Below are positions 1 through 64,000 of a stretch of 64,000 nt of DNA, in pieces; position 1 is the stretch's first letter; each line of letters begins with the position of its first letter. The position numbers and the translations under genes are program-made. Under the pieces are notes generated by a model. That model worked only from the letters and a program-made list of their open reading frames with translations. It made no database searches and was not told the DNA's origin. The stretch lies in NCBI RefSeq assembly GCF_008000815.1, contig NZ_CP042806.1, positions 2,666,001-2,730,000 of the forward strand, given 5' to 3'. The stretch comes from Terriglobus albidus. Lineage in GTDB: Bacteria; Acidobacteriota; Terriglobia; Terriglobales; Acidobacteriaceae.

Positions 1-1076
1 TGGTCGCCATCATGAAGGCACATCATACGTCCTATGTGCCAACGATGGCTGTCTATGAGGCAAACAAGCCCGCGGCTCCGACGCCATTGATGCTCTCAAT
101 CATGGAGCCATTTTTGCAAACGGAGATGGCAAAGGGCTTCGAGACCAAGAAACCTCTCACGCAGGATAGTCCTGGATTCAAACGTTGGAGCCAGCTTCAG
201 CAGAACCTTCGGACTCTCTATAGCGCGGGAATTCCCGTCGCGCTCGGAACCGATAACGGTATGCCGTCAACCCCTCATGGCTGGGGATCGCTGCGGGAGA
301 TGGAGCTTATGGTTGCCGCGGGTCTCACACCTTCCCAGGCGCTTCAGGCTGGTACCCGCGTCAGCGCAGAGGTGTTGGGAGTCGACAAAGACAGGGGGAC
401 AATCGCTCCCGGAAAGTTGGCCGACCTTGTCTTGATTGATGGCAGGCCAGACGAGACCATCGCCGAGGTGGAGAAGACGGATGCGGTTTGGCTCGCCGGC
501 AAACAGGTTGATCGGCAAAAGCTATTGATGATGTTCCGCACGGATGACCTGGTGCAGTTCCCGGTGATTGTTCCGGACGCTCTCATAGACGATATGGAAC
601 GGGAGGATGGCCGCAGCAATCTCGCTACTCTTAAATATCCCACCACCGATGCCGGCGCCGACCATAGCCAACTGCTGCTGCAGCAGGTTGTGCGAACTGA
701 GGGCGGAGGGCATGCATGGCTGGCTACAGCAAAGATGGGGCCGTCATCCCGCAGCTATGTACGCCTCAACCTTCCCCTAACGGCCGGTGAGATTGAAATT
801 GCCGACGTGTCGAAGTACAAAGGCATCGAGTTCGAGGCGAAGGGTGAGGGAGAGTTTCGTTTGCTGCTGAATTCGTTTAGCGTTCGTGACCGGCACTTCC
901 CGGAGGCCCCATTTCGTGTAGGCCCTGCATGGACGAAAGTACAGGTCCCGTTTACGGACTTCAAAGTAAATCCCAGCGGGACGGTCAACCTCCGCGTACG
1001 GGGGCTGATGTTTCAACTGGAAGGCGCACCCGGCAGCAGAGAGTGGCTGGAGCTTGATAACGTTCGGCTTTACTAA
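1..1076 (+). CDS. Amidohydrolase family protein fused to a CIA30-like domain (5' end outside window)
   Basis: The reading frame is open to the left edge, so the first ATG visible (position 12) is probably internal and the N-terminal metal-binding half is missing. The visible first 170 residues look like the C-terminal half of an imidazolonepropionase-like amidohydrolase: LGTDNGMP carries the usual late metal-ligand Asp, and GTIAPGKLADLVLIDG is the typical return strand of the beta-sandwich. Residues about 200-354 resemble the CIA30 (complex I intermediate-associated protein 30) beta-sandwich, including a WTKVQVPFTDF-like segment and the C-terminal LDNVRLY. Such fusions are usually secreted, but the signal peptide cannot be seen. 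The M14 peptidase gene follows after 29 bases on the same strand, which suggests a shared role in peptide or amide breakdown. The substrate is unknown. Confidence 0.8.
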   Translation, partial: VAIMKAHHTSYVPTMAVYEANKPAAPTPLMLSIMEPFLQTEMAKGFETKKPLTQDSPGFKRWSQLQQNLRTLYSAGIPVALGTDNGMPSTPHGWGSLREMELMVAAGLTPSQALQAGTRVSAEVLGVDKDRGTIAPGKLADLVLIDGRPDETIAEVEKTDAVWLAGKQVDRQKLLMMFRTDDLVQFPVIVPDALIDDMEREDGRSNLATLKYPTTDAGADHSQLLLQQVVRTEGGGHAWLATAKMGPSSRSYVRLNLPLTAGEIEIADVSKYKGIEFEAKGEGEFRLLLNSFSVRDRHFPEAPFRVGPAWTKVQVPFTDFKVNPSGTVNLRVRGLMFQLEGAPGSREWLELDNVRLY

Positions 1077-1105
1077 AGCACGCCATAACCCTATGGAGAA
1101 GTGAA

Positions 1106-3973
1106 ATGCTTTCAAAGTGTATTCAGCGTTGCGCGCTGATGGTGGGTTCTACTGCCTTTGCCACGTTGTTCCTTTGCACTGTATCGATGCGCGCTGAGGA
1201 GCGTAGCGGTATCACGTCTCCGAAGGAGGCGCTGGGCTTCAACATCGGAGACGATTATCACGTAGCGAACTATACCCAGCTTGAGGCTTACTGGAAGCAA
1301 CTGGCCGCCGAGTCCGACCGGATGAAGCTTATTTCCATCGGTAATACTTCGGAGGGCCGGCCGCAGTACATGGCGATCATCTCGTCTCCGGAAAATCTGA
1401 AGAACCTGGATCGCTATCGTGCTATCTCCCAGAAACTCTCCCTGGCAAAAGACTTGAGCGACGCGGAGGCTCATGAGCTGGCAAAGGAAGGGAAGGCTGT
1501 TGTCTGGATCGACGGAGGGCTGCATGCTTCTGAGACTGTCGGTTCACAGCAGATCATGGAGTTGGTCTATGAGTTGAACAGCCGCACGGATGACGAGACA
1601 TTACGATTTCTACGCGACGAGATCATCCTGTGCGTAGCGGCAAATCCGGATGGTCAGGAACTGGTCGCCAACTGGTATATGCGCGAACCGGTCCCGGAAA
1701 AACGGAAGGCGGACGGTTACGGGATGGGCGTGCCGCGCCTCTGGAATAAATACGCCGGCCACGATAATAATCGTGATTTCTTCATGTCTAATCTCGCGGA
1801 GACGACAAACATCAATAAGCAGCTCTTCCGCGTTTGGTACCCACAGATCATGTACAACCATCACCAGACCGGACCGGCCGGAACGGTGATCTTTGTCCCT
1901 CCATTCCGGGATCCGTTCAACTACCATTTCGATCCTCTGGTCCCGATAGGAATTCAGGCGGTGGGAACCGCGATTCACATGCGGTTTTTGGAGGAGGGAA
2001 AGCCTGGCTCGACCATGAGGAGCGGCGCCACCTACTCCACCTGGTATAACGGCGGACTGCGGACAGTTACTTACTTCCATAACCAGATCGGCATACTGAC
2101 GGAGATTATCGGGAGCCCGACGCCCTGGCAATTGCCCCTCGTCGCCGCCAAGCAGCTTCCCAACAGCGATCTGCCCGCGCCGGTGAAGCCGCAGCTCTGG
2201 CACTATCGACAGTCCATTGATTACGAGATGACGGCGAACAGGGCCATCCTGGACTATGCCTCCCGCAACCGGGAAAAGTTGTTGTATGACATCTACCAGA
2301 TGGGCCACAACTCTATTGAGCGTGGAGAGCAGGATACGTGGACCGTCTCTCCACAGCGAGTAGCAGCAATAGAGACGGCAGCCGAGGCGGAACGAAAGGC
2401 CCAGGCTCCGAAGCCTGCGGCTGACGGTCCGAACGCGAATGCTGGTGTTTCACCTAAGTTATATGACACGGTATTGCACGATCCCACCAGGCGCGACCCG
2501 AGGGTTTACGTGTTACCGGCAAACCAACCTGATTTTCCCACTGCCACAAAGTTCGTTAACACGCTCTTGAAGAATGGAATTACAGTTCTTCAGGCGACAT
2601 CTGACTTTACAGTCGATAGCAAATCGTATCCAGCCGGTTCCTATGTGGTGAAAACCGATCAGGCTTTCCGGCCTCACATTCTTGACATGTTTGAACCGCA
2701 GGACCATCCAAATGACTTTCGTTATCCTGGTGGTCCTCCAATTCCTCCGTATGACGTGACCGGATACACGCTCGCAATGCAGATGGGCGTAAAGTATGAC
2801 CGCTTCTACTCCGCCGTAGATGGTCCTTTTCAGGTGATCGTAACCGAATTAGCCTCTCCGCTTCCCGGGAAGATCTCTGGAGAGAAGGGCAAGGTAGTGG
2901 GCTATCTGGTCAGTCACGAATATAACGATGCGGTCATTCTTACAAACCGCTTGCTGAAGGCGGGCTGTGAGGTGTCCTGGCTGGAGAAGCCTGCTGCAGG
3001 GCTTTCGGCTGGAGCGATCTGGGTTCCAGCTACAGTGAAGTCTCGAACCATTCTGAGCAGTGCTGTGCAGCAGTTGGGAATCAATGCAATTGCCATGGGG
3101 AAGACGCCTGATGGTCCATCCTTGAAGCTGAAGACGGTGCGAATCGGTCTTATTGAGCAGTATGGTGGACTGATGCCATCTGGTTGGACCCGGTGGCTTT
3201 TAGAGCAGTACGAGTTCCCGTTCGATGTGGTCTATCCGCAGACGCTGGATGCAGGACATCTTCGCGACCGGTTTGACGTATTAATCCTTGCCGACGGCGC
3301 TATTCAAAAGCAGCAGCGGGAAGACACACTGCTCAGGCCGGACACACAGCCAAAGCCGGAAGAGATTCCTGTAGAGTTTCGCCCGTGGCTCGGGCGTATC
3401 ACTGAGAAGACGACGCTTCCACAGCTTCAGCAGTTTGCAGAGAGTGGGGGAACGATCCTCACCATTGGCAGTTCAACGACGCTGGCTGAGCTGCTGCATC
3501 TTCCGGTCCATAACGCTCTCACGGAATTGAGGCAAGGCAAAGAAGAGGCCTTACCGCGCGAGAAGTTCTACATTCCGGGTTCGTTGCTGCGAGCACAGGT
3601 CGATACGATGACCCCTCTCGGATATGGTATGCCGTCGAGCACGGATGTCTTCTTCGACCATAGTCCTTCGTTCCGCTTGGCTCCTGACGCCGAGCAGAGG
3701 CATGTTCGGGCCGTTAGCTGGTATCAGGGGACAAACCTTCTGGAGAGCGGATGGGCCTGGGGACAACAATATCTGGATGGTACCGCTGCCATCGTCGAGG
3801 CCTCTGTCGGAAAGGGGCGGGTTATTCTCTTCGGCCCGGAAATCGCGTTTCGAGGCCAACCGCATGGGACTTTTAAATTTCTCTTCAATGGCATTCTGGC
3901 GGGAACAGCGGAACCGTCTTCTACAGATTCGGTTGAGAAGAAGCCTCATCGGCGTGAGGGGAAAAGGACGTGA
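1106..3973 (+). CDS. Secreted M14-family zinc carboxypeptidase
   Basis: Predicted extracytoplasmic metallopeptidase of 955 residues. The ATG is preceded by GGAGAAG, and residues 1-30 form a signal peptide (positive start, hydrophobic core MVGSTAFATLFLCTVS). The peptidase M14 domain fills roughly residues 45-390. Zinc ligands are visible as the HxxE pair in GGLHASETVG and the later His in YNHHQTGPAGT, and the catalytic Glu is probably the one in ILTEIIGSP. The NPDGQE and NNRDFFM blocks are also typical of the family. The remaining 550 residues are an extension found in large M14 proteins and look glutamine-amidotransferase-like, with no catalytic triad that I can assign. It probably shares a transcript with the amidohydrolase upstream. 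It should trim C-terminal residues from peptides, but substrate specificity cannot be read from the sequence. Confidence 0.88.
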   Translation: MLSKCIQRCALMVGSTAFATLFLCTVSMRAEERSGITSPKEALGFNIGDDYHVANYTQLEAYWKQLAAESDRMKLISIGNTSEGRPQYMAIISSPENLKNLDRYRAISQKLSLAKDLSDAEAHELAKEGKAVVWIDGGLHASETVGSQQIMELVYELNSRTDDETLRFLRDEIILCVAANPDGQELVANWYMREPVPEKRKADGYGMGVPRLWNKYAGHDNNRDFFMSNLAETTNINKQLFRVWYPQIMYNHHQTGPAGTVIFVPPFRDPFNYHFDPLVPIGIQAVGTAIHMRFLEEGKPGSTMRSGATYSTWYNGGLRTVTYFHNQIGILTEIIGSPTPWQLPLVAAKQLPNSDLPAPVKPQLWHYRQSIDYEMTANRAILDYASRNREKLLYDIYQMGHNSIERGEQDTWTVSPQRVAAIETAAEAERKAQAPKPAADGPNANAGVSPKLYDTVLHDPTRRDPRVYVLPANQPDFPTATKFVNTLLKNGITVLQATSDFTVDSKSYPAGSYVVKTDQAFRPHILDMFEPQDHPNDFRYPGGPPIPPYDVTGYTLAMQMGVKYDRFYSAVDGPFQVIVTELASPLPGKISGEKGKVVGYLVSHEYNDAVILTNRLLKAGCEVSWLEKPAAGLSAGAIWVPATVKSRTILSSAVQQLGINAIAMGKTPDGPSLKLKTVRIGLIEQYGGLMPSGWTRWLLEQYEFPFDVVYPQTLDAGHLRDRFDVLILADGAIQKQQREDTLLRPDTQPKPEEIPVEFRPWLGRITEKTTLPQLQQFAESGGTILTIGSSTTLAELLHLPVHNALTELRQGKEEALPREKFYIPGSLLRAQVDTMTPLGYGMPSSTDVFFDHSPSFRLAPDAEQRHVRAVSWYQGTNLLESGWAWGQQYLDGTAAIVEASVGKGRVILFGPEIAFRGQPHGTFKFLFNGILAGTAEPSSTDSVEKKPHRREGKRT

Positions 3974-4049
3974 GCTAGTCTTTACTCGAATATCTAATCC
4001 GGATTCGAGATTGTGACGTAACCACTGGACACCCCTCTCCAGGTAAATG

Positions 4050-4095
4050 ACGAGCCCGTTAGCCGGTACGCCTGCGTGCCAGCTAACGGGTTCGT
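4050..4095. terminator. Bidirectional hairpin terminator between convergent genes
   Basis: Two 14-base arms, ACGAGCCCGTTAGC and GCTAACGGGTTCGT, pair with one G-T wobble around an 18-base loop. The hairpin lies between the convergent ends of the M14 peptidase and the TonB-dependent receptor. A T-rich run (TTTAGCTTTT) follows on the + strand. It is suitable for ending both transcripts. Confidence 0.6.
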
Positions 4096-4102
4096 TTAGC
4101 TT

Positions 4103-7100
4103 TTAAAACGAAAGCCGGGCCGTGAGTGAGATTGCGCGTGGCCCGGCGTTGTCCTTGCTCTGCATGCTTGTGATCTGGCCGAAGCTTCCGGTTTCGATTC
4201 CGTTTTTAATGGATGAAGTGGCGAGGTCCAGCGATGAGGGGATATCGTAGTTGTGATGGTTGAACAGATTCTGGACCTGTGCTCCCATCTGGAACTTCAC
4301 CCGTTCGGTGAAAACAAGACTCTTCATCAGCGATGTGGAGAAGGTATTCGTTCCTGGACCTACGACGCTGCCTACGCTGGCCGTTCCCTGGCGGCCGATA
4401 TTGGCGGCCGGGTTAGCAAACGCGGTTGCGGTGAGGAAGTTGCGAATCCCTTTGCCGGAAGTATAGGGAGAGACTCCCACCACTGCATCCGGACGCGAGT
4501 AGGTGGCGAAGCCCTTCGAGATCATGCCGGTCCCCGTGGGGTCAACCGACGAGGTGATTGGGGTTAGGAAAGCGCCGCTTTGCTGCAAATAGTAGCCAGC
4601 AAGCTGCCAGTCATTGACCAGCGAGTTAAGCAGATAGCCGACGTTGGAGAGATATGACTTGTTGTGGCCGAAAGGGAGCTCATAGAGGAACGATCCCAGG
4701 AAGCGGTGACGGCGGGTGTAGATCACGTTGCCGTAATCGACACCCGGGTGGTAGATATCGCTGGGGATTCCGCCAATCTCGCTGGCATTGGAGGTAGGGT
4801 TGCTTCCACCTTCTTCAGAGAGATTGCGGGCGAAGGTGTAGCTCGACTGGAATTGGAGCCCATGCGACATGCGGTGGGTCCCTTCGATGGTGACCGCGTT
4901 GTAGTTGCTCGACGCGAGGTTGCGCACCTGGTACATGGAGTTCATCGTGGGGAAGGGGCGCTGGGCGGTATTGGGTGTTCCAGTGCCATAGGGCAACTGG
5001 TTGGCGTCGCCTTCCATGCCGAGGTTCTGGCCATGGCTTCCGGCGTAGGAGACACGCATTCCGGTGCTGAAGCCAAGGTCCTGTTCCACCGTAAGGTTCC
5101 ACTGCTGGACGGTCGGATCTTTGTAGTTCGGTGTAATGGCGTAGTTGAAGTCGAGGCTCCCGGAGGAGGTAGCGTTGGGTGTGCCGAAGGGGTTCGGGAA
5201 GGAGAGCGTCGGTTTGCCGCCGGAATAAGCATTCGTATACGAGTTGACGGCGCTCGCAGAGACCGCCCATCCGCCCACGACGTTGCCTCCGAGGGCGCCG
5301 GCGATGAATCGCCCGAAGCCACCGCGGATCACTGTCTTATCGTTGTGCAGCGGACGCCATGCGAAGCCGAAGCGGGGTGCGAAGTCATCTTTGGCAACTG
5401 AGACCAGAGCCGATGAGATGCCGGCCTGGGCCGCGGTGAGAATCGGCATCGGAGCAATGCCGTTGCGGAAGCTCGCCAGTACATTGTTGTTGATTGCGTA
5501 GGCCGTAGGAACGACGACTACTCCGCGAACATTCGTGCCGTTGACGTTGGTGTAGGAGTCCGGCAGGAATTGCGCACTGTTCTCGTACTTATCGCGCAGC
5601 ATCGGGTGGTATTCGTAGCGGAGGCCGAAGTTGAGCGTCAGTGTGGACGTGATCTTCCAGTCATCCTGCACATACATGGCATACGCATTGCCGCGGCCAT
5701 TCATGTCCGGTGCAAGAACATCGGCCAGGTTCGTCGAGTCAGGGATGCCCAGCAGGAACGACGCCATCGGGACTGCGATGGTCTTGCCCACGGCGCTGCT
5801 TCCGTTGAACGTATAGCGGCCCAGGCGCGTGCTGCCGAAGACGTTGCTGGAGTAGGCATACATGCGCCGCCAGTCGCCGCCCATCTTGACGGTGTGTGCT
5901 TTTCTGGACCAGGTCAGGTTGTCGATGATCTGGTAGGTATTACTGCTGCCCTTGGAAGATCCCGTACCGCCAGCAGCGGTGAAGCCAGTGATACGAACGT
6001 TCGGAGAGGCGGCAGTCGAGGCGGAGATCAGGTTGGGGATGCCCGTAATGCCAAGCTTGGAGAAGTTGGTCGAGTTATCGCTGAAGGTCGTCTCGGTAAT
6101 GAATTTGCTCAAACCCCCGCGGAGCTCGTTGAGCAGGGTCGGCTTGATGGCGTAGTTGTAGGCGACGGCGAGGCTGGTGTCTTTTTCGGGTCTGTTGAAG
6201 GTTCCAATCAGCGCGGAGCCGCCTGCGGTCGCGCTGCTGCTCGGTGGGGTAGTCACACTCCGCTGCTTGTAGCTGTAGCGGGCATAGATGTTCTGCTTCG
6301 TAGTGATGGTGCGGTCGATGCGGGCATCCCCCTGGTCAGAGGAGATGGGGGTTCGGAAGTTCTGCTGGTAGTTGTTGGTGATTGCGGTAGATGCTCCGGT
6401 ATTAGGGAGAGGGTAGTAGGCATTCAGGAGATTGCGGGAGACGGCACTGATGTCGCCGCTGGGAATTTGGTTGCCGGCGTAAGGAACACCGGAGGCGTTC
6501 TTTATCTGTGTCGAGTATGCCGAGAGATCTCCGTTGCGCATCGCCTGCGTGGGAACGCTTTGAATGACATTGGTCTGTTGCGGTAGACGAAGCCCCTCAT
6601 AGCTGAGGAAGTAAAAGGTTTTGTCGCGACCGTTATAGAGATGCGGAATGATGACCGGGCCTCCGTAAAAAAGGCCGAAGTCATTCATCACCAATTTTGG
6701 CTTGCGGGTGGCGAAGGGGTCCTTCGAGTTGAAGCCCGCGGTCTCGTAGTTGTCGAAGGCGCCGCCGTGCGCCTGATTCGTTCCACCGCGCGAGACAGTG
6801 GTGATGTCGCTGATGCCGCCGAACTCTGCGGCATTGGCATTTTGGCTGATGCGGATCTCTTCGATGGTGTTGAACGAAGGGAAGAGCTCCGATGCCGGAA
6901 TGCTGGAGCGCACATTCATCGTGCTGATTCCGTCGACGGTGACGGAAAGCAGGCTGGGCTTCGCGCCGGCGACCGAGATGTTGCCGGAGGAGTCAGTCTG
7001 CACGCCCGCCTGGGATGTAAGGGTTGAATAAGGGCTGGTCGATCCGCCTGCCCGTGAGCTTACCGCCAGCGGAAGCGTTGTCAGTTCGATGCCGGTACGG

Positions 7101-7552
7101 GTCTCAGTCAGATTGGAGGTGTCTGTGTTGATGACGGCTGCGGCCGCCTCCACGGAGACAGATTGTGCTTCGGAGCCGACCTGCAGTGTGCTGTCGAGGC
7201 GCTGGGTTTCGCGTGCCTGCAGCGTCAGGCTGGTCAGCACCAGCGTTTGGAAGCCTGGGAAGGTCACGGTGACCTTGTAGCTCCCCGGCTCGATATTCAG
7301 GAAGCCGAACTGGCCGTCGGGCCCTGTAGTCGTGACTCTCTTGAGGTTTGTGCCTACACCTTCCAGAGTGACGGAGGCCCCGGCGATCACCGCGCCTTGC
7401 GGGTCTTTGGCCGTTCCGACAAATGCGCCAAATGTAGACTGCGCCTGCAGGCGCCCGGTGAATACGCCGATGCTCAAAAGGCAGAGCAGCGTCGAGATAC
7501 ACGCCGCAATGCGGAACATCCGTTTGCACGGTGTAGAGAGAAGACTGTGCAT
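4103..7552 (-). CDS. Oar-like TonB-dependent outer-membrane receptor with carboxypeptidase-regulatory domain
   Basis: Outer-membrane beta-barrel of about 1,149 residues. I choose the ATG at 7552, not the upstream in-frame starts, because AAGGGG lies just ahead of it and it gives a proper signal peptide (MHSLLSTPCKRMFRIAACIS followed by a hydrophobic stretch). The mature N-terminus is a carboxypeptidase-regulatory-like Ig fold (DPQGAVIAGASVTLEGVG through EPGSYKVTVTFPGFQT). It is followed by a plug region containing GGISDITTVSRGGTN and a long barrel ending in the aromatic LTARLSF. This architecture is greatly expanded in Terriglobia, where it is thought to take up oligosaccharides, peptides or siderophores. 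The substrate cannot be told from sequence. It converges on the peptidase operon and diverges from the QHNDH cluster. Confidence 0.9.
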   Translation of the reverse strand: MHSLLSTPCKRMFRIAACISTLLCLLSIGVFTGRLQAQSTFGAFVGTAKDPQGAVIAGASVTLEGVGTNLKRVTTTGPDGQFGFLNIEPGSYKVTVTFPGFQTLVLTSLTLQARETQRLDSTLQVGSEAQSVSVEAAAAVINTDTSNLTETRTGIELTTLPLAVSSRAGGSTSPYSTLTSQAGVQTDSSGNISVAGAKPSLLSVTVDGISTMNVRSSIPASELFPSFNTIEEIRISQNANAAEFGGISDITTVSRGGTNQAHGGAFDNYETAGFNSKDPFATRKPKLVMNDFGLFYGGPVIIPHLYNGRDKTFYFLSYEGLRLPQQTNVIQSVPTQAMRNGDLSAYSTQIKNASGVPYAGNQIPSGDISAVSRNLLNAYYPLPNTGASTAITNNYQQNFRTPISSDQGDARIDRTITTKQNIYARYSYKQRSVTTPPSSSATAGGSALIGTFNRPEKDTSLAVAYNYAIKPTLLNELRGGLSKFITETTFSDNSTNFSKLGITGIPNLISASTAASPNVRITGFTAAGGTGSSKGSSNTYQIIDNLTWSRKAHTVKMGGDWRRMYAYSSNVFGSTRLGRYTFNGSSAVGKTIAVPMASFLLGIPDSTNLADVLAPDMNGRGNAYAMYVQDDWKITSTLTLNFGLRYEYHPMLRDKYENSAQFLPDSYTNVNGTNVRGVVVVPTAYAINNNVLASFRNGIAPMPILTAAQAGISSALVSVAKDDFAPRFGFAWRPLHNDKTVIRGGFGRFIAGALGGNVVGGWAVSASAVNSYTNAYSGGKPTLSFPNPFGTPNATSSGSLDFNYAITPNYKDPTVQQWNLTVEQDLGFSTGMRVSYAGSHGQNLGMEGDANQLPYGTGTPNTAQRPFPTMNSMYQVRNLASSNYNAVTIEGTHRMSHGLQFQSSYTFARNLSEEGGSNPTSNASEIGGIPSDIYHPGVDYGNVIYTRRHRFLGSFLYELPFGHNKSYLSNVGYLLNSLVNDWQLAGYYLQQSGAFLTPITSSVDPTGTGMISKGFATYSRPDAVVGVSPYTSGKGIRNFLTATAFANPAANIGRQGTASVGSVVGPGTNTFSTSLMKSLVFTERVKFQMGAQVQNLFNHHNYDIPSSLDLATSSIKNGIETGSFGQITSMQSKDNAGPRAISLTARLSF

Positions 7553-8047
7553 GCCTAACCCCTTCATAGGTCGAAAGATGTACTGCGATCGTGAAAGCTG
7601 ACGACGGAACACGCCTAACCAGACAGAACTGCATAGCCGCGACATACTCTGGCGAGTCTGCGTAGAAGCGCACACCGGTGCATATCACCAAAGTCCTTTG
7701 GATGGACGGTGCGCAAAAAGACCAGAAGCTGCTTCTTGTGAGTTGAACCGTATACCAGATGCCCCGAAACGCAAAAGCACAAATTCTTTATGAGGGATAG
7801 AAGCTGAAGTTATCGCCGCGGCAGATTGGCGTGCTTCATAGCTTTGTCTTATCGGATGAAAAGAAATAATTATTTGCTTGCAGGCGGACTCCCGTCCTAG
7901 ATTGCAGTCAGTTCCGTTGACCGGTTCCATTCCTTTTCCTCCTCTGCTTCAGCCACTGTGCTGGGAGCGAAGTGCCTGTACGCAACCGATGTCCGACGAC
8001 AGCGGTTTTCACGAATCGAAACAAGCAGCTAAGGATAAGCATCTGGC
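7553..8047. other. Divergent intergenic region upstream of the receptor and qhpA
   Basis: About 495 bases without a supported gene; both flanking genes are transcribed away from it, so it must hold their promoters. The central part around 7,860-7,880 is A+T-rich and contains a perfect 12-base palindrome, AAATAATTATTT (7864-7875), a possible operator or promoter element. No -35/-10 pair is clear enough to call. AAGGA lies about 12 bases ahead of the qhpA ATG. Confidence 0.5.
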
Positions 8048-9838
8048 ATGACGAACATCAGAAAGCGCACTGCTGGCCATACGGTCTTGATGCTTATGGC
8101 AGCGTTGACCTTCCTTTGCAGTGTGTCCCTCTCGAACGCACAGCAACCTTCAAATGGGGCAGCGAAGCCCACCACAACACCCGCCGATGAAGGCTTGCCG
8201 GTCAAGGACCCGCTGGTGCAGCAGAAGTGCGGCGCGTGCCATCAGGCGGATGTCAAGGGAAACCTGAGCCGCATCTCCTATGTGCGTACAACGCCTGAGG
8301 GATGGGAAGAGGCCATCAAGCGGATGATCCGCCTCAATGGCCTGCAGGTATCGCCGGATGAGGCGCGCCACATTCTGCGCTATCTCAGCGACCGGCATGG
8401 TCTGGCGCCGGATGAGGCGAAGAAGACGGAGTACTTCGTCGAGCATCGCATGATCGACGAGACTCCAATTCCGGAGATTGACGGTCCGTGCGGCTCTTGC
8501 CATGCAACGGCAAAGCCGCTCTCATGGCGCCGTACCGGCGACGACTGGAAGCTGCTGAAGAACATGCATATCGCATTCTTCCCCAGCGCGGAGAACACTT
8601 CGTTCTCAGGCAACCAGAACCGTCTGGGCCAGACTCCCGGCGGTCAAGGTGGTGGCGGCAGAGGCGAACAGAATGCGCGCACCGGTCCTGACGGAAAGCC
8701 CATCCGTCCCGTAGACGATGCCATTGCATGGCTGGCGAAGAGCGAGCCGCTGCATACGCCAGAGTGGGCCAATTGGGAGACGATGATCCAGCAGCCGAAG
8801 CTCGAAGGTGTTTGGTTTGTCAGCGGAAAGGCTCCAGGCAAAGGTAGCTTCCATGGCAAGGTGACCATCAAGGCTACGGAGACGCCCGGCAACTTCACGA
8901 CAGAGACTTCGGTCACGTATCTGGACGGAGAGACCTACACCGCTAAAGGGTATTCCATTGTGTACACGGGCTATGCCTGGCGCGGCCGCTCTGAGGCTCA
9001 GTCAAGCGCTGCCGGCGTTGGAGCTCCATCCAAGGTTCGCGAGGTCATGATGTTGTCACGCGACGGATCGAAGCTCGAAGGACGCTGGTTCTGGGGAACC
9101 TACGAAGAGTTCGGCATGGACATCACCATGACCAGAGACGTCGGCGCGCCGGCTCTTCTCGACATCAGCGCTGCCTCGCTCAAGGCCGGTACAAGCGGCG
9201 CGAAGGTCACAATCTACGGGCAGAACCTTCCCACGTCAATTACTCCTGCCGGCATCGATCTTGGATCGGGGATTACTGTCACAGGGGCGGAAGCAAAATC
9301 TGACTCTGTCACGCTGACTGTCAGTATCGCTGCGGACGCTATCCCCGGCAAGCGTGCCGTGACCGTCAATGGCCTGGTCTTGCCCAGCGCGATCGCGGTC
9401 TACGATCACATCGACTTCCTGAAGGTTACTCCCGAGACCTCGCTCTCACGGCTTGGAGATGAGCCGCATGCAAAGGGATATGCGCAGTTCGAAGCCGAGG
9501 CCTACGCCTTCGGACCGGATGGGAAGGCGATGACAGCGGACGATGTCCCGCTAGGTGTCGTGCCTGCAACCTGGAAACTGGAGGAGTTTGTTGCCTCCTA
9601 CGGTGATGACGATGTGGACTTCGTCGGGAAGCTCGATAGCAAGACCGGCTTCTTTACACCGGCGTCGGACGGTCCCAACCCGAAGCGCAGGTCAATGCGA
9701 AACAACTACGGCGATGTCTGGGTGGTTGCCACCTACACGCCTGAAGGTCAATCGAAACCGGTTACAGGGCGTAGCTACATGGTCGTCTCTGTTCCGCAAT
9801 ACATCCAGTACGATCAGCCGGAGGTTGCAGGCAAATGA
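8048..9838 (+). CDS. qhpA: Quinohemoprotein amine dehydrogenase alpha subunit (diheme cytochrome c)
   Basis: Electron-transfer subunit of periplasmic QHNDH, which oxidises primary amines to aldehydes and ammonia and passes electrons from the CTQ cofactor through two c-type haems. A signal peptide spans residues 1-31. Two CxxCH haem sites are visible, CGACH at 61-65 and CGSCH at 148-152, within the diheme domain. Three beta-rich domains follow, matching the family's alpha-II to alpha-IV layout (for example VTIYGQNLPT as an Ig-like strand). At 596 residues it is longer than the roughly 500 typical of the proteobacterial subunit; part of the excess is a glycine-rich loop at about 193-213. It opens a six-gene run (A-D-C-B-F-E) and overlaps qhpD by four bases. 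Confidence 0.93.
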   Translation: MTNIRKRTAGHTVLMLMAALTFLCSVSLSNAQQPSNGAAKPTTTPADEGLPVKDPLVQQKCGACHQADVKGNLSRISYVRTTPEGWEEAIKRMIRLNGLQVSPDEARHILRYLSDRHGLAPDEAKKTEYFVEHRMIDETPIPEIDGPCGSCHATAKPLSWRRTGDDWKLLKNMHIAFFPSAENTSFSGNQNRLGQTPGGQGGGGRGEQNARTGPDGKPIRPVDDAIAWLAKSEPLHTPEWANWETMIQQPKLEGVWFVSGKAPGKGSFHGKVTIKATETPGNFTTETSVTYLDGETYTAKGYSIVYTGYAWRGRSEAQSSAAGVGAPSKVREVMMLSRDGSKLEGRWFWGTYEEFGMDITMTRDVGAPALLDISAASLKAGTSGAKVTIYGQNLPTSITPAGIDLGSGITVTGAEAKSDSVTLTVSIAADAIPGKRAVTVNGLVLPSAIAVYDHIDFLKVTPETSLSRLGDEPHAKGYAQFEAEAYAFGPDGKAMTADDVPLGVVPATWKLEEFVASYGDDDVDFVGKLDSKTGFFTPASDGPNPKRRSMRNNYGDVWVVATYTPEGQSKPVTGRSYMVVSVPQYIQYDQPEVAGK

Positions 9839-11262
9839 ACCTTGCACTCGGAGAGTTTCATCGCTTCCGTGGGAACAGAGAGACGTTCCTTTACATGGTC
9901 AACAGCGGCGGCATCGTCGCTCTGGATGAGGTGTCGGACGTACTGGTCCAAAAACTAGAAGGCCGCACACTGAGCGGCGACGATCTGATTCGAGAGACTG
10001 TCGCCGATGGCTACGCCGCACAGGAGGTCGTGGAGTCGCTACGCGAGCTGTGGCAGCTTGGAGCTGTCTCGGATGGCGCGCCAAAGCCGGTCATCTCGCA
10101 GGCGCTGCCGGATGACTTTCCTTTGCAGAGTATCGTCCTGAACATTACGAACCAGTGCAATCTCTCCTGCTCCTACTGCTATGAGTTTGGTGAGGACAAG
10201 ATCGCGACCCCTGACGGGAAGCCGAAGTTCATGGACTGGCATACCGCGAAGGCGTCTGTCGATTATCTGTTCGAGAGTGCCAGCTCGCGGGATGCGCTGC
10301 ATATCACTTTCTTCGGCGGCGAGACGCTGATGAACTTTCCTCTGCTGCAGAAGGTAGTGGACTATGCCCGCGGCCTGGCAAAGGAGAAAAACGTCAGGAT
10401 CGGCTTCAGTCTGACGACGAATGCAACGCTGCTGACAACGAAGATTATCGAATACCTTGCTGACAACGAGATTGGCGTTACGGTCAGCATCGACGGTACC
10501 AAAGAGATGCAGGACAAGTTCCGTATCTTCTCCAACGGCAAGGGCAGCTATGACGTCATCAAACCGAAGATCAAGGAGCTGATCGCGCGCCATCGCAGCC
10601 GCCCAATCGCTGCCAGGGTCACGCTGACTTCGGGCGCGAGCGATGTATTGAAGATCTACGATCACCTGAAGAACGAGTTCAACTTCCATGAAGTTGCCTT
10701 CGCTCCAGTTACCACCTCCCCAAACCGTCTGTACTCCATCGGAGAACCCGGTATGGATAAGGTGCTGGAACAGTTCAGTGAGCTGGCAAAGGACTACTTG
10801 CAATCTGCGCTTCGGGGAGAGCATCACGGCTTTTCCAATGTGAGCGACACACTCGCGGAGCTGCACCAGGGAGTGAATAAGTCGCTCCCCTGCGGTGCGG
10901 GGTTGGGAATGGTTGGCGTTGGTCCCTCCGGCGACATCGCTCCGTGCCATCGCTTTGTCGACTCTGACGATCACGTCATCGGCCATATCGATACAGGCAT
11001 CGATATGGAGAAGCGGGGTGAGTTTCTAAAGAAGGGTAGGATCGACGGCAAGTACGACTGCCATAGTTGCTGGGCACGGCCGCTGTGTGCGGGAGGCTGC
11101 CATCACGAGGCCTTTGTCCGGTATGGCGATTCCGGTCATGCGAATCTCCACTACTGTGACTGGATTCGCGAATGGACGCACACCTGCCTCAGCGTTTACG
11201 GCGCCATCGCCGAAGAAAACCCAGCATTCCTGGAGCACTTTTCAGAGAGGAAGGCATCATGA
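9835..11262 (+). CDS. qhpD: Radical SAM/SPASM maturase forming Cys-Asp/Glu thioethers in the QHNDH gamma subunit
   Basis: In known QHNDH systems this protein installs the three intra-protein thioether cross-links of the gamma subunit in the cytoplasm. The radical SAM CxxxCxxC cluster is C108, C112 and C115 (CNLSCSYCYE), followed by GGE in FFGGETLMNF at about 160-169. C-terminal auxiliary-cluster cysteines are visible at C353, C371, C409, C412, C418, C422 and C441, consistent with a SPASM domain. The first 80 residues resemble a peptide-recognition domain that would bind the leader. At 475 residues it has family length. It is translationally coupled to qhpA and qhpC by 4-base ATGA overlaps, directly beside its own substrate gene. 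Confidence 0.93.
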   Translation: MNLALGEFHRFRGNRETFLYMVNSGGIVALDEVSDVLVQKLEGRTLSGDDLIRETVADGYAAQEVVESLRELWQLGAVSDGAPKPVISQALPDDFPLQSIVLNITNQCNLSCSYCYEFGEDKIATPDGKPKFMDWHTAKASVDYLFESASSRDALHITFFGGETLMNFPLLQKVVDYARGLAKEKNVRIGFSLTTNATLLTTKIIEYLADNEIGVTVSIDGTKEMQDKFRIFSNGKGSYDVIKPKIKELIARHRSRPIAARVTLTSGASDVLKIYDHLKNEFNFHEVAFAPVTTSPNRLYSIGEPGMDKVLEQFSELAKDYLQSALRGEHHGFSNVSDTLAELHQGVNKSLPCGAGLGMVGVGPSGDIAPCHRFVDSDDHVIGHIDTGIDMEKRGEFLKKGRIDGKYDCHSCWARPLCAGGCHHEAFVRYGDSGHANLHYCDWIREWTHTCLSVYGAIAEENPAFLEHFSERKAS

Positions 11263-11600
11263 AGCATCTGCGGGCGATCAACAGGAAGGCTGCTCGTATT
11301 GCCGAACAAACTTCGGCGGAGCAGAACGACATTGTGGCGATGCAGCAACAGCAGCCGCCGCCGCAGCAACCGCACGTCCCCATGGGATGTTCCATTGTCT
11401 TTTCCCCGGGATGGGAAGTCGACTCGGCCGGTGGTACGGCGGGCCTATGCCAGCCGGTGGAGCGGGACATCTTTGACTGCTACGTCACCTGCTTCTGGCC
11501 GGCCCAGGTTCCGGATCACCTGAACAACTATCCGGACTGGACCACCAAGTGCGCTGTCGCTACGAAGGACTGGCGCAACATCGACATCGTCTTTCCCTAA
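11259..11600 (+). CDS. qhpC: QHNDH gamma subunit, CTQ cofactor precursor
   Basis: This 113-residue precursor becomes the catalytic subunit. The ATG at 11259 overlaps the qhpD stop (ATGA). All cross-link residues known from the Paracoccus enzyme are present with identical spacing: C44/E53, C64/D70 and C78/D86 for the thioethers, and C74/W80 for CTQ (mature numbering C7-E16, C27-D33, C41-D49, C37-W43). The hallmark segments GWEVD, LCQP and CFWPAQVPD are intact; the residue before the CTQ Trp is Phe, where I recall Trp in proteobacterial homologues. Residues 1 to about 37 are the leader removed by QhpE and lack a Sec signal, as expected for export by QhpF. The leader carries an unusual Q/P-rich stretch at residues 29-38. 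Confidence 0.95.
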   Translation: MKHLRAINRKAARIAEQTSAEQNDIVAMQQQQPPPQQPHVPMGCSIVFSPGWEVDSAGGTAGLCQPVERDIFDCYVTCFWPAQVPDHLNNYPDWTTKCAVATKDWRNIDIVFP

Positions 11601-11618
11601 TCTCGAACGAGGATCTGA

Positions 11619-12737
11619 ATGCGAGCGATCTCCGCACTTCTCACGTTGGTATGTCTTACCGGCTCACTCTTTGCAGCTCCTGCCAAGGCTGTGAAGCCGG
11701 CCACGCCTGAGCTGATGTATCTGGGGGTATGGCCACATACCATTCTTGTCATCGACGCCAACCAGGAAAAGATCGTCGACAAGATCGATCTTCCCACTGA
11801 CATCGCCCGCACGCTGCTGCTCTCACCCGATTGCAAGAAGATCATCGCGTCGACACTGCGCGATAACTCGATTCTCGTGATCGATCTGGCGAGCAAGCAG
11901 ATTCTGAATCGGTTTTCGCTCGATAGCGGCGGAATCTTTACCAGGTTGAGCGGCCTTACCATTGACCCGGGCGGCAAGCTGCTCTATGCGGTCGGTACGG
12001 ATATCACGAAAAAGACCGATCGCTTTGAGGTCGGCGAACCGAAGCTGGTGGTCATCGACCTCGATGCGAAGAAGATCACTCGCTCGGCGGAGTTTGGCAA
12101 AGAGGATGCGCTTACCTCTCCGCGCACGAACATGAAGGTCTCGCCGGACGGTAAGTTTCTTTATATGTTTCGTCAGTCGATCTTCATCTATGACACCTCC
12201 ACGCTGAAGATGGTCAAGAAGATCGAACTGAGCAAGGCCGAAGCGCCGGAGACATCCAGCCTGTCGCTTTCTCCGGTTGAGGATCCCAATGCGCCTGAGG
12301 GGAAGGTCGTAGGCATCTTCAATTCGTCGGACCCATATGTCCATCAACGCATCTTCGGTATCGCGGAGATCGATCTGGCGACACAGAACTATGAGATGAC
12401 TCCTATCGGTCCTTCGGCCACAAGTATTCAGCCGATGCTGATGAGCCCTGACCGGAAGTACGGTTATACCGTGGCGGTGAATGGAACGCATGGTAACCGC
12501 GTTACCGAGTTCTGGGTCTTCGACCTGAAGACCAAGAAGATCATCAGCAAGAAAGAGTTCATCGGTCGAACCCGGCTCAATTTCGGAATTACTGCGGACG
12601 GAAACAAGCTGCTGATCTATAACGCCGGTTATCAGGTAGAGGTGTATGACGCAAAAACACTCGACCTGCGAAGCACGATTGACCTGAACGGCGACACTGT
12701 ATCGAATCTGCTCGTCATGCCTATGATGCACCACTAA
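11619..12737 (+). CDS. qhpB: QHNDH beta subunit (seven-bladed YVTN-like beta-propeller)
   Basis: Structural subunit of 372 residues that packs against the alpha and gamma subunits around the active site. A signal peptide covers residues 1 to about 22 (MRAISALLTLVCLTGSLFAAPA). The body consists of repeated propeller blades with YVTN-like signatures, for example VIDANQEKIVDKIDLP, VIDLASKQILNRFSL and VIDLDAKKITRSAEF, plus SPDGKFLYMF. Length fits the family. It lies 18 bases after qhpC. Unlike qhpC it has a normal Sec signal, so the two subunits would reach the periplasm by different routes. Confidence 0.92.
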   Translation: MRAISALLTLVCLTGSLFAAPAKAVKPATPELMYLGVWPHTILVIDANQEKIVDKIDLPTDIARTLLLSPDCKKIIASTLRDNSILVIDLASKQILNRFSLDSGGIFTRLSGLTIDPGGKLLYAVGTDITKKTDRFEVGEPKLVVIDLDAKKITRSAEFGKEDALTSPRTNMKVSPDGKFLYMFRQSIFIYDTSTLKMVKKIELSKAEAPETSSLSLSPVEDPNAPEGKVVGIFNSSDPYVHQRIFGIAEIDLATQNYEMTPIGPSATSIQPMLMSPDRKYGYTVAVNGTHGNRVTEFWVFDLKTKKIISKKEFIGRTRLNFGITADGNKLLIYNAGYQVEVYDAKTLDLRSTIDLNGDTVSNLLVMPMMHH

Positions 12738-12756
12738 ACATTGGGAGTTGGCCGCA

Positions 12757-14544
12757 ATGGACCGAAGTACGCTGCCCGCAGGCAAGCTCTTTGTGCAGTA
12801 CGGACGCGCGCTGCGGTATGTGCGGCCCTACCTGGGTGGATTGCTCGGTTTTATCGGGCTGGGGCTGCTGTCAACCGCTCTTGGACTGGCACAGCCCTTC
12901 ATGTCTCGCTACCTGGTCGACAAGGCTCTGCTGGGGCGTGATCTTCGGGCGCTACTTGTGATTGCCGCGGCTATGATCGGTGCGGCCGTGGTGAGCTCTA
13001 CCATCTCATTTGTCTCGAGCTATCTCTACCTCCGGCTTTCGACACGGAGTCTCTTCGATATGCGGATGGATCTCTATCGCCATCTGCAGAGCCTTTCGCC
13101 GCGGTTCTTCTCTGGACGCAAGCTGGGTGACCTGGTCTCGCGGATCAATAACGATATCGGTGAAGTGCAGCGGGTCGCGTCGGATGCCTGCCTGTCGCTG
13201 CTTTCGAATGTCATCTTCCTGATCGGAAGTCTTGCCATGATGCTATGGCTGAGCTGGCAGCTTACGGTGGTGAGCGTTGTTCTGTTGCCGATCGCGATCA
13301 TTGCCTTGCGCGCCTACCAGGGCCGCCTGGTGCTGCAGAGTCGTGAGATCCGTGAGAAGAGCTCTGATCTGGGCAGCTTTCTGATTGAGTCGCTGTTGAG
13401 TCTGCGCTTGACCGTTGCGGTTACGGCGGAAGAACGGGAGGCCGCGAAGTTCCGGCGCTTGAACGACGGCTTCATACAGGCGCTGTTGAAGAGCCAGGTG
13501 ACCTCTTTCCTGGCAGGCACGGTCCCGTCTCTGATCCTTACGGTGTCAACATCCGTGATGTTCCTTTATGGAGGATGGTTTGTCTTCCAGGGCCGATTGA
13601 CCCTTGGAAGCCTGCTGGCGTTCATCGCATATCAAGCGAAGCTGATGGCGCCGGTTCAGAACCTGCTTACGCTCCATACAAATCTGCTGACCGGCGGCGT
13701 GGCCTTGGAGCGGGTCTTTGAGCTTCTCGATGTACCGGCAGATGTGGCGGATTCGGAGCTGCCCGTGGCGCTCCCAAAGAGCCTGGGTACCGTCAGGTTC
13801 GAAGCGGTCAGCTTTTCCTACAAGGACGCGGAGGTGGCGTTAGACAATCTCTCTTTCACGCTGCCGAAAGGGTCTCTCACTGTACTAGTGGGGAAGAGCG
13901 GTTCCGGCAAGTCGACGATGGCGGATCTCCTGCTGCGACTACACGATCCTCAATCCGGAGCGATTACCGTCGATGGCGTAGACCTGCGATCCATTCGCCT
14001 GAAAGAGCTGCGGGAGCGCATTGCGATCGTGGAGCAGACACCTTTTCTGCTCCATGCCTCGTTGCGGGAGAACATTGCGTACGGGCGGCCTGAGGCGGGT
14101 TTCGACCGCATTCGGGAGTGCGCGCGTGCGGCACAGATCGATGACTTCATCATGGGTCTGCCGGAAGGGTACGAGACGCTGGTGGGCGAACGTGGCGCTA
14201 CGTTGTCCGCCGGTGAACGGCAGCGAGTCGCCATCGCTCGAGCGCTGCTGCGAGATCCGGAGCTGTTGATTCTGGATGAACCGACAGCCTCACTCGATCC
14301 GCTTTCAGAGGCGCTGGTGACCACGGCCTTGGCAGAGGTTGCGAAGGGGAGAACGACACTTCTGATCACACACCGTCAGGCGCTGATCGAACAGGCGTAC
14401 CAGGTCATCGTGGTGCAGGGCGGCAGGATCGTCGAGTGTGGCACGCCCGAGGGCCTGATGCAAGACGGCGGCTATCTGGCCGCACATCGAAAGGGCTACA
14501 TCGATCTATCGGGTGTTTCTGTCGATGAGGCGGTGCTGGTATGA
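12757..14544 (+). CDS. qhpF: ABC transporter (fused permease-ATPase) exporting the QHNDH gamma subunit
   Basis: Half-transporter of about 595 residues with six predicted membrane helices in roughly the first 300 residues and a C-terminal ATPase. Walker A is GKSGSGKST near residue 383, the signature LSAGERQR near 483, Walker B ELLILDEP near 502, and the switch His is in LLITHRQA. The ATG at 12757 is preferred to the TTG at 12748 because GGGAG lies nine bases ahead of it. In characterised systems QhpF is needed to move the cross-linked gamma subunit to the periplasm. On its own it would only be called a lipid A or peptide exporter; the assignment rests on its position between qhpB and qhpE. Confidence 0.88.
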   Translation: MDRSTLPAGKLFVQYGRALRYVRPYLGGLLGFIGLGLLSTALGLAQPFMSRYLVDKALLGRDLRALLVIAAAMIGAAVVSSTISFVSSYLYLRLSTRSLFDMRMDLYRHLQSLSPRFFSGRKLGDLVSRINNDIGEVQRVASDACLSLLSNVIFLIGSLAMMLWLSWQLTVVSVVLLPIAIIALRAYQGRLVLQSREIREKSSDLGSFLIESLLSLRLTVAVTAEEREAAKFRRLNDGFIQALLKSQVTSFLAGTVPSLILTVSTSVMFLYGGWFVFQGRLTLGSLLAFIAYQAKLMAPVQNLLTLHTNLLTGGVALERVFELLDVPADVADSELPVALPKSLGTVRFEAVSFSYKDAEVALDNLSFTLPKGSLTVLVGKSGSGKSTMADLLLRLHDPQSGAITVDGVDLRSIRLKELRERIAIVEQTPFLLHASLRENIAYGRPEAGFDRIRECARAAQIDDFIMGLPEGYETLVGERGATLSAGERQRVAIARALLRDPELLILDEPTASLDPLSEALVTTALAEVAKGRTTLLITHRQALIEQAYQVIVVQGGRIVECGTPEGLMQDGGYLAAHRKGYIDLSGVSVDEAVLV

Positions 14545-15233
14545 GCCATCTCCGGATTGCTGTTCTCGACAGCGGTATAAATCCGTCTCATCCTCATGTC
14601 GGTGGTCTTACGAACGGTGTATGTCTGACAGGCGACGGCATCAGCGAAGACACAATCGACCGCCTGGGCCACGGGACAGCCGTCGCGGCCCTTATCCATG
14701 CGCTGGCTCCCGGGGCGGCGATTGTGCCGGTGCGCATCTTCGACAGGACTCTCTCAACCAATCTTTCGACGTTACTGCGAGCGCTGCAATGGTGTGTGGC
14801 GAACGGGATCCATGTGATCAATCTGAGTCTTGGAACGACGAACGAGAGCTATCGTGATGCGTTTGCGGAGGTCGTCGCGCGCGTTGCCGACGCCGGAGCT
14901 GTGCTGGTTGCTCCTTATGCGATGGGGGAGAAACTTCTGCTGCCCGGGACTCTTTCGGGGGTGGTGGGAGTTGTTGCCGACAGCACATGCAACGATGCAG
15001 CGTGCACCGTAAAGCCGATGACCTTCAAAAAGGCCTTCGGTGCGCCGCCTTATCCACGCGATATTCCTGGAGTTCCTCGAGCGTTGAACCTCAATGGTGT
15101 CAGCTTTTCCGTGGCGCGCGTCTCGGCTTATATTGCACGCGCGTGGTCCAGCCGAAAGGAAGGCGAGCCATGGGAGCGATTCCTGGAAGCGCGTCTCGAC
15201 CAGGAGCCGATTGAGGTTCTGCTCAGGCAATAA
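14541..15233 (+). CDS. qhpE: Subtilisin-like serine protease removing the gamma-subunit leader
   Basis: Small S8-family protease of 230 residues. The catalytic Asp is in AVLDSGIN (about residues 7-14), the His in GHGTAVAALIH, and the Ser in LNGVSFSVARVSAYI, a variant of the usual NGTSxSxP box. There is no signal peptide, which matches the cytoplasmic leader-cleaving role known for QhpE. ATGA coupling to qhpF and its place at the end of the + strand run support the assignment. Its 3' end overlaps the convergent qhpG by 11 bases. Confidence 0.9.
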   Translation: MSHLRIAVLDSGINPSHPHVGGLTNGVCLTGDGISEDTIDRLGHGTAVAALIHALAPGAAIVPVRIFDRTLSTNLSTLLRALQWCVANGIHVINLSLGTTNESYRDAFAEVVARVADAGAVLVAPYAMGEKLLLPGTLSGVVGVVADSTCNDAACTVKPMTFKKAFGAPPYPRDIPGVPRALNLNGVSFSVARVSAYIARAWSSRKEGEPWERFLEARLDQEPIEVLLRQ

Positions 15234-16227
15234 CCGGCTTGAGGTCGAGATCCTCGAAGCGGAATCCCACCGGAATGTGTATCGTCTCCGTTTGCAGCGC
15301 GGCGATACCGGCTTCAAGATACGTCAACTCAGAGCGCCAGAATGCGGAGTCGTGGTGAACGGCATAGAACGACCGGCAGACCAGCAAATGACGTAGGAAC
15401 GCCTGTTGCAACCGGGCAGAGTAGTGCGTCAGGAGTTCCTGCACTGGTTCGCCGCGGCCGACAGCACGAACTACTGCAGTGGCAAGGTACGCCTCGCGCG
15501 CGGCGTGTCCCACACCTTCGCCACAAAGAGGATCGAATTGCAGCGCCGCACTGCCCGCACGGATCAGCTGCGAAGCGCAGAGTTCGCTTGCCATCGCCGG
15601 TGCGATGCTCACCGGTTCCAGACTGGCGGAGGCATCTTCCACCTGGAGGGCGACAAGACGGCTCTCCCGCAGGACCTCGTCCGGGTGATAGCCACAGCAG
15701 ATAACGACGGCTTCAGTAAAGCTGGTCGGAAGCAGGAAGAGCCAACCCGCGGCGGTGGATTCCGCAAAGCAGCAGTGAGCGTCGGCTGACGTCCGGAGCT
15801 TCGCCCTGTGGAAGATTGCTCCGCGTTTGCCATAACGTATGACCGCCTCGCTGTCCCGCAGTTGTGTCTCGATCACCCAGCCGGAAGATGCTCGGTCCGA
15901 TTCGCTTGTGAGAGTGTCGGGCAGATGGGAACGAAGCTCGTCGGCAAGCAGAATCTCCGGGATGCTAATACCGTGATGCTCAACGGTGACCGGTTCTTCG
16001 GCATCTCCCCAAAGGACGCTTCGACGCTGTATCGGCCACCCGAGTCGCGCAAACCTGTCGGTGCGATGGATCGTACTCAACAGTTGTATCGTCTGCGAAC
16101 TCAATAACACCGATCGCTGGTGTTTGGATCGGCCTGACTGCATGGAAGCTGCAATGCCGCTCTGCGAGAGCAATTGTGCGATGCTGAGCGCAGCAATACC
16201 GTTTCCGGTGATCTGAACCTCGGCCAA
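15223..16227 (-). CDS. qhpG: FAD-dependent monooxygenase hydroxylating the CTQ tryptophan
   Basis: Flavoprotein of 334 residues that in known systems dihydroxylates the precursor Trp of QhpC so that CTQ can form. The N-terminal Rossmann motif is ITGNGIAALSIAQLL; GxGxxA replaces the classical GxGxxG. A GDxxH-type site is not clear; the segment FDPLCGEGVGHAAREAYL may take the second FAD-binding role. The start is TTG at 16227, supported by AGGAGA six bases upstream. It is transcribed towards qhpE, unlike the Paracoccus cluster where the gene is co-directional, and follows the LysR gene after 26 bases. Identification is partly contextual. Confidence 0.82.
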   Translation of the reverse strand: MAEVQITGNGIAALSIAQLLSQSGIAASMQSGRSKHQRSVLLSSQTIQLLSTIHRTDRFARLGWPIQRRSVLWGDAEEPVTVEHHGISIPEILLADELRSHLPDTLTSESDRASSGWVIETQLRDSEAVIRYGKRGAIFHRAKLRTSADAHCCFAESTAAGWLFLLPTSFTEAVVICCGYHPDEVLRESRLVALQVEDASASLEPVSIAPAMASELCASQLIRAGSAALQFDPLCGEGVGHAAREAYLATAVVRAVGRGEPVQELLTHYSARLQQAFLRHLLVCRSFYAVHHDSAFWRSELTYLEAGIAALQTETIHIPVGFRFEDLDLKPVIA

Positions 16228-16253
16228 AGCAATCTCCTGTGTGACGGCGAGTA

Positions 16254-17258
16254 TTATGCGGATTCGGCGATCTTGGGAAACTCTGTTACCACCTGCGGTT
16301 GAAGCGGATGACCGAATGAGAGAGGCGCGGAAGCGTCATTCCAATGACATGAGACCGGGTCGAAGGATTTGATGCAGTCCACGGCGATCTCAGCGAACGC
16401 TCGTGTATTTTTGCGGAGACCGGCACGCTGTGAGACAGCTAGAACAATTCGCGATACCGGAACATCTTCCCGGATTTGGAGACAGACGAGCCTGTTGCTC
16501 GCGTAAGCATGGTCATGCAAAGGCTTAGTGTTCAGGATGGCGTATCCGGCTCCCGCCGCCACCAGGCCGCGCAACAGCTCGAGTGTTGTAACACGATGCC
16601 CAATCTGTGGTTTCCCGGCGTATCCGTCGAAGATCGAGGAGAGGTGGTCCTCATATTCGGGTCGGTCGAGCAGAATGAGAGGCTGATCGGTCAGCTGGTC
16701 CAGGCTTACGAAATTCTTGCGCGCCAACGGATGGGTACGGGCAAGCAAAACATAAGGTTTGAGCGTGACGAGAGGGATGGTCTGGATTGAAGGCTCTGGT
16801 TGCAGGTCGTACATCAGGGCAACATCGGTATCGCCCGATCGGAGCCGCTGGATCAGGCACTCCGTGGTGCCATCGAAGATAGTGGGAATCGTCTCCGGAT
16901 GTGCCCGCTCGAATCGCTCCAGAATGCGCGGAAGAAAACACGGTCCAATCGTGGAAAGACATCCGATGCTGAGTCGCGGCGGCAAGCTTTCGTTCAAGCG
17001 GGCGGCGTGTCGTTGCAGGTTTTCGGCGCTATCCAGTACCTGCCGAGCCTCTGCAATAAAATCGCGGCCGGCGGAGGTTAGCGTGACACCGCGGGCTCGA
17101 TGCCTTACGAAGCATTGCATCCCAAAGATCTGCTCGAGGTGAAGAATGGCAGCCGAAACTGCCGGTTGAGATACAAACAACGCCCTTGCCGCGGCAGAGA
17201 CACTTCCGTGATCGGCTACTGCAATCAGGTATTTCAGTTGCTGAAGGGTATAGTTCAC
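16254..17258 (-). CDS. LysR-family transcriptional regulator next to the QHNDH genes
   Basis: A 334-residue LysR regulator. The N-terminal winged helix-turn-helix is plain: LQQLKYLIAVADHGSVSAAARALFVSQPAVSAAI at about 6-39, then a linker helix and an effector-binding domain from about residue 95. The start is GTG at 17258 with GGGAG eight bases ahead. It lies upstream of qhpG on the same strand, so the two are probably co-transcribed. The Paracoccus cluster uses an AraC-type activator (QhpR) in this role; I see no AraC gene here. LysR may respond to amines and control qhpA-E, but that is inference. Confidence 0.9.
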   Translation of the reverse strand: MNYTLQQLKYLIAVADHGSVSAAARALFVSQPAVSAAILHLEQIFGMQCFVRHRARGVTLTSAGRDFIAEARQVLDSAENLQRHAARLNESLPPRLSIGCLSTIGPCFLPRILERFERAHPETIPTIFDGTTECLIQRLRSGDTDVALMYDLQPEPSIQTIPLVTLKPYVLLARTHPLARKNFVSLDQLTDQPLILLDRPEYEDHLSSIFDGYAGKPQIGHRVTTLELLRGLVAAGAGYAILNTKPLHDHAYASNRLVCLQIREDVPVSRIVLAVSQRAGLRKNTRAFAEIAVDCIKSFDPVSCHWNDASAPLSFGHPLQPQVVTEFPKIAESA

Positions 17259-17599
17259 CGCGTAACTCCCAAAGAGCCTGAACCGGAAAAATGGTGTTGT
17301 CGAGAACGGGTGCGAAGCGAAATTAAAGCTACATTAACGCAGGATCCATTCGCCCGCAAATCCACAGAGCCCGATCCAGGGTTGTCGTTCACGATGTGCA
17401 GGGTTGTCTCGATAGTCGATTAAGTGTTTATTCATCAATGGTTTAACGTTTTTTCCCGGCGAGTCGATCGAACCGAAGAAAGCGAATACCCAACGTGTAA
17501 GAGCTGTTGAAGCGCCAAATCTTGTCGTTTGCCGTGAATTTGCGGACGTTCGCCAAATCGCCCGAACTTGCCCCGGAAGTCTCGTAAAGAGGTTAAGGA
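17259..17599. other. Divergent spacer between the LysR gene and the two-component genes
   Basis: About 340 bases with no supported gene. It should hold the LysR promoter leftwards and the kinase promoter rightwards. The stretch 17420-17455 is A+T-rich and ends in a T6 run. No clear LysR half-site pair or promoter could be assigned. Confidence 0.4.
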
Positions 17600-18829
17600 A
17601 TGACAGATCCTCACTCGCTCAACATGGAGTTGCCGCTGGCACTCGGTCGCTCCGTTACGACTGCAGCAGCACCAACAACATCCCGCGAACGGAGCGGGCA
17701 GCAAGCCAAAGCCAGAAATGATTTCCAGCCGGTATGGTGGAATCCCGGCTTTGGCCGCATGCTGCTGATCTGGACATCGATCAGCACGTTGCTCTATGTC
17801 TGGAATTACGTCTTTCCGCCCAAGCCGTACGTGCATGATTTCATCGGCAGACTGCGATATATCTCGTGCTATTTGCCCTGGGCTGTCCTTACACCGCTCA
17901 TCTTCCGCCTCGAGAATAAGTTTCCCCTGGGTGATCGTAAGGGCTTAAAGCATCTGTCGTACCTGGCTATGCTGAGCGTGCCCATCAGTGTGCTCGGGGC
18001 TTCGTCGATGTTGTTTTCGTTTCTGATCGTGTCGTCGGTCCTGCGCGGACACATCGTATACCCACGACGTGCTCTGAGCCTGGTGATAGAGTTCCCAGCC
18101 GCTGAAATTGTCTATTGGTGCAGCGTTGCAACGGGCTACTTTCTTCGTACCCGCTTTCAGCTCCATGAGCAGGAACGCCGTTCGGTCCAACTGGACCTGG
18201 AGAAGTCGCGGCTCGAGGCCAGCCTCAATCAGGCACAGCTTGAGGTACTGCGTTCAAGGTTGAATCCACACTTCCTCTTCAACAGCCTGCAGAACATCTC
18301 AGTGTTGATCGCAGAGAATCCAAAGCTGGCGAACCGCATGGTCGTTCATCTGGGGGATCTGCTTCGTGCCGTCCTTCGCAATGACTCGCAGCCAGAGAAT
18401 TCGCTGCTCGAAGAGATCGAACTTACGCAGATCTATGTGGCGATGGAGCAGATGCGGTTCGGCAGCAGATTGCAGGTGACCTTTGACATCGATGCGGAGT
18501 CACATCAGGCGATGGTGCCGAGCTTTCTGCTACAGCCCATCGTCGAGAACGCCATCCTCCATGGCCTGCGGGAGATTAAGCGGAACGGCGTGATTACCAT
18601 CTCAGGAGAGAGCAAGGGAAGCAGCCTTATCCTCACAGTGACAGATAACGGCGTCGGGCCCAGGGATCCGCACCGGATGAAGATGGGGGTGGGGCTTGGG
18701 TCCACGTGCGAACGTCTCGCCAAGATGTATCCCGAACGGCATTCGTTTTCCATGTGTAAACCTCCGCAGGGCGGCACTGAGGTGCGCATCGCAATCCCAC
18801 TGCATTTTCGGGAGGAGCAGGCAGCATGA
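17600..18829 (+). CDS. LytS/YehU-type membrane sensor histidine kinase
   Basis: Sensor kinase of 409 residues. The N-terminal half holds about four hydrophobic segments (MLLIWTSISTLLYVWNYVF, ISCYLPWAVLTPLIF, LAMLSVPISVLGASSMLF, IVYWCSVATGYFL). A coiled-coil linker (about 185-215) leads into the His_kinase domain typical of LytS, with the phospho-acceptor His in LNPHFLFNSLQ near residue 223. The ATP-binding domain shows VENAILHG and DNGVGP. There is no recognisable ligand-binding sensor domain, so the signal probably acts in or near the membrane. It is coupled to the LytTR regulator by an ATGA overlap. Proximity to the QHNDH genes is suggestive only. Confidence 0.9.
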   Translation: MTDPHSLNMELPLALGRSVTTAAAPTTSRERSGQQAKARNDFQPVWWNPGFGRMLLIWTSISTLLYVWNYVFPPKPYVHDFIGRLRYISCYLPWAVLTPLIFRLENKFPLGDRKGLKHLSYLAMLSVPISVLGASSMLFSFLIVSSVLRGHIVYPRRALSLVIEFPAAEIVYWCSVATGYFLRTRFQLHEQERRSVQLDLEKSRLEASLNQAQLEVLRSRLNPHFLFNSLQNISVLIAENPKLANRMVVHLGDLLRAVLRNDSQPENSLLEEIELTQIYVAMEQMRFGSRLQVTFDIDAESHQAMVPSFLLQPIVENAILHGLREIKRNGVITISGESKGSSLILTVTDNGVGPRDPHRMKMGVGLGSTCERLAKMYPERHSFSMCKPPQGGTEVRIAIPLHFREEQAA

Positions 18830-19599
18830 CCTCTTGTCGAGAAATCATTCGGTTGCTCATTGTGGATGACGAACCACGTATCCGTTCCGGAATTCGTAGG
18901 GACCTGCACGGCTATGGGAAGATCGAGATCGTTGGTGAGGCCGGCTCGGTTGCGGAAGCGGTGGATGCGACGCTGCTCTGCGCCCCGGACCTGGTCCTGC
19001 TCGATGTACAGTTGCCCGATGGCACAGGCTTCGATGTTGTTCGTCACATAGGGTCCCGACAGATGCCTCCGGTCATCTTTGTTACGGCTTTCGATCAGTA
19101 TGCAATTAGAGCGTTCGAGGTGAACGCGATTGATTACGTCCTCAAGCCGTTCGACGAAAGCAGGTTGCGGCAAAGCATCGATAAAGCCATCGACCGGCGG
19201 CTTGAGGCTATGGTGCTGATCAAACGGCTCGAACGCTTGGTGGAGGCACAGCAACAAAATTTGCAGCAGCGCATTGTGGTGAAGCATGACGGAAGGTTCG
19301 AGTTTATTCCGGTGGAATGCATTGATTGGGTGGAATCGGCGAACAACTATATCGTGCTGCATTGCGGAAATCGTACCCATATCCTGCCAGAAACACTAAG
19401 CAGCCTGGAGAGCCGGCTTGACGGGAATCTCTTTGTCAGAACACATCGCGGCCACATCATCAATCTCTCCCGCATGATCGCCGTCAGTTCACTGACAGGC
19501 GGAGGCTATGAAGTCGAATTGCGGAACGGGATACGGCTACCAGTCGGAAGGCAGTACCGTGAGGTGATACATGCACTCATACGTAACCGGCATGCCTGA
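18826..19599 (+). CDS. LytTR-family response regulator
   Basis: A 257-residue partner of the preceding kinase. The receiver domain (about 8-125) has acidic pair D14/D15, phospho-acceptor D60 in LVLLDVQLPDG, the conserved Thr in FVTAFD and K107 in VLKPFD. A helical linker precedes a LytTR DNA-binding domain (about 155-255) with IDWVESANNYIVLH and FVRTHRGHIINL. LytTR regulators bind short direct repeats upstream of their targets, and the kinase-regulator pair may regulate itself. Targets are not evident in this window. Confidence 0.92.
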   Translation: MTSCREIIRLLIVDDEPRIRSGIRRDLHGYGKIEIVGEAGSVAEAVDATLLCAPDLVLLDVQLPDGTGFDVVRHIGSRQMPPVIFVTAFDQYAIRAFEVNAIDYVLKPFDESRLRQSIDKAIDRRLEAMVLIKRLERLVEAQQQNLQQRIVVKHDGRFEFIPVECIDWVESANNYIVLHCGNRTHILPETLSSLESRLDGNLFVRTHRGHIINLSRMIAVSSLTGGGYEVELRNGIRLPVGRQYREVIHALIRNRHA

Positions 19600-20238
19600 A
19601 CCCCGTGGTTCAAGAGCGCAGAGCAATGTATCTCTGACATGCGATTACAGGCGCCGGCCTTTGGCGATCACTCCGCTCATTTTGAGCCGCAGATTTACAC
19701 GTTTTTTTTACATATCTGAGTGATTGCTCGAGCCATTGAAAACAATGGTGGAATCGGCAGACACAGAGGACTTAAAATCCGCAGGTGCGAAAGCGACGTG
19801 GGGGGCAAGTCCCCCTCCGGGCACCACATGACGCAACGTTGCTAGCTGGCATGTCACCACAGAATTGGCTCGAATTCATTGGGGAAAAATTGGAATATCA
19901 TGCGAAGGAGCGAAGCTGAGTGTATCGAGATCCCTCAATGCGACGCAATCCTTACACACGTTCAAGTGAATCCAGTAGCCGAATAGAAGTTAGAGCTAGA
20001 TAGTGACGGCCAATTGTGGTTATCAGACCCCGGTCACATTGGTAGGGACTCTTTCTTGAATGCTAGATCTCCAGCGTAGCGCATTATTCCCTGTTGCTGG
20101 GTATCGTGATCACGATATTGCCTGTGAGGAGGAATCGTCTACCCGTGAGCTTACGAAATGAGTGGTTTGGTGAATTAGAAAGGGGAAGGATAGCCTAGCC
20201 CTAAGATAGGCGTTCGAGCTGCAAAATCGCGCGTCAGC
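19600..20238. other. Gene-poor region containing a tRNA-Leu-like remnant
   Basis: About 640 bases without a convincing protein gene. Besides the tRNA-like element described separately there is a run of eight T near 19,702. The rest (19,830-20,238) shows no motif I recognise. It begins the accessory segment that reaches to about 25 kb. Confidence 0.5.
19733..19826 (+). pseudogene. Degenerate tRNA-Leu(UAA)-like element preceded by a hairpin (copy 1)
   Basis: From 19746 to 19826 the sequence follows tRNA-Leu: D-arm block TGGAATCGGCAGACAC, anticodon loop CTTAAAA (anticodon UAA) with a stem that has one mismatch, a long variable arm, a G+C-rich T-arm and a 3' TCCGGGC-A-CCA. The 5' acceptor strand is missing: no GCCCGGA precedes the D-arm. 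A perfect hairpin (CCATTG-AAAA-CAATGG, 19733-19748) sits there instead. The T-loop reads GGCAAGT, not TTCAAGT. These defects argue against a working tRNA; an integration scar or decoy is more likely. Related fragments occur at 21691, 23212 (other strand) and 44388. Confidence 0.6.
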
Positions 20239-21066
20239 TCATGCAGCACTCTGAGGAGCATTTTTCAATGGGTGCCCGTCGCGGGCCATGACAACGACAA
20301 ACGAATCCTGATCAATCGTTCGGAACCCGGCGTTTTCGAGCTTGCGGAGTATTTCCGCGGTCTTATCTTCCCCGATGATCCTTGCATGGGTCTCAAGGAT
20401 TAGGGTATTCACCTTCTGCAATACTTCTGTTTCATTGAGCAATAGATCGTACTCGTGACCCTCGATGTCGCAAATAAGAGTGAAGGAGGTGAACCCCCGC
20501 TGATTCACAATATCCTGCAAACGAGTGGTAGGAACGGTTACTTTCGCTTCTCCATTCCACTGCGCTAAAGCATTGGACCATAGATCGCTAGCCGGATTGA
20601 ACGTTATGGAGTCTGCATGATATGCGATTGCTTCGTTCAATATCTCGAATTTGCATTGATTGCGGCGTCGACTATCTTCCAGGATGGGGATCGCATTGGG
20701 GTTGACCTCGACGACAATATGCATTTTGGGATTCGTGAGCAAACGATTCGTAATACAGGCTACGACGCCGATACAGCCGCCCAACTCGATCACCGGCTCA
20801 TTGCTATTCACGTAACGCATCACAGCACGCCGCTCAAAGGCTTCATAGTCCTGCTCCAGTAGCGCCAGTTTCATGGGGGTATTGGGCAGGCGCTTCAGGT
20901 CAAACGTACAGCCATCGAGAGTGATTGTGGTTATGTGTTTCGTGGCTAAAAGTTTTTGCGATAACTCTGCTTTCCTCCGGATCATATCCATAACTCCGGA
21001 AAATCCCTTGTCTCGGAATATTCTTCCTGCAGTCCAGATCTTCTTTATCAGCTTCACGGCCCTCAT
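20239..21066 (-). CDS. FkbM-family SAM-dependent methyltransferase
   Basis: A 275-residue protein of the FkbM group, which methylates hydroxyl groups on sugars or polyketides. The SAM-binding motif I is VIELGGCIGV (about 92-101), an acidic motif follows in IVVEVNPNAIP, and the family's DxEGxE box appears as CDIEGHEYDLL near residue 190. There is no signal peptide or membrane segment. It stands alone between tRNA-Leu-like fragments and next to an IS, which suggests it arrived by transfer. The likely acceptor is a surface glycan, but no glycan cluster surrounds it. Confidence 0.82.
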   Translation of the reverse strand: MRAVKLIKKIWTAGRIFRDKGFSGVMDMIRRKAELSQKLLATKHITTITLDGCTFDLKRLPNTPMKLALLEQDYEAFERRAVMRYVNSNEPVIELGGCIGVVACITNRLLTNPKMHIVVEVNPNAIPILEDSRRRNQCKFEILNEAIAYHADSITFNPASDLWSNALAQWNGEAKVTVPTTRLQDIVNQRGFTSFTLICDIEGHEYDLLLNETEVLQKVNTLILETHARIIGEDKTAEILRKLENAGFRTIDQDSFVVVMARDGHPLKNAPQSAA

Positions 21067-21690
21067 GAAAGTGCTCTCCTCATGTGCCCGCGATCTCCGT
21101 CAAGATTCGGAAAACCAATCGCCGGATCGAGCGCGGCCGGTGACTGGGTTCCATTCGGGCTGACGAGCGACCCCGGGATGGCGAACGACGGTGTGAACGT
21201 CGTGGTATTGGTGGTCAAACTGGCATGATGACAGTCCATAGGTTGGTGCTACCCACACTGATTGGAACGCCGATGATTGTAAATCCTCGTAAACCCTCCT
21301 GTGAATCAGTAGGTCAGTTGCTGAAGAAGTTCCAATGTGACTTCTGCAGCTATACGTTTTTTCGTTCAAGAATTGTTCTGCAATACGAAAATCACGGCTG
21401 CCGACGTAGCGTTTTTCCGGAGTTGGGCGGTCTTTGCTTGCGCATGGGGAAGGTATGAAACCGCACCCTCTTCTGGGAGGAAGTCGCGCCGCCCATTGCG
21501 ACTGAGTATGGATATCAGTCGTAGCGGGTGCTCAGAAAGCCGCAAAGCGTGACGGAGTGGAGCTGAAGCAAGAGTCTCTTCTGTACCTCCCAAGATATGA
21601 GTTGCGTTTGGGAACCCAGCTCATTCGTTCCATTTCTGCAGGCCATTTGACCACTTGGATTTGCACATTTCGCGGATGATTTGTTGTAAA

Positions 21691-21728
21691 TATTTGAAAA
21701 TAATAGTGAAATCGGCAGACACGGCGGA
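21691..21728 (+). repeat. Hairpin plus tRNA-Leu D-arm fragment (copy 2)
   Basis: A small hairpin (TATTT-GA-AAATA) is followed by GTGAAATCGGCAGACAC, which matches the copy 1 D-arm block at 16 of 17 positions and then continues ACGGCGGA. The similarity stops before the anticodon loop. The arrangement of hairpin directly ahead of a tRNA-Leu D-arm is the same as at 19733 and 44388. Confidence 0.5.
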
Positions 21729-21765
21729 CAGGATCCTGTACTCCAATTCCAAATTATGGTTACGT

Positions 21766-21769
21766 CCCG
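21766..21769. repeat. Left target-site duplication of the IS (CCCG)
   Basis: CCCG immediately before the left inverted repeat is repeated at 23165-23168 immediately after the right one. A 4-bp duplication is within the 3-5 bp range for IS3-family elements. Confidence 0.75.
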
Positions 21770-21813
21770 TGGAGTGCACCCCTGAGGTGAGACACAGTAA
21801 TCTGGGGACAGGC
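21770..21813 (+). repeat. IS left terminal inverted repeat
   Basis: 44 bases beginning TGGAGTGCACCCCTGAGG and ending GGGGACAGGC. They are the exact reverse complement of 23121-23164. Confidence 0.93.
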
Positions 21814-21830
21814 GAATCGAAAGAGGAGCG

Positions 21831-22232
21831 ATGTCCCAGGAAGAGAAAAGGGCGTTCAGCCGGTCGTTCAAGCTGCGGGCAGTAAAGCGAATGGAGGCTG
21901 GCGAGAGCAGCAGTGCGTTGTCGGTAGAACTGGCAGTGAAGCGAACCCTGCTCTATCGTTGGCGCGATGCTGTTCGGCAGGATGGAGAGAAGGCCTTTCG
22001 AAGGAAGTCTGGCCGCCCATCGAAGACGGAACTGCTGAAGCGTGAGCACGGCGAGGAAGAAGCCAGCGAGTTAGCCCAGGCGCGGCGCAAGATCGCAGAG
22101 TTGGAGCGCAAGATAGGCCAGCAGCAGTTGGATCTGGATTTTTTCAAACAAGCCTTGCGGCACATCGAGGCTCCACGGCAGCGAAACAGCGCGCGTGGCG
22201 CAACAGCATCTTCGCCAGCATCCAGACGATGA
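21831..22232 (+). CDS. IS3-family transposase OrfA (helix-turn-helix subunit)
   Basis: A 133-residue DNA-binding protein that recognises the IS ends. The N-terminal helix-turn-helix is FSRSFKLRAVKRMEAG followed by SALSVELAVKRTLLYRWRD. A leucine-zipper-like coiled coil spans about 80-115 (ARRKIAELERKIGQQQLDL). The ATG has GAGGAG upstream. Its stop overlaps the orfB ATG in the -1 frame. Confidence 0.93.
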   Translation: MSQEEKRAFSRSFKLRAVKRMEAGESSSALSVELAVKRTLLYRWRDAVRQDGEKAFRRKSGRPSKTELLKREHGEEEASELAQARRKIAELERKIGQQQLDLDFFKQALRHIEAPRQRNSARGATASSPASRR

Positions 22233-23110
22233 CGCTACCGCAAGGCTCTCCATCGAGATCGGTGGAGGGGATGTACAAGCTGGCCGGCGTGAGCCGGGCG
22301 AGCTTCTATCGCGACTGGGAAAAGTCAGCGCCGCCGGGTGAAGAGACAGAGCTGCGAGACACGATACACCGCCTGGCTCTGGCCCATCGTACTTATGGCT
22401 ACAGGAGAATAGGAGCTCTTCTGCGGCGGGAAGGGCGTGTGGTCAACCACAAACGGCTGATACGGGTCACGCGGGAGGACAACCTGTTATGCCTGCGCAA
22501 AGCTGCGTTCCGCCCTGCGACAACAGACTCCAATCATCGTTGGCGGGTATGGCCGAATCTAGCGCGGCACATAACTCCCATGGGCCCTAATCGGCTGTGG
22601 GTAGCAGATATCACCTATGTCCATCTGGCGGAGGCCTTCGTGTATCTGGCTGTCGTGCTGGATGCGTTCAGCCGCAAGGTCGTGGGGTGGGCGTTGGGAA
22701 ATCAGCTCACCGCGAACCTAGCGCTGGGAGCGTTAGAGATGGCCCTAAGTGATCGCAAGATCGCGCCTGGCGAACTTGTTCACCACACAGACCGGGGTAT
22801 CCAATACGCCTGTGGTGACTACATCACACGCCTGCAGGCCGCGGGGATACAACCGAGTATGAGCCGCCCAGGATGTCCCTACGACAACGCCATGGCCGAG
22901 AGCTTCATGAAAACCCTCAAGGCGGAAGAAGTCAACGCCACTTCCTATCGCAATATCCAACATGCCAGATCCGCCATGCGCCGCTTCATCGAAGACGTCT
23001 ATAACCGCCATCGGCTCCACTCTGCTCTCGACTATCTATCACCAGTAGAGTTCGAGCTTGCCTCGCTCTCCGCTACTTCCACCACCGTAGCTCTCAGCGC
23101 CAACCCATAA
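22229..23110 (+). CDS. IS3-family transposase OrfB (DDE integrase core)
   Basis: Catalytic subunit of 293 residues. An HTH_21-like region (YGYRRIGALLRREGRVVNHK) precedes an rve integrase core with the three acidic residues in VADITYVHL, HTDRGIQYA and DNAMAESFMKTLK; the last carries the conserved Lys of the DDE(35)K signature. The frame is -1 relative to orfA and stays open upstream of its ATG, so either a programmed -1 shift making an OrfAB fusion or re-initiation at the ATGA overlap is possible. I see no A6G slippery run. No inactivating mutation is visible. Confidence 0.93.
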   Translation: MTLPQGSPSRSVEGMYKLAGVSRASFYRDWEKSAPPGEETELRDTIHRLALAHRTYGYRRIGALLRREGRVVNHKRLIRVTREDNLLCLRKAAFRPATTDSNHRWRVWPNLARHITPMGPNRLWVADITYVHLAEAFVYLAVVLDAFSRKVVGWALGNQLTANLALGALEMALSDRKIAPGELVHHTDRGIQYACGDYITRLQAAGIQPSMSRPGCPYDNAMAESFMKTLKAEEVNATSYRNIQHARSAMRRFIEDVYNRHRLHSALDYLSPVEFELASLSATSTTVALSANP

Positions 23111-23120
23111 CTACTAACCT

Positions 23121-23164
23121 GCCTGTCCCCAGATTACTGTGTCTCACCTCAGGGGTGCACTCCA
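23121..23164 (-). repeat. IS right terminal inverted repeat
   Basis: 44 bases ending GGGGTGCACTCCA, perfectly complementary to the left repeat. They are followed by the CCCG duplication. Confidence 0.93.
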
Positions 23165-23168
23165 CCCG
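23165..23168. repeat. Right target-site duplication of the IS (CCCG)
   Basis: Matches CCCG at 21766-21769 across the 1,395-bp element. Confidence 0.75.
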
Positions 23169-23184
23169 TCTGTCTCCAGGTTTC

Positions 23185-23197
23185 CCTGTCCCCAGAT
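23185..23197. repeat. Possible relic of an older IS end
   Basis: CCTGTCCCCAGAT (13 bases) is identical to the inner part of the right inverted repeat (23122-23134) and recurs 63 bases downstream, outside the element. It may be a leftover from an earlier related insertion; chance is possible at this length. Confidence 0.35.
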
Positions 23198-23211
23198 CCC
23201 CTCCCCGGTTT

Positions 23212-23243
23212 CCCCACGTCGCTTTCGCAACTGCGGATTTTAA
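23212..23243 (-). repeat. tRNA-Leu anticodon/variable-arm fragment, inverted (copy 4)
   Basis: Read on the - strand, this 32-base block matches 19772-19803 (anticodon loop through variable arm into the T-stem) at 31 of 32 positions. The D-arm and acceptor are absent. It lies in the opposite orientation to copy 1, so copies 1 and 4 bracket the methyltransferase and the IS as an inverted pair. Confidence 0.55.
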
Positions 23244-23417
23244 GGAACGCAGTGTGGCAACGCGAGACGGTACATACTGGAGCACGATGAAGATCGGGCC
23301 GTGTACCGGAGTTTGTTGCAGGAAAACATGCAGCAATACAGGGTGTCATTTCTTAAATATCGTTTGATGTCCAATCAGGTCCATCTGGCTGTTTTCCAGA
23401 AATTTATTATGCAGTCG

Positions 23418-24977
23418 TCAATTGCCGCGCCTTTGCCAAAGGACGTCACCGTTTGGGAAGGTATGCAGTGACCGAAAAGAGCGCGTCAGGTAGTTTCGAG
23501 CTGGTGAGAGGTAATCCTTACAGCTGAAGAATGAGCATCGTTCATCAAGATGTTCGTTCCAAAGGATAAATTTCACATGCTTAGCCTCCATCTGCTGAAT
23601 GGCGGGTTCAATGTCCTCTGGTCGCGTAGAGTCCCAACGCGACAGAGTGGGCAGGTACAGTGGATTCCTTAGCTCCAATGGCAGATACGCGCCGGGCCAT
23701 CCCGCTTCGAGGAAATATTCTCCTGGCTTCGTCTGTTGAGCCAATACTCGCAATTCGTCGAATGCTTCTGGGGTTGTTGCAACCCGTCCTCCAGGCAGTT
23801 GGCCTTTAGCACTACACGCGATATGCTTTGCGACTACCTGATGTCCGCCCAGGGCAACTATGACACCGAAAGCAACGACTGAAAGTGTTCGCTCCGGAAA
23901 CGAGAGCTCTCCTAACATCCAGACAAACAAAATGACCGCAGGCATTGCGATTGCGAAGAGCCTTAGCACGTTGATACTCGCTGCGACCTCAAGGAGCAGC
24001 GAGAGCCCACACAGGCTCAGTAATGTAATCGAGTTCCACGGGAATAGGTTGTCCTTGTACGCCCGTGAGCACTTCCAGAGAGCGAAGCCGTAGACTAGTG
24101 GCACCAGCGAGTAGACCAGCAGGAAGGGCAACATTCTCGGAACGTTAGACAATGTCAACGGACCTGGAAGCCCGAGCGATCTCGGAGACTGTGCGACATA
24201 CCGAGATACAGATTCCACCAAACAGAACCACAGTCGTTCGAGCCCCACAGCACGGAAGTAGTAAACGTAAAGGGAAAGATTCACCAGCGCGAATGCGACT
24301 ACCAGAGCCGCAACAAGTCTTGCCGTATGTGCTCTCGCCTCACGTCTCCGGATGCCACTGAGTAGTAAGAAGACGACAAAACCTATGAGAGCCGCTGCTC
24401 CGTGCGCTTGATTGAAGAAGCTGGAGATCGCGAGAAGCACGCCTGACATCACATTGCTTCTGATCGTCAGAGACTCCATTCCTATCCGGACGGCCAGAAG
24501 TATAAAAAATACAGCGAACCAGTGATGTGTCGGGTTCAGGAATTTCCCATAGATCAAGACCAGGAACAAGCCTGTGGCAGTCAGAGCAGATGCAACACTC
24601 ATCAGCTGCCGCGATAGCGAATAGCAGAGGCAAGCTGAAAGAACTCCAAGGGCTAAAGCAATCGCATTTGTTACCCAGATTGCGTTCCCAAAGAGTCCGA
24701 AACTGCCTGCATAGACTAAATCTGTACCGGGAGGCGTGAATTGAAAGAAGTCCCGATAAATTGTTTGTCCGTCCAAGAGACGCTGCGCTCCCATCCAGGA
24801 GTAGACCTGATCACCGCCGAGCAGAAACGGAAACCTGGGCGAAGAGAACAGGTTCAGATAAAGATATAGCGCCGAGGAGAGGGCTACGACCGCATGCCAT
24901 CGCAATCCCTCGGGGATTCTCAGGAGTGGCTCAATGGCAGCAAAGCTCCTTTGTCTCATACCGGTAAAAACCAGCAA
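23418..24977 (-). CDS. Polytopic membrane protein resembling GT39-type glycosyltransferases
   Basis: A 519-residue inner-membrane protein with roughly ten hydrophobic helices and a hydrophilic C-terminal domain of about 130 residues. The first loop after helix 1, GGDQVYSWMGAQRLLDGQ followed by YRDFFQFTPPGTDL, resembles the acidic catalytic loop and following segment of ArnT/PMT-like (GT39/GT-C) transferases that use polyprenyl-phosphate sugars. The start is TTG at 24977, favoured by AAGAGGA six bases upstream; an ATG at 24959 lacks such a site. The family call is tentative. It may glycosylate surface polymers together with the nearby methyltransferase, though they are separated by the IS. Confidence 0.6.
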   Translation of the reverse strand: MLVFTGMRQRSFAAIEPLLRIPEGLRWHAVVALSSALYLYLNLFSSPRFPFLLGGDQVYSWMGAQRLLDGQTIYRDFFQFTPPGTDLVYAGSFGLFGNAIWVTNAIALALGVLSACLCYSLSRQLMSVASALTATGLFLVLIYGKFLNPTHHWFAVFFILLAVRIGMESLTIRSNVMSGVLLAISSFFNQAHGAAALIGFVVFLLLSGIRRREARAHTARLVAALVVAFALVNLSLYVYYFRAVGLERLWFCLVESVSRYVAQSPRSLGLPGPLTLSNVPRMLPFLLVYSLVPLVYGFALWKCSRAYKDNLFPWNSITLLSLCGLSLLLEVAASINVLRLFAIAMPAVILFVWMLGELSFPERTLSVVAFGVIVALGGHQVVAKHIACSAKGQLPGGRVATTPEAFDELRVLAQQTKPGEYFLEAGWPGAYLPLELRNPLYLPTLSRWDSTRPEDIEPAIQQMEAKHVKFILWNEHLDERCSFFSCKDYLSPARNYLTRSFRSLHTFPNGDVLWQRRGN

Positions 24978-25292
24978 GTCGTCCTCTTATTCCCTTCAGT
25001 CATCGCCTGGCGGAGGGCCACTCAAAGCCGCGCTAGTGTGGTGAATCTAAAGTTCGCGACATAAATCATGAAAAGCGTGCCGTCCGAAGCGTTGAAAAAG
25101 CAGGTCCTTCGCGTTGCTCAGGATGACAACATTTATGACCAGAACTTTAGACAGAGAACTCCGAAGACAGAGCCTACATCCCCGCGCCCAGACGCGCAAC
25201 CCAGGGCGCGGTCATGAACAAGCCTCTGTCGGGCATCGGCCGAGTTGCAAAACTCTCCAAAACGGAAATGACTTCAACGTTGCCTATGTTGC
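24978..25292. other. Gene-less spacer
   Basis: About 315 bases between the membrane protein promoter and the end of the sdh transcript. No ORF with a ribosome site and no convincing terminator are seen. It marks the right edge of the accessory segment. Confidence 0.4.
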
Positions 25293-25808
25293 CTAGGTTG
25301 GTGGTGCGTCCTGGGCATCGAACGAGGCACGTTCCTGTTTCCATATATCCCAAACATACGTTGGGTTCTGGAGCAGGCGCACGCAGCGATTCCAGCGAAG
25401 GATTGCCTCGTCGTTTCCCACCGGACGGACCTTTTCAGCTTCTGCGAAAAAGTGCAGGGCCTCTTCAAAAAGTACCAGCAGCATCTCCGGTGGCTGTCCT
25501 GCGCTGAGCTGTGCTTTTGCGCGCCGTTCGCACAGAATGCCAGAGTAGTAGAGTCGTTCGTAGGGGTCAGTGAGCTGCCGGAAGGTCAGTTCCGCTTCGC
25601 GGTAGCGATCGGACCCACCTCCGGTGAACTGGTCTGTAAGGGCGAGTCCGAGTAAACGCAACGCGCGTTGGTGCTGAGGTTCGATGGTCAGGATATCGCG
25701 ACAGATCGACTCCGCTTCTTCCGGTTCGTTAAGCGAGCGGTAGAGTTCCGCCTTCGCGATAGCTTCGGCGATCCCCGCCGTTGAAATGCGTTTGAGTTTG
25801 TATTCCAT
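25293..25808 (-). CDS. TPR-like protein downstream of sdhB
   Basis: A 171-residue all-helical protein. The ATG at 25808 is set by GGAGGA seven bases upstream; the frame extends further upstream but only overlaps sdhB antisense-free coding and looks non-coding. Residues about 10-60 (IAEAIAKAELYRSLNEPEEAESICRDILTIEPQHQRALRLLG) form a clear tetratricopeptide repeat, and a second helical pair includes LFEEALHFFAEAEKVRP. It follows sdhB by 16 bases on the same strand, so it is probably in the sdhCAB operon. It may help assemble or regulate the succinate dehydrogenase, but I know of no characterised homologue. Confidence 0.75.
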   Translation of the reverse strand: MEYKLKRISTAGIAEAIAKAELYRSLNEPEEAESICRDILTIEPQHQRALRLLGLALTDQFTGGGSDRYREAELTFRQLTDPYERLYYSGILCERRAKAQLSAGQPPEMLLVLFEEALHFFAEAEKVRPVGNDEAILRWNRCVRLLQNPTYVWDIWKQERASFDAQDAPPT

Positions 25809-25824
25809 GGCGTATCCTCCACGC

Positions 25825-26580
25825 CTAGATCTTTTTTGCGCTGCGGATTTTGCGGACGAGCATGAGCAGCGGGTCATAGAACTCGTCCACCACTCGCTCC
25901 TTGAGCGGAATGATGGCATTGTCGGTGATATGGATATCTTCGGGGCAGACCTCGGTACAACATTTCGTGATATTGCAGAGGCCGATGCCAAGCTCCTCTT
26001 TCAATACGGATGTCCGGGAGACGCCGTCGAGCGGATGCATCTCAAGGGAAGCCGTTCGTACGAAGAAGCGGGGCCCACCAAATTGTTCCTGCTTGCCGTG
26101 ATCGCGCAGGACGTGGCAGACATTCTGACAAAGAAAGCACTCGATGCACTTGCGAAACTCCTGTACGCGATCGACGTCCCGTTGATCCATCTTCCACACG
26201 ACACCAGCCCGTGGTTGGAAAGGAGGGATCTTCCGATTGACGCGGAAGTTCCAGGAAACGTCAGTCACCAGATCCTTGATCACGGGGAAAGCCTTCATGG
26301 GAAAGATCGTGATGGGCTGATCAAGTGGAAGAGAGTCCATGCGTGTTTTGCAGGCGAGCCGCGGCCGGCCATTGACCTCGGCCGAGCATGAACCGCATCT
26401 TCCCGCCTTGCAATTCCAGCGGACGGCCAGATCGGGCGCCTGATGCGACTGAACCCAGTGAAGCGCGTCGAGCACTACCATCCCGGGAACGAGGGGCACT
26501 TGATAGTCAACGGTCTTGCCGTCTTCGCGGTCACCCCGGAAGATTTGCAACGTTGCTTCTGCGAACGAGACCTCCGCCAT
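25825..26580 (-). CDS. sdhB: Succinate dehydrogenase/fumarate reductase iron-sulfur subunit
   Basis: Electron-transfer subunit of 251 residues linking the flavoprotein to the membrane quinone site. The [2Fe-2S] cysteines are C57, C62, C65 and C77 (CKAGRCGSC...C). The C-terminal ferredoxin region has C145/C148/C151/C155 for the [4Fe-4S] cluster and C202/C208/C212 for the [3Fe-4S] cluster. The start ATG has GGAGG upstream and lies 12 bases after sdhA. The order C-A-B, without a separate sdhD, fits the single-anchor types of the enzyme. Confidence 0.95.
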   Translation of the reverse strand: MAEVSFAEATLQIFRGDREDGKTVDYQVPLVPGMVVLDALHWVQSHQAPDLAVRWNCKAGRCGSCSAEVNGRPRLACKTRMDSLPLDQPITIFPMKAFPVIKDLVTDVSWNFRVNRKIPPFQPRAGVVWKMDQRDVDRVQEFRKCIECFLCQNVCHVLRDHGKQEQFGGPRFFVRTASLEMHPLDGVSRTSVLKEELGIGLCNITKCCTEVCPEDIHITDNAIIPLKERVVDEFYDPLLMLVRKIRSAKKI

Positions 26581-26592
26581 GGCCAGCCTCCG

Positions 26593-28320
26593 CTATTTCG
26601 CTCCGCTATCTTCTGCCAGCAGTTGCCTCAGCTCATCTGGCATCTCAAGAACGGGGGCTTCGATGAGTGTCATCGTGCCGGCATTCCTGACCACGACATT
26701 ATGCTTCTTTCCCCACGCGTCGTCCAGGGCTGGGTAATCAATGCGACTATGCGCGCCGCGGCTCTCGCGGCGTGCAAGCGCGCTGCGGGTCACTGCTTCA
26801 GCTATGGTCAACATGCTGTGCAGATCCCACACGAGGTGCCAGCCTGGGTTGAAGAGCCGTGAGCCTTCCACACGCACGCGTGCCGCACGCTCTTTCAGGG
26901 TCTCGATCTCCAACAAAGCTCGGCGAAGGTCCTCCTCGCAACGAAAGATGCCAACAAGACTTTGCATGGTGGCCTGCAAGTCGCTGTGAATAGCGTAGGG
27001 GCCTTCGCCATCCAGCCGCTCAAACGGCGCGAGCATTTGCCCAACGGTTGCCTCGATATGGGAGGAATCGATCGTTGGTGTCTCACTTCCCCTGGCGTGT
27101 TCCGCAGCCGCCAGTCCCGCTCGTCGACCAAACACCAACAGATCGGAGAGTGAATTGCCGCCAAGCCGGTTTGCTCCATGCAGGCCTGCAGCGGCTTCTC
27201 CTGCTGCGAATAACCCCGGGATGGATGTCTGCGCCGTCTCTGCGTCGACACGGATACCCCCCATCATGTAGTGACAGGTCGGTCCCACTTCCATCGGCTC
27301 CCTGGTGATGTCCACGTCCGCCAGTTCCAGGAACTGGTGATACATGCTGGGCAGCTTCCGCTTTACATAATCGGCAGGCTTGTGGGAGATGTCGAGAAAG
27401 GCGCCTCCGTGCTCAGTGCCGCGGTCCTCGCGCACCTCGGTATAGATCGAGCGTGCCACCACGTCGCGGGTAGAGAGTTCAAGTTTTTTGGGGTCGTAGC
27501 GTTCCATGAAACGCTCACCGTTCTTGTTACGGAGGATGCCTCCCTCTCCGCGCACGGCCTCGGTCACCAGGATTCCTTGCACTCCCGGCGGCCAGACCAT
27601 GCCGGTAGGATGGAACTGCACAAACTCCATGTCCATCAGATCGGCGCCCGCTTCATAGGCGAGCGCCATACCGTCGCCGGTGTATTCCCAGGAGTTGGAG
27701 GTAATCTTCCAGGCCTTGCCGATGCCGCCCGTACAAATGACTACAGACTTCGCTCTGAACACGACGAAGCGGCCCTGTTCGCGCCAGTAGCCGAAAGCGC
27801 CGGCGATGCGGCCGCCGTCTTTGAGCAGCCGTGTGACCGTGCACTCCATATATACGTCAATACCCATGTGCACGCCGCGATCCTGCAAGGTGCGAATCAT
27901 CTCCAGTCCGGTGCGGTCGCCGACATGGCACAGCCGTTTAAACGTGTGGCCACCAAAGGCTCGTTGCAGGATGTCGCCGTTCTCGGTGCGATCAAACAGA
28001 GCCCCCCACTGTTCCAGCTCGCGCACGCGTTCAGGGGCTTCGTGAGCGTGGAGCTGCGCCATGCGCCAGTTGTTTAGAAATTTGCCGCCGCGCATCGTGT
28101 CGCGAAAGTGCGCACGCCAATCGTCGGATGTATCCACGTTGGCCATCGCCGCGGCAATGCCGCCTTCGGCCATGACTGTGTGTGCTTTGCCGAGCAGAGA
28201 CTTGCACACGATGCCGACGCGGACTCCCTGGGACAAGGCTTCAATTGCAGCGCGAAGGCCGGCGCCGCCCGCGCCTATGATGAGCACGTCGTGTTCGTGA
28301 ATTTCGTATTTTGAAGTCAC
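26593..28320 (-). CDS. sdhA: Succinate dehydrogenase/fumarate reductase flavoprotein subunit
   Basis: Catalytic subunit of about 575 residues that interconverts succinate and fumarate at a covalently bound FAD. I start it at GTG 28320, which overlaps the sdhC stop (GTGA); the longer frame to 28404 would lie inside sdhC. Visible motifs: dinucleotide fold DVLIIGAGGAGLRAA, HTVMAEGGIAAAM with the FAD-linking His, substrate-site FVQFHPTGM, HYMMGGIRVD, and AAGLHGANRLGGNSLSDLLVFG. It runs as sdhC-sdhA-sdhB. The direction (dehydrogenase or reductase) cannot be settled from sequence, but the aerobic-type nuo operon beside it favours succinate oxidation. Confidence 0.95.
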   Translation of the reverse strand: MTSKYEIHEHDVLIIGAGGAGLRAAIEALSQGVRVGIVCKSLLGKAHTVMAEGGIAAAMANVDTSDDWRAHFRDTMRGGKFLNNWRMAQLHAHEAPERVRELEQWGALFDRTENGDILQRAFGGHTFKRLCHVGDRTGLEMIRTLQDRGVHMGIDVYMECTVTRLLKDGGRIAGAFGYWREQGRFVVFRAKSVVICTGGIGKAWKITSNSWEYTGDGMALAYEAGADLMDMEFVQFHPTGMVWPPGVQGILVTEAVRGEGGILRNKNGERFMERYDPKKLELSTRDVVARSIYTEVREDRGTEHGGAFLDISHKPADYVKRKLPSMYHQFLELADVDITREPMEVGPTCHYMMGGIRVDAETAQTSIPGLFAAGEAAAGLHGANRLGGNSLSDLLVFGRRAGLAAAEHARGSETPTIDSSHIEATVGQMLAPFERLDGEGPYAIHSDLQATMQSLVGIFRCEEDLRRALLEIETLKERAARVRVEGSRLFNPGWHLVWDLHSMLTIAEAVTRSALARRESRGAHSRIDYPALDDAWGKKHNVVVRNAGTMTLIEAPVLEMPDELRQLLAEDSGAK

Positions 28321-29072
28321 AGCAGCCGAATATCCTTGAGCAGACCCGCGGAGACCATACGCACGTAGAGATCGGCCAGGCCCACTGAAAAGAGGCTCAC
28401 CCATGCAAAGAGCATGTGGCGCTCATTCAAGCGGCTGAGCCAGCTCCAGGCCGTGTGACGCGGAGGGCCAAACTTCGTGCAAGAGAAGCAATCGAGCTTT
28501 CCCCCTGCCAGGTGACGCAGGGAGTGGCAAGAGAAGGTGTAAAGAGTGAGCAAAATTATGTTTGTTAGCAGGACGAGTGAGCCCACTCCGATTCCAAAGC
28601 CATCCTGGAAAAAGAATGCGCGAATTGCGTCCCACCAAAGGATGGCGAGAAACACCAAAGCAAGGTAAAGGAACCAGCGATGGAGGTTTTGCAGAATGAA
28701 CGGAAAACGAGTCTCGCCGCGGTACGCTCCTCTGCCTCCTTCGCTTACCGCGCAAGCGGGGGGATGCAGGAAGAATGCTCGATAGTAGGCCTTTCGATAG
28801 TAGTAGCAGGTTGCACGGAATCCGAGCGGGCCGGCCAGGATCAAAAGTGCCGGGGAAAATCGCCACCAGTGATGTTGCGGATCGATCAGCGGGGAGTAAA
28901 ACGGCGAGAGGTAAGGTCCCCAGGCATAGAACTTTCCTTCGAAGGCCCGGAAGGTGGCATAGATTCCAAACGTGCTCAGAACGGCGATGACGGGCAATAG
29001 TTCCACCCACCATGCGTCTCGCCGCAACGTAGTGCCGAAACCGATGACCCGACGATCCGCAGAAGATCCCAT
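28317..29072 (-). CDS. sdhC: Succinate dehydrogenase membrane anchor (cytochrome b-like) subunit
   Basis: Membrane subunit of about 251 residues with around five hydrophobic helices. The ATG at 29072 has GAAGGG about nine bases upstream and is preferred to the TTG at 29126. Several His residues near helix ends (DPQHHWW, NLHRWFLY, CHSLRHL, ERHMLF) are candidate haem or quinone-site ligands. It contains CHSLRHLAGGKLDCFSC, a Cys/His-rich loop, and FYAWGPYLSPFYSPL. It resembles the larger single anchors of actinobacterial/acidobacterial type more than the short SdhC/SdhD pair. The family assignment relies largely on its position ahead of sdhA and sdhB. Confidence 0.85.
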   Translation of the reverse strand: MGSSADRRVIGFGTTLRRDAWWVELLPVIAVLSTFGIYATFRAFEGKFYAWGPYLSPFYSPLIDPQHHWWRFSPALLILAGPLGFRATCYYYRKAYYRAFFLHPPACAVSEGGRGAYRGETRFPFILQNLHRWFLYLALVFLAILWWDAIRAFFFQDGFGIGVGSLVLLTNIILLTLYTFSCHSLRHLAGGKLDCFSCTKFGPPRHTAWSWLSRLNERHMLFAWVSLFSVGLADLYVRMVSAGLLKDIRLL

Positions 29073-29252
29073 CGTTGGGCGCCCTTCACGTCGGGTAACA
29101 GAGTAGTCCAAAATGTACCGTTGCAAATCGGAATTTTTAGCGTTCCAGGGCGATCAATTCGGTTTTGCTATGCCATATCTTGCCTTATTTACCTGTTTCG
29201 TATAGAATCGCGCGTCAGTGCAGCGCAAGCGGGTTGCACCGGGGCGGGGACC
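29073..29252. promoter_or_regulatory. Divergent promoter region shared by sdhCAB and the nuo operon
   Basis: A 180-base spacer between two respiratory operons pointing away from each other; both must start transcription within it. It is A+T-richer than its flanks around 29,130-29,205. I cannot assign unique -35/-10 boxes. Confidence 0.55.
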
Positions 29253-29627
29253 GTGAACCTTTGGCCGCTAGCAGTCTATGTCGTACTCGTCGGCATGCTT
29301 GTGATGGTCATGTTGAGCCTGTCCTTTGTCCTGGGTCAACGGCACCATGATCGAGCTACCGGTTCCCCATACGAGTCTGGCATCCTCTCAGAAGGTTCTG
29401 CGCGTGTGCGATTCTCTGCAAAGTTCTATCTGATCGCGATGTTCTTCGTTATTTTCGATCTTGAAGCGGTGTTTTTATTTGCCTGGGCGGGCGCTGTCCG
29501 AGAAACCGGATGGGCTGGCTACGCCGAGGTGCTGCTATTCATTACGGTACTGCTTGCGACGCTCGCTTATTTGTGGCGCGTCGGCGCTCTTGATTGGAAA
29601 CAAGGAAGCAGACGAATGGTGAGTTAG
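29253..29627 (+). CDS. nuoA: NADH-quinone oxidoreductase subunit A
   Basis: A 124-residue membrane subunit at the junction of the peripheral and membrane arms of complex I. GTG at 29253 is chosen because GGGGCGGGG lies just upstream and it gives the expected length with three helices. Family marks are PYESGI after the first helix and the acidic FVIFDLEAVFLFAWA of the second. First gene of the 13-gene nuo operon. Confidence 0.93.
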   Translation: MNLWPLAVYVVLVGMLVMVMLSLSFVLGQRHHDRATGSPYESGILSEGSARVRFSAKFYLIAMFFVIFDLEAVFLFAWAGAVRETGWAGYAEVLLFITVLLATLAYLWRVGALDWKQGSRRMVS

Positions 29628-29642
29628 TTACGGTGGTGTACC

Positions 29643-30281
29643 ATGCGCTGGTCGATCAGCAGGCCTGCCGATTCTCTGCAGGCTGAAAAGGCCGATGGAA
29701 ATCTTGATGAGGCGATCCGCCGAACTCTTGTTCTGTCCCGTGTAGATGATCTTGTGGCGTGGAGCCGAAAGAACTCTGTCTGGCCGTTCAACTTTGGCCT
29801 CTCCTGCTGCTTCGTGGAGATGGCTACAAGCATTACGAGCAAATATGACATTTCGCGGTTTGGCGCTGAAGTGATCCGCGGTACGCCACGAGAGGCGGAT
29901 CTTATGGTCATTGCAGGCACGCCATTTATCAAGATGGCGCCGGTGATCAAGCGCCTTTATGAACAGATGATGGAGCCGCGGTGGGTGATTTCCATGGGGT
30001 CCTGCGCCAATTCGGGCGGCATGTACGACATCTACAGCGTGGTACAGGGGGTCGATAAGATCCTCCCGGTAGACGTCTATGTCCCCGGATGTCCACCTCG
30101 GCCGGACGCGTTTCTGGAAGGCGTTCTGTTGTTACGCGATGCGATAGGAAAGGAAAAGCGGCCCCTGAGTTGGGTTATTGGACCGCAAGGAGTGGAGCGG
30201 CCTGATATGCCTTCGATGCGCGACTCCAAACAGGCACAGCGGCAATTACTTACTGTGCTCCGGACTCCCGATAGTGTTTAG
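29643..30281 (+). CDS. nuoB: NADH-quinone oxidoreductase subunit B
   Basis: A 212-residue subunit holding the terminal [4Fe-4S] cluster N2 that reduces quinone. The cluster cysteines are the adjacent pair C55/C56 ([10 protein letters not shown]), C121 (GSCANSGG) and C150 ([10 protein letters not shown]). [18 protein letters not shown] is the family signature. The C-terminal tail after residue 175 is longer than in short homologues. It lies 15 bases after nuoA. Confidence 0.96.
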
Positions 30282-30298
30282 CAGTAGCGGCGGTATGT

Positions 30299-32044
30299 AT
30301 GATGCGCAGCCTGATTGTCGATGAGGAACTACGGAACGAACTTGGCCCTACGGTTGCGCCCCAACCTGCCTGCGACGGAATTCCGACATTCTGGGTCTCG
30401 AAGGCCGATATCCATGAAGCTATTCGCTCGCTCCATTGCGAAATTCCAAAACCATACAGAATGTTTTTTGATATTACGGCAATTGACGAACGCGGCCGCA
30501 CCCACCGCGATGGTCAGCCGCCGAGTGACTTCACCGTTGTTTACCACCTCTACTCTCTTGAACGGAACGAATATGTTCGGTTGAAGGTAGCGCTCGACCA
30601 GGATCAACTCTCACTCCCTACCATCACTGACATCTGTCCCGCGGCCAACTGGTATGAGCGGGAGGTGTGGGATATGTTTGGTATCGTTTTCAACCAACAT
30701 CCGCATTTAACGCGCATCCTCATGCCGAGGACGTGGCCGGGGCATCCGTTGCGCAAGGACCATCCGGCACGCGCCACGGAGATGGGTCCCTTTACTCTGC
30801 CGGACGAAAAGCAGGATGCCGAGCAGGAAGCGTTGCAGTTCCGCCCCGAAGAATGGGGCATGTCGCGGCAACACGAAGATACCGATTTCATTTTTCTGAA
30901 TATTGGTCCGCAGCATCCCGGCACGCACGGCGTTCTCCGCATCATCCTGCAGTTAGACGGCGAGGAAATTGTCGATGCTATCCCCGACATTGGCTTTCAT
31001 CACCGCGGCGCCGAGAAGATGGGTGAGCGCCAGACATGGCATACCTATATTCCTTACACAGATCGCGTGGATTATCTGGGCGGGGTGATGAACAACTTCG
31101 CATACCTGATGGCGGTCGAAAAATTGGCGGGCATCACCGTGCCTCCCCGCGGACAGATGATCCGGGTCATGATGGCGGAGCTGTTTCGCATCATCAGCCA
31201 TCTGGTCTGGTACGGCACGTTCGCACAGGACCTTGGCCAGATGTCGCCCGTGTTCTATATGTTCAACGACCGCGAGCGAGCGTTCGGCATTGTTGAGGCG
31301 ATCTGCGGTGCGCGCATGCACCCCAACTGGTTCCGCATTGGCGGTGTAGCCCAGGATCTGCCAAACGGATGGGACCGCCTGTTCCGAGACTTTCTGCAAT
31401 ACCTGCCGGCCAAACTCGACGAGTATGACCGCACTGTCATGCGCAATCGTCTGTTCAAGGCGCGCACGAAAGGCATTGGAAGCTGCACGATCGAGGAAGC
31501 AATTGAGTGGGGCATGACTGGTCCAAACCTGCGCGCGTGCGGTCTCGATTGGGATTTCCGCAAGAAACAACCCTATTCCTGCTACGACCAACTCGAATTC
31601 GATATACCTGTCGGGCGCACGGGAGATTGCTACGACCGCGCGATCGTGCACGTCGAAGAGATGCGCCAAAGTCTGAGGATTATCCAGCAATGCGTTGACG
31701 ATATGCCGGGTGGTCCATGCAACGCAGACCATCCGCTGACCACACCGCCGCCAAAAGCGCGCACCATGCACGACATCGAAACGCTCATCCACCATTTCCT
31801 TAGTGTGAGCTGGGGCCCTGTGATCCCGGCCGGCGAAGCCATGGCCGCGATCGAAGGAACCAAGGGCAATAACGGCTATTACCTGATAAGCGATGGAGGC
31901 ACGGGGTCTTACCGGACTCGTATCCGCACACCATCGTTTGCACACATGCAAATGCTGCCGCAATTGTGCCGGGGATGGATGATCCCGGACCTTCTGGCGA
32001 TCCTGGGAAGTCTTGATTATGTGCTTGCGGACATCGACCGGTGA
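30299..32044 (+). CDS. nuoCD: NADH-quinone oxidoreductase fused subunits C and D
   Basis: A 581-residue fusion of the 30-kDa (C) and 49-kDa (D) subunits. Residues 1 to about 185 are NuoC ([17 protein letters not shown] and HPLRKDHP signatures). From about residue 200 NuoD begins with [16 protein letters not shown], then [12 protein letters not shown], and ends in the family's [11 protein letters not shown], completing the quinone-binding site with NuoB. The fusion, also known in Escherichia coli, reduces the usual 14 genes to 13. The linker is about 15 residues ([18 protein letters not shown]). Confidence 0.95.
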
Positions 32045-32068
32045 ACAAAGAAAAGGGAGAGTGAGACG

Positions 32069-32533
32069 ATGCTGACTGTTGAGGAACGAGAGGAGATCGA
32101 CGCGAAACTTGCCGACTATCCAAACACCCAGGCCGTCGCTATCGAAGCGATGCTGATCATTCAACGGCGCCAGGGGTGGGTATCGGACGAAAAACTGCGC
32201 GACCTCTCGGAAATCCTACGGCTTTCCGTCGCCAACCTGGACGGCGTAGCGACGTTTTACAACCTGATCCGCCGGAGGCCGGTGGGACGGCACGTCGCAC
32301 TCGTTTGCGATAGCGTCTCGTGTTGGATCATGGGCTCTGACAGAATGCGGGATCACCTCTGCAGCAAGCTGGGCACACCGATTGGCGGCACAACTTCAGA
32401 CGGGCAATTTACTTTGTTGCCGATCGTTTGCCTGGGAGCGTGTGATCACGCTCCAGCCATGATGATCGACGGAACGTTACATGAAGATCTGAACGAACAG
32501 AAGATCGAAGAGATATTGACGCAGTACACATAG
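32069..32533 (+). CDS. nuoE: NADH-quinone oxidoreductase subunit E
   Basis: A 154-residue thioredoxin-like subunit carrying the [2Fe-2S] cluster N1a near the flavin. Ligands are C80 and C85 (CDSVSC) and C121 and C125 (CLGAC). ATG with GGGAGA upstream, 24 bases after nuoCD. It forms the NADH-dehydrogenase module with NuoF and NuoG. Confidence 0.95.
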   Translation: MLTVEEREEIDAKLADYPNTQAVAIEAMLIIQRRQGWVSDEKLRDLSEILRLSVANLDGVATFYNLIRRRPVGRHVALVCDSVSCWIMGSDRMRDHLCSKLGTPIGGTTSDGQFTLLPIVCLGACDHAPAMMIDGTLHEDLNEQKIEEILTQYT

Positions 32534-32539
32534 GCATCT

Positions 32540-33811
32540 ATGGAGAAACCTCTTACAGGCAATTTTCGACCTGACAAAACTGCGGTGAGCCTTCCGGAGT
32601 ACGAGCGTGCCGGTGGATATCAAGGGCTCCGCAAGGCACTCACTATGCAGCCGGCTGATGTCACGGAATTGATAAAGAGATCGAATCTTCGCGGACGGGG
32701 AGGGGCGGGTTTTCCGACCGGCTCGAAGTGGAGCTTCGTGCCTATGGGCAAGGATGCGCCGCATCCGAAATACCTCGTTGCGAATGCCGATGAGATGGAG
32801 CCCGGAACGTTCAAAGATCGTGCGTTGATGGAGAGGGACCCGCATCAGTTGATCGAGGGTATGATCGTCGCCGCATATGCGATAGAGGCAGACATCGCTT
32901 ACATATTTTTGCGAGGCGAGTACGAGTGGCCGAACCAGTGCCTTTCCAAAGCAATCGCCGAAGCAAAAGCAAGCAACTATCTCGGTCGCAATATTCTGGG
33001 ATCGGGTTACAGTCTTGAAATTCATCTTCATGCCAGCGCGGGCCGTTACATATGCGGCGAAGAGACTGCTCTGCTGAATGCCCTCGAAGGGAAGCGGGCG
33101 CATCCGAGAACGAAGCCTCCCTTTCCCCAGGTCTGCGGGCTTTGGGGGAAACCGACGATCGTCCAGAATGTGGAAACGCTTTGCAATGTTCACCACATCG
33201 TGAACAAAGGCCCAGATTGGTTCCGACGTCTGAGCCTGACTGAGGATGGAGGTACAAAGCTGTTTGGCGTTAGCGGCAAAGTCAAACGCCCGGGACTCTG
33301 GGAACTTCCCATGGGCACGCCACTACGTGAGATTCTCGAGGACCACGCGGGAGGAATGCGCGACGGCCTACGTTTTCGTGGGCTGCTGCCGGGCGGAGCG
33401 TCGACGGACTTTCTTGTCGAGGAGCATTTGGACACTCCGATGGACTACGGGAATGTGCAGAAGGTTGGAAGCCGATTGGGCACGGGAACCATGGTTGTGC
33501 TGGACGACCAGACGTGCCCTGTCGGCATGGTCTGGAATCTGGAACACTTCTTTGCTCAGGAATCGTGCGGCTGGTGCACCCCGTGTTGGAGTGGGCTCGC
33601 ATGGACGGAGAAGATTTTGCTCGCAATGGAGCAAGGCCGCGGGAGCGCTCGTGATCTGGAGACGCTGACGTTTCAAACAAAATTTCTTGCGCCGGGCAAC
33701 ACTTTCTGCGCCCTTGCGCCGGGAGCAGTCGAGCCACTTCAAAGTGCGCTGAAGTATTTTGCTGAAGATTTTCGCCGGCACATCGACGAACATCGCTGTC
33801 CCTGGAGATGA
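32540..33811 (+). CDS. nuoF: NADH-quinone oxidoreductase subunit F (NADH/FMN-binding)
   Basis: A 423-residue subunit where NADH is oxidised. The FMN/NADH site is seen in LRGRGGAGFPTGSKW and CGEETALLNALEG, and the [4Fe-4S] N3 ligands in SCGWCTPC (about 342-349) plus the Cys of NTFCALAPGA near 388. It lies seven bases after nuoE and overlaps nuoG by four. Confidence 0.96.
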   Translation: MEKPLTGNFRPDKTAVSLPEYERAGGYQGLRKALTMQPADVTELIKRSNLRGRGGAGFPTGSKWSFVPMGKDAPHPKYLVANADEMEPGTFKDRALMERDPHQLIEGMIVAAYAIEADIAYIFLRGEYEWPNQCLSKAIAEAKASNYLGRNILGSGYSLEIHLHASAGRYICGEETALLNALEGKRAHPRTKPPFPQVCGLWGKPTIVQNVETLCNVHHIVNKGPDWFRRLSLTEDGGTKLFGVSGKVKRPGLWELPMGTPLREILEDHAGGMRDGLRFRGLLPGGASTDFLVEEHLDTPMDYGNVQKVGSRLGTGTMVVLDDQTCPVGMVWNLEHFFAQESCGWCTPCWSGLAWTEKILLAMEQGRGSARDLETLTFQTKFLAPGNTFCALAPGAVEPLQSALKYFAEDFRRHIDEHRCPWR

Positions 33812-36522
33812 CCATGGCGACTATTTATATTGACGGCAAGCTCAGACAGGTGAATCCGAAGCAGAACCTGCTGCACGCCTGTCTTTCGCTGGGTTATGAC
33901 CTTCCGTATTTCTGCTGGCATCCAGCATTGGGTTCGGTGGGTGCGTGTCGCCAATGCGCTGTTAAGCAATTCCGCAACGAGCAAGACACGGCAGGCAAGC
34001 TCGTCATGGCCTGTATGACACCAGCTGCCGAGGGCACACGCATCTCAATCGCCGATCCTGAAGCGGTGGCCTTTCGCGCCGGTGTTATTCAGGGGTTGAT
34101 GCAGAACCATCCGCATGATTGTCCTGTATGCGATGAAGGCGGCGAATGTCACCTGCAGGACATGACGGTCATGACCGGACACCGGTCACGCGTTTACAGC
34201 TTTGGCAAGAGGACGTTTCGAAACCAGTATCTCGGTCCGCTGGTGAATCATGAGATGAATCGCTGCATTCAATGCCAGCGATGTGTGCGCTTTTATCGCG
34301 AATACGCGGGTGGTGACGACCTGAATGCGTTTCATCTGCGCGACACCGTCTACTTTGGACGACACGAAGACGGCGTTCTTGAAAACGAGTTCAGCGGCAA
34401 CCTGGTTGAGATCTGTCCGACGGGTGTATTTACCGATGCAACACTCAAGCACCACTACACACGCAAGTGGGACCTGCAGATGGCGCCGTCGATCTGTGTT
34501 CACTGCGGGCTGGGTTGCAATACTACTGTCGGCGAACGATATGGCACGCTACGCCGCACTGTGAATCGTTATAACCACGAGGTGAATGGGTACTTTCTTT
34601 GCGACCGTGGACGGTTTGGCTATGAGTTTGTGGAGAGCGATCAGAGAATTCGCCATCCGTTGCTGAATGGCAAAGCAGCAACGAAGAGTGAGGCATTGGA
34701 ACGATTCGGCGCCATATTGCGCGAGGGCAAGGCATTCGGAATTGGATCACCGCGGGCTTCCCTGGAGGGCAACTTCGCACTACGCACGCTGGTTGGTCCC
34801 GATCGGTTCTTTGCTGGAACTTCCGATCATGAGTTGCAGCTTCTTTCGACCATCCTCCGCATCCTGCGCGAAGGCCCGGCGCGATCACCTTCGCTTCTCG
34901 AGATGGAGCACTCGGATGTTGTGTTCGTCCTTGGTGAGGATGTCACGAACGTCGCGCCGATCATGGCTTTGCGGCTACGTCAGGCTGTGCGTCAGGCCCC
35001 CATGCAGATCGCGGAGAAACTGCACATTCCGGAGTGGCTCGACCATTCGGTGCGCGAGGCTGTGCAGAATGAGAAGGGGCCGCTCTACATTGCTTCTGCT
35101 TACGCGACGAAGCTGGATGACATCGCGAGGGGCACATATCGTGCGGCGCCAGATGATCTGGCTCGGTTGGGTTTCGCTGTCGCTCACGCGATCGATCCCG
35201 ATGCCCCGGTTGTAGAGGGCCTGCTGCCGGATTTGGAGAAGATGGCGTCGGAGATAGCGTCAGCGTTGCTTGGTGGGCAGCACCCGCTGGTTGTTTCCGG
35301 TACAAGTTGCGGCAGTCAAAGTGTCATAGAAGCGGCGGCGCAGGTTGCGTGGGCTTTGTGCAAGGTGGGACGCCCTGCGGCTCTCAGCTTCACGGCGCCG
35401 GAGTCTAACAGTTTTGGTCTCGCGTTGATGGCGCCCCGTCCACTCTCTGAAGCTGTCTCCGCGATCAAAGGCGAACCAACAAGCACGCTGGTTGTCCTTG
35501 AGAATGATCTGTTTCGCCGTGGTCCTGCAGACGTGGTGTCATCTTTGCTGAAAGATGCCGGCCACCTTGTCGTTCTCGACCATCTGGATAACGCAACTAC
35601 AGAGGCAGCCGAACTTGTATTGCCGGCAGGCACTTATGCCGAATCTGATGGAACGATCGTGAACAACGAAGGGCGCGCCCAGCGACACTTCCAGGTTTTC
35701 GATCCCAGTACCGACGTGCAGGAAAGCTGGAGATGGTTACACGAAGGAGCGATTGCAGCGGATAGTGAGAGCGGGGCACAGTGGCAGAACCTCGACGGTC
35801 TCACTGCGGCTATGGCCGCAGAAATACCTGTATTTGCATCGATTCCACGAGTTGCTCCATCACGGAAAGCCAGCGGCAAGATCGCACGCGAGCCGAACCG
35901 GTACAGCGGTCGCACCGCAATGCTAGCCAATATCAGCGTGCATGAGCCAAAACCGCCTGACGATCCTGATTCTGCCCTGGCGTTCTCGATGGAGTCAGGG
36001 CCCGAATCGGCTCCGCCGTCGCTGATTCCTTTTTTCTGGGCGCCCGGCTGGAACTCCATTCAATCGGTCAATAAGTTTCAAACCGAAGTGGGCGGGCCAT
36101 TACGCGGCGGTGATCCTGGGATCCGTCTGATTGAGCCGTCACTGGAGCGGAGCTGGAAGTATTGCTCTACGATTCCCGCAGCATTTCAACGGCAGCCGGA
36201 TGTGTGGATGCTGATCCCGATGTTTCACATCTTCGGATCAGAGGAACTGAGCCTCCACGCACAGGGTATCGGTCAACTGTCCCCGCACCCCTATGTGGCG
36301 TTGAACCCAGTAGAGGCTTCGCAGAGTGGGGTCAACGCCGGCGAGCGGATCAAGGTTTCCGTTGAAGGGTCTCTCTTCGAACTAGAGGTCGCGTTGCGAG
36401 CTGACCTGCCTCGCGGTGTAGCCGGCTTGCCCGCCGGATTGTCGCCAGCCAAGGGTATCCTTCTGCCGGCTTTCTGCAGGCTTGCACCAATTCCGGCTGA
36501 ACCATCCAGAGGTGCTCCATGA
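33808..36522 (+). CDS. nuoG: NADH-quinone oxidoreductase subunit G
   Basis: A 904-residue iron-sulfur subunit. The N-terminal ferredoxin has C36, C47, C50 and C69; then the His/Cys set [14 protein letters not shown], the CIQCQRC...CPTG ferredoxin pair, and ICVHCGLGC at about 230, marking the extra N7-like site at the start of the molybdopterin-oxidoreductase-like fold. The C-terminal half keeps that fold without catalytic function, as in the family. ATGA overlaps join it to nuoF and nuoH; an alternative ATG two codons in (33814) cannot be excluded. Confidence 0.94.
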
Positions 36523-37472
36523 TGCAGAATCTCTTTCCCTTTGTCATCATCGCGGTGGTTCTGTTTGTGGTGCTCAATCTATCAGCCGGATTGATCTGGG
36601 TGGAGCGTCGTCTGCTTGCCTTGTGGCAAGACCGATATGGCCCCAATCGTGTCGGCCCATTTGGCTTAGGACAGGTGGTAGCCGACTCGGTGAAGATGTT
36701 CACCAAAGAAGACTGGATTCCACCCTTTGCGGACAAGCCCGTCTTTGTTATCGCGCCCGCCATCATTGTTGCTACCGCACTGATCTCGTTTGCGGTTGTG
36801 CCTTTTGCTTCGGGATTTGTAATTGCCGATCTCGACGTGGGAGTCCTGTTTCTCCTGGCGATGTCCTCCCTGGGTGTCTACAGCATTGTTCTGGCAGGCT
36901 GGGCGTCGAACAACAAGTACTCGCTGCTCGGTGGCATCCGCGCAGCCGCACAGATGCTGAGTTACGAGGTCTTCATGGGTTTGTCCCTGTTAGGAGTGGT
37001 GATCCTGGCCGGCTCCTTTCGGATCTCGCATATCGTCGAAGCGCAGCGGGGGATGTGGTTCATTGTGCCTCAGTTCCTCGGCTTCGTCCTGTTCCTGATC
37101 GCGGGCCTGGCGGAGACGCGTCGGCTGCCATTCGATCTTGCGGAAGCGGAGAGCGAATTGATTGCAGGCTTTCACTCAGAGTATTCCGGTATGAAGTTCG
37201 GCATGTTCTTCGTCGGGGAATACATCGGTGTGATTCTGATCTCGGCGACCATTGCGTTGTTTTTTTTCGGGGGCTGGTTGGGACCTGTGTTGCCCGGGCC
37301 GGTCTGGTTTGCAGCGAAGACGATGTTTTTCGTCTGTCTATTCATCTTGTTTCGTGCGGCGCTTCCCAGGCCGCGATTTGATCAGCTGATGTCCTGGGGC
37401 TGGAAGGTGATGCTGCCCCTGGCATTGGTGAATTTGTTGGTAACCGGGGCTGTTGTGCTTGCCCGGACATAA
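36519..37472 (+). CDS. nuoH: NADH-quinone oxidoreductase subunit H
   Basis: A 317-residue subunit with about eight membrane helices, lining the quinone chamber. Signatures: [52 protein letters not shown] and [15 protein letters not shown], with the conserved acidic residues of the coupling path. The ATG overlaps the nuoG stop. Confidence 0.96.
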
Positions 37473-37484
37473 AGGAGGCTCCCC

Positions 37485-38000
37485 GTGCTTAGTCTCGTGC
37501 GTTCTTTGTGGATGGTTTTCCTGCACGCCTTTGCACGACGTGTGACCGTTCAGTATCCAGAGGAAAAGCCCTATCTCGCGCCTCGGTATCGAGGTCGCAT
37601 TGTCCTTACGAAGGATCCTGACGGAGGAGAACGTTGCGTCGCGTGCAATCTCTGCGCCGTCGCCTGTCCCGTGGATTGCATCTCACTGCAGGCAACTGAG
37701 GACGAGCATGGCCGGAGAACCCCGGAGTTCTTCCGAATCAATTTTTCCCGCTGCATTTTCTGCGGCTACTGCGAAGAAGCGTGTCCCACGTATGCGATTC
37801 AACTGACACCCGATTTCGAGATGGGCGAGTACAAACGGAAGAATCTTGTATACGAAAAAGCTGATCTCCAGATTGAGGGTCCGGGAAAGTATCCCGATTA
37901 CAACTTCTGGCGTGTAGCTGGAGTTGCAATTGGTGGCAAGGACAAAGGAGAAGCTGAGAACGAAACCGCACCCGTCGACTCTCACAGCCTGATGCCTTGA
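37485..38000 (+). CDS. nuoI: NADH-quinone oxidoreductase subunit I
   Basis: A 171-residue subunit with two [4Fe-4S] clusters (N6a, N6b): C51/C54/C57/C61 ([12 protein letters not shown]) and C90/C93/C96/C100 ([12 protein letters not shown]). Starts at GTG 37485 with a strong AAAGGAGG upstream. The last 30 residues are an acidic variable tail. Confidence 0.96.
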
Positions 38001-38009
38001 AGATGAGCC

Positions 38010-38630
38010 ATGATCACACTTTTTTATCTCGCGGGTACTATTGCCGTCATCGCTACACTGCTCGCGATTACGCGACGTCACGCGGTTCACGCACTGCTTT
38101 ACCTGGTTGTGTCGCTGCTTGCCATCGCCGTGGATTTCTATGTTTTGGGAGCGGCTTTTGTAGCAGCGCTTGAAGTCATGGTCTATGCAGGCGCCATTAT
38201 GGTGCTCTTTGTGTTCGTTGTGATGATGCTGAACGTCGCCGAGCACGCTATGGAAGTGGAACGTGAGTGGCTGAGACCTCGAAACTGGTACGGGCCTTCC
38301 GCTCTCGCCGTGATCTTGTTGGGGGAGTTGGTTTACTGCGCCGTGACATCCGGCAGTACGCCTTCGCTGACGAACGCAGTCGGTCCAAAGCAAGTCGGCG
38401 TGGCGCTATTCAGAACCTATTGGATCGGAGTCGAACTCGTGTCTCTGTTGTTGATGGCAGGGTTAGTTGGTGCATGTCATCTGGGACACCGTGAAATTAC
38501 AAGAGAGGAGGAGCGACATGCCGCAGGTACCGATGCAGCACGCGCTGATTCTGGCAGCGATTTTGTTCGCGCTGGGTCTGGCCGGACTTCTGACGAGGCG
38601 GAACCTGATCTTCACGCTCATGTGCATTGA
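38010..38630 (+). CDS. nuoJ: NADH-quinone oxidoreductase subunit J
   Basis: A 206-residue membrane subunit with about five helices; the family segment [22 protein letters not shown] is intact. The frame does not stop at the usual place but runs 113 bases into nuoK, adding a hydrophilic tail (from about EEERHAAG) unlike normal NuoJ ends. Either the overlap is real or the stop was lost by a base change. Confidence 0.93.
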
Positions 38631-38826
38631 GATCATGCTCAATGCGAGCGGCCTCGCGTTTGTCGCGGCCGGCTCCCGTTGGGGGCAACCGGACGGTCAG
38701 ATAATGTTTCTGTTTATTCTCGCAATGGCGGCGGCCGAAGTCTCAGTCGGACTCGGCTTCGTACTCCTGTATCACAAGCGGCACGCCACATTGGATGTGG
38801 ACGCGGCCAGTGAGTTGAGAGGCTGA
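38518..38826 (+). CDS. nuoK: NADH-quinone oxidoreductase subunit K
   Basis: A 102-residue subunit with three helices, homologous to MrpC. The ATG at 38518 has GAGGAGG-type spacing (AGAGGAGGAGCGAC). The conserved Glu residues of the proton path are in CIEIMLNA and [10 protein letters not shown]. It overlaps the nuoJ 3' end by 113 bases in another frame. Confidence 0.94.
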
Positions 38827-38827
38827 T

Positions 38828-40702
38828 ATGTTCCGCCTGCTGTGGCTTGTTGCGGCTGTTCCGTTTGCAAGCGCTGGTTTGCTCGCACTGTTCGGTTCCC
38901 GGTTGTCCCGGAGAATCATCGCAATCTCCGGCGCCGGTTCGATTGGATTTTCCGCAGCACTTACGTTGTTGATTGGCGCGGAGTTCATCACGTCACCACC
39001 TGCCGGCAACGCGTATGTCCAGCACTTGTGGACGTGGATGAATAGCGGTGGATTTCAATCAGAGATCGCGCTCTATCTCGATTCTGTTGCGCTTCTTATG
39101 CTTCTGGTCGTTACGTTTGTCGGCTTCCTGATTCATCTTTATTCCGTTGAGTACATGCGTGAGGAGGAAGGGTATGCGCGATTCTTCGCCTACATGAACC
39201 TCTTCGCGGCGTCGATGATCACGCTCGTGTTAGCGAATAACCTGCTCTTGCTGTACCTGGGGTGGGAGGGGGTCGGGCTCTGCAGCTTTCTGCTGATCGG
39301 CTTCTGGTATCGGGATCCAGTGAACGTTCGCGCGGCGAGTAAAGCCTTTATCGTGACTCGGGTTGGTGATACCGCCTTCGCGGTCGGGTTGTTCCTCTTG
39401 TTTACCCGGTTGGGAACGCTGGACATTCAGGAGTTGATGCATCGTGCCTCAGTACAGTGGAATTCGGGCAGTGGCATCGCGGTAGCGGCGGCAGCGCTGC
39501 TACTGGGAGGAGCCGTCGGTAAATCCGCGCAACTGCCACTTCAAACCTGGTTGCCGGACGCGATGGCCGGCCCCACGCCGACGAGCGCACTCATTCATGC
39601 CGCGACTATGGTCACCGCGGGAGTGTATCTGATTGCACGCACGCATGTGGTCTTTACGCTGGCTCCTCCTGTCCAACTCGCTGTGGCGATCATTGGAACC
39701 GCCACAATGCTTCTGGCGGCCTTCAGCGCACTTGCTCAGCGTGATATGAAACGCGTGCTGGCGTACTCCACCATCAGTCAGATCGGTTATATGTTTCTCG
39801 CGCTTGGACTGGGCGCCTGGTCGGCTGCCCTGTTCCACCTTATGACGCACGCTTTTTTCAAAGCTCTGCTCTTCCTGGCTGCAGGAGTCGTCATTCATGC
39901 AGTACACGAGCAGGACCTCTACCGCATGGGCGGGCTCCGCTTCGAACTGCGACTCGCATTCTGGTCGTTTGTGATTGGCGGCTCGGCGTTGGCCGGCCTG
40001 CCACTGATCACCGCTGGTTTCTTCAGTAAGGACCTCATCCTATGGCAATCCTGGGCAGGTCCGAATGGAAATGCGTTGTTCTGGACTGCGGGCATGACGG
40101 GGGCCATGCTTACCTCGCTCTACACGTTCAGACTGATATCGCTGGCGTTCTATGGCCCACAGCAGTCACACGTGAAAGCAGAAAGCGGCCTCCTGGTTCG
40201 CATCGTTCTGGTTGCACTTTGTGTTTTGTCCCTCCTCGGTGGATATGTGGATACGCCTCCACACTTTGGCGGCACACCGGCGCTCTCGAATTTTCTAAGC
40301 AGCGCATTGCCTCCGCTCGAGGAGGTCCATATCGGTCCGATCACCGAGAGCATCACGGCTCTCTGTGCCAGTTTGTCGTTCGGACTCGGCCTTGCGCTGG
40401 CGTACCTTCTCTATGGGCCACAGCGTTCGCGTGTGCCCGCCCAGGGTTTCCTGCCGAAGCTCTGCCTCGCAGGCTTCGGCTTCGACCGAGTATACGACTG
40501 GCTGTTCGTTCGCCCGCTCCAATGGCTGATTCGGAAGAGCAAGAGCGACATCGTGGACGTGCCGGTCCGTGGCCTGGGGCAAATTGCCGTACTTGGCTAT
40601 CGTGCTTCGCGGCAGATGCAGACCGGGCGTGTGCGCCGGTATGCAATGGGACTTGCCATGGGAACTGCCGCGATCCTCGCGATCGCATTCTTTGCCCGAT
40701 GA
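38828..40702 (+). CDS. nuoL: NADH-quinone oxidoreductase subunit L
   Basis: A 624-residue antiporter-like subunit and distal proton pump with about 15-16 helices and the long lateral helix at the C-terminus. Signatures: LYLGWEGVGLCSFLLIGFWY, KSAQLPLQTWLPDAMAGPTP, LIHAATMVTAGVYLI and SQIGYMFLALGLG. It starts one base after nuoK. Confidence 0.96.
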   Translation: MFRLLWLVAAVPFASAGLLALFGSRLSRRIIAISGAGSIGFSAALTLLIGAEFITSPPAGNAYVQHLWTWMNSGGFQSEIALYLDSVALLMLLVVTFVGFLIHLYSVEYMREEEGYARFFAYMNLFAASMITLVLANNLLLLYLGWEGVGLCSFLLIGFWYRDPVNVRAASKAFIVTRVGDTAFAVGLFLLFTRLGTLDIQELMHRASVQWNSGSGIAVAAAALLLGGAVGKSAQLPLQTWLPDAMAGPTPTSALIHAATMVTAGVYLIARTHVVFTLAPPVQLAVAIIGTATMLLAAFSALAQRDMKRVLAYSTISQIGYMFLALGLGAWSAALFHLMTHAFFKALLFLAAGVVIHAVHEQDLYRMGGLRFELRLAFWSFVIGGSALAGLPLITAGFFSKDLILWQSWAGPNGNALFWTAGMTGAMLTSLYTFRLISLAFYGPQQSHVKAESGLLVRIVLVALCVLSLLGGYVDTPPHFGGTPALSNFLSSALPPLEEVHIGPITESITALCASLSFGLGLALAYLLYGPQRSRVPAQGFLPKLCLAGFGFDRVYDWLFVRPLQWLIRKSKSDIVDVPVRGLGQIAVLGYRASRQMQTGRVRRYAMGLAMGTAAILAIAFFAR

Positions 40703-40711
40703 GGTGTCGTG

Positions 40712-42208
40712 ATGATCCTGCTCAGCCTGATTTTGATTCTTCTCGTCGGCGGTGTCTCGTCGTGGATCGTCGCTCGTCGACATACAACGGCGGCGCGCTG
40801 GATCGCCGTGGCAAGCGCGGGAGCAAATCTGGCGGTCACCATCGGTTTGTGGATTGCCAACACTGGGCGCTCGCAGCCGTCGATGCGGCGCTGGTTGGAA
40901 GAATGCAATTTCAGTTGGATTTCACAGTTTGGTATCCGTTTCCATCTGGCCCTTGATGGTCTTAGCCTGGCATTGTTGCTCCTGACCTACTTTCTAGGCA
41001 TCGTGGCTATTCTTTCCTCCTGGACGGAGATCCGACAGCGAGTTGGTTTCTTCCACTTCAACCTGCTTTGGGTGCTGGCAGGCATAACCGGTGTGTTCCT
41101 GGCGGCGGACCTGTTCGTCTTCTATCTGTTCTGGGAGCTGATGCTGGTGCCAATGTACTTGCTGATCGGCATATGGGGTCACGAACGGCGGATATATGCT
41201 GCAACGAAGTTCTTTCTTTTCACGCAGCTTAGCGGTCTGCTGATGCTGATAGCGATTATTTCGCTGGCTGTTCTTCACCAGCACGCGACCGGCGTTTTCA
41301 CCTTCGATTACGAACATCTGCTCAACACACCCTTGTCGCCCCGTTCAGCACGTCTGCTGATGCTTGGATTCTTTGTTGGGTTTGCGGTGAAGCTGCCCGC
41401 GTTCCCATTTCATACCTGGCTCCCGGATGCACATACCGAAGCTCCGACCGCCGGCAGCGTCATTCTGGCTGGCCTTCTGCTGAAGACGGGCGCGTATGGG
41501 CTGATCCGTTTCGTGCTGCCTCTCTTTCCGGTACCGTCGCGCGAATTGGCTCCTTTTATGATGACGGTCGGCGTAATCGGAATTCTGTACGGAGCCGTGC
41601 TTGCGGTCGCTCAAACCGATATCAAACGTCTTGTAGCCTACACCAGCGTCAGCCACATGGGATTCGTGCTGCTCGGAGTCTTCGCGGGAAATGAGATTGC
41701 GCTCGAAGGGGCTGTGATCCAGATGATTAGCCACGGAATTAGTACGGGCGCGTTATTCGTTCTTGCCGGCCTGCTTCAGGAGAGGATGCACACCCGCGAG
41801 ATATCACAGATGGGTGGCCTTTGGGAGACCATGCCTGCGCTCAGCGGGGCAGGGCTTCTGTTTGCCATGGCCTCGCTCGGACTTCCAGGACTCGGCGATT
41901 TCGTGGGTGAGTTTCTCGTCCTGCTTGGGGCGTATCGAGCTAACATCGGTCTCACCGCTGTGGCGACCCTGGGTCTTCTCTCGGCTACTCTCTATGGGTT
42001 GAGATTCGCTCAAGGAGCATTCCACGGCCCGAACGTGCATCATTGGAGTCTGCCGGACATGCGTCTTCGCGAATGGACGATCCTTGGCTCGATGATTCTT
42101 TGTCTTCTTTGGATCGGCCTCTATCCGCAATCAGTTTTGAACACATTACGTCCGAGCCTGGCTGCCATGCAGCAAAGTACATTCCCACAAGAGATCGTAA
42201 GGAGATGA
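40712..42208 (+). CDS. nuoM: NADH-quinone oxidoreductase subunit M
   Basis: A 498-residue antiporter-like proton pump with about 14 helices. Signatures: FYLFWELMLVPMYLLIG, VKLPAFPFHTWLPDAHTEAP and TSVSHMGFVLLGVF. ATG 40712 is preferred to the adjoining GTG 40709 given GAGGTG upstream. Confidence 0.95.
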   Translation: MILLSLILILLVGGVSSWIVARRHTTAARWIAVASAGANLAVTIGLWIANTGRSQPSMRRWLEECNFSWISQFGIRFHLALDGLSLALLLLTYFLGIVAILSSWTEIRQRVGFFHFNLLWVLAGITGVFLAADLFVFYLFWELMLVPMYLLIGIWGHERRIYAATKFFLFTQLSGLLMLIAIISLAVLHQHATGVFTFDYEHLLNTPLSPRSARLLMLGFFVGFAVKLPAFPFHTWLPDAHTEAPTAGSVILAGLLLKTGAYGLIRFVLPLFPVPSRELAPFMMTVGVIGILYGAVLAVAQTDIKRLVAYTSVSHMGFVLLGVFAGNEIALEGAVIQMISHGISTGALFVLAGLLQERMHTREISQMGGLWETMPALSGAGLLFAMASLGLPGLGDFVGEFLVLLGAYRANIGLTAVATLGLLSATLYGLRFAQGAFHGPNVHHWSLPDMRLREWTILGSMILCLLWIGLYPQSVLNTLRPSLAAMQQSTFPQEIVRR

Positions 42209-42212
42209 AGAG

Positions 42213-43664
42213 ATGAATGCCGCTGATTTTGTTGCGCTGCTGCCCCTCATTACGATTTCAGCAACCGCAATCGTTTTGATGATCGCGATTGCGATTCAGC
42301 GCAATCACAAAGCTGCCGTCATAATTTCGCTGATCGGCGTGGCTGGAGCTGCGGCAAGTCTATTACTGACTGCATCAGAGAAACCGCGGCAGATCACCAG
42401 CCTTTTAGTGCTCGATTCCTATTCACGTCTCTACATGGCGATTCTTCTTGGAGCCGCGGTATTTGTGTTCCTGTTCGGTTATGACTACCTGAAGCGTCGC
42501 CATGAACGTCCTGAAGAGTTTTACCTTCTTGTCCTGCTGGCAACAACAGGCGCGATGACGCTTGTGGTCAGCCTCAATTTTGTGTCGTTTTTCCTCGGAT
42601 TGGAACTGCTGAGCATAGCGCTTTACAGCCTGATCGCATATGTACGAACGGAGAGCATCTCTATCGAAGCAGGAATCAAGTATCTGGTTCTTGCCGCGTC
42701 ATCATCAGCCATCCTTCTGTTTGGCCTCGCGCTGATTTATGCGGTGTCGGGGTCGATGGATCTCTCCCAGTTCGCCGCACTGATGGTCCGCCCAACTGGA
42801 TCTGCGAACGCCGCTTCTCTTCTGACGGGCCTGATGCTCGTTCTAACAGGCGCGGGTTTCAAACTGGCAGTTGTTCCATTTCAACTCTGGACGCCGGATG
42901 TCTACGAGGGCGCACCCCTACCGGTAACGGCATTCATCGCCACCGTCTCCAAGGCCGGAATGTTTGCATTTCTATTGCGCTGGTTCCACGTTCATGATGG
43001 GGGAGTGGCAGGGGCTCCGGGGCTCGTCCTCACGGTCATTGCAGTCGCTTCCATGTTGACGGGAAATCTTCTTGCGCTATTGCAGAACAACGTCAAGAGG
43101 ATTCTTGCATTCTCATCCATTGCTCATATGGGTTATTTGCTGGTCGCATTGCTTGCTGGAGGACCACTCGGCGCTCCCGCGGCCACCTACTACCTCATCG
43201 CCTATGCAGCGACAATCCTCGGAGCCTTTGGCCTCATGAGCGCGCTGTCCAGCTCGCGATGCGAAGCTGCCTCAATCGACGACTACCGTGGGCTCTTGTG
43301 GAGAAGGCCGTTCGTCGCAGGTGCATTCGCTACAACACTTCTTTCACTTGCCGGGATTCCGCTTACAGCAGGGTTTCTCGGTAAGTTCTACGTCATTACG
43401 GCGGGCGCTTCACAATCCCGCTGGATGCTTCTCTTTACCCTCGTCGTCAGCAGCACCATCGGTTTGTTCTACTATTTGCGCATCATCGTCGCCATGTACT
43501 CCCAAGCAGGAGGGCCTGGCACCGATGGAGAGTCATCCACACAGCCATTGTCTTTCGCGGCTATCCTGGCGCTCACAGCTCTTACCGGCCTCATATTTCT
43601 ACTGGGCGTCTATCCCACACCGCTCTGGAATGCCATCACAGCAGTCACTCGCGATCTCGGGTGA
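42213..43664 (+). CDS. nuoN: NADH-quinone oxidoreductase subunit N
   Basis: A 483-residue antiporter-like proton pump that ends the operon. Signatures: FFLGLELLSIALYSLIAY, FKLAVVPFQLWTPDVYEGAP and FSSIAHMGYLLVALL. It lies four bases after nuoM. No terminator is evident in the 22 bases before the convergent CBS gene. Confidence 0.95.
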   Translation: MNAADFVALLPLITISATAIVLMIAIAIQRNHKAAVIISLIGVAGAAASLLLTASEKPRQITSLLVLDSYSRLYMAILLGAAVFVFLFGYDYLKRRHERPEEFYLLVLLATTGAMTLVVSLNFVSFFLGLELLSIALYSLIAYVRTESISIEAGIKYLVLAASSSAILLFGLALIYAVSGSMDLSQFAALMVRPTGSANAASLLTGLMLVLTGAGFKLAVVPFQLWTPDVYEGAPLPVTAFIATVSKAGMFAFLLRWFHVHDGGVAGAPGLVLTVIAVASMLTGNLLALLQNNVKRILAFSSIAHMGYLLVALLAGGPLGAPAATYYLIAYAATILGAFGLMSALSSSRCEAASIDDYRGLLWRRPFVAGAFATTLLSLAGIPLTAGFLGKFYVITAGASQSRWMLLFTLVVSSTIGLFYYLRIIVAMYSQAGGPGTDGESSTQPLSFAAILALTALTGLIFLLGVYPTPLWNAITAVTRDLG

Positions 43665-43686
43665 TGTATAAGCCAACCAGTACGTC

Positions 43687-44133
43687 CTAACAAGGGTACT
43701 TTCCTTCGATGTAGTGCTCGAGCTGTTCGATCGTTTGATCCTGCGCGAATGCGATCCAGTTCACGAGATCTCCGATGGAGACGATTCCAAGAATCTTTCC
43801 GTCGCAAACGACAGGAAGATGGCGAATCCGGTTGGTTGTCATCAGCCGCATGGCTTCGTCAACCGAGCAGTCTGGGCTGATGGAAATCGGCGACGCCATG
43901 ATCTCGCTCACCAGCGTATCCTTCGAACCTCGTCCCAGAAGGATGACCTTTCGCGCGTAGTCTCTCTCCGAAACGATGCCCACGAGCTGGTCTTGATCTA
44001 CTACCAGCACCGCGCCTATATCCTTATCTGCCATCATCTGCATGGCGGAATAAACGGTCGCGTCGGGGGAGAGAGAACATACGTCAGAACCCTTCTTGCG
44101 CAGAATGAACAAAACGGGGTCAAGCACTCTCAT
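43687..44133 (-). CDS. CBS-domain pair protein
   Basis: A 148-residue protein consisting almost only of two CBS motifs (about 10-65 and 75-130): CSLSPDATVYSAMQMMADKDIGAVLVVD and ISPDCSVDEAMRLMTTNRIRHLPVV. Such stand-alone pairs bind adenine nucleotides and sense energy or redox state. ATG with AAGGAG eight bases upstream. It converges on nuoN, so it is not in the complex I operon. Its target is unknown. Confidence 0.9.
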   Translation of the reverse strand: MRVLDPVLFILRKKGSDVCSLSPDATVYSAMQMMADKDIGAVLVVDQDQLVGIVSERDYARKVILLGRGSKDTLVSEIMASPISISPDCSVDEAMRLMTTNRIRHLPVVCDGKILGIVSIGDLVNWIAFAQDQTIEQLEHYIEGKYPC

Positions 44134-44764
44134 AGCAAGCTCCTTACACGCAATTCAAGATTCGAAGTGGCGCTTCAAAAAGGAGAGACAAGCTAGACCG
44201 CCGAACCCCAGTAGCTGCGTGTCGAAAGCTGGAACGCGGCGATCGCTGCAAGAAAGACAATCTTACGGCTACGCTCACACCGCCAAACGAAGAAAGCCGT
44301 CACCCGGCGTGGAAATATACGCCCGCACTGCAACAATTGCAAAAGGAATATTAACTTCTTCGTTGCGGCAGACTGTTCCTTGCATAAATTATTGAAAATA
44401 ATGACGAAATTGGCTGCCGCAGTGCGCTTGAAATCCGACGATACTCGACAGAACGGCCAGCAGCGAACCGGCACTAGTGCCAGGGCGACTGCATAGCGAC
44501 TCAGTTGATGTTGCTGCTGCCGGAATCCTAAACTCTGTTCAACCCATTTCCGCTGGCGGGCGGGAATTTGTGGCGATGCTCTGGCTTTGTGGGATGCGCC
44601 ACATGCGAGACGTACGAAGCGTTATACGCAGAAGTGATTGACGTTCGCTTGAAACCGCCTATACGCCTATATGTATGAGGCATCAGTAGTTGTGCTAAGG
44701 TTATGTGGCCAATCATCCGATTCTTCGCAGCACGGACTTGTTGATCGACGAGGGAATTGTCTCG
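44134..44764. other. Gene-poor region between the CBS gene and the Wsp-like operon
   Basis: About 630 bases without a supported gene. It contains the third hairpin/tRNA-Leu-like fragment (44388-44437) and, just downstream, a perfect 12-base palindrome GGCACTAGTGCC (44470-44481). The right part must contain the promoter of the chemosensory operon; none is clear enough to call. Confidence 0.45.
44388..44437 (+). repeat. Hairpin plus tRNA-Leu-like fragment (copy 3)
   Basis: A perfect hairpin ATTATT-GAA-AATAAT (44388-44402) precedes GACGAAATTGGC and, after further divergence, GCGCTTGAAATCCG. These correspond in order to the D-arm and anticodon arm of copy 1. It is more diverged than copies 2 and 4. 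The hairpin arms differ in sequence from copy 1 yet still pair. Confidence 0.45.
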
Positions 44765-46375
44765 ATGAAAAATTTGAGTATCCGCCAGTGGATCCTTGTG
44801 AGCTTTATCGTCGTACTGGCCATCATCATTGCGATGGGCAGTGTCGCCTATCTCAAGCTGAGCCACATCGAGCGGGAAACCGTTAAGATGCAGACCGACA
44901 CCTTGCCCGGTCTGTACTTTGGCGGTGACATTAGGAATGAGTGGCTGACAAACTACTCGCTCATTCAAGCCCGTGCGATTGAGACGGACCCAGGAGTCAG
45001 CCATAATCTTGATCTGCAGATTGCGACTAATTGGGCGAATCTGAACACGTCGATGAAGAACTACGAAGACTCCATTCATCAGCAGAAGGATCGCGAAAAC
45101 TTCGCCCACTTCAAGTCCCTGATTCCATCTTTTCTGAATGCGCAGCAGCAGTACCTGAAGGCAGGCGCCGGAAGTCAATCCTTAAGCAACCATGCGATCA
45201 TTGCGACAAATAGTAACGTAGTGGCCGCGATTCAGACGCTGATCGACTTCAACCGGGTCGATGTCGATCTGTCGACTCAAAGTGTTTTGAAAGCGGTTGG
45301 AACCGCGCGGGCGGGGATTCTGAGCGGCTTTCTGGCTGCAGTCCTGATCTCCGCGTTTGTCGGCTATTTGTTGTGGCAGATCATCACGCGGCCGCTCAGC
45401 AGTCTTGTCGCCGCGATGGACATCATCCGTAAGGGAGACTTCAGCCGGAAGATCAATCTGCAGCGGCAGGACGAGTTCGGGATGCTGGGAGCAGGCTTCG
45501 ACAATATGATCGACGACCTGAAACTGCTTATCAGCCAGGTGCAGAAATCGGGCCTTCAAGTCAGCACGTCCATTACCGAGATCGCCGCAACGTCCAAGCA
45601 ACAGCAGGCGACTGCCAATGAGATTGCCGCTACGACAACGGAGATCTCTGCAACCTCGAAAGAGATTTCGGCTACCTCCCGCGAACTTGGCAAGACCATG
45701 GCGGAGGTTTCGGCCGTGGCCGAGCAGACGGCGGTTCTGGCCGGCAGCGGCCAGGTCGGTCTCTCGCGCATGGAAGAGACCATGAACCATGTCGTGGAGG
45801 CCGCCACCTCGATCAACTCCAAGCTTGCTGTGCTGAATGTAAAGGCAGGCAACATTAATCAGGTGGTTATCACTATCACGAAGGTGGCAGACCAGACCAA
45901 TTTGCTCTCGCTTAATGCTGCTATTGAGGCGGAGAAGGCAGGAGAGTATGGTCGCGGCTTTGCCGTGGTGGCAAGCGAGATCCGGCGGCTCGCCGACCAG
46001 ACAGCGGTAGCGACATACGACATTGAACTGATGGTCAAAGAGATCCAGTCGGCGGTCTCTGCCGGCGTTATGGGCATGGACAAGTTTTCGGAAGAGGTTC
46101 GCCGCGGCATGCAGGAGATGCATCAGGTCGGTAACCAGCTTTCTCAGATCATTAAGGATGTGCAGGCGCTGGTTCCGCGTTTCGAGACCGTGAATGATGG
46201 AATGCAGGCGCAGTCAATTGGCGCAGGGCAGATCAGCGAAGCTCTTGGACAGTTGGGCGAGGCCGCACAGCAGACGGTCGACTCTCTGCGGCAATCCAGT
46301 CTGGCCATCGATGAGCTGAACCTTGCGTCCAGTACGTTGCGAAGCAGTGTCTCCCGGTTCAGGTTGCAGGAATAG
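44765..46375 (+). CDS. wspA: Methyl-accepting chemotaxis protein, WspA-like sensor
   Basis: Membrane receptor of about 536 residues opening a seven-gene Wsp-type operon. ATG 44765 is favoured by GAGGGA upstream and gives a hydrophobic first helix ([16 protein letters not shown]). A four-helix-bundle periplasmic domain of about 150 residues follows, then a second membrane segment ([21 protein letters not shown]), a HAMP domain and a long signalling coiled coil. The hairpin tip is recognisable as [25 protein letters not shown]. In Pseudomonas, WspA senses surface contact or envelope stress; the ligand here is unknown. No C-terminal CheR-docking pentapeptide is seen. Confidence 0.9.
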
Positions 46376-46423
46376 TCAGAGATTCCAGGTCCGTGTTGTA
46401 AGCAGAGTTTAGGGGCTGTGTTC

Positions 46424-46906
46424 ATGCTGTTTCTTCTTCTTCAGCTTGGCGATGACCGATACGCATTGAAGGCGAGCCAGATCGTTGAAGTGCTGCCCCT
46501 ATTGCAGCTTAAAAAGCTTCCTCAATCGCCTACGGGAGTTGCTGGAGTGATGGACTATCGGAACACGCCAGTTCCGGTCTTGGACCTGAGCGAGTTGGCT
46601 ACGCAGCGTCCGGCACACCCCAAACTCAGCACGCGCATCATCGTGGTGAATCTTGCAGACGGTCAGGATGAAGTGCGTCTGGTGGGGCTGATTGCCGAAA
46701 ACGTGACGGAGACCTTGCGGCGAGATCCCGGGGACTTTGTCTTTTCCGGAATTGAGAGCAGCAGGACACCGTACCTGGGCCCTGTCGTCATCGATACGCG
46801 CGGCATGATCCAGTGGGTAAAACCGGCGGCCCTGTTACCGGCGCCGTTATATGACGAGATCTTCAAGCAGTCCGCAGAGGCGCAATGGCAAGCATCGAGC
46901 TCATAG
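46424..46906 (+). CDS. wspB: CheW-like coupling protein, WspB position
   Basis: A 160-residue CheW-domain protein that should couple the receptor to the WspE-like kinase. ATG 46424 has AGGGG eight bases upstream and is preferred to GTG 46418. Domain features: FLLLQLGDDRYALKASQIVEVLPL at the start, GVAGVMDYRNTPVPVLDL in the middle. It overlaps the CheR gene by 22 bases. Confidence 0.9.
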   Translation: MLFLLLQLGDDRYALKASQIVEVLPLLQLKKLPQSPTGVAGVMDYRNTPVPVLDLSELATQRPAHPKLSTRIIVVNLADGQDEVRLVGLIAENVTETLRRDPGDFVFSGIESSRTPYLGPVVIDTRGMIQWVKPAALLPAPLYDEIFKQSAEAQWQASSS

Positions 46907-48141
46907 AGCTGCTGAAACAGAAGATAGGCCTCGATAGCGCCTCGATCGGCCCTGCTGCGATTGAGAGGGCGCTGCAGGTCCGTATGTCTGCCTGTAAATT
47001 GCAGCACGAGCAGGAGTACGTGGAACTTCTGCTGGTGCGGGACAGCGAGCTGCAGGAGTTGATTGAGGCCGTGGTCGTGCCGGAGACCTGGTTCTTCCGC
47101 GATCGAGAGGCCTTTGCCGCGATGACCCGCCTGGTGCAGGAGGAATGGATGCCGTCGCATCCAGAGGGGATGCTTCGTGTGCTGAGTCTTCCGTGCTCCA
47201 CAGGAGAAGAGCCTTATTCCATCGCAATGGCGCTTCTGGATGCCGGGGTTCCGGCGAAGCGCTTCCTGGTGGATGCGGTCGACGTCAGCGGACGTGTCCT
47301 GCAGCTTGCGCAACGTGCCCTGTATGGCAGGAACTCTTTCCGCGGAAAGGACCTCCATTTTCGCGACCGCCACTTCGAGCCGCAGGCAAATGAATACCGG
47401 CTTTCGAAGGTAGTTCGACATCAGGTTCGTTTTCAGCACGGCAATCTCTTTCATGCGGACTTTCTGCCCGGTTCCGCGATTTACGACATCATCTACTGCC
47501 GCAATCTCCTTATCTATTTCGACACCGCCACACAGAAGCGCGCTGTCCAGATATTGACCCGCCTTCTTACAACGAAAGGCGTTCTGTTCCTGGGGCCTTC
47601 GGAGACATCTCTGGCTCAGCCGGGCGACTTTGTTTCGTTGCGGGTCCCGATGGCCTTCGGTTTTCGCAGGGCGGTTGATCTGCCGCAGCCGCAAAAAAAC
47701 AAGCACACTCCTCCACCGAAAAAGCCCGCTTACAGCGGCGGCCGACGGGTCGCGGTTGCCGCCAGGCCGCCTGAGTTCAGCGCTTCGCGTCCACTTGTCG
47801 CTGCAGCCAAACCGCAGTCCACGCCACCGCCTTCGTCTCTGGAGGAAGCGCAGCGACTGGCGGACAGGGGCCTGCTGCCTGACGCCATCAAGCATTGCGA
47901 AGATCATTTACGCCGCGAGGGGCCTTCAGACCAGGCATATTACCTCTTGGGGCTGATCCAGGATGCAACCGGAAAGCGCTCCGAGGCGACGGATGCATAC
48001 CGCAAAGCCCTCTACCTCAACCCGAATCACTACGAAGCCTTGGTTCACCTGGCGTTGCTGCTTGAGAGCCAGAAAGATGTATCAGGCGCTCAGGCCTTGA
48101 ACGCGCGTGCCCGGCGTCTGTTACAAAGGACGGCGCAATGA
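46885..48141 (+). CDS. wspC: CheR-type methyltransferase with C-terminal TPR, WspC position
   Basis: A 418-residue protein methylating glutamates of the receptor. The CheR N-terminal helical domain (1-80) leads to VPETWFFRDREAF; the SAM site is LPCSTGEEPYSIAMALLD and the catalytic region YDIIYCRNLLIYFD. After a Pro/Lys-rich linker (about 270-310) come TPR-like helices (LADRGLLPDAIKHCEDHL, KRSEATDAYRKALYLNPNHYEALVHLALLL). This CheR-TPR architecture is characteristic of WspC. ATGA overlap with the next gene. Confidence 0.93.
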   Translation: MASIELIELLKQKIGLDSASIGPAAIERALQVRMSACKLQHEQEYVELLLVRDSELQELIEAVVVPETWFFRDREAFAAMTRLVQEEWMPSHPEGMLRVLSLPCSTGEEPYSIAMALLDAGVPAKRFLVDAVDVSGRVLQLAQRALYGRNSFRGKDLHFRDRHFEPQANEYRLSKVVRHQVRFQHGNLFHADFLPGSAIYDIIYCRNLLIYFDTATQKRAVQILTRLLTTKGVLFLGPSETSLAQPGDFVSLRVPMAFGFRRAVDLPQPQKNKHTPPPKKPAYSGGRRVAVAARPPEFSASRPLVAAAKPQSTPPPSSLEEAQRLADRGLLPDAIKHCEDHLRREGPSDQAYYLLGLIQDATGKRSEATDAYRKALYLNPNHYEALVHLALLLESQKDVSGAQALNARARRLLQRTAQ

Positions 48142-48833
48142 GCCATCAGCCAACAACTCTCGAGGCCGCGCTCCCGGCCCTGAACGACTGCTGGAACAAG
48201 ATCGGAGTAGCCGGAGACGCCAGCTGCCCGGAGTTGCAGCAGCATGTCCATTGCCGCAACTGTCCGACGTATGCCGCAGCCGCGATCGTCCTGCTGGATC
48301 GCGATCTCCCTACCGGATATCTGGCGGAGTGGAGCCTTCACTACGCGCGAAAAAAACAGGACGGGGAGTCGGAGACTGAATCGGCTGTTATCTTCCGCAT
48401 CGGCGTGGAGTGGTTGGCGCTGCCGACCTCGATCATTCAGGAGGTTGCCGGGACAAAAGCGATCCACACGCTCCCTGGGTTTCGCAGCAATATGCTGCTG
48501 GGCCTGACACCCATTAATGGCGAGTTGATTGTTTGTGTTTCGCTGGCCCGGGTCCTCGGCCTGGAGGAAAGTCATGCGTCGGCGCAAAAGAAAGAGAAAC
48601 TCATCAGCCAACGTTTTCTGATTGCTGAAAAGGAAGGTTGGCGTGTGACCTTTCCAGTGGACGAAGTCCACGGCGTGCAGCGCTATACGGTACATCAGCG
48701 GCAACCGGTTCCAGCGACCGTCGCACATTCCGCAGGGACTTATACGAAGTCCGTGCTGCCGTGGCGGGACAAGAGCGTCGCCCTTCTTGATGATGGCCTG
48801 CTGTTCCACGCGCTAAACCGGAGCCTGTCGTGA
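48138..48833 (+). CDS. wspD: CheW-like coupling protein, WspD position
   Basis: A 231-residue second coupling protein. The N-terminal extension has a Cys-rich segment CPELQQHVHCRNCPTYAA at about 34-51, as in WspD proteins, before a CheW domain (VIFRIGVEWLALPTSIIQEV, NMLLGLTPINGELIVCVSL). The GTG of the kinase gene overlaps its stop. Confidence 0.9.
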   Translation: MSHQPTTLEAALPALNDCWNKIGVAGDASCPELQQHVHCRNCPTYAAAAIVLLDRDLPTGYLAEWSLHYARKKQDGESETESAVIFRIGVEWLALPTSIIQEVAGTKAIHTLPGFRSNMLLGLTPINGELIVCVSLARVLGLEESHASAQKKEKLISQRFLIAEKEGWRVTFPVDEVHGVQRYTVHQRQPVPATVAHSAGTYTKSVLPWRDKSVALLDDGLLFHALNRSLS

Positions 48834-51130
48834 GCAAAGACCGCAGCCCGCTTTCCATCCCCGACCTGTTTCGCATCGAAACAGAGAACCAGGCCAAGGT
48901 GCTCGTCCAGGGCCTGCTTGCGCTGGAGAGCAATACTGCTGCTCCGGAACCACTTGAGGCCTGCATGCGAGCCGCACACTCTATAAAAGGCGCGGCCCGC
49001 ATCGTCAATCTTCCCGCGGGTGTCGAACTGGCTCATGCGATGGAAGACCTCTTCGTCGCCGCACAGGAGGGAAGGCTCTCGCTTCGCCATGCGCAGATTG
49101 ACCTGCTGCTCAAAGGCGCGGATCTGATGCTGTCGATTGCAAAGGACCTGGAAGCGGCCCGCAACAGGCCGCCCGAAGAGAAGAATCCCGAGGTCTCGTC
49201 CTTTTTGATGAGGCTGCGGGAAGCCCTTGAAAACCCTGATGAGCAGGGAACTGTAGAAGATCTTCCACCCGCCACGGAGGACATGCAGGCCGGCTTCTCT
49301 CCGGAGATGCAGAGGGCTGCGACCGGCCTAGTGTCCTCGAATGGAAATATCCGTCCTGCCGCCGACTTCGATTCGACCAGCGGCGTACTTCGCATTACCG
49401 CCGGTAACTTAAACCGGTTGCTCGGCCTGGCCAGTGAATCGCTTGTGGTTTCGCGTCAGCTCAAGCCATTTGTGGAATCGCTTCTGAAGATCAAGCGCTT
49501 GCAGGATGCTTCGCTCCGCACCATAGATAACCTGCGCGAATCTCTGGGGCAGCATGTCAACGATGAGAGATACACGTGGGTCGATACAGACACCGCAGAG
49601 CTTCGGCGACTCATGCTGGAGAGTCAGCAGATGCTGTCACAGCGGTTGGCGGAGCTGGAGATGCTTGACCGCCGCTCCACGGGATTGACGCAGCGGCTCT
49701 ACGACCAGGCGCTGGCCTGCCGCATGCGCCCTTTCATGGATGGCGTCCATCGCTTCCCGCGTCTTGTGCGCGATCTGGGGCATTCCCTCGGTAAGCGAAT
49801 CAGGCTGGAGATTATTGGTGCGTCCACGCAGGTAGATCGCGAGATCCTGGAGAAACTGGACGGGCCGCTGAATCACCTCCTGAACAATGCCGCTGACCAT
49901 GGCATTGAACCGCCGGACGAGCGTGCCGCTTTGGGGAAGCCGCCTGAGGCTGTTATTACACTCGCGGCGCATCACAGGGCAGGAACGCTCCAGCTCACGA
50001 TATCGGACGATGGCCGCGGCATTGATCTTGAGAATCTTCGTTCCATGATCGTAAAGCGCCAGTTGAGCACAGAGGATATCGCCGGCAAGATGAGCGAAAG
50101 CGAGCTGCTGGAGTTCCTCTTTCTGCCCGGCTTCACCATGAAAGAGGCGGTCACGGAGCTCTCGGGGCGCGGTGTAGGGCTTGATGTCGTGCAAACCATG
50201 ATCAAGCAGGTGCGCGGCGTTATCACCGCGTCGTCGCAGCCCGGCAAGGGCATGCAGTTCCAGCTTCAATTGCCACTCACCCTGTCGGTGATTCACACGC
50301 TTGTCGTGACCATCGACAACGAGCTGTATGCTTTTCCGCTCGCGCACATTCTTGCCACGGTGAAGGTAAAAAAAGAAGAGGTCGCTTCGATCGAAGGGCG
50401 TCAGCACTTCCATTTCAAAGGCAGGCAGGTTGGCCTGGCGACGGCGCACCAGATCCTTGAGGGTAAAGACGCCGAGATCGATGCCGAGGATCTATCCGTC
50501 ATTGTTGCCGGCGATCAGGAGCGCACCTATGGCCTGGTCGTAGATCGTTTCGTGGGGCAACGGGAGCTGGTTATTCAGACGCTCGATGCCCGGCTGGGCA
50601 AGATCAGGAACATCAGCGCCGCTGCTCTGATGGATGATGGCGCTCCGGTATTGATTCTGGATGTCGACGACATGCTGCGCTCGCTTGAAAAAATTACCGC
50701 AACCGGCCGCCTGAGCAATGTGCGGGCGGGCGCGCATGAAGCACGGAAGCAGAGCAAGCGCGTGTTGATTGTTGACGACTCGCTCACAGTGCGGGAGCTG
50801 GAGCGAAAGCTTCTTACGCAATACGGTTATGAGGTGGAGGTAGCGGTAGACGGCATGGATGGCTGGAACGCCGTCCGCGCGGCCCATTTCGACCTGATCA
50901 TTACGGACATCGATATGCCGCGGCTGGACGGTGTTGAGTTGATCAAGCTCATCCGGCAGAACCCGCACCTGAAATCACGGCCGGTCATGATCGTCTCGTA
51001 CAAGGATCGTGAAGAAGACCGTCAGCGTGGTCTGGAAGCCGGTGCGGACTACTATTTGACGAAGGGGAGTTTCCACGACGAGACGATGTTGCAGGCTGTT
51101 ATCGATCTGATCGGCGAGGCTGGCGTATGA
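48830..51130 (+). CDS. wspE: Hybrid CheA-type histidine kinase with receiver, WspE position
   Basis: A 766-residue hybrid kinase. Domain order: HPt with phospho-acceptor H50 (MRAAHSIKGAARIV), dimerisation helices (about 195-300), HATPase (HLLNNAADHGIEPP; ISDDGRGIDL; SGRGVGLDVV), CheW-like domain (about 480-610), and a receiver (about 640-762) with phospho-acceptor D693 in IITDIDMPRLDG. It should phosphorylate both the WspF-like esterase and the WspR-like cyclase. Start is GTG 48830, overlapping the wspD stop; ATGA overlap with the next gene. Confidence 0.94.
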   Translation: MSKDRSPLSIPDLFRIETENQAKVLVQGLLALESNTAAPEPLEACMRAAHSIKGAARIVNLPAGVELAHAMEDLFVAAQEGRLSLRHAQIDLLLKGADLMLSIAKDLEAARNRPPEEKNPEVSSFLMRLREALENPDEQGTVEDLPPATEDMQAGFSPEMQRAATGLVSSNGNIRPAADFDSTSGVLRITAGNLNRLLGLASESLVVSRQLKPFVESLLKIKRLQDASLRTIDNLRESLGQHVNDERYTWVDTDTAELRRLMLESQQMLSQRLAELEMLDRRSTGLTQRLYDQALACRMRPFMDGVHRFPRLVRDLGHSLGKRIRLEIIGASTQVDREILEKLDGPLNHLLNNAADHGIEPPDERAALGKPPEAVITLAAHHRAGTLQLTISDDGRGIDLENLRSMIVKRQLSTEDIAGKMSESELLEFLFLPGFTMKEAVTELSGRGVGLDVVQTMIKQVRGVITASSQPGKGMQFQLQLPLTLSVIHTLVVTIDNELYAFPLAHILATVKVKKEEVASIEGRQHFHFKGRQVGLATAHQILEGKDAEIDAEDLSVIVAGDQERTYGLVVDRFVGQRELVIQTLDARLGKIRNISAAALMDDGAPVLILDVDDMLRSLEKITATGRLSNVRAGAHEARKQSKRVLIVDDSLTVRELERKLLTQYGYEVEVAVDGMDGWNAVRAAHFDLIITDIDMPRLDGVELIKLIRQNPHLKSRPVMIVSYKDREEDRQRGLEAGADYYLTKGSFHDETMLQAVIDLIGEAGV

Positions 51131-52158
51131 GGATAGGCATCGTGAACGATATGCCGCTCGCCGTGGAAGCGCTGCGACGGACGTTGTTGAATTCTCCAGA
51201 GCATAGCGTGATTTGGATCGCGGAGAACGGAGCCGACGCCGTAGCTCTCTGTGCCCAGGAGACGCCTGACCTGATCCTGATGGATCTGCTGATGCCGGTC
51301 ATGAACGGCGTAGAGGCCACGCGCCGCATCATGGCATCGACGCCCTGCATGATTCTGCTGGTCACCGCAAGCGTGCAGGAAAACAGCAGCATGGTGTTTG
51401 AGGCTCTGGGGCATGGCGCTCTGGATGCTCTGGATATGCCTGCCCTGTTTGCCGATGCCTCCGACATTGGGACCGCGGCACTGCTGACGAAGCTTGAAAG
51501 CATGGAAGGGCTGCTCGATAAGCGTCATAAGGCGGCGGGAACGGCGGTCCCTATCCGCAGCGTGCTGCCTGCCCGGCAGCCGAGCCTGATTGCTATTGGC
51601 TCCTCAGCAGGCGGTCCGGCGGCATTGGCGTCGATTCTGAGCCAGCTGCCGAAGGATTTTCCCGGAGCCATCGTCATCATTCAACACATCGATGAGAAGT
51701 TCATTCCGCAGATGGCAAAGTGGCTTGGGCAGCAGTCGGAGCTTCCGGTACGCCTGGCAGCGGAGGGCGATCCTCCAAAAGCCGGCGTTGTCCTGATCGC
51801 GGGCCGCAGCGATCATCTCACTTTCAAAACAGCAAACTCGATGGGATATAGTCATCAACCGAGCGATTATGTCTATCGGCCTTCGGTCGATGTTTTCTTC
51901 AAAAGTATCTGCAAACTCTGGGCAGGAAAGGCCATCGGTATTCTACTAACGGGCATGGGGCGTGACGGAGCCCTCGGTCTGCAGGCAATGCGTCAAAAAG
52001 GGCATTACACCATAACGCAGGATCAGAAGAGCAGTGCAGTGTATGGCATGCCGAAGGCGGCGGCTTCTCTGGGCGCCGCAGTCGACATTCTGCCTCTCGA
52101 CAAGATCTCCCATCGGCTTATCAATATCTTTGCCGAACAGAAAGAGGTGCGATTTTGA
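51127..52158 (+). CDS. wspF: CheB-type methylesterase, WspF position
   Basis: A 343-residue response-regulated esterase that resets the receptor. The receiver has phospho-acceptor D53 (LILMDLLMPVMNG); its first acidic pocket reads VNDMP, as I recall for WspF. The esterase catalytic triad is visible as Ser in IGSSAGGPAA, His in IIQHIDEKF and Asp in LTGMGRDGALG. In Pseudomonas, loss of WspF causes constitutive cyclic di-GMP production. Confidence 0.94.
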   Translation: MRIGIVNDMPLAVEALRRTLLNSPEHSVIWIAENGADAVALCAQETPDLILMDLLMPVMNGVEATRRIMASTPCMILLVTASVQENSSMVFEALGHGALDALDMPALFADASDIGTAALLTKLESMEGLLDKRHKAAGTAVPIRSVLPARQPSLIAIGSSAGGPAALASILSQLPKDFPGAIVIIQHIDEKFIPQMAKWLGQQSELPVRLAAEGDPPKAGVVLIAGRSDHLTFKTANSMGYSHQPSDYVYRPSVDVFFKSICKLWAGKAIGILLTGMGRDGALGLQAMRQKGHYTITQDQKSSAVYGMPKAAASLGAAVDILPLDKISHRLINIFAEQKEVRF

Positions 52159-53177
52159 GTTTCGATGCCTCCAACATACATCCGTTTGCTGTTGGTGAAC
52201 CACCCGACGATTATCTCGCCATGGTTCTGTTGGTGGACGATCAGCTTTTGGTCGGTGAGTCAGTAAGAATCATGTTGGGCAGTCAGCCCCATATGGAATT
52301 CCATTACTGCCCCGATGCGATCGATGCGCTGAGGACAGCCAAGGAAGTAAGACCTACCGTCATCTTGCAGGACCTCGTCATGCCGGGTGTGAATGGATTG
52401 GACCTGGTTCGTCAGTATCGCGCGGATCCGGCTACAAGCAGCATCCCGATCATCGTGCTCTCCAGCAAGGAAGAAGCCGCGGTTAAAAATGAGGCGTTTA
52501 AGGCCGGGGCAAACGACTACCTGGTCAAGTTGCCGCACGAGGTAGAACTGATCGCCCGCATCAACTATCACTCGAAGTCGTACTTAAACCAGCTACAGCG
52601 TGACGACGCATACCGTGCCCTGCGCGAGAGCCAGCGTCAGTTGCTGGAGATGAACTTCCAACTGCAGAGGCTGACGAATCTCGACGGTCTGACCGGTCTG
52701 AGCAATCGCAGGCACTTCGATCAACATATGGAGGCGGAGTGGAAGCGTGCGATACGCTCACAGACTCCTATCTCGCTCTTGATGCTCGATGTCGACCATT
52801 TCAAAAGCTATAACGATACCAGGGGACATCTGGCGGGCGATGAGGTGCTGAAGACAATCGCGACCACGATCCAGCAGACCTGCCTGCGTTCTTCAGGGAC
52901 AGCCGCACGTTTCGGCGGCGAGGAGTTTGCCCTGATCTTGACAGCGACGGATATGAGTGAGAGCGAGCGCTTGGGAGAACAACTGCGCCGCAATGTTGAA
53001 GCCCTCCAGATTCCTCATGGAGGATCGGACACGAGCCCATTCGTCACCGTAAGTCTCGGTGGAGCCTCGACGATACCGCAGGAAGGGGACGCCTTCCTGC
53101 GTCTTGTCGATGCCGCCGACAAGGCGCTCTATCGAGCAAAAGAGGCCGGACGGAACCGGCTTGTCTTCTCGGAATGA
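52155..53177 (+). CDS. wspR: Receiver-GGDEF diguanylate cyclase, WspR position
   Basis: A 340-residue output protein making cyclic di-GMP. The receiver domain has D73 (ILQDLVMPGVNG). A short coiled coil (about 140-172) leads to the GGDEF domain, whose active loop is GGEEF at 254-258, expected to be catalytic. The inhibitory I-site five residues before it reads RSSG (245-248); the canonical RxxD ends in Asp. It starts at TTG 52155 overlapping the wspF stop (TTGA); the next Met is residue 23, inside the receiver. Confidence 0.93.
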   Translation: MSFDASNIHPFAVGEPPDDYLAMVLLVDDQLLVGESVRIMLGSQPHMEFHYCPDAIDALRTAKEVRPTVILQDLVMPGVNGLDLVRQYRADPATSSIPIIVLSSKEEAAVKNEAFKAGANDYLVKLPHEVELIARINYHSKSYLNQLQRDDAYRALRESQRQLLEMNFQLQRLTNLDGLTGLSNRRHFDQHMEAEWKRAIRSQTPISLLMLDVDHFKSYNDTRGHLAGDEVLKTIATTIQQTCLRSSGTAARFGGEEFALILTATDMSESERLGEQLRRNVEALQIPHGGSDTSPFVTVSLGGASTIPQEGDAFLRLVDAADKALYRAKEAGRNRLVFSE

Positions 53178-53361
53178 GAATAGGTCTTCCGAGCGGTCAT
53201 CCTTGCCAAAGCCTCATCACTATAGCGTCCATTCTTACGGCGGCAAAATAAAGCTGACGGCCCCAAATGGGCACTAGCAGCATGATGCGCGGTTCTCTGC
53301 GGTGTAGCATTTCGAAGACCAATTGCGGCAAGAAAGAGGCATCCCTCTAAGGAGACGATTC

Positions 53362-53928
53362 GTGATCAGATCCGTTTTATTCCTAAGCCTGCTACTCCCC
53401 GGACTCCTGGTACCCGCCCTACCCGCACAGCAGTCCCGTAAGGCAAACATCTGGAAGCAGACACTCACCGAACGCCTGCCCCTGCTCGGCCACCGCAACT
53501 GGATTCTCGTTGTCGACTCTGCCTATCCACTGCAGACCTCACCCGGCGTTGAAGTAGTCGAGACCGACGCGGGCCAGATCGAGGTCACAAGAGCAGTCCT
53601 CGCTCAGATCAAAGACTCCATCCACGTCCGTCCAGTCATCTTCATGGACGCGGAGTTGCCCTTCCTCACCGAAGAAGACTCGCCAGGAGCAAACGCCTAC
53701 CGCCAACAAATCTCCGCGGTACTGCACAACTACACCATTCAGAACGAACTGCACGAGCAGCTTATCGCGCAAGTCTCCAACGCCGGCAAGGAGTTCAGGA
53801 TTCTCGTCCTCAAGACGCGCCTTACCGTACCTTACTCCTCTGTCTTCATCCGTCTTGATTGCAAATACGTCAGCGCCGATGCCGAAGATCGGCTCCGTGC
53901 TCGAATGAAGTCTGGTGTCCAGCCTTGA
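53362..53928 (+). CDS. Secreted RbsD/FucU-like protein
   Basis: A 188-residue protein with a signal peptide (MIRSVLFLSLLLPGLLVPALPAQQ). GTG 53362 is chosen because AAGGAGA lies seven bases upstream. The segment LPLLGHRNWILVVDSAYPLQ followed by HVRPVIFMDAELPFLTEED resembles the RbsD/FucU sugar-mutarotase fold (LGHxxxIxxxDxxxP). A secreted member is unusual because classic RbsD and FucU are cytoplasmic. It stands alone, so its role is uncertain; a mutarotase-like or purely binding function is possible. Confidence 0.6.
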   Translation: MIRSVLFLSLLLPGLLVPALPAQQSRKANIWKQTLTERLPLLGHRNWILVVDSAYPLQTSPGVEVVETDAGQIEVTRAVLAQIKDSIHVRPVIFMDAELPFLTEEDSPGANAYRQQISAVLHNYTIQNELHEQLIAQVSNAGKEFRILVLKTRLTVPYSSVFIRLDCKYVSADAEDRLRARMKSGVQP

Positions 53929-54412
53929 AGACATTCCAAGGTATTTTCTTCAGGAATGTGCTTCTTTGTGCGAAATCTTCCTTGCGGCGCCCATTCTGAG
54001 GTGCCGTCCATACAGCCCCTCCAGGTAGCTGCTGAAAGCAGGCTGATACGGCTTCGGGGAAGGCCTGGACCCTTATCTCACCGGAGAGGCAGTGGGAACC
54101 TCTGTAGCAAAGGCGCCCAAATCGGAAAGCTTGTATTCCAATCATCCAGCTTTTGTGTAAGCATTGTTCGCCCGCGATGGGCGGCTGTGCCGTGAGGCGA
54201 ACGATGAAGGTTTTATCGCCCATGAGTAGGACCATCCGCTACCGAGACATAAGAGCGGCTGATCGGCACAAAGCCGGGAAGGTCGGTCTGGATCCGGACG
54301 CGAAGAAGCGCTCCGCTGCCGGGATCGATAACGATCTCTCCGTGTTAGCTGGGGACATTGCCTTAGCACTCTCCAGGCCCCGAAATCCATCCACGGCAAA
54401 AGGAGAACATCC
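53929..54412. other. Gene-less leader ahead of the EF-G paralogue
   Basis: About 480 bases. A 70-codon frame from an ATG at 54204 reaches the EF-G start with a 4-base overlap and has GAGGCG upstream, but its product has no recognisable features, so it is not called. The promoter of the EF-G paralogue should lie here. No other structure was recognised. Confidence 0.4.
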
Positions 54413-56578
54413 ATGAAAACGTACCAGGGAAGTGAGATCCGCAACGTAGCTGTAGTTGGGCATGCGCACAGTGGAAAGACAACCTTGATTTCCGCGTTGC
54501 TGCATGCCGCAAAAATGATCGATAAGCCCGGACGGGTTGAAGACGGAACAGCCGTTACAGCCTATGACGAAGAAGAAGTTTCCAGACGAACAACCATGCA
54601 AAATGCCGTTGCCTTCGCAGAATGGCAGGGCCTCAAGATCAATTTCCTCGATACTCCCGGCTTCCACATGTTCTGTCACGAAGCCCGTGCCGCCATGCTG
54701 CCGGTCGAATCAGCCGTCGTGGTGATTAATGCGCAAAATGGCATAGAAACCGTCACGGAACGCGTTTGGAAGTTCGCGGAAGAGTTCGATCTTCCCCGGG
54801 TTGTCGTCATCAATCAGGTCGACCATCCCAAAGCCGACAGCCACAGCGGACGCGAGGCCATGCTGGAAGACATGCGCGAGCGCTGGGGGCGTCAGCTCGT
54901 TCCCGTCCAGCTCCCCATTGTCGATGAATCGGGTTTTCACGGAGTCGTCGATCTTGTCACCATGGAGGCCTTCTACTACACGCCTGATGGTGACGGACGC
55001 GGGAAGATCGGCGAGATTCCCGGCCCCTTGCATACCCGGGCGAAGGCAGCCCACGAGGCCCTGGTCGAACTGGTCGCCGAAGGCAAAGACGAACTCATGG
55101 AAGAGTTCTTCCGCGAAGGCACCATCCCGGAGCAACACCTGATCACGGCGCTCCATGAAGCCATTCGCGAAGACCGCATCTTCCCGGTGCTCTACACCAG
55201 TGGGGGCCGCAATGTTGCCACAGACCACCTGCTCGACTTCTTGAAGGTCTACGCTCCTGCTCCGATCGAGCGCGAGCCGGTCGCAGCCCGCGCCCTTAAA
55301 CAGGCAGTCGCGGTTCAGGCCAACGGGCACGGCAACGGCAATGGCAATGGCGACGGAGCCACCGATGAGATGGTCCTGCGCCACGTCGATGACCAGCAGC
55401 CATTGGCACTTTACGTCTTCAAGACCATGACCGACCCATTTTCGGGCAGAATCTCCTTCTTCAAGGTGATCAGCGGAATGGTGAAGAATGACGCCACCGT
55501 TGAAAACTACTCTCGCAAGGAGCAGGAGCGCCTGGCTCACCTGAGCGTTATGCAGGGACGAAAGGCCATCGAGGTCAGTGAACTCCACGCCGGAGACATT
55601 GGCGCGGTGGCCAAGCTGCGCGTCACCCTTACCGGAGACACACTGGGGGCTAAGGGGCAGGACATCTTCCTCCAACCCCTGGCCATGCCCGAACCGGCGA
55701 TGACCTATGCCATTGAACCCAAAACGCGTGCCGACGAAGATAAGCTGGCTCCGGCTATCCACAAGCTCATGGAAGAAGATCTGCTGATTCGCTTCTTCCG
55801 TGACCCACAGACGAATGAGTTTCTGTTGGCCGGCGCCGGGCAGCCGCATATCGAGGCCATCGTCTCCAAGCTCAAACGGCGCTACCACACGGAAGTCACC
55901 TTGAAGGCTCCCAAAGTCCCCTATCGCGAGACCATTCGAGGGCGGGCGGATGCTCAGGGGCGCCACAAAAAGCAGACTGGCGGCCACGGACAGTTCGGCG
56001 ATTGCAAGATCAAGATGGAGCCCCTGGCCCGCGGAGCCGGGTTTGAATTTGTCAACGACATCTTTGGTGGCTCAATCCCAAGGCAATTCGTCCCCGCTGT
56101 GGAGAAAGGCATTCTGGAATCGGCAGCCCGCGGCTATCTGGCCGGCTATCCGGTTGTCGACTTCAAAGTAACTCTGCACGATGGCAGCTATCATGACGTC
56201 GACTCCAACGAAATGTCCTTCAAGATGGCGGGGAGACTCGCCTTCCGCAAATGCATGGAACAGGCCAAGCCTGCTCTATTGGAGCCAATCATGCACGTCG
56301 AAATTGAGGCTCCTGAGGAGTTTGCCGGGCCGTTAATGGGCGACTTGAACGGACGCAGGGGGCGGGTCCAGGGCATGGAGAGCCATGGCAAACAGACTTT
56401 GATCAAAGCCGACGTTCCTATGGCGGAGATGCTCAGCTACGGCACGACCCTTACCTCTCTGACCCAGGGGCGGGGCAGCTTCCGCATGGAGATGGATCAC
56501 TACGACATCGTTCCGCAACCGGTGGCGGAGAAGATTCTGGCAACAGCCAGGCGGCCAGTTGAAGAGGAGGAGGAATAA
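54413..56578 (+). CDS. Elongation factor G-like translational GTPase (paralogue)
   Basis: A 721-residue EF-G-type GTPase outside any ribosomal operon. ATG with GGAGAAC upstream. G1 is GHAHSGKTT (16-24; standard EF-G has AHxDxGKTT), G3 is DTPGF where EF-G has DTPGH, and G4 is NQVDH where EF-G has NKMD. Domains II-V follow, with PKVPYRETIRG and GGHGQFGDCKIKMEP as family marks, and RGRVQGMESHG in domain V. An insert rich in Gly/Asn (about 302-316) separates domains I and II. Such EF-G-like proteins (the FusA2/EF-G II group) may act in ribosome recycling or protection; the function here is open. Confidence 0.88.
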   Translation: MKTYQGSEIRNVAVVGHAHSGKTTLISALLHAAKMIDKPGRVEDGTAVTAYDEEEVSRRTTMQNAVAFAEWQGLKINFLDTPGFHMFCHEARAAMLPVESAVVVINAQNGIETVTERVWKFAEEFDLPRVVVINQVDHPKADSHSGREAMLEDMRERWGRQLVPVQLPIVDESGFHGVVDLVTMEAFYYTPDGDGRGKIGEIPGPLHTRAKAAHEALVELVAEGKDELMEEFFREGTIPEQHLITALHEAIREDRIFPVLYTSGGRNVATDHLLDFLKVYAPAPIEREPVAARALKQAVAVQANGHGNGNGNGDGATDEMVLRHVDDQQPLALYVFKTMTDPFSGRISFFKVISGMVKNDATVENYSRKEQERLAHLSVMQGRKAIEVSELHAGDIGAVAKLRVTLTGDTLGAKGQDIFLQPLAMPEPAMTYAIEPKTRADEDKLAPAIHKLMEEDLLIRFFRDPQTNEFLLAGAGQPHIEAIVSKLKRRYHTEVTLKAPKVPYRETIRGRADAQGRHKKQTGGHGQFGDCKIKMEPLARGAGFEFVNDIFGGSIPRQFVPAVEKGILESAARGYLAGYPVVDFKVTLHDGSYHDVDSNEMSFKMAGRLAFRKCMEQAKPALLEPIMHVEIEAPEEFAGPLMGDLNGRRGRVQGMESHGKQTLIKADVPMAEMLSYGTTLTSLTQGRGSFRMEMDHYDIVPQPVAEKILATARRPVEEEEE

Positions 56579-56596
56579 AGCCGCCGTAAACCAGGT

Positions 56597-56620
56597 GGGC
56601 ATACGTTGCCACGTATGCCC
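56597..56620. terminator. Hairpin between convergent EF-G paralogue and DUF5009 genes
   Basis: A perfect 10-bp stem (GGGCATACGT / ACGTATGCCC) with a 4-base loop lies 18 bases after the EF-G stop. There is no T-run on either side, so it may be a bidirectional terminator or an mRNA 3' stabiliser. Confidence 0.45.
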
Positions 56621-56689
56621 GCTCACTCACAACGATGGTTGGCTGCGCTAACTATGCGCCACGATGGCCGGTCGGCTCGGCTTGCGACT

Positions 56690-57940
56690 TTAGATTCGAA
56701 CGAAGATCTTTTGGCGATACATCCAGAAGAGCATAAGCCAATAGACAAGCATCACTGCCACTCCGAGGAGTAAGGGCTCATAGCCAGGTCCGAGAATGCG
56801 GAACGGGGTAAAGCCGAGATGGGTGTGGAGCGACCCGAGGATGAACTCTTCGCATAAATGGGCGATGAGATAGGCCGCCATTGAGTTCAGTCCCACAACG
56901 ACGAGCGGGAATGCCCAGCGGCGGAATCCTTTGATGTCGATGATCCAGGCAAAGGCGGAAAGAAAGAAGAAGCACATGCCGCCGCTCCAGAGCGTCCAGG
57001 CTGGGGTCCAGATGCGCTTGACGATGGGGCAAATGCCGGTGAAGTGGAGGGCGAGCCCCAGTGCGGCCAGGCCTATGCCGGCGGACAAGAATTTCTTGAG
57101 AGGGACCTGCCCTGGAGACTCGCGATACCAGCGGCCCGCGATGAGGCCCAGAAGCATGGTCCCCAGTGTAGGAATAAAGCTAAGTGTGAGGTAGCCTCCA
57201 CGGTTAAAAGCGAAGCGTGACTCGCGCGGGAAGAGATTCAGGAACCAAACATCGAAGGCGTTGCCGAAGTTCGAGTTCTTGTTCCAGTGGGAAGCAAAGC
57301 CGGTGAAGTTGTGGTGCCAGTCCGAAGGAACACCGACGGCAGCGTAATCGAAGCCAGGACCAGGCGCGGGATAGAGAGCCCAGACAAGCCAATAGACGAA
57401 GAGGATCGAGGCAAAGTCGATCCATTGAACACGCGGCCGACAGAAATACAGTAAGAAGGCAAAGGGGTAGCCCAGCCCGATTTGCGAAAGAGTGTCTTCA
57501 AACGTGAAGTAAGTGATGTGGTGGCCGACGGAGCGCAGAAAGACGCCGAGGAAGACGAGCAACAACGAGCGCCAAAGAGCATGGCCGGCTTGTTGGCCGA
57601 AGGTCTGGCCCTGGCGGGTACGCGAAGCAATCGAGTAGGGAAGCGCGACGCCGACGAGAAACGTAAATGACGGCTGAATCATGTCGTGCAGGCTCATGCC
57701 TGCCCACTCGACATGCGTCTGATTGTAGGCGAGGACGCGCCAGAACAAATTGCCGGGATGGGCACCGTAAGTATCCGCGAAGCGCATAATCTCGCCCATC
57801 ATGAGCAACATGACCAACCCACGGTAGGCATCGACGGCCACATTCCGGACAGCGGGTTTGCTCATGATTTCTTCGCTCGCCGTTTTGGACGTGCTGGATT
57901 GATGGGGAGCTGTGGCGGGAAGAGTGCCGGCAACATTCAT
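56690..57940 (-). CDS. DUF5009/HGSNAT-like membrane acyltransferase
   Basis: A 416-residue membrane protein with about ten helices, of the family related to heparan-alpha-glucosaminide N-acetyltransferase (NagX-like). Signatures: [15 protein letters not shown] before helix 1, [15 protein letters not shown], and a C-terminal [15 protein letters not shown] 57940 has GAGGTC seven bases upstream. Family members transfer acetyl groups to amino sugars at the membrane. Neighbouring genes look carbohydrate-related. Confidence 0.82.
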
Positions 57941-58252
57941 GCGAAGACCTCAGAAGGGATGTCCATTCGCAGACGATCCATTGGAGTTGAAGAGAGATCC
58001 AACAGGGACGCTATGCGCATTCGTTTTCGACTCGTACCGAATGTTTTACTATTTCTTCGTTTCGGTAATCGCTCTGTCAAGGAAAATATTGGACTTAGGC
58101 GGCATCGCTCTGCAGCGGGAGTTGGAGAAAATCCTGACAATGGCCAAGCGGCGAGTTAAAGAAGAGAGCCGTCGTAAATCAAGAGAGGGCGGGAGTAGCC
58201 TATGCACCCACCGTCAACTGAAGCACCGCATTCACGAATGGAGGTTAAACCT
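57941..58252. other. Divergent spacer
   Basis: About 310 bases between the divergent acyltransferase and the broken twin-arginine gene. It should hold both promoters. An ORF spanning it has no protein features and was not called. GGAGGT lies eight bases before the ATG at 58253. Confidence 0.4.
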
Positions 58253-59733
58253 ATGGATCGTAGACAGTTTCTTCAAAGCGCAGCGGGTGCGGCTATCTCC
58301 GCGACGGTACATCCCCGCGATGCGATCGCCGCGCCGCTCAAGTCAACAAAGATGATTGGCATACAGATTGGCGCAGTCTCGTTTGCAGACGAAGGAGTGG
58401 AGAAGGTTCTCGATGAATGCGAGCGCGCTGCTGCGGTTAATACGCTCTTCGTTGCGACCTTTACTTATGGTCGCGGCATCGCCGGACGCCAGGTTCCGGG
58501 GCAGCCTCTACCGGATCACGGAAGCCAAAAGTACGATACCGACACCTTCTTCGGCGGTTCCTACACAAAAATCAATCCGAAGTACTACTCTGACACAGTC
58601 TTTAAGAGTTTTCGCGCGCCAGATCTTGGCGATTATGACGTGCTCGAACAGGTCATTCCTGAAGCGAAGAAGCGTGGCATGAAGACGATTTGCTGGTACG
58701 AAGATGTCTTCCGGAAAGATATTCCCAATATCGAGAGATTGCAGGAAGTGACACTCTCGGGCGAGAAGGCTGCGACGCTGTGCTTCAACAACCCTGAGTA
58801 TCAGCACTGGCTCATGGCCATAGCGGAAGATTGGTCGCGCTCCTATGATATCGACGGCGTGATGTGGGATCGGAGCGGCAGGGTGCATTCTCCAACGCTC
58901 TCGGCGCAAGCCATGCTCATCCGAACCCATCTACGGTGACATGCTTCTGTGAGTACTGTTACGCAAAGGCGCGGAAGCAGGGGATCAACCCAAACCGGGC
59001 CAGGCAAGGTTTTCTTGAGTTAGAGAAGTTTGTTCTTGCTGCGCGTAAGGGCACGCGTCCTGTCGACGGATACTACGTTCAACTGTGGCGCCTGATGCTT
59101 CGTTACCCGGAGCTTCTCGCGTGGGAGACGCTCTGGACATCGAGCCTCCGCGAGGTGCAGAAAGCAATCTACGATCGGGTGAAGTCCGTAAACTCGAAGC
59201 TCGGAGTCGGTTGGCATATCTGGCATAACAACTCGTTTAACCCTATCTACCGCGCGGAGCAGGATCTCGCGGAGATGGCGCCGTACTCAGACTTCCTCAA
59301 AGTGGTGATCTATCAGAATTGTGCGGGAGAGCGCATGGTGGACTACATCGACAGTGTGGGGACCTCCTACTTTGCCGATGTGCCGAGGCAGGAGTTGCTC
59401 GACTTCCATTATCGTGTTCTCGATTACGGTAGCGAGAAAGATCTCAAGACGCTTCCTGCCGCTGGCTACTCTTCCGATTATGTCTATCGTGAAACCAGGC
59501 GGGCACGCGAAGGGCTCGCCGGTACACAGACGAAGCTTTGGCCCGGAATTGACGTGGACATTCCTACCGCCAAAGGAAACGCCAGGTGCACTCCTGCCGG
59601 AACCAAAGGCGCTGTAACAGCTGCGTTCCGCGGTGGAGCAGATGGCATCATCGTTTCACGCAAATACTCCGAAATGAAATTAGAGAATCTTCGCGCCGTT
59701 GGCGAGGGCTTGAAAGAGCTGAATCTGGCCTGA
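58253..59733 (+). pseudogene. Twin-arginine-signal TIM-barrel (glycosidase-like) protein broken by a -1 frameshift
   Basis: Two frames together make one protein of about 493 residues. Frame 1 (from 58253) starts with the twin-arginine signal MDRRQFLQSAAGAAISA and runs to YDIDGVMW, then turns to nonsense and stops at 58939. Frame 2, from about 58866, resumes with GSERQGAFSNALGASH and continues to 59733. Restoring one G in the GGG run at 58866-58868 joins them smoothly as DGVMWGSERQGAF, so a single-base deletion is the likely cause. The intact product would be an exported protein resembling TIM-barrel glycoside hydrolases of unknown specificity (QIGAVSF, DYDVLEQVIPEAKKRGMKTICWYEDV). A sequencing error is equally able to explain it. 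Confidence 0.8.
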
Positions 59734-59789
59734 ACTCCGCCTTTTTTACTGGACTGGATCATCGAGGGAATGGTTGCTAACGAGATCCA

Positions 59790-60941
59790 TCATGTTGTCG
59801 AGCAGGACGTGGACGCTTTCGGAAAGTTCAACGTGCCAACGTCCGGGGTATTGCCCCATAAGAAGCGGCTGAGAATCAGGAGCAGCGGCAACAGATAAGC
59901 GATGCCATTTGCCGATTCTCCAAGCGGCAGCGGGACAAAGAAAATCGAAGCTGCAAGCGTATCGAACCAGTTCCACCGGCGTGCCATAAAGAATGGCGCA
60001 AGAATCAGAACGTAGGCGTACCACCCCAGCGGAGCACACAGGATTCCGGCAATAATGCCAATGCCGCTGGCTGTGTCGAAGTCGGGCCGATACTTCCATG
60101 CGTAGCCCAACAGGGCGGCCGCGACGACCGCGGCTACAGTAATGCCGGTGGCGGTATGCCCGAGCCGGGTGAAGAATGGCATCAGAGCGATGTTTTTGTG
60201 ATCGATCCAGTGAGGATCATGAGCAATGGCCGCAAGCCAGTCGCGATACACCCCCGGTCCATAAATCAACAGGGGAGCAGTCGAGACCAGCGCCGACGCC
60301 GTAACGGAAAGCAACGCGGTCCTGCGATGGCCGGCAAAGAACAGGATCACCGGCCAGAGCAGAAACGTAGGCTTGATTGCCACGAGCAGGCCCATGCATG
60401 CGGCACACCAGACCACCCACCCCTTCTTATGGAAATGCCACGCCAGCGTGGAGAGGAGGAACAGGAGTCCATAGATCTGTCCTGAAGAGACGGCCGCGAT
60501 AACCGGAACCGATGCCAAAAGACAAATCGCCTGCCGGCCTTGCAGACCGGGACCGAGAAGGAGCGTGCCGGCGGCGAACCATAGGGCCGAAATGATGATT
60601 TGCAGGACGATGAACCGGGGGATGGTCAGATGCGCCAACAATTGGAAGTAGGGCAGCAGGACCGGCGGATTGAGGTTGACATCGGGTGTTGCGGCTTTAC
60701 CGCCGTACGAGGAGTAGTCAACCCTGCCCGTCTCTGGATACGCAGCATATGGATTGAGGCCGTGGATCGCTGCGCGGCCGCTCTCCCAATAGGTTCCGAA
60801 GACGGCATACTTACCAGGGCCTCTTGGCGCGAGAGCGAAGATAAAAACCGTTCCCAGAAGAACGATCCATGCGCAGAATCGGGCCAGGCGTGAACGCAGT
60901 GCCGTCGGTGGCTGAGAAATCTCAGCGAGCGTGCTCGCCAT
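59790..60941 (-). CDS. GT87/DUF2029-like polytopic membrane glycosyltransferase
   Basis: A 383-residue membrane protein with about ten helices. ATG 60941 has GAGGA ten bases upstream and is preferred to an earlier start at 60989. Family-like marks are the first periplasmic loop (YWESGRAAIHGLNPY), SGQIYGLLFLLS, and AIKPTFLLWPVILF, resembling GT87 mannosyltransferases that use polyprenyl-phosphate-mannose. The acceptor is unknown. It converges with the broken twin-arginine gene. Confidence 0.75.
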   Translation of the reverse strand: MASTLAEISQPPTALRSRLARFCAWIVLLGTVFIFALAPRGPGKYAVFGTYWESGRAAIHGLNPYAAYPETGRVDYSSYGGKAATPDVNLNPPVLLPYFQLLAHLTIPRFIVLQIIISALWFAAGTLLLGPGLQGRQAICLLASVPVIAAVSSGQIYGLLFLLSTLAWHFHKKGWVVWCAACMGLLVAIKPTFLLWPVILFFAGHRRTALLSVTASALVSTAPLLIYGPGVYRDWLAAIAHDPHWIDHKNIALMPFFTRLGHTATGITVAAVVAAALLGYAWKYRPDFDTASGIGIIAGILCAPLGWYAYVLILAPFFMARRWNWFDTLAASIFFVPLPLGESANGIAYLLPLLLILSRFLWGNTPDVGTLNFPKASTSCSTT

Positions 60942-61024
60942 CGTTTGACAGTCCTCAGGCTGTCGCAGGGAGGGCTTCCACTCTAGCACGACGAGAGCCG
61001 AAAGCGTAGGGCTTCCGCATCTGT

Positions 61025-61050
61025 CGGCGTTTTCCGCAATGAAAACGCCG
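61025..61050. terminator. Weak hairpin downstream of yjbQ
   Basis: A 9-bp stem (CGGCGTTTT / AAAACGCCG) with an 8-base loop lies 44 bases after the yjbQ stop and before the next - strand gene. No T-run follows on the - strand, so termination is uncertain. Confidence 0.35.
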
Positions 61051-61093
61051 CTCGCATACTACTTCCGGGATTCCCAGTAACCGGGAAAATGCT

Positions 61094-61555
61094 CTAATCC
61101 CCGATCAGGTGCAGCACTATTCCCCGTCGATGAGGATGTACCCGGTGTTCGAAAAGGTAGATGCCTTGCCAGGTGCCCAATACGAGACTGCCATTCATTA
61201 CGGGGATCGACAGCTGCACTTGGGTCAGTGCTGTTTTCAGATGAGCGGGCATATCGTCGAGCCCTTCGTAGTTGTGCTCGTACGGTCCATCCTCTGGTGC
61301 GAGCCGGTCGAAATAGGCTTTGATGTCCCGGCGCACAGTAGGGTCAGCATTCTCCTGGATCAGAAGCGAAGCTGAGGTGTGCCGGCAAAATACCGTTAGA
61401 AGACCAGTTTGCATCTTCTGGCCCGCCACCCATTCGTTGATGGTTGCCGTAAATTCGTATAGCCCCTGGCCACGCGTCGAAATCTCAAGCTTGTGTACTG
61501 CCTGCTTCAATATCTTTGCCTCTGTTTTCCCGGCCAATGGCCTAGTAAGTAGCAC
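61094..61555 (-). CDS. yjbQ: YjbQ-family (UPF0047) protein
   Basis: A 153-residue protein of the YjbQ/UPF0047 family, some members of which have weak thiamine-phosphate synthase activity. Signatures: CRHTSASLLIQENADP and GTWQGIYLFEHR, with the conserved His residues of the putative metal site. It starts at GTG 61555, overlapping the SDR gene by 14 bases, so the two are co-transcribed. Confidence 0.9.
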   Translation of the reverse strand: MLLTRPLAGKTEAKILKQAVHKLEISTRGQGLYEFTATINEWVAGQKMQTGLLTVFCRHTSASLLIQENADPTVRRDIKAYFDRLAPEDGPYEHNYEGLDDMPAHLKTALTQVQLSIPVMNGSLVLGTWQGIYLFEHRVHPHRRGIVLHLIGD

Positions 61556-62282
61556 GTCCGCCGCTTGCGTCGTAGCACTGCGCGGTCACGAAGGAGCAGT
61601 CAGGGCTGGCCAGGAAGTGCGCCACGGCAGCGATCTCTTCCGGCGTGCCGGTACGTTTCATCGGGATCTTGTCCGTCATATAACTCACCTGTTGTGGCGT
61701 GAGCTGCTCCAGGATCTTCGTCCGGACGACCGCGGGACTGATTGCATTGACGCAAATACCCTCGGTTGCGACCTCTTTGCCGACAGCTTTCGTTAGTCCG
61801 ATCACTCCCGCTTTCGTCGCCGAATAGGGGACCATTCCAGGATTGCCTTCCTTACCGGCGATCGAAGCGATGTTCACAATACGGCCATACCTGCGCCCGC
61901 GCATGTGGGGCAACACGGCACGGCAGAAGTAGAAGATGCTGCTCAGGTTGACGGCGACGACCTTCTCCCATGTCTCTGGAGTCTGTTCCCAGATAGGACC
62001 TGCAGGACCAGCGATTCCCGCGTTGTTTACGAGAATGTCGATCTGTCCTGTGCGCTTAAGCACTTCGGCGACACATGCCTCGATCGAGGATTTGTCGCTG
62101 ACATCCACCTTGAGAGCAAAGGCTCCGTTGTCGATGCGTGTGGCGACGCTCGTCGCGCCTTCGAGATCCAGATCCGCAACGGCTACAGTCGCACCGGCCT
62201 TTCCAAGCCGCGTCGCGATGGCTTCACCGATGCCTGTGGCTGCGCCTGTGACAATAGCCGTCTGTCCTTTGAGTTCAAACAT
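61542..62282 (-). CDS. Short-chain dehydrogenase/reductase
   Basis: A 246-residue classical SDR. The cofactor motif TGxxxGIG is TGAATGIGEAIA (about 13-24), with D37 in VAVADLDLEG favouring NAD(H). The NNAG strand is VNNAGIAG, and the catalytic Ser-Tyr-Lys is IVNIAS...YSATKAG. It resembles 3-oxoacyl-ACP reductase (FabG)-type and sugar dehydrogenases; specificity is unclear. Its place after an organic-anion MFS gene suggests oxidation of an imported sugar acid or polyol. Confidence 0.88.
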   Translation of the reverse strand: MFELKGQTAIVTGAATGIGEAIATRLGKAGATVAVADLDLEGATSVATRIDNGAFALKVDVSDKSSIEACVAEVLKRTGQIDILVNNAGIAGPAGPIWEQTPETWEKVVAVNLSSIFYFCRAVLPHMRGRRYGRIVNIASIAGKEGNPGMVPYSATKAGVIGLTKAVGKEVATEGICVNAISPAVVRTKILEQLTPQQVSYMTDKIPMKRTGTPEEIAAVAHFLASPDCSFVTAQCYDASGGRATY

Positions 62283-62351
62283 TCCAGCGCTCCTGCAGCG
62301 AGCTCGAGATCCTCACCGTCCCGCGAAAATATTCTGTCATCAAGTAGGGTC

Positions 62352-63659
62352 TTACGTCGTGCTTTGGGCTGGACGACTTCTCACAAGCGCAATCAAACCC
62401 GCATTTAAAACCGTAAGCGCTGCCAGAAGGTACAAGCCCGCGTGTTGCGAGCCGAAGTGTTGATCAGCCCAGACCTTGAGGTTGGGCGCCAGGAAGCCCC
62501 CAAGATTACCCATTCCTATTACAGCGATTCCGCCCGCTGCTGCGCGGTCAGCCAGGTATCCCGTTGGAAACGTCCAGAAAAGCGGCTGGACGGCAATAAA
62601 GCCGGCCACCGCAAGCGAAAGCATCACCAGGCCCATGCCTGCTCCGCAGGCAGGAAATGCAAAACTCGCGCAGCCCGAGATCAGTAAGGTCAACGATGCG
62701 AGTTGCCGATGCCTGCGGAACTTGTCGGCGACATGCGGCAGGAGATAGACGGCAGCCAGCGTGCAGATCCACGGTATCGCCGACACCAGGCCGACTTCGA
62801 TCCCCACGGGTCTATGCATAAGAGCCGATATTTCGGCCGGGAGATAGAAGACCGCGCCATACGTGCTGGTTTGGATGAGGGCATAGATCAACAGGAAGTG
62901 CATGACTCGACGATCGCGAAACATGGGCAGGAGTTTCGTTGGCCCAGCGGAGCTCCGTTCTTCTTCTTCAAGCGTCAACCTATTCGCTAACGCCTGCTTT
63001 TCCTCGGCCGGCAGCCAGGAAGCATTGGACGGCCTGTCATCCAGATACCAGAAAGCGAACAGACCGAGAACGACAGCCATGAAGCCTTCCACGAGAAACA
63101 TCCACTGCCAGCTTTGAAGCCCCAAGAACGGGGGCATCTCAAGCAGCAAACCCGAGAGCGGTCCGCCGAAGATGAGTGCAAGTGGAACACCCAGGTAGAA
63201 CAATCCAAGAATCCGGCCACGAATGCCGTTAGGAAACCAATAGGTCAGGTAGAGAATTGCGCCTGGGAAGAAGCCTGCCTCCAGAACGCCTAGCAGGAAC
63301 CGTAAAAAGTAAAACGATGCAGGCCCCCTCACGAACATGGTGGCCATCGATATGGCTCCCCAACCCACCATGAGGATTGCAAGCCACTTCTTCGCACCTA
63401 CCTTGTGAAGAATCAGGTTGCTGGGAAATCCGCATAATGAATAGCCAACGAAAAACAGACCTGCGCCCAAAGCATAGACAGCTTCGGAGATGCCCTCCGA
63501 TCTCTCCAGAACCTGTTTTACAAACCCAATATTCGAGCGGTCGAGAAATGACACAACGTACATCAGCATAAGGAAGGGCACCAGCCGTTTCACCGTTCGC
63601 GAGGTCGCGCGGTTCAAGGTGGAATCAGAGGTGTCGAGAGCTGCGAGCGGTAGGTTCAA
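62352..63659 (-). CDS. MFS transporter of the anion:cation symporter (ACS) type
   Basis: A 435-residue permease with about 12 helices. YVVSFLDRSNIGFVKQVL in helix 1 and the following loop, plus the long central loop, match the ACS family, which carries hexuronates, galactonate, tartrate and similar organic anions. FFPGAILYLTYWFPNGIRGRILGLF is the helix 4-5 signature. Start is TTG 63659, with GAGG upstream. It is followed 69 bases later by the SDR and yjbQ genes, which probably form one operon. Confidence 0.85.
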   Translation of the reverse strand: MNLPLAALDTSDSTLNRATSRTVKRLVPFLMLMYVVSFLDRSNIGFVKQVLERSEGISEAVYALGAGLFFVGYSLCGFPSNLILHKVGAKKWLAILMVGWGAISMATMFVRGPASFYFLRFLLGVLEAGFFPGAILYLTYWFPNGIRGRILGLFYLGVPLALIFGGPLSGLLLEMPPFLGLQSWQWMFLVEGFMAVVLGLFAFWYLDDRPSNASWLPAEEKQALANRLTLEEEERSSAGPTKLLPMFRDRRVMHFLLIYALIQTSTYGAVFYLPAEISALMHRPVGIEVGLVSAIPWICTLAAVYLLPHVADKFRRHRQLASLTLLISGCASFAFPACGAGMGLVMLSLAVAGFIAVQPLFWTFPTGYLADRAAAGGIAVIGMGNLGGFLAPNLKVWADQHFGSQHAGLYLLAALTVLNAGLIALVRSRPAQSTT

Positions 63660-63781
63660 TGCCGGCCTCTTCAGGTGGATTGAATTCTATACAGTCGGAA
63701 ATGCTGCACTCCAACGATACGCGCGCTGCAAGGGGAGGACCGGTCCGTTTCTCTGATCCCGATTTCGATCTATTCCGCAAC

Positions 63782-63811
63782 AAAAAGGCCCGGCGAAGAA
63801 GCCGGGCCTTT
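63782..63811 (-). terminator. Rho-independent terminator of the right-edge receptor gene
   Basis: An 11-bp stem (AAAGGCCCGGC / GCCGGGCCTTT) around a 6-base loop, extended into a run of five T when read on the - strand. It lies 17 bases after the receptor stop codon. Confidence 0.85.
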
Positions 63812-63827
63812 CCTGTCGTAGTGGTTG

Positions 63828-64000
63828 TTAGAAAGAGAATCGGCCGGAGAACTGCATGCGGCGTGCCTGTTGCGCCGAATAGGTTGCTCCATAGACTCCG
63901 GTCTGAGAGCCATCAGTTGATTCGTTGGAGATGCTATGCGGGTCGAACCGGGCGGAATTTGTGACGTTGAAAGTCTCCCAGGCCAGCTCAAAGCGCGACG
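63828..64000 (-). CDS. C-terminal end of an Oar-like TonB-dependent receptor (5' part beyond window)
   Basis: The last 57 codons of an outer-membrane receptor. The frame reads FELAWETFNVTNSARFDP, then SAQQARRMQFSGRFSF and stops. Both the ETFNVTN-like strand and the terminal aromatic F-SGRFSF are typical of the same Oar-like receptors as the gene at 4103-7552. It probably feeds a substrate to the MFS-SDR operon downstream, but is separated from it by a strong terminator. Confidence 0.85.
   Translation of the reverse strand, partial: SRFELAWETFNVTNSARFDPHSISNESTDGSQTGVYGATYSAQQARRMQFSGRFSF

Follow-up and report, generated by a model that had tools for sequence, protein, structure and literature searches.

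A quinohemoprotein amine dehydrogenase gene cluster of Terriglobus albidus with a short, strongly altered QhpG-like protein and a linked TonB-dependent receptor

The window analyzed here, a 64,000-nucleotide stretch of the Terriglobus albidus contig NZ_CP042806.1, carries the genes for a quinohemoprotein amine dehydrogenase (QHNDH). Six of them lie on the plus strand in the order A-D-C-B-F-E: qhpA (8048..9838), encoding the α-subunit of 596 residues with two CxxCH heme motifs and, as judged by eye, a Sec-type signal peptide; qhpD (9835..11262), encoding the radical SAM/SPASM enzyme that crosslinks QhpC; qhpC (11259..11600), encoding the γ-subunit precursor of 113 residues, in which a leader of ∼40 residues (by eye) precedes the CTQ domain; qhpB (11619..12737), encoding the β-subunit, a β-propeller for which a signal peptide was likewise recognized by eye; qhpF (12757..14544), encoding an ABC exporter (PF00664 and PF00005) with homologues in the clusters of relatives; and qhpE (14541..15233), encoding a subtilisin-like leader protease. 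A TTG codon is found in frame at 12748, ahead of the qhpF start at 12757. The seventh gene (15223..16227, minus strand) overlaps qhpE tail-to-tail by 11 bp and encodes a QhpG-like protein of 334 residues, here referred to as short QhpG; none of the seven qhp frames is interrupted. Upstream of it and on the same strand follows a gene for a LysR-type regulator (16254..17258; PF00126 and PF03466), and on the other side of the cluster a gene for an Oar-like TonB-dependent receptor of 1190 residues (4103..7675, minus strand; PF25183 and PF13620) is divergent from qhpA, with 372 bp between the two. ATGA overlaps, which an earlier note on this DNA had described, are indeed seen at the A/D, D/C and F/E junctions, and the gene order which that note had called proteobacterial is the one given for Methyloversatilis (qhpRADCBFE; PMC5023235).

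Matches to NCBIfam and Pfam models bear out that a complete QHNDH gene set is present in an acidobacterium. The NCBIfam cut-offs are passed by QhpA (501.1 bits with TIGR03908; cut-off 274.35), QhpD (601.2 bits with TIGR03906; cut-off 453), QhpC (136.9 bits with NF037958; cut-off 50) and, barely, QhpE (165.8 bits with NF049966; cut-off 165). QhpA contains all four α-subunit Pfam domains (PF09098, PF14930, PF09099 and PF09100) and matches 1JMX chain A with an E-value of 1.2e-72. The γ-domain of QhpC is also found by Pfam, and the three Cys-Asp/Glu crosslink pairs as well as the Cys and Trp of CTQ are all kept, in register with 1JMX and 1JJU. Phe42 beside Trp43 of QhpC was considered as a change accompanying short QhpG and discarded, being present with long QhpG too. 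QhpB stays below the cut-off of TIGR03907 (76.6 versus 223.2 bits), which is still its top match; its assignment is further based on its position in the operon, and it matches 1JJU chain B with an E-value of 1.8e-6. The presence of a QHNDH cluster in T. albidus is thus confirmed far beyond chance, and it is the label ‘QhpG’ that needs qualification.

The window shares with the qhp systems of Paracoccus and Pseudomonas (1JJU and 1JMX; 7CTQ for QhpG) the A-F genes, the QhpC residues and a QhpG-like protein of the same fold, but differs from them by the linked TonB-dependent receptor and by a LysR gene beside qhpG. The inversion of qhpG, formerly proposed as a further difference from Paracoccus, is no such difference: in two Paracoccus plasmids, too, qhpG is read in the opposite direction, lying upstream of qhpA and divergent from it (the gene, unnamed in the record, encodes a protein with 33% identity to P. 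nitroreducens QhpG, and the latter matches 7CTQ with 514.8 bits), and order and strand of qhp genes are known to vary (PMC7876137). What does differ is the order, B-F-E in the window versus B-E-F on these plasmids (A-D-C-B-E-F in full). The LysR gene had been taken to indicate a different regulatory circuit, but its linkage is not conserved, since no orthologue is found at the other short-QhpG clusters examined. In three close carriers of qhp, its best matches exhibit 29–30% identity and are located away from qhp, the best match in genome G225 (91.1 bits) lies elsewhere in that genome, and other LysR-family genes (∼50 bits to the window LysR) occur 6–8 kb from qhp only at locus L059 and at Cupriavidus locus L173. 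Regulators beside qhp differ among systems, being of the AraC type in Paracoccus and of the sigma-54 Fis type in Pseudomonas and Cupriavidus, and a TetR gene accompanies 23 of 54 short-QhpG loci; four AraC/HTH proteins taken from Paracoccus, Pseudomonas and Cupriavidus as phmmer queries retrieved no AraC-type gene within the initial 30 kb of the window. The LysR gene is a local neighbor with, at most, a putative link to qhp. A two-component pair at 17600–19599 was dismissed as part of the system, the other short-QhpG loci yielding a single 30-bit match (L102).

The TonB-dependent receptor is a conserved neighbor of qhp in Terriglobia. Its gene is located immediately before qhpA in five loci, and in all four other qhp-bearing Terriglobia genomes searched, the best match of the window receptor is the qhp-linked one. 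When ten Terriglobia loci were clustered, the families present in at least three of them were, besides the core and the receptor, three minor ones and a single frame antisense to the core, and neither a flavin reductase nor a second oxygenase was recognized as a conserved neighbor. Acidobacterial clusters with a long QhpG, mostly from outside Terriglobia, likewise comprise A, D, C, B, F and E, mostly in this order, and a similar QhpC, but receptor matches near them reach at most 62 bits. Searches of the open-access literature retrieved no article linking CTQ with TonB-dependent receptors and none on QHNDH in Novosphingobium; PMC12124388 deals with a PQQ receptor and was of no help.

The minus-strand protein had been listed as an ordinary QhpG, and this did not withstand scrutiny. 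QhpG is its best NCBIfam match, but the score with NF049967 is 66.9 bits, far below the cut-off of 240; thus, the HMM test by which the earlier note would have its reading refuted goes halfway against that reading, QhpG being the best match but the protein falling outside the curated family. The same pattern is seen for 36 short proteins scanned, all of which match NF049967 at E ≤0.001 (the window protein having the lowest E-value, 1.6e-18) and all of which remain below the cut-off, so that the present model would miss the short family in annotation. The curated LodB and GoxB models give the window protein 27.1 and 21.9 bits, with a cut-off of 400. The C-terminal winged-helix domain is absent: 28–32 residues follow position 345 of the 7CTQ chain in 21 short rows, compared with 83–89 in four canonical proteins and 109–141 in 23 long acidobacterial ones, the latter having ∼450–520 residues (trimmed frames) and matching the canonical model far into their C-terminal part. 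The predicted model of the window protein (pLDDT 93.2) ends in a β-hairpin, and among the 1695 Foldseek matches to solved structures at E 10 or better, 7CTQ ranks first (E 1.1e-16; TM-score 0.73 on the query; 19% identity). A search of viral contigs with the window protein gave no match.

Residues were compared in the numbering of 7CTQ for 36 aligned short proteins, with some positions taken from an alignment of 21 rows. Canonical QhpG and LodB/GoxB all retain Glu42, Arg89 and Asp260; these three are lost in 36/36 short proteins, position 42 being Ile, Val or Leu, and Trp183 is invariably replaced by Phe. Arg240 is also lost, the position of Arg111 is an alignment gap, and at position 47 no Arg occurs in the 20 rows visible of 21 (Gln in the window). 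Retained are (i) Arg70, Trp74, Trp181 and Pro267 in 36/36 and Arg314 in 35/36, (ii) Phe322, a channel residue facing the crosslinked QhpC, and (iii) the GxG motif together with the DP-x-C/G-x-G loop that lies over the flavin ring; the window protein keeps the invariant residues of the short family. For P. putida QhpG, a set of mutants including E42A and W183F was reported to have, as a set, nearly no single-turnover activity and/or a weaker affinity for QhpC; Arg47, part of that impaired set, Arg70 and Arg314 were also mutated (PMC7876137). Values of dN/dS for short QhpG are 0.14–0.23 in five pairs, all of them alphaproteobacterial.

Short QhpG proteins are found in Terriglobia, Sphingomonadaceae and Acetobacteraceae and form a clade with a support of 99 in the flavoprotein tree, matched by a QhpD clade (100/100). 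Ten short-QhpG genomes each contain one strong match, and the canonical QhpG model yields nothing above 100 bits in genomes G000, G225, G345 and G187. In three further qhp-bearing genomes (G281, G259 and G377) neither QhpG type was found, which suggests that the oxygenation of the Trp may generally proceed in another way. Closest to the short family in the tree (support 100) is a flavoprotein on a Nostoc plasmid (L171), which adjoins ferritin-like and radical SAM genes and is also devoid of Glu42 and Arg89, but which lies outside an annotated qhp cluster, keeps Asp260 and lacks Arg314. With such a non-qhp protein as nearest relative, and with FAD-site residues that differ, a plain truncation is too simple an explanation for short QhpG. 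A clade of all qhp-linked QhpG excluding the Nostoc protein is rejected (AU test, p 0.001), and the short family plus the Nostoc protein may be placed either with QhpG (p 0.47) or with LodB/GoxB (p 0.84): the free tree has them with canonical QhpG on one side of a branch with a support of 48, and the tree constrained to the LodB/GoxB side is 12.6 log units better than the result of the free search. LodB and GoxB, the maturases of the CTQ oxidases LodA and GoxA, likewise have no winged-helix domain, are of similar length and act on a CTQ precursor, and GoxB binds FAD loosely (PMC7876137). However, seven LodB/GoxB-like proteins keep the equivalents of Glu42, Arg89 and Asp260 and lack Arg70, unlike short QhpG, and their partner is one large oxidase rather than QhpC; no LodA/GoxA-type oxidase was matched among the ten proteins at 8.0–19.6 kb and three upstream.

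Based on sequence comparison and the predicted model, we are inclined, with modest confidence, to consider that the cluster represents a distinct lineage of working amine dehydrogenase operons, in which a remodelled short QhpG would put two oxygens onto Trp43 of QhpC. The protein would still recognize its crosslinked substrate through the channel residues Arg70, Trp74, Trp181, Arg314 and Phe322, and keeps the Pro-loop above the flavin ring, having given up the winged-helix domain and, among the residues anchoring or covering FAD, Glu42, Arg89, Arg240 and Asp260. These losses suggest that the flavin is most likely loose, or supplied reduced in trans, compared with tight binding in P. putida QhpG. 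In Terriglobia, a dedicated TonB-dependent receptor may bring a putative amine, probably scarce or beyond porin size, to the periplasmic enzyme. Against activity, it must be said that one wall of the 7CTQ pocket is made up by the winged-helix domain, and the change of Glu42 and Trp183 in all 36 proteins, at positions where E42A and W183F impair the P. putida enzyme, makes catalysis by the known mechanism doubtful.

The same changes, and the loss of Arg89 and Asp260 in the presence of the QhpC-facing Arg70 and Arg314, would be expected if short QhpG were a pseudo-enzyme, that is, a scaffold which holds crosslinked QhpC and speeds QhpD, while another factor, or self-processing, oxygenates Trp43. 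P. putida QhpG promotes crosslinking by QhpD, and LodA, GoxA and MADH are believed to undergo their first hydroxylation autocatalytically (PMC7876137); the three genomes devoid of either QhpG type point in the same direction. We nevertheless hold this explanation to be unlikely: both the GxG motif and the flavin-ring loop have been retained, no alternative oxygenase was recognized in the ten clustered Terriglobia loci, and Tyr at position 183 in 7/7 LodB/GoxB proteins indicates that a maturase can work with this position changed. Less probable still is an ordinary QhpG with tightly bound FAD and Pseudomonas-like action, its replaced residues being compensated and the model cut-off being too strict. 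The family-wide matches to the QhpG model, 7CTQ as best solved structure and the genomic location would fit, but the winged-helix domain is absent, two positions crippling the studied enzyme are changed in every member, and hhalign scores place canonical QhpG and LodB/GoxB much nearer to each other (258.7) than the short family to either of them (99.2 and 112.9). That the window copy is decaying and the cluster inactive in this strain is very improbable, for although its QhpG branch is the longest of its subgroup (1.36 versus 0.40–0.69) and the selection estimate covers alphaproteobacterial pairs only, the frames, the invariant residues of QhpG and a complete QhpC have been preserved.

It is tempting to speculate, albeit quite tentatively, that short QhpG represents a further protein of CTQ maturation, in addition to QhpG, LodB and GoxB, which gave up tight FAD and would reach the tryptophylquinone by another route, be it reduced flavin in trans, another flavin, or flavin-free oxygenation involving QhpD or self-processing. 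Such a protein may have originated in Terriglobia along with a receptor-fed QHNDH, the core having later moved to Sphingomonadaceae and Acetobacteraceae.

A short, strongly altered QhpG common to Terriglobia and some alphaproteobacteria is the unusual feature of this cluster, to which an outer-membrane receptor gene is linked. It bears on the open question of how the tryptophylquinone of QHNDH is made and where QhpG obtains its electrons, the electron donor of QhpG being described as unknown (PMC7876137). A natural family in which the substrate-facing residues are kept and the crippling positions are changed would provide a ready-made test of the roles of the flavin pocket, the winged-helix domain, Glu42 and Trp183. 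Finally, the link to the receptor suggests that some QHNDHs may use actively imported amines, beyond the small diffusible ones.

The gene set that the earlier note had read from the sequence is borne out: qhpA, D, C, B, F and E lie on the forward strand and qhpG and a LysR gene on the reverse strand, all intact and with the overlaps as claimed, in a genome of 6.4 Mb on a single contig. QhpA (NCBIfam score 501.1; cut-off 274.35), QhpD (601.2; 453), QhpC (136.9; 50) and QhpE (165.8; 165) pass their family models, while QhpB (76.6; 223.2) and QhpG (66.9; 240) score below theirs. The gamma subunit QhpC exhibits the complete pattern C-x8-E ... C-x5-D-x3-C-x3-C-x-W-x5-D of the solved enzymes 1JMX and 1JJU. 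Downstream of the cluster, 21831-23110 holds two reading frames, the first resembling by eye an IS3-type transposase protein.

Inversion of qhpG and a LysR gene in place of an AraC-type regulator had been taken as departures from Paracoccus. Neither stands out: the P. pantotrophus and P. sanguinis plasmids likewise carry G inverted, upstream of A-D-C-B-E-F and with an AraC gene present, and Fis genes accompany the orders Fis-F-G-A-D-C-B-E (Pseudomonas nitroreducens plasmid) and Fis-F-E-G-ALDH(-)-A-D-C-B (Cupriavidus plasmid). The G genes of these plasmids, not labelled QhpG in their records, were assigned by similarity (P. nitroreducens G versus the solved QhpG 7CTQ, 514.8 bits; identity to P. 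nitroreducens G, 33% for both Paracoccus proteins and 54% for that of Cupriavidus). Since layouts vary among these records, in Methyloversatilis (qhpRADCBFE, in a passage of PMC5023235) and according to PMC7876137, which places the operon in more than 1300 species with variable arrangement, order and strands, an inverted G and a different regulator are unremarkable. Of the inverted G-LysR layout proposed as a search target, convergent E and G recur (window, L033, L034 and L062), whereas no orthologue of the LysR gene was found in other loci with a short QhpG; L059 and the Cupriavidus locus L173 have LysR-family genes (∼50 bits to it) at a distance of 6-8 kb from their qhp genes. All seven qhp genes share one strand in L032, G-F-E is separate from A-D-C-B in L064 and L126, and A-D-C-B-G-F-E is the order of most Novosphingobium and Acetobacter loci. 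An acidobacterial MAG locus (L114, 11406-14386) carries qhpC and qhpB in tandem copies, A-D-C-B-C-B-F-E.

The QhpG-like protein of the window (334 residues) and its relatives are short and devoid of the winged-helix domain. In the phylum sample, 27 of 396 genomes, that of the window included, pass the QhpD cut-off. A QhpG-model search of these 27 and G077 yielded matches of at least 176 bits in 21 of 28 genomes, 20 of which extend to at least position 395 of the 423-position model (G277 to 361) and 19 of which lie on the qhp contig within ∼10 kb; three genomes pass the cut-off of 240. The short protein replaces the long QhpG in four genomes (G000, G225, G345 and G187). Searches with the QhpG model and the short protein found neither kind in G281 and G377, nor a canonical or short QhpG in G259, whose 183-bit match groups with LodB/GoxB, the maturases of CTQ oxidases, in the flavoprotein tree. 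The qhp clusters concerned are L050 (G281:C10; here a Gly adjoins the CTQ tryptophan of QhpC), L035 (G259) and L037 and L059, the two clusters of G377. In total, 51 short sequences reach at least 300 bits to the short-protein profile after removal of duplicates, with one strong match per genome in the ten short-G genomes examined; named carriers are Acidobacteriia/Bryobacterales MAGs and loci of Novosphingobium, Sphingobium, Sphingomonas, Acetobacter and Komagataeibacter. CALQCC020000025.1 (L079), labelled Bordetella parapertussis, has match scores equal to those of G187:C25, from the window's class, and is probably mislabelled.

The four canonical QhpG, like the seven LodB/GoxB-like proteins, all have E42, R89 and D260 (numbering of PMC7876137), which occur in 16, 14 and 23 of 23 long acidobacterial QhpG, respectively. 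In 36 aligned short proteins, position 42 is always I/V/L, position 89 is E/A/G/D/L/P, position 260 is T/S/M/A/N and position 183 is invariably F; the register of the compared sites was checked with both MAFFT and hhalign. E42A and W183F belong to a set of mutants that, according to PMC7876137, lose almost all activity and/or bind with reduced affinity. R70, W74, W181 and P267 are retained in 36/36 and R314 and F322 in 35/36. Loss of Arg47 and Glu84, with Arg307 in just 7 of 21 rows, argues against a preserved channel, and the GxG motif, Ala14 (19/21) and the DP..G.G loop argue against loss of the FAD site, as does the poor alignment across the stretch with Arg111 and Arg140. AlphaFold2 predicts the fold with confidence (pLDDT 93.2, pTM 0.91), and 7CTQ is the solved structure nearest to this model (E 1.1e-16, TM 0.73, 3.8 Å). 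Five pairs, all alphaproteobacterial, have dN/dS values of 0.14-0.23, and the short G is therefore maintained in those alphaproteobacteria.

In a quick flavoprotein tree of 74 rows, 21 hand-picked short proteins of the 51 form one clade (support 99). The sister of this clade (support 100), on a long stem, is a protein encoded on a Nostoc plasmid. A single clade of all qhp-linked QhpG without Nostoc is rejected (AU test, p 0.001); grouping short and Nostoc proteins with QhpG (p 0.47) or with LodB/GoxB (p 0.84) is not rejected. Profile comparison scores the short proteins at 99.2 to QhpG, 82.9 to long acidobacterial QhpG and 112.9 to LodB/GoxB, and QhpG versus LodB/GoxB at 258.7. In a hand-thinned QhpD tree of 68 rows, the 27 short-G rows form one clade (100/100). 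Its 18 alphaproteobacterial rows nest inside acidobacterial rows, far from Paracoccus: QhpD and short G were transferred together between phyla, the simplest direction being out of Acidobacteria. The Nostoc plasmid locus (L171) and a Bradyrhizobium plasmid locus (L182) combine a radical SAM gene (QhpD-like in L182), ferritin-like proteins and a QhpG/LodB-like flavoprotein, while none of their annotated genes encodes a gamma subunit; these loci may represent a quinone-cofactor or peptide system not yet described. Judged by sequence, L060, L061 and L183 carry a comparable pair of radical SAM and flavoprotein genes.

The best-supported new element is the linkage of a receptor to qhp. An Oar-like TonB-dependent receptor (PF25183) adjoins qhp in all eight short-G loci with enough flank from Terriglobia (the window's class plus the 'Acidobacteriia' MAGs carrying the nearest clusters); the loci short of flank, L065 and L115, are contigs of just 6.4 and 6.0 kb. 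Of the 45 alphaproteobacterial rows, 35 have a classical receptor beside qhp, three of them as weak matches; the 56-row list also includes L079 as second copy of L032. Another 38 rows yielded matches in six, strong in L050 alone, a biased comparison, as the queries were drawn from short-G loci and short contigs are among the 38. The best match of the window receptor is the qhp-linked one in G345 (1527 bits; next paralogue 526; 41 homologues), G225 (1238; 504; 44), G187 (1036; 222; 32) and G281 (975; 259; 7); the window genome has 67 homologues, the next best at 628 bits. The class has one more qhp carrier, G370, with a long QhpG and a contig that starts inside qhpA, which lay outside this test. 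The receptor ends at, or at most 27 bp from, the likely qhpA start in L126, L032, L050, L063 and L064, and in the window diverges from qhpA across 372 bp. Upstream of it, a large M14 zinc carboxypeptidase (1106-3970, 955 residues) could release amines or peptides. A ∼380-residue family near qhpA in four Terriglobia loci (L033 6392-7516, L062 4489-5652, L063 3362-4579, L064 3446-4558) is a candidate haem protein or electron acceptor; its L033 copy contains a CxxC motif and has no Pfam match at 1e-5.

By orthology with the studied system, QhpD would crosslink, QhpE remove the leader and QhpF export, with final oxidation presumably taking place on QhpA; the receptor may import the amine. Dihydroxylation of Trp43 would fall to the short QhpG, subject to the doubts that its residue changes raise. 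An aldehyde dehydrogenase gene follows G in L032, and a ∼730-residue family, molybdopterin cofactor-binding in L066 (2551-4758), occurs near qhp in 10 of 26 clustered alphaproteobacterial loci. Both, as candidates for aldehyde removal, are consistent with amine oxidation, and the molybdopterin-type protein could oxidise the aldehyde product. We found no paper in the open-access literature searched on either the short-QhpG step or a qhp-linked receptor. The system of the window is of a known kind, and its novelty resides in the QhpG step and the receptor.
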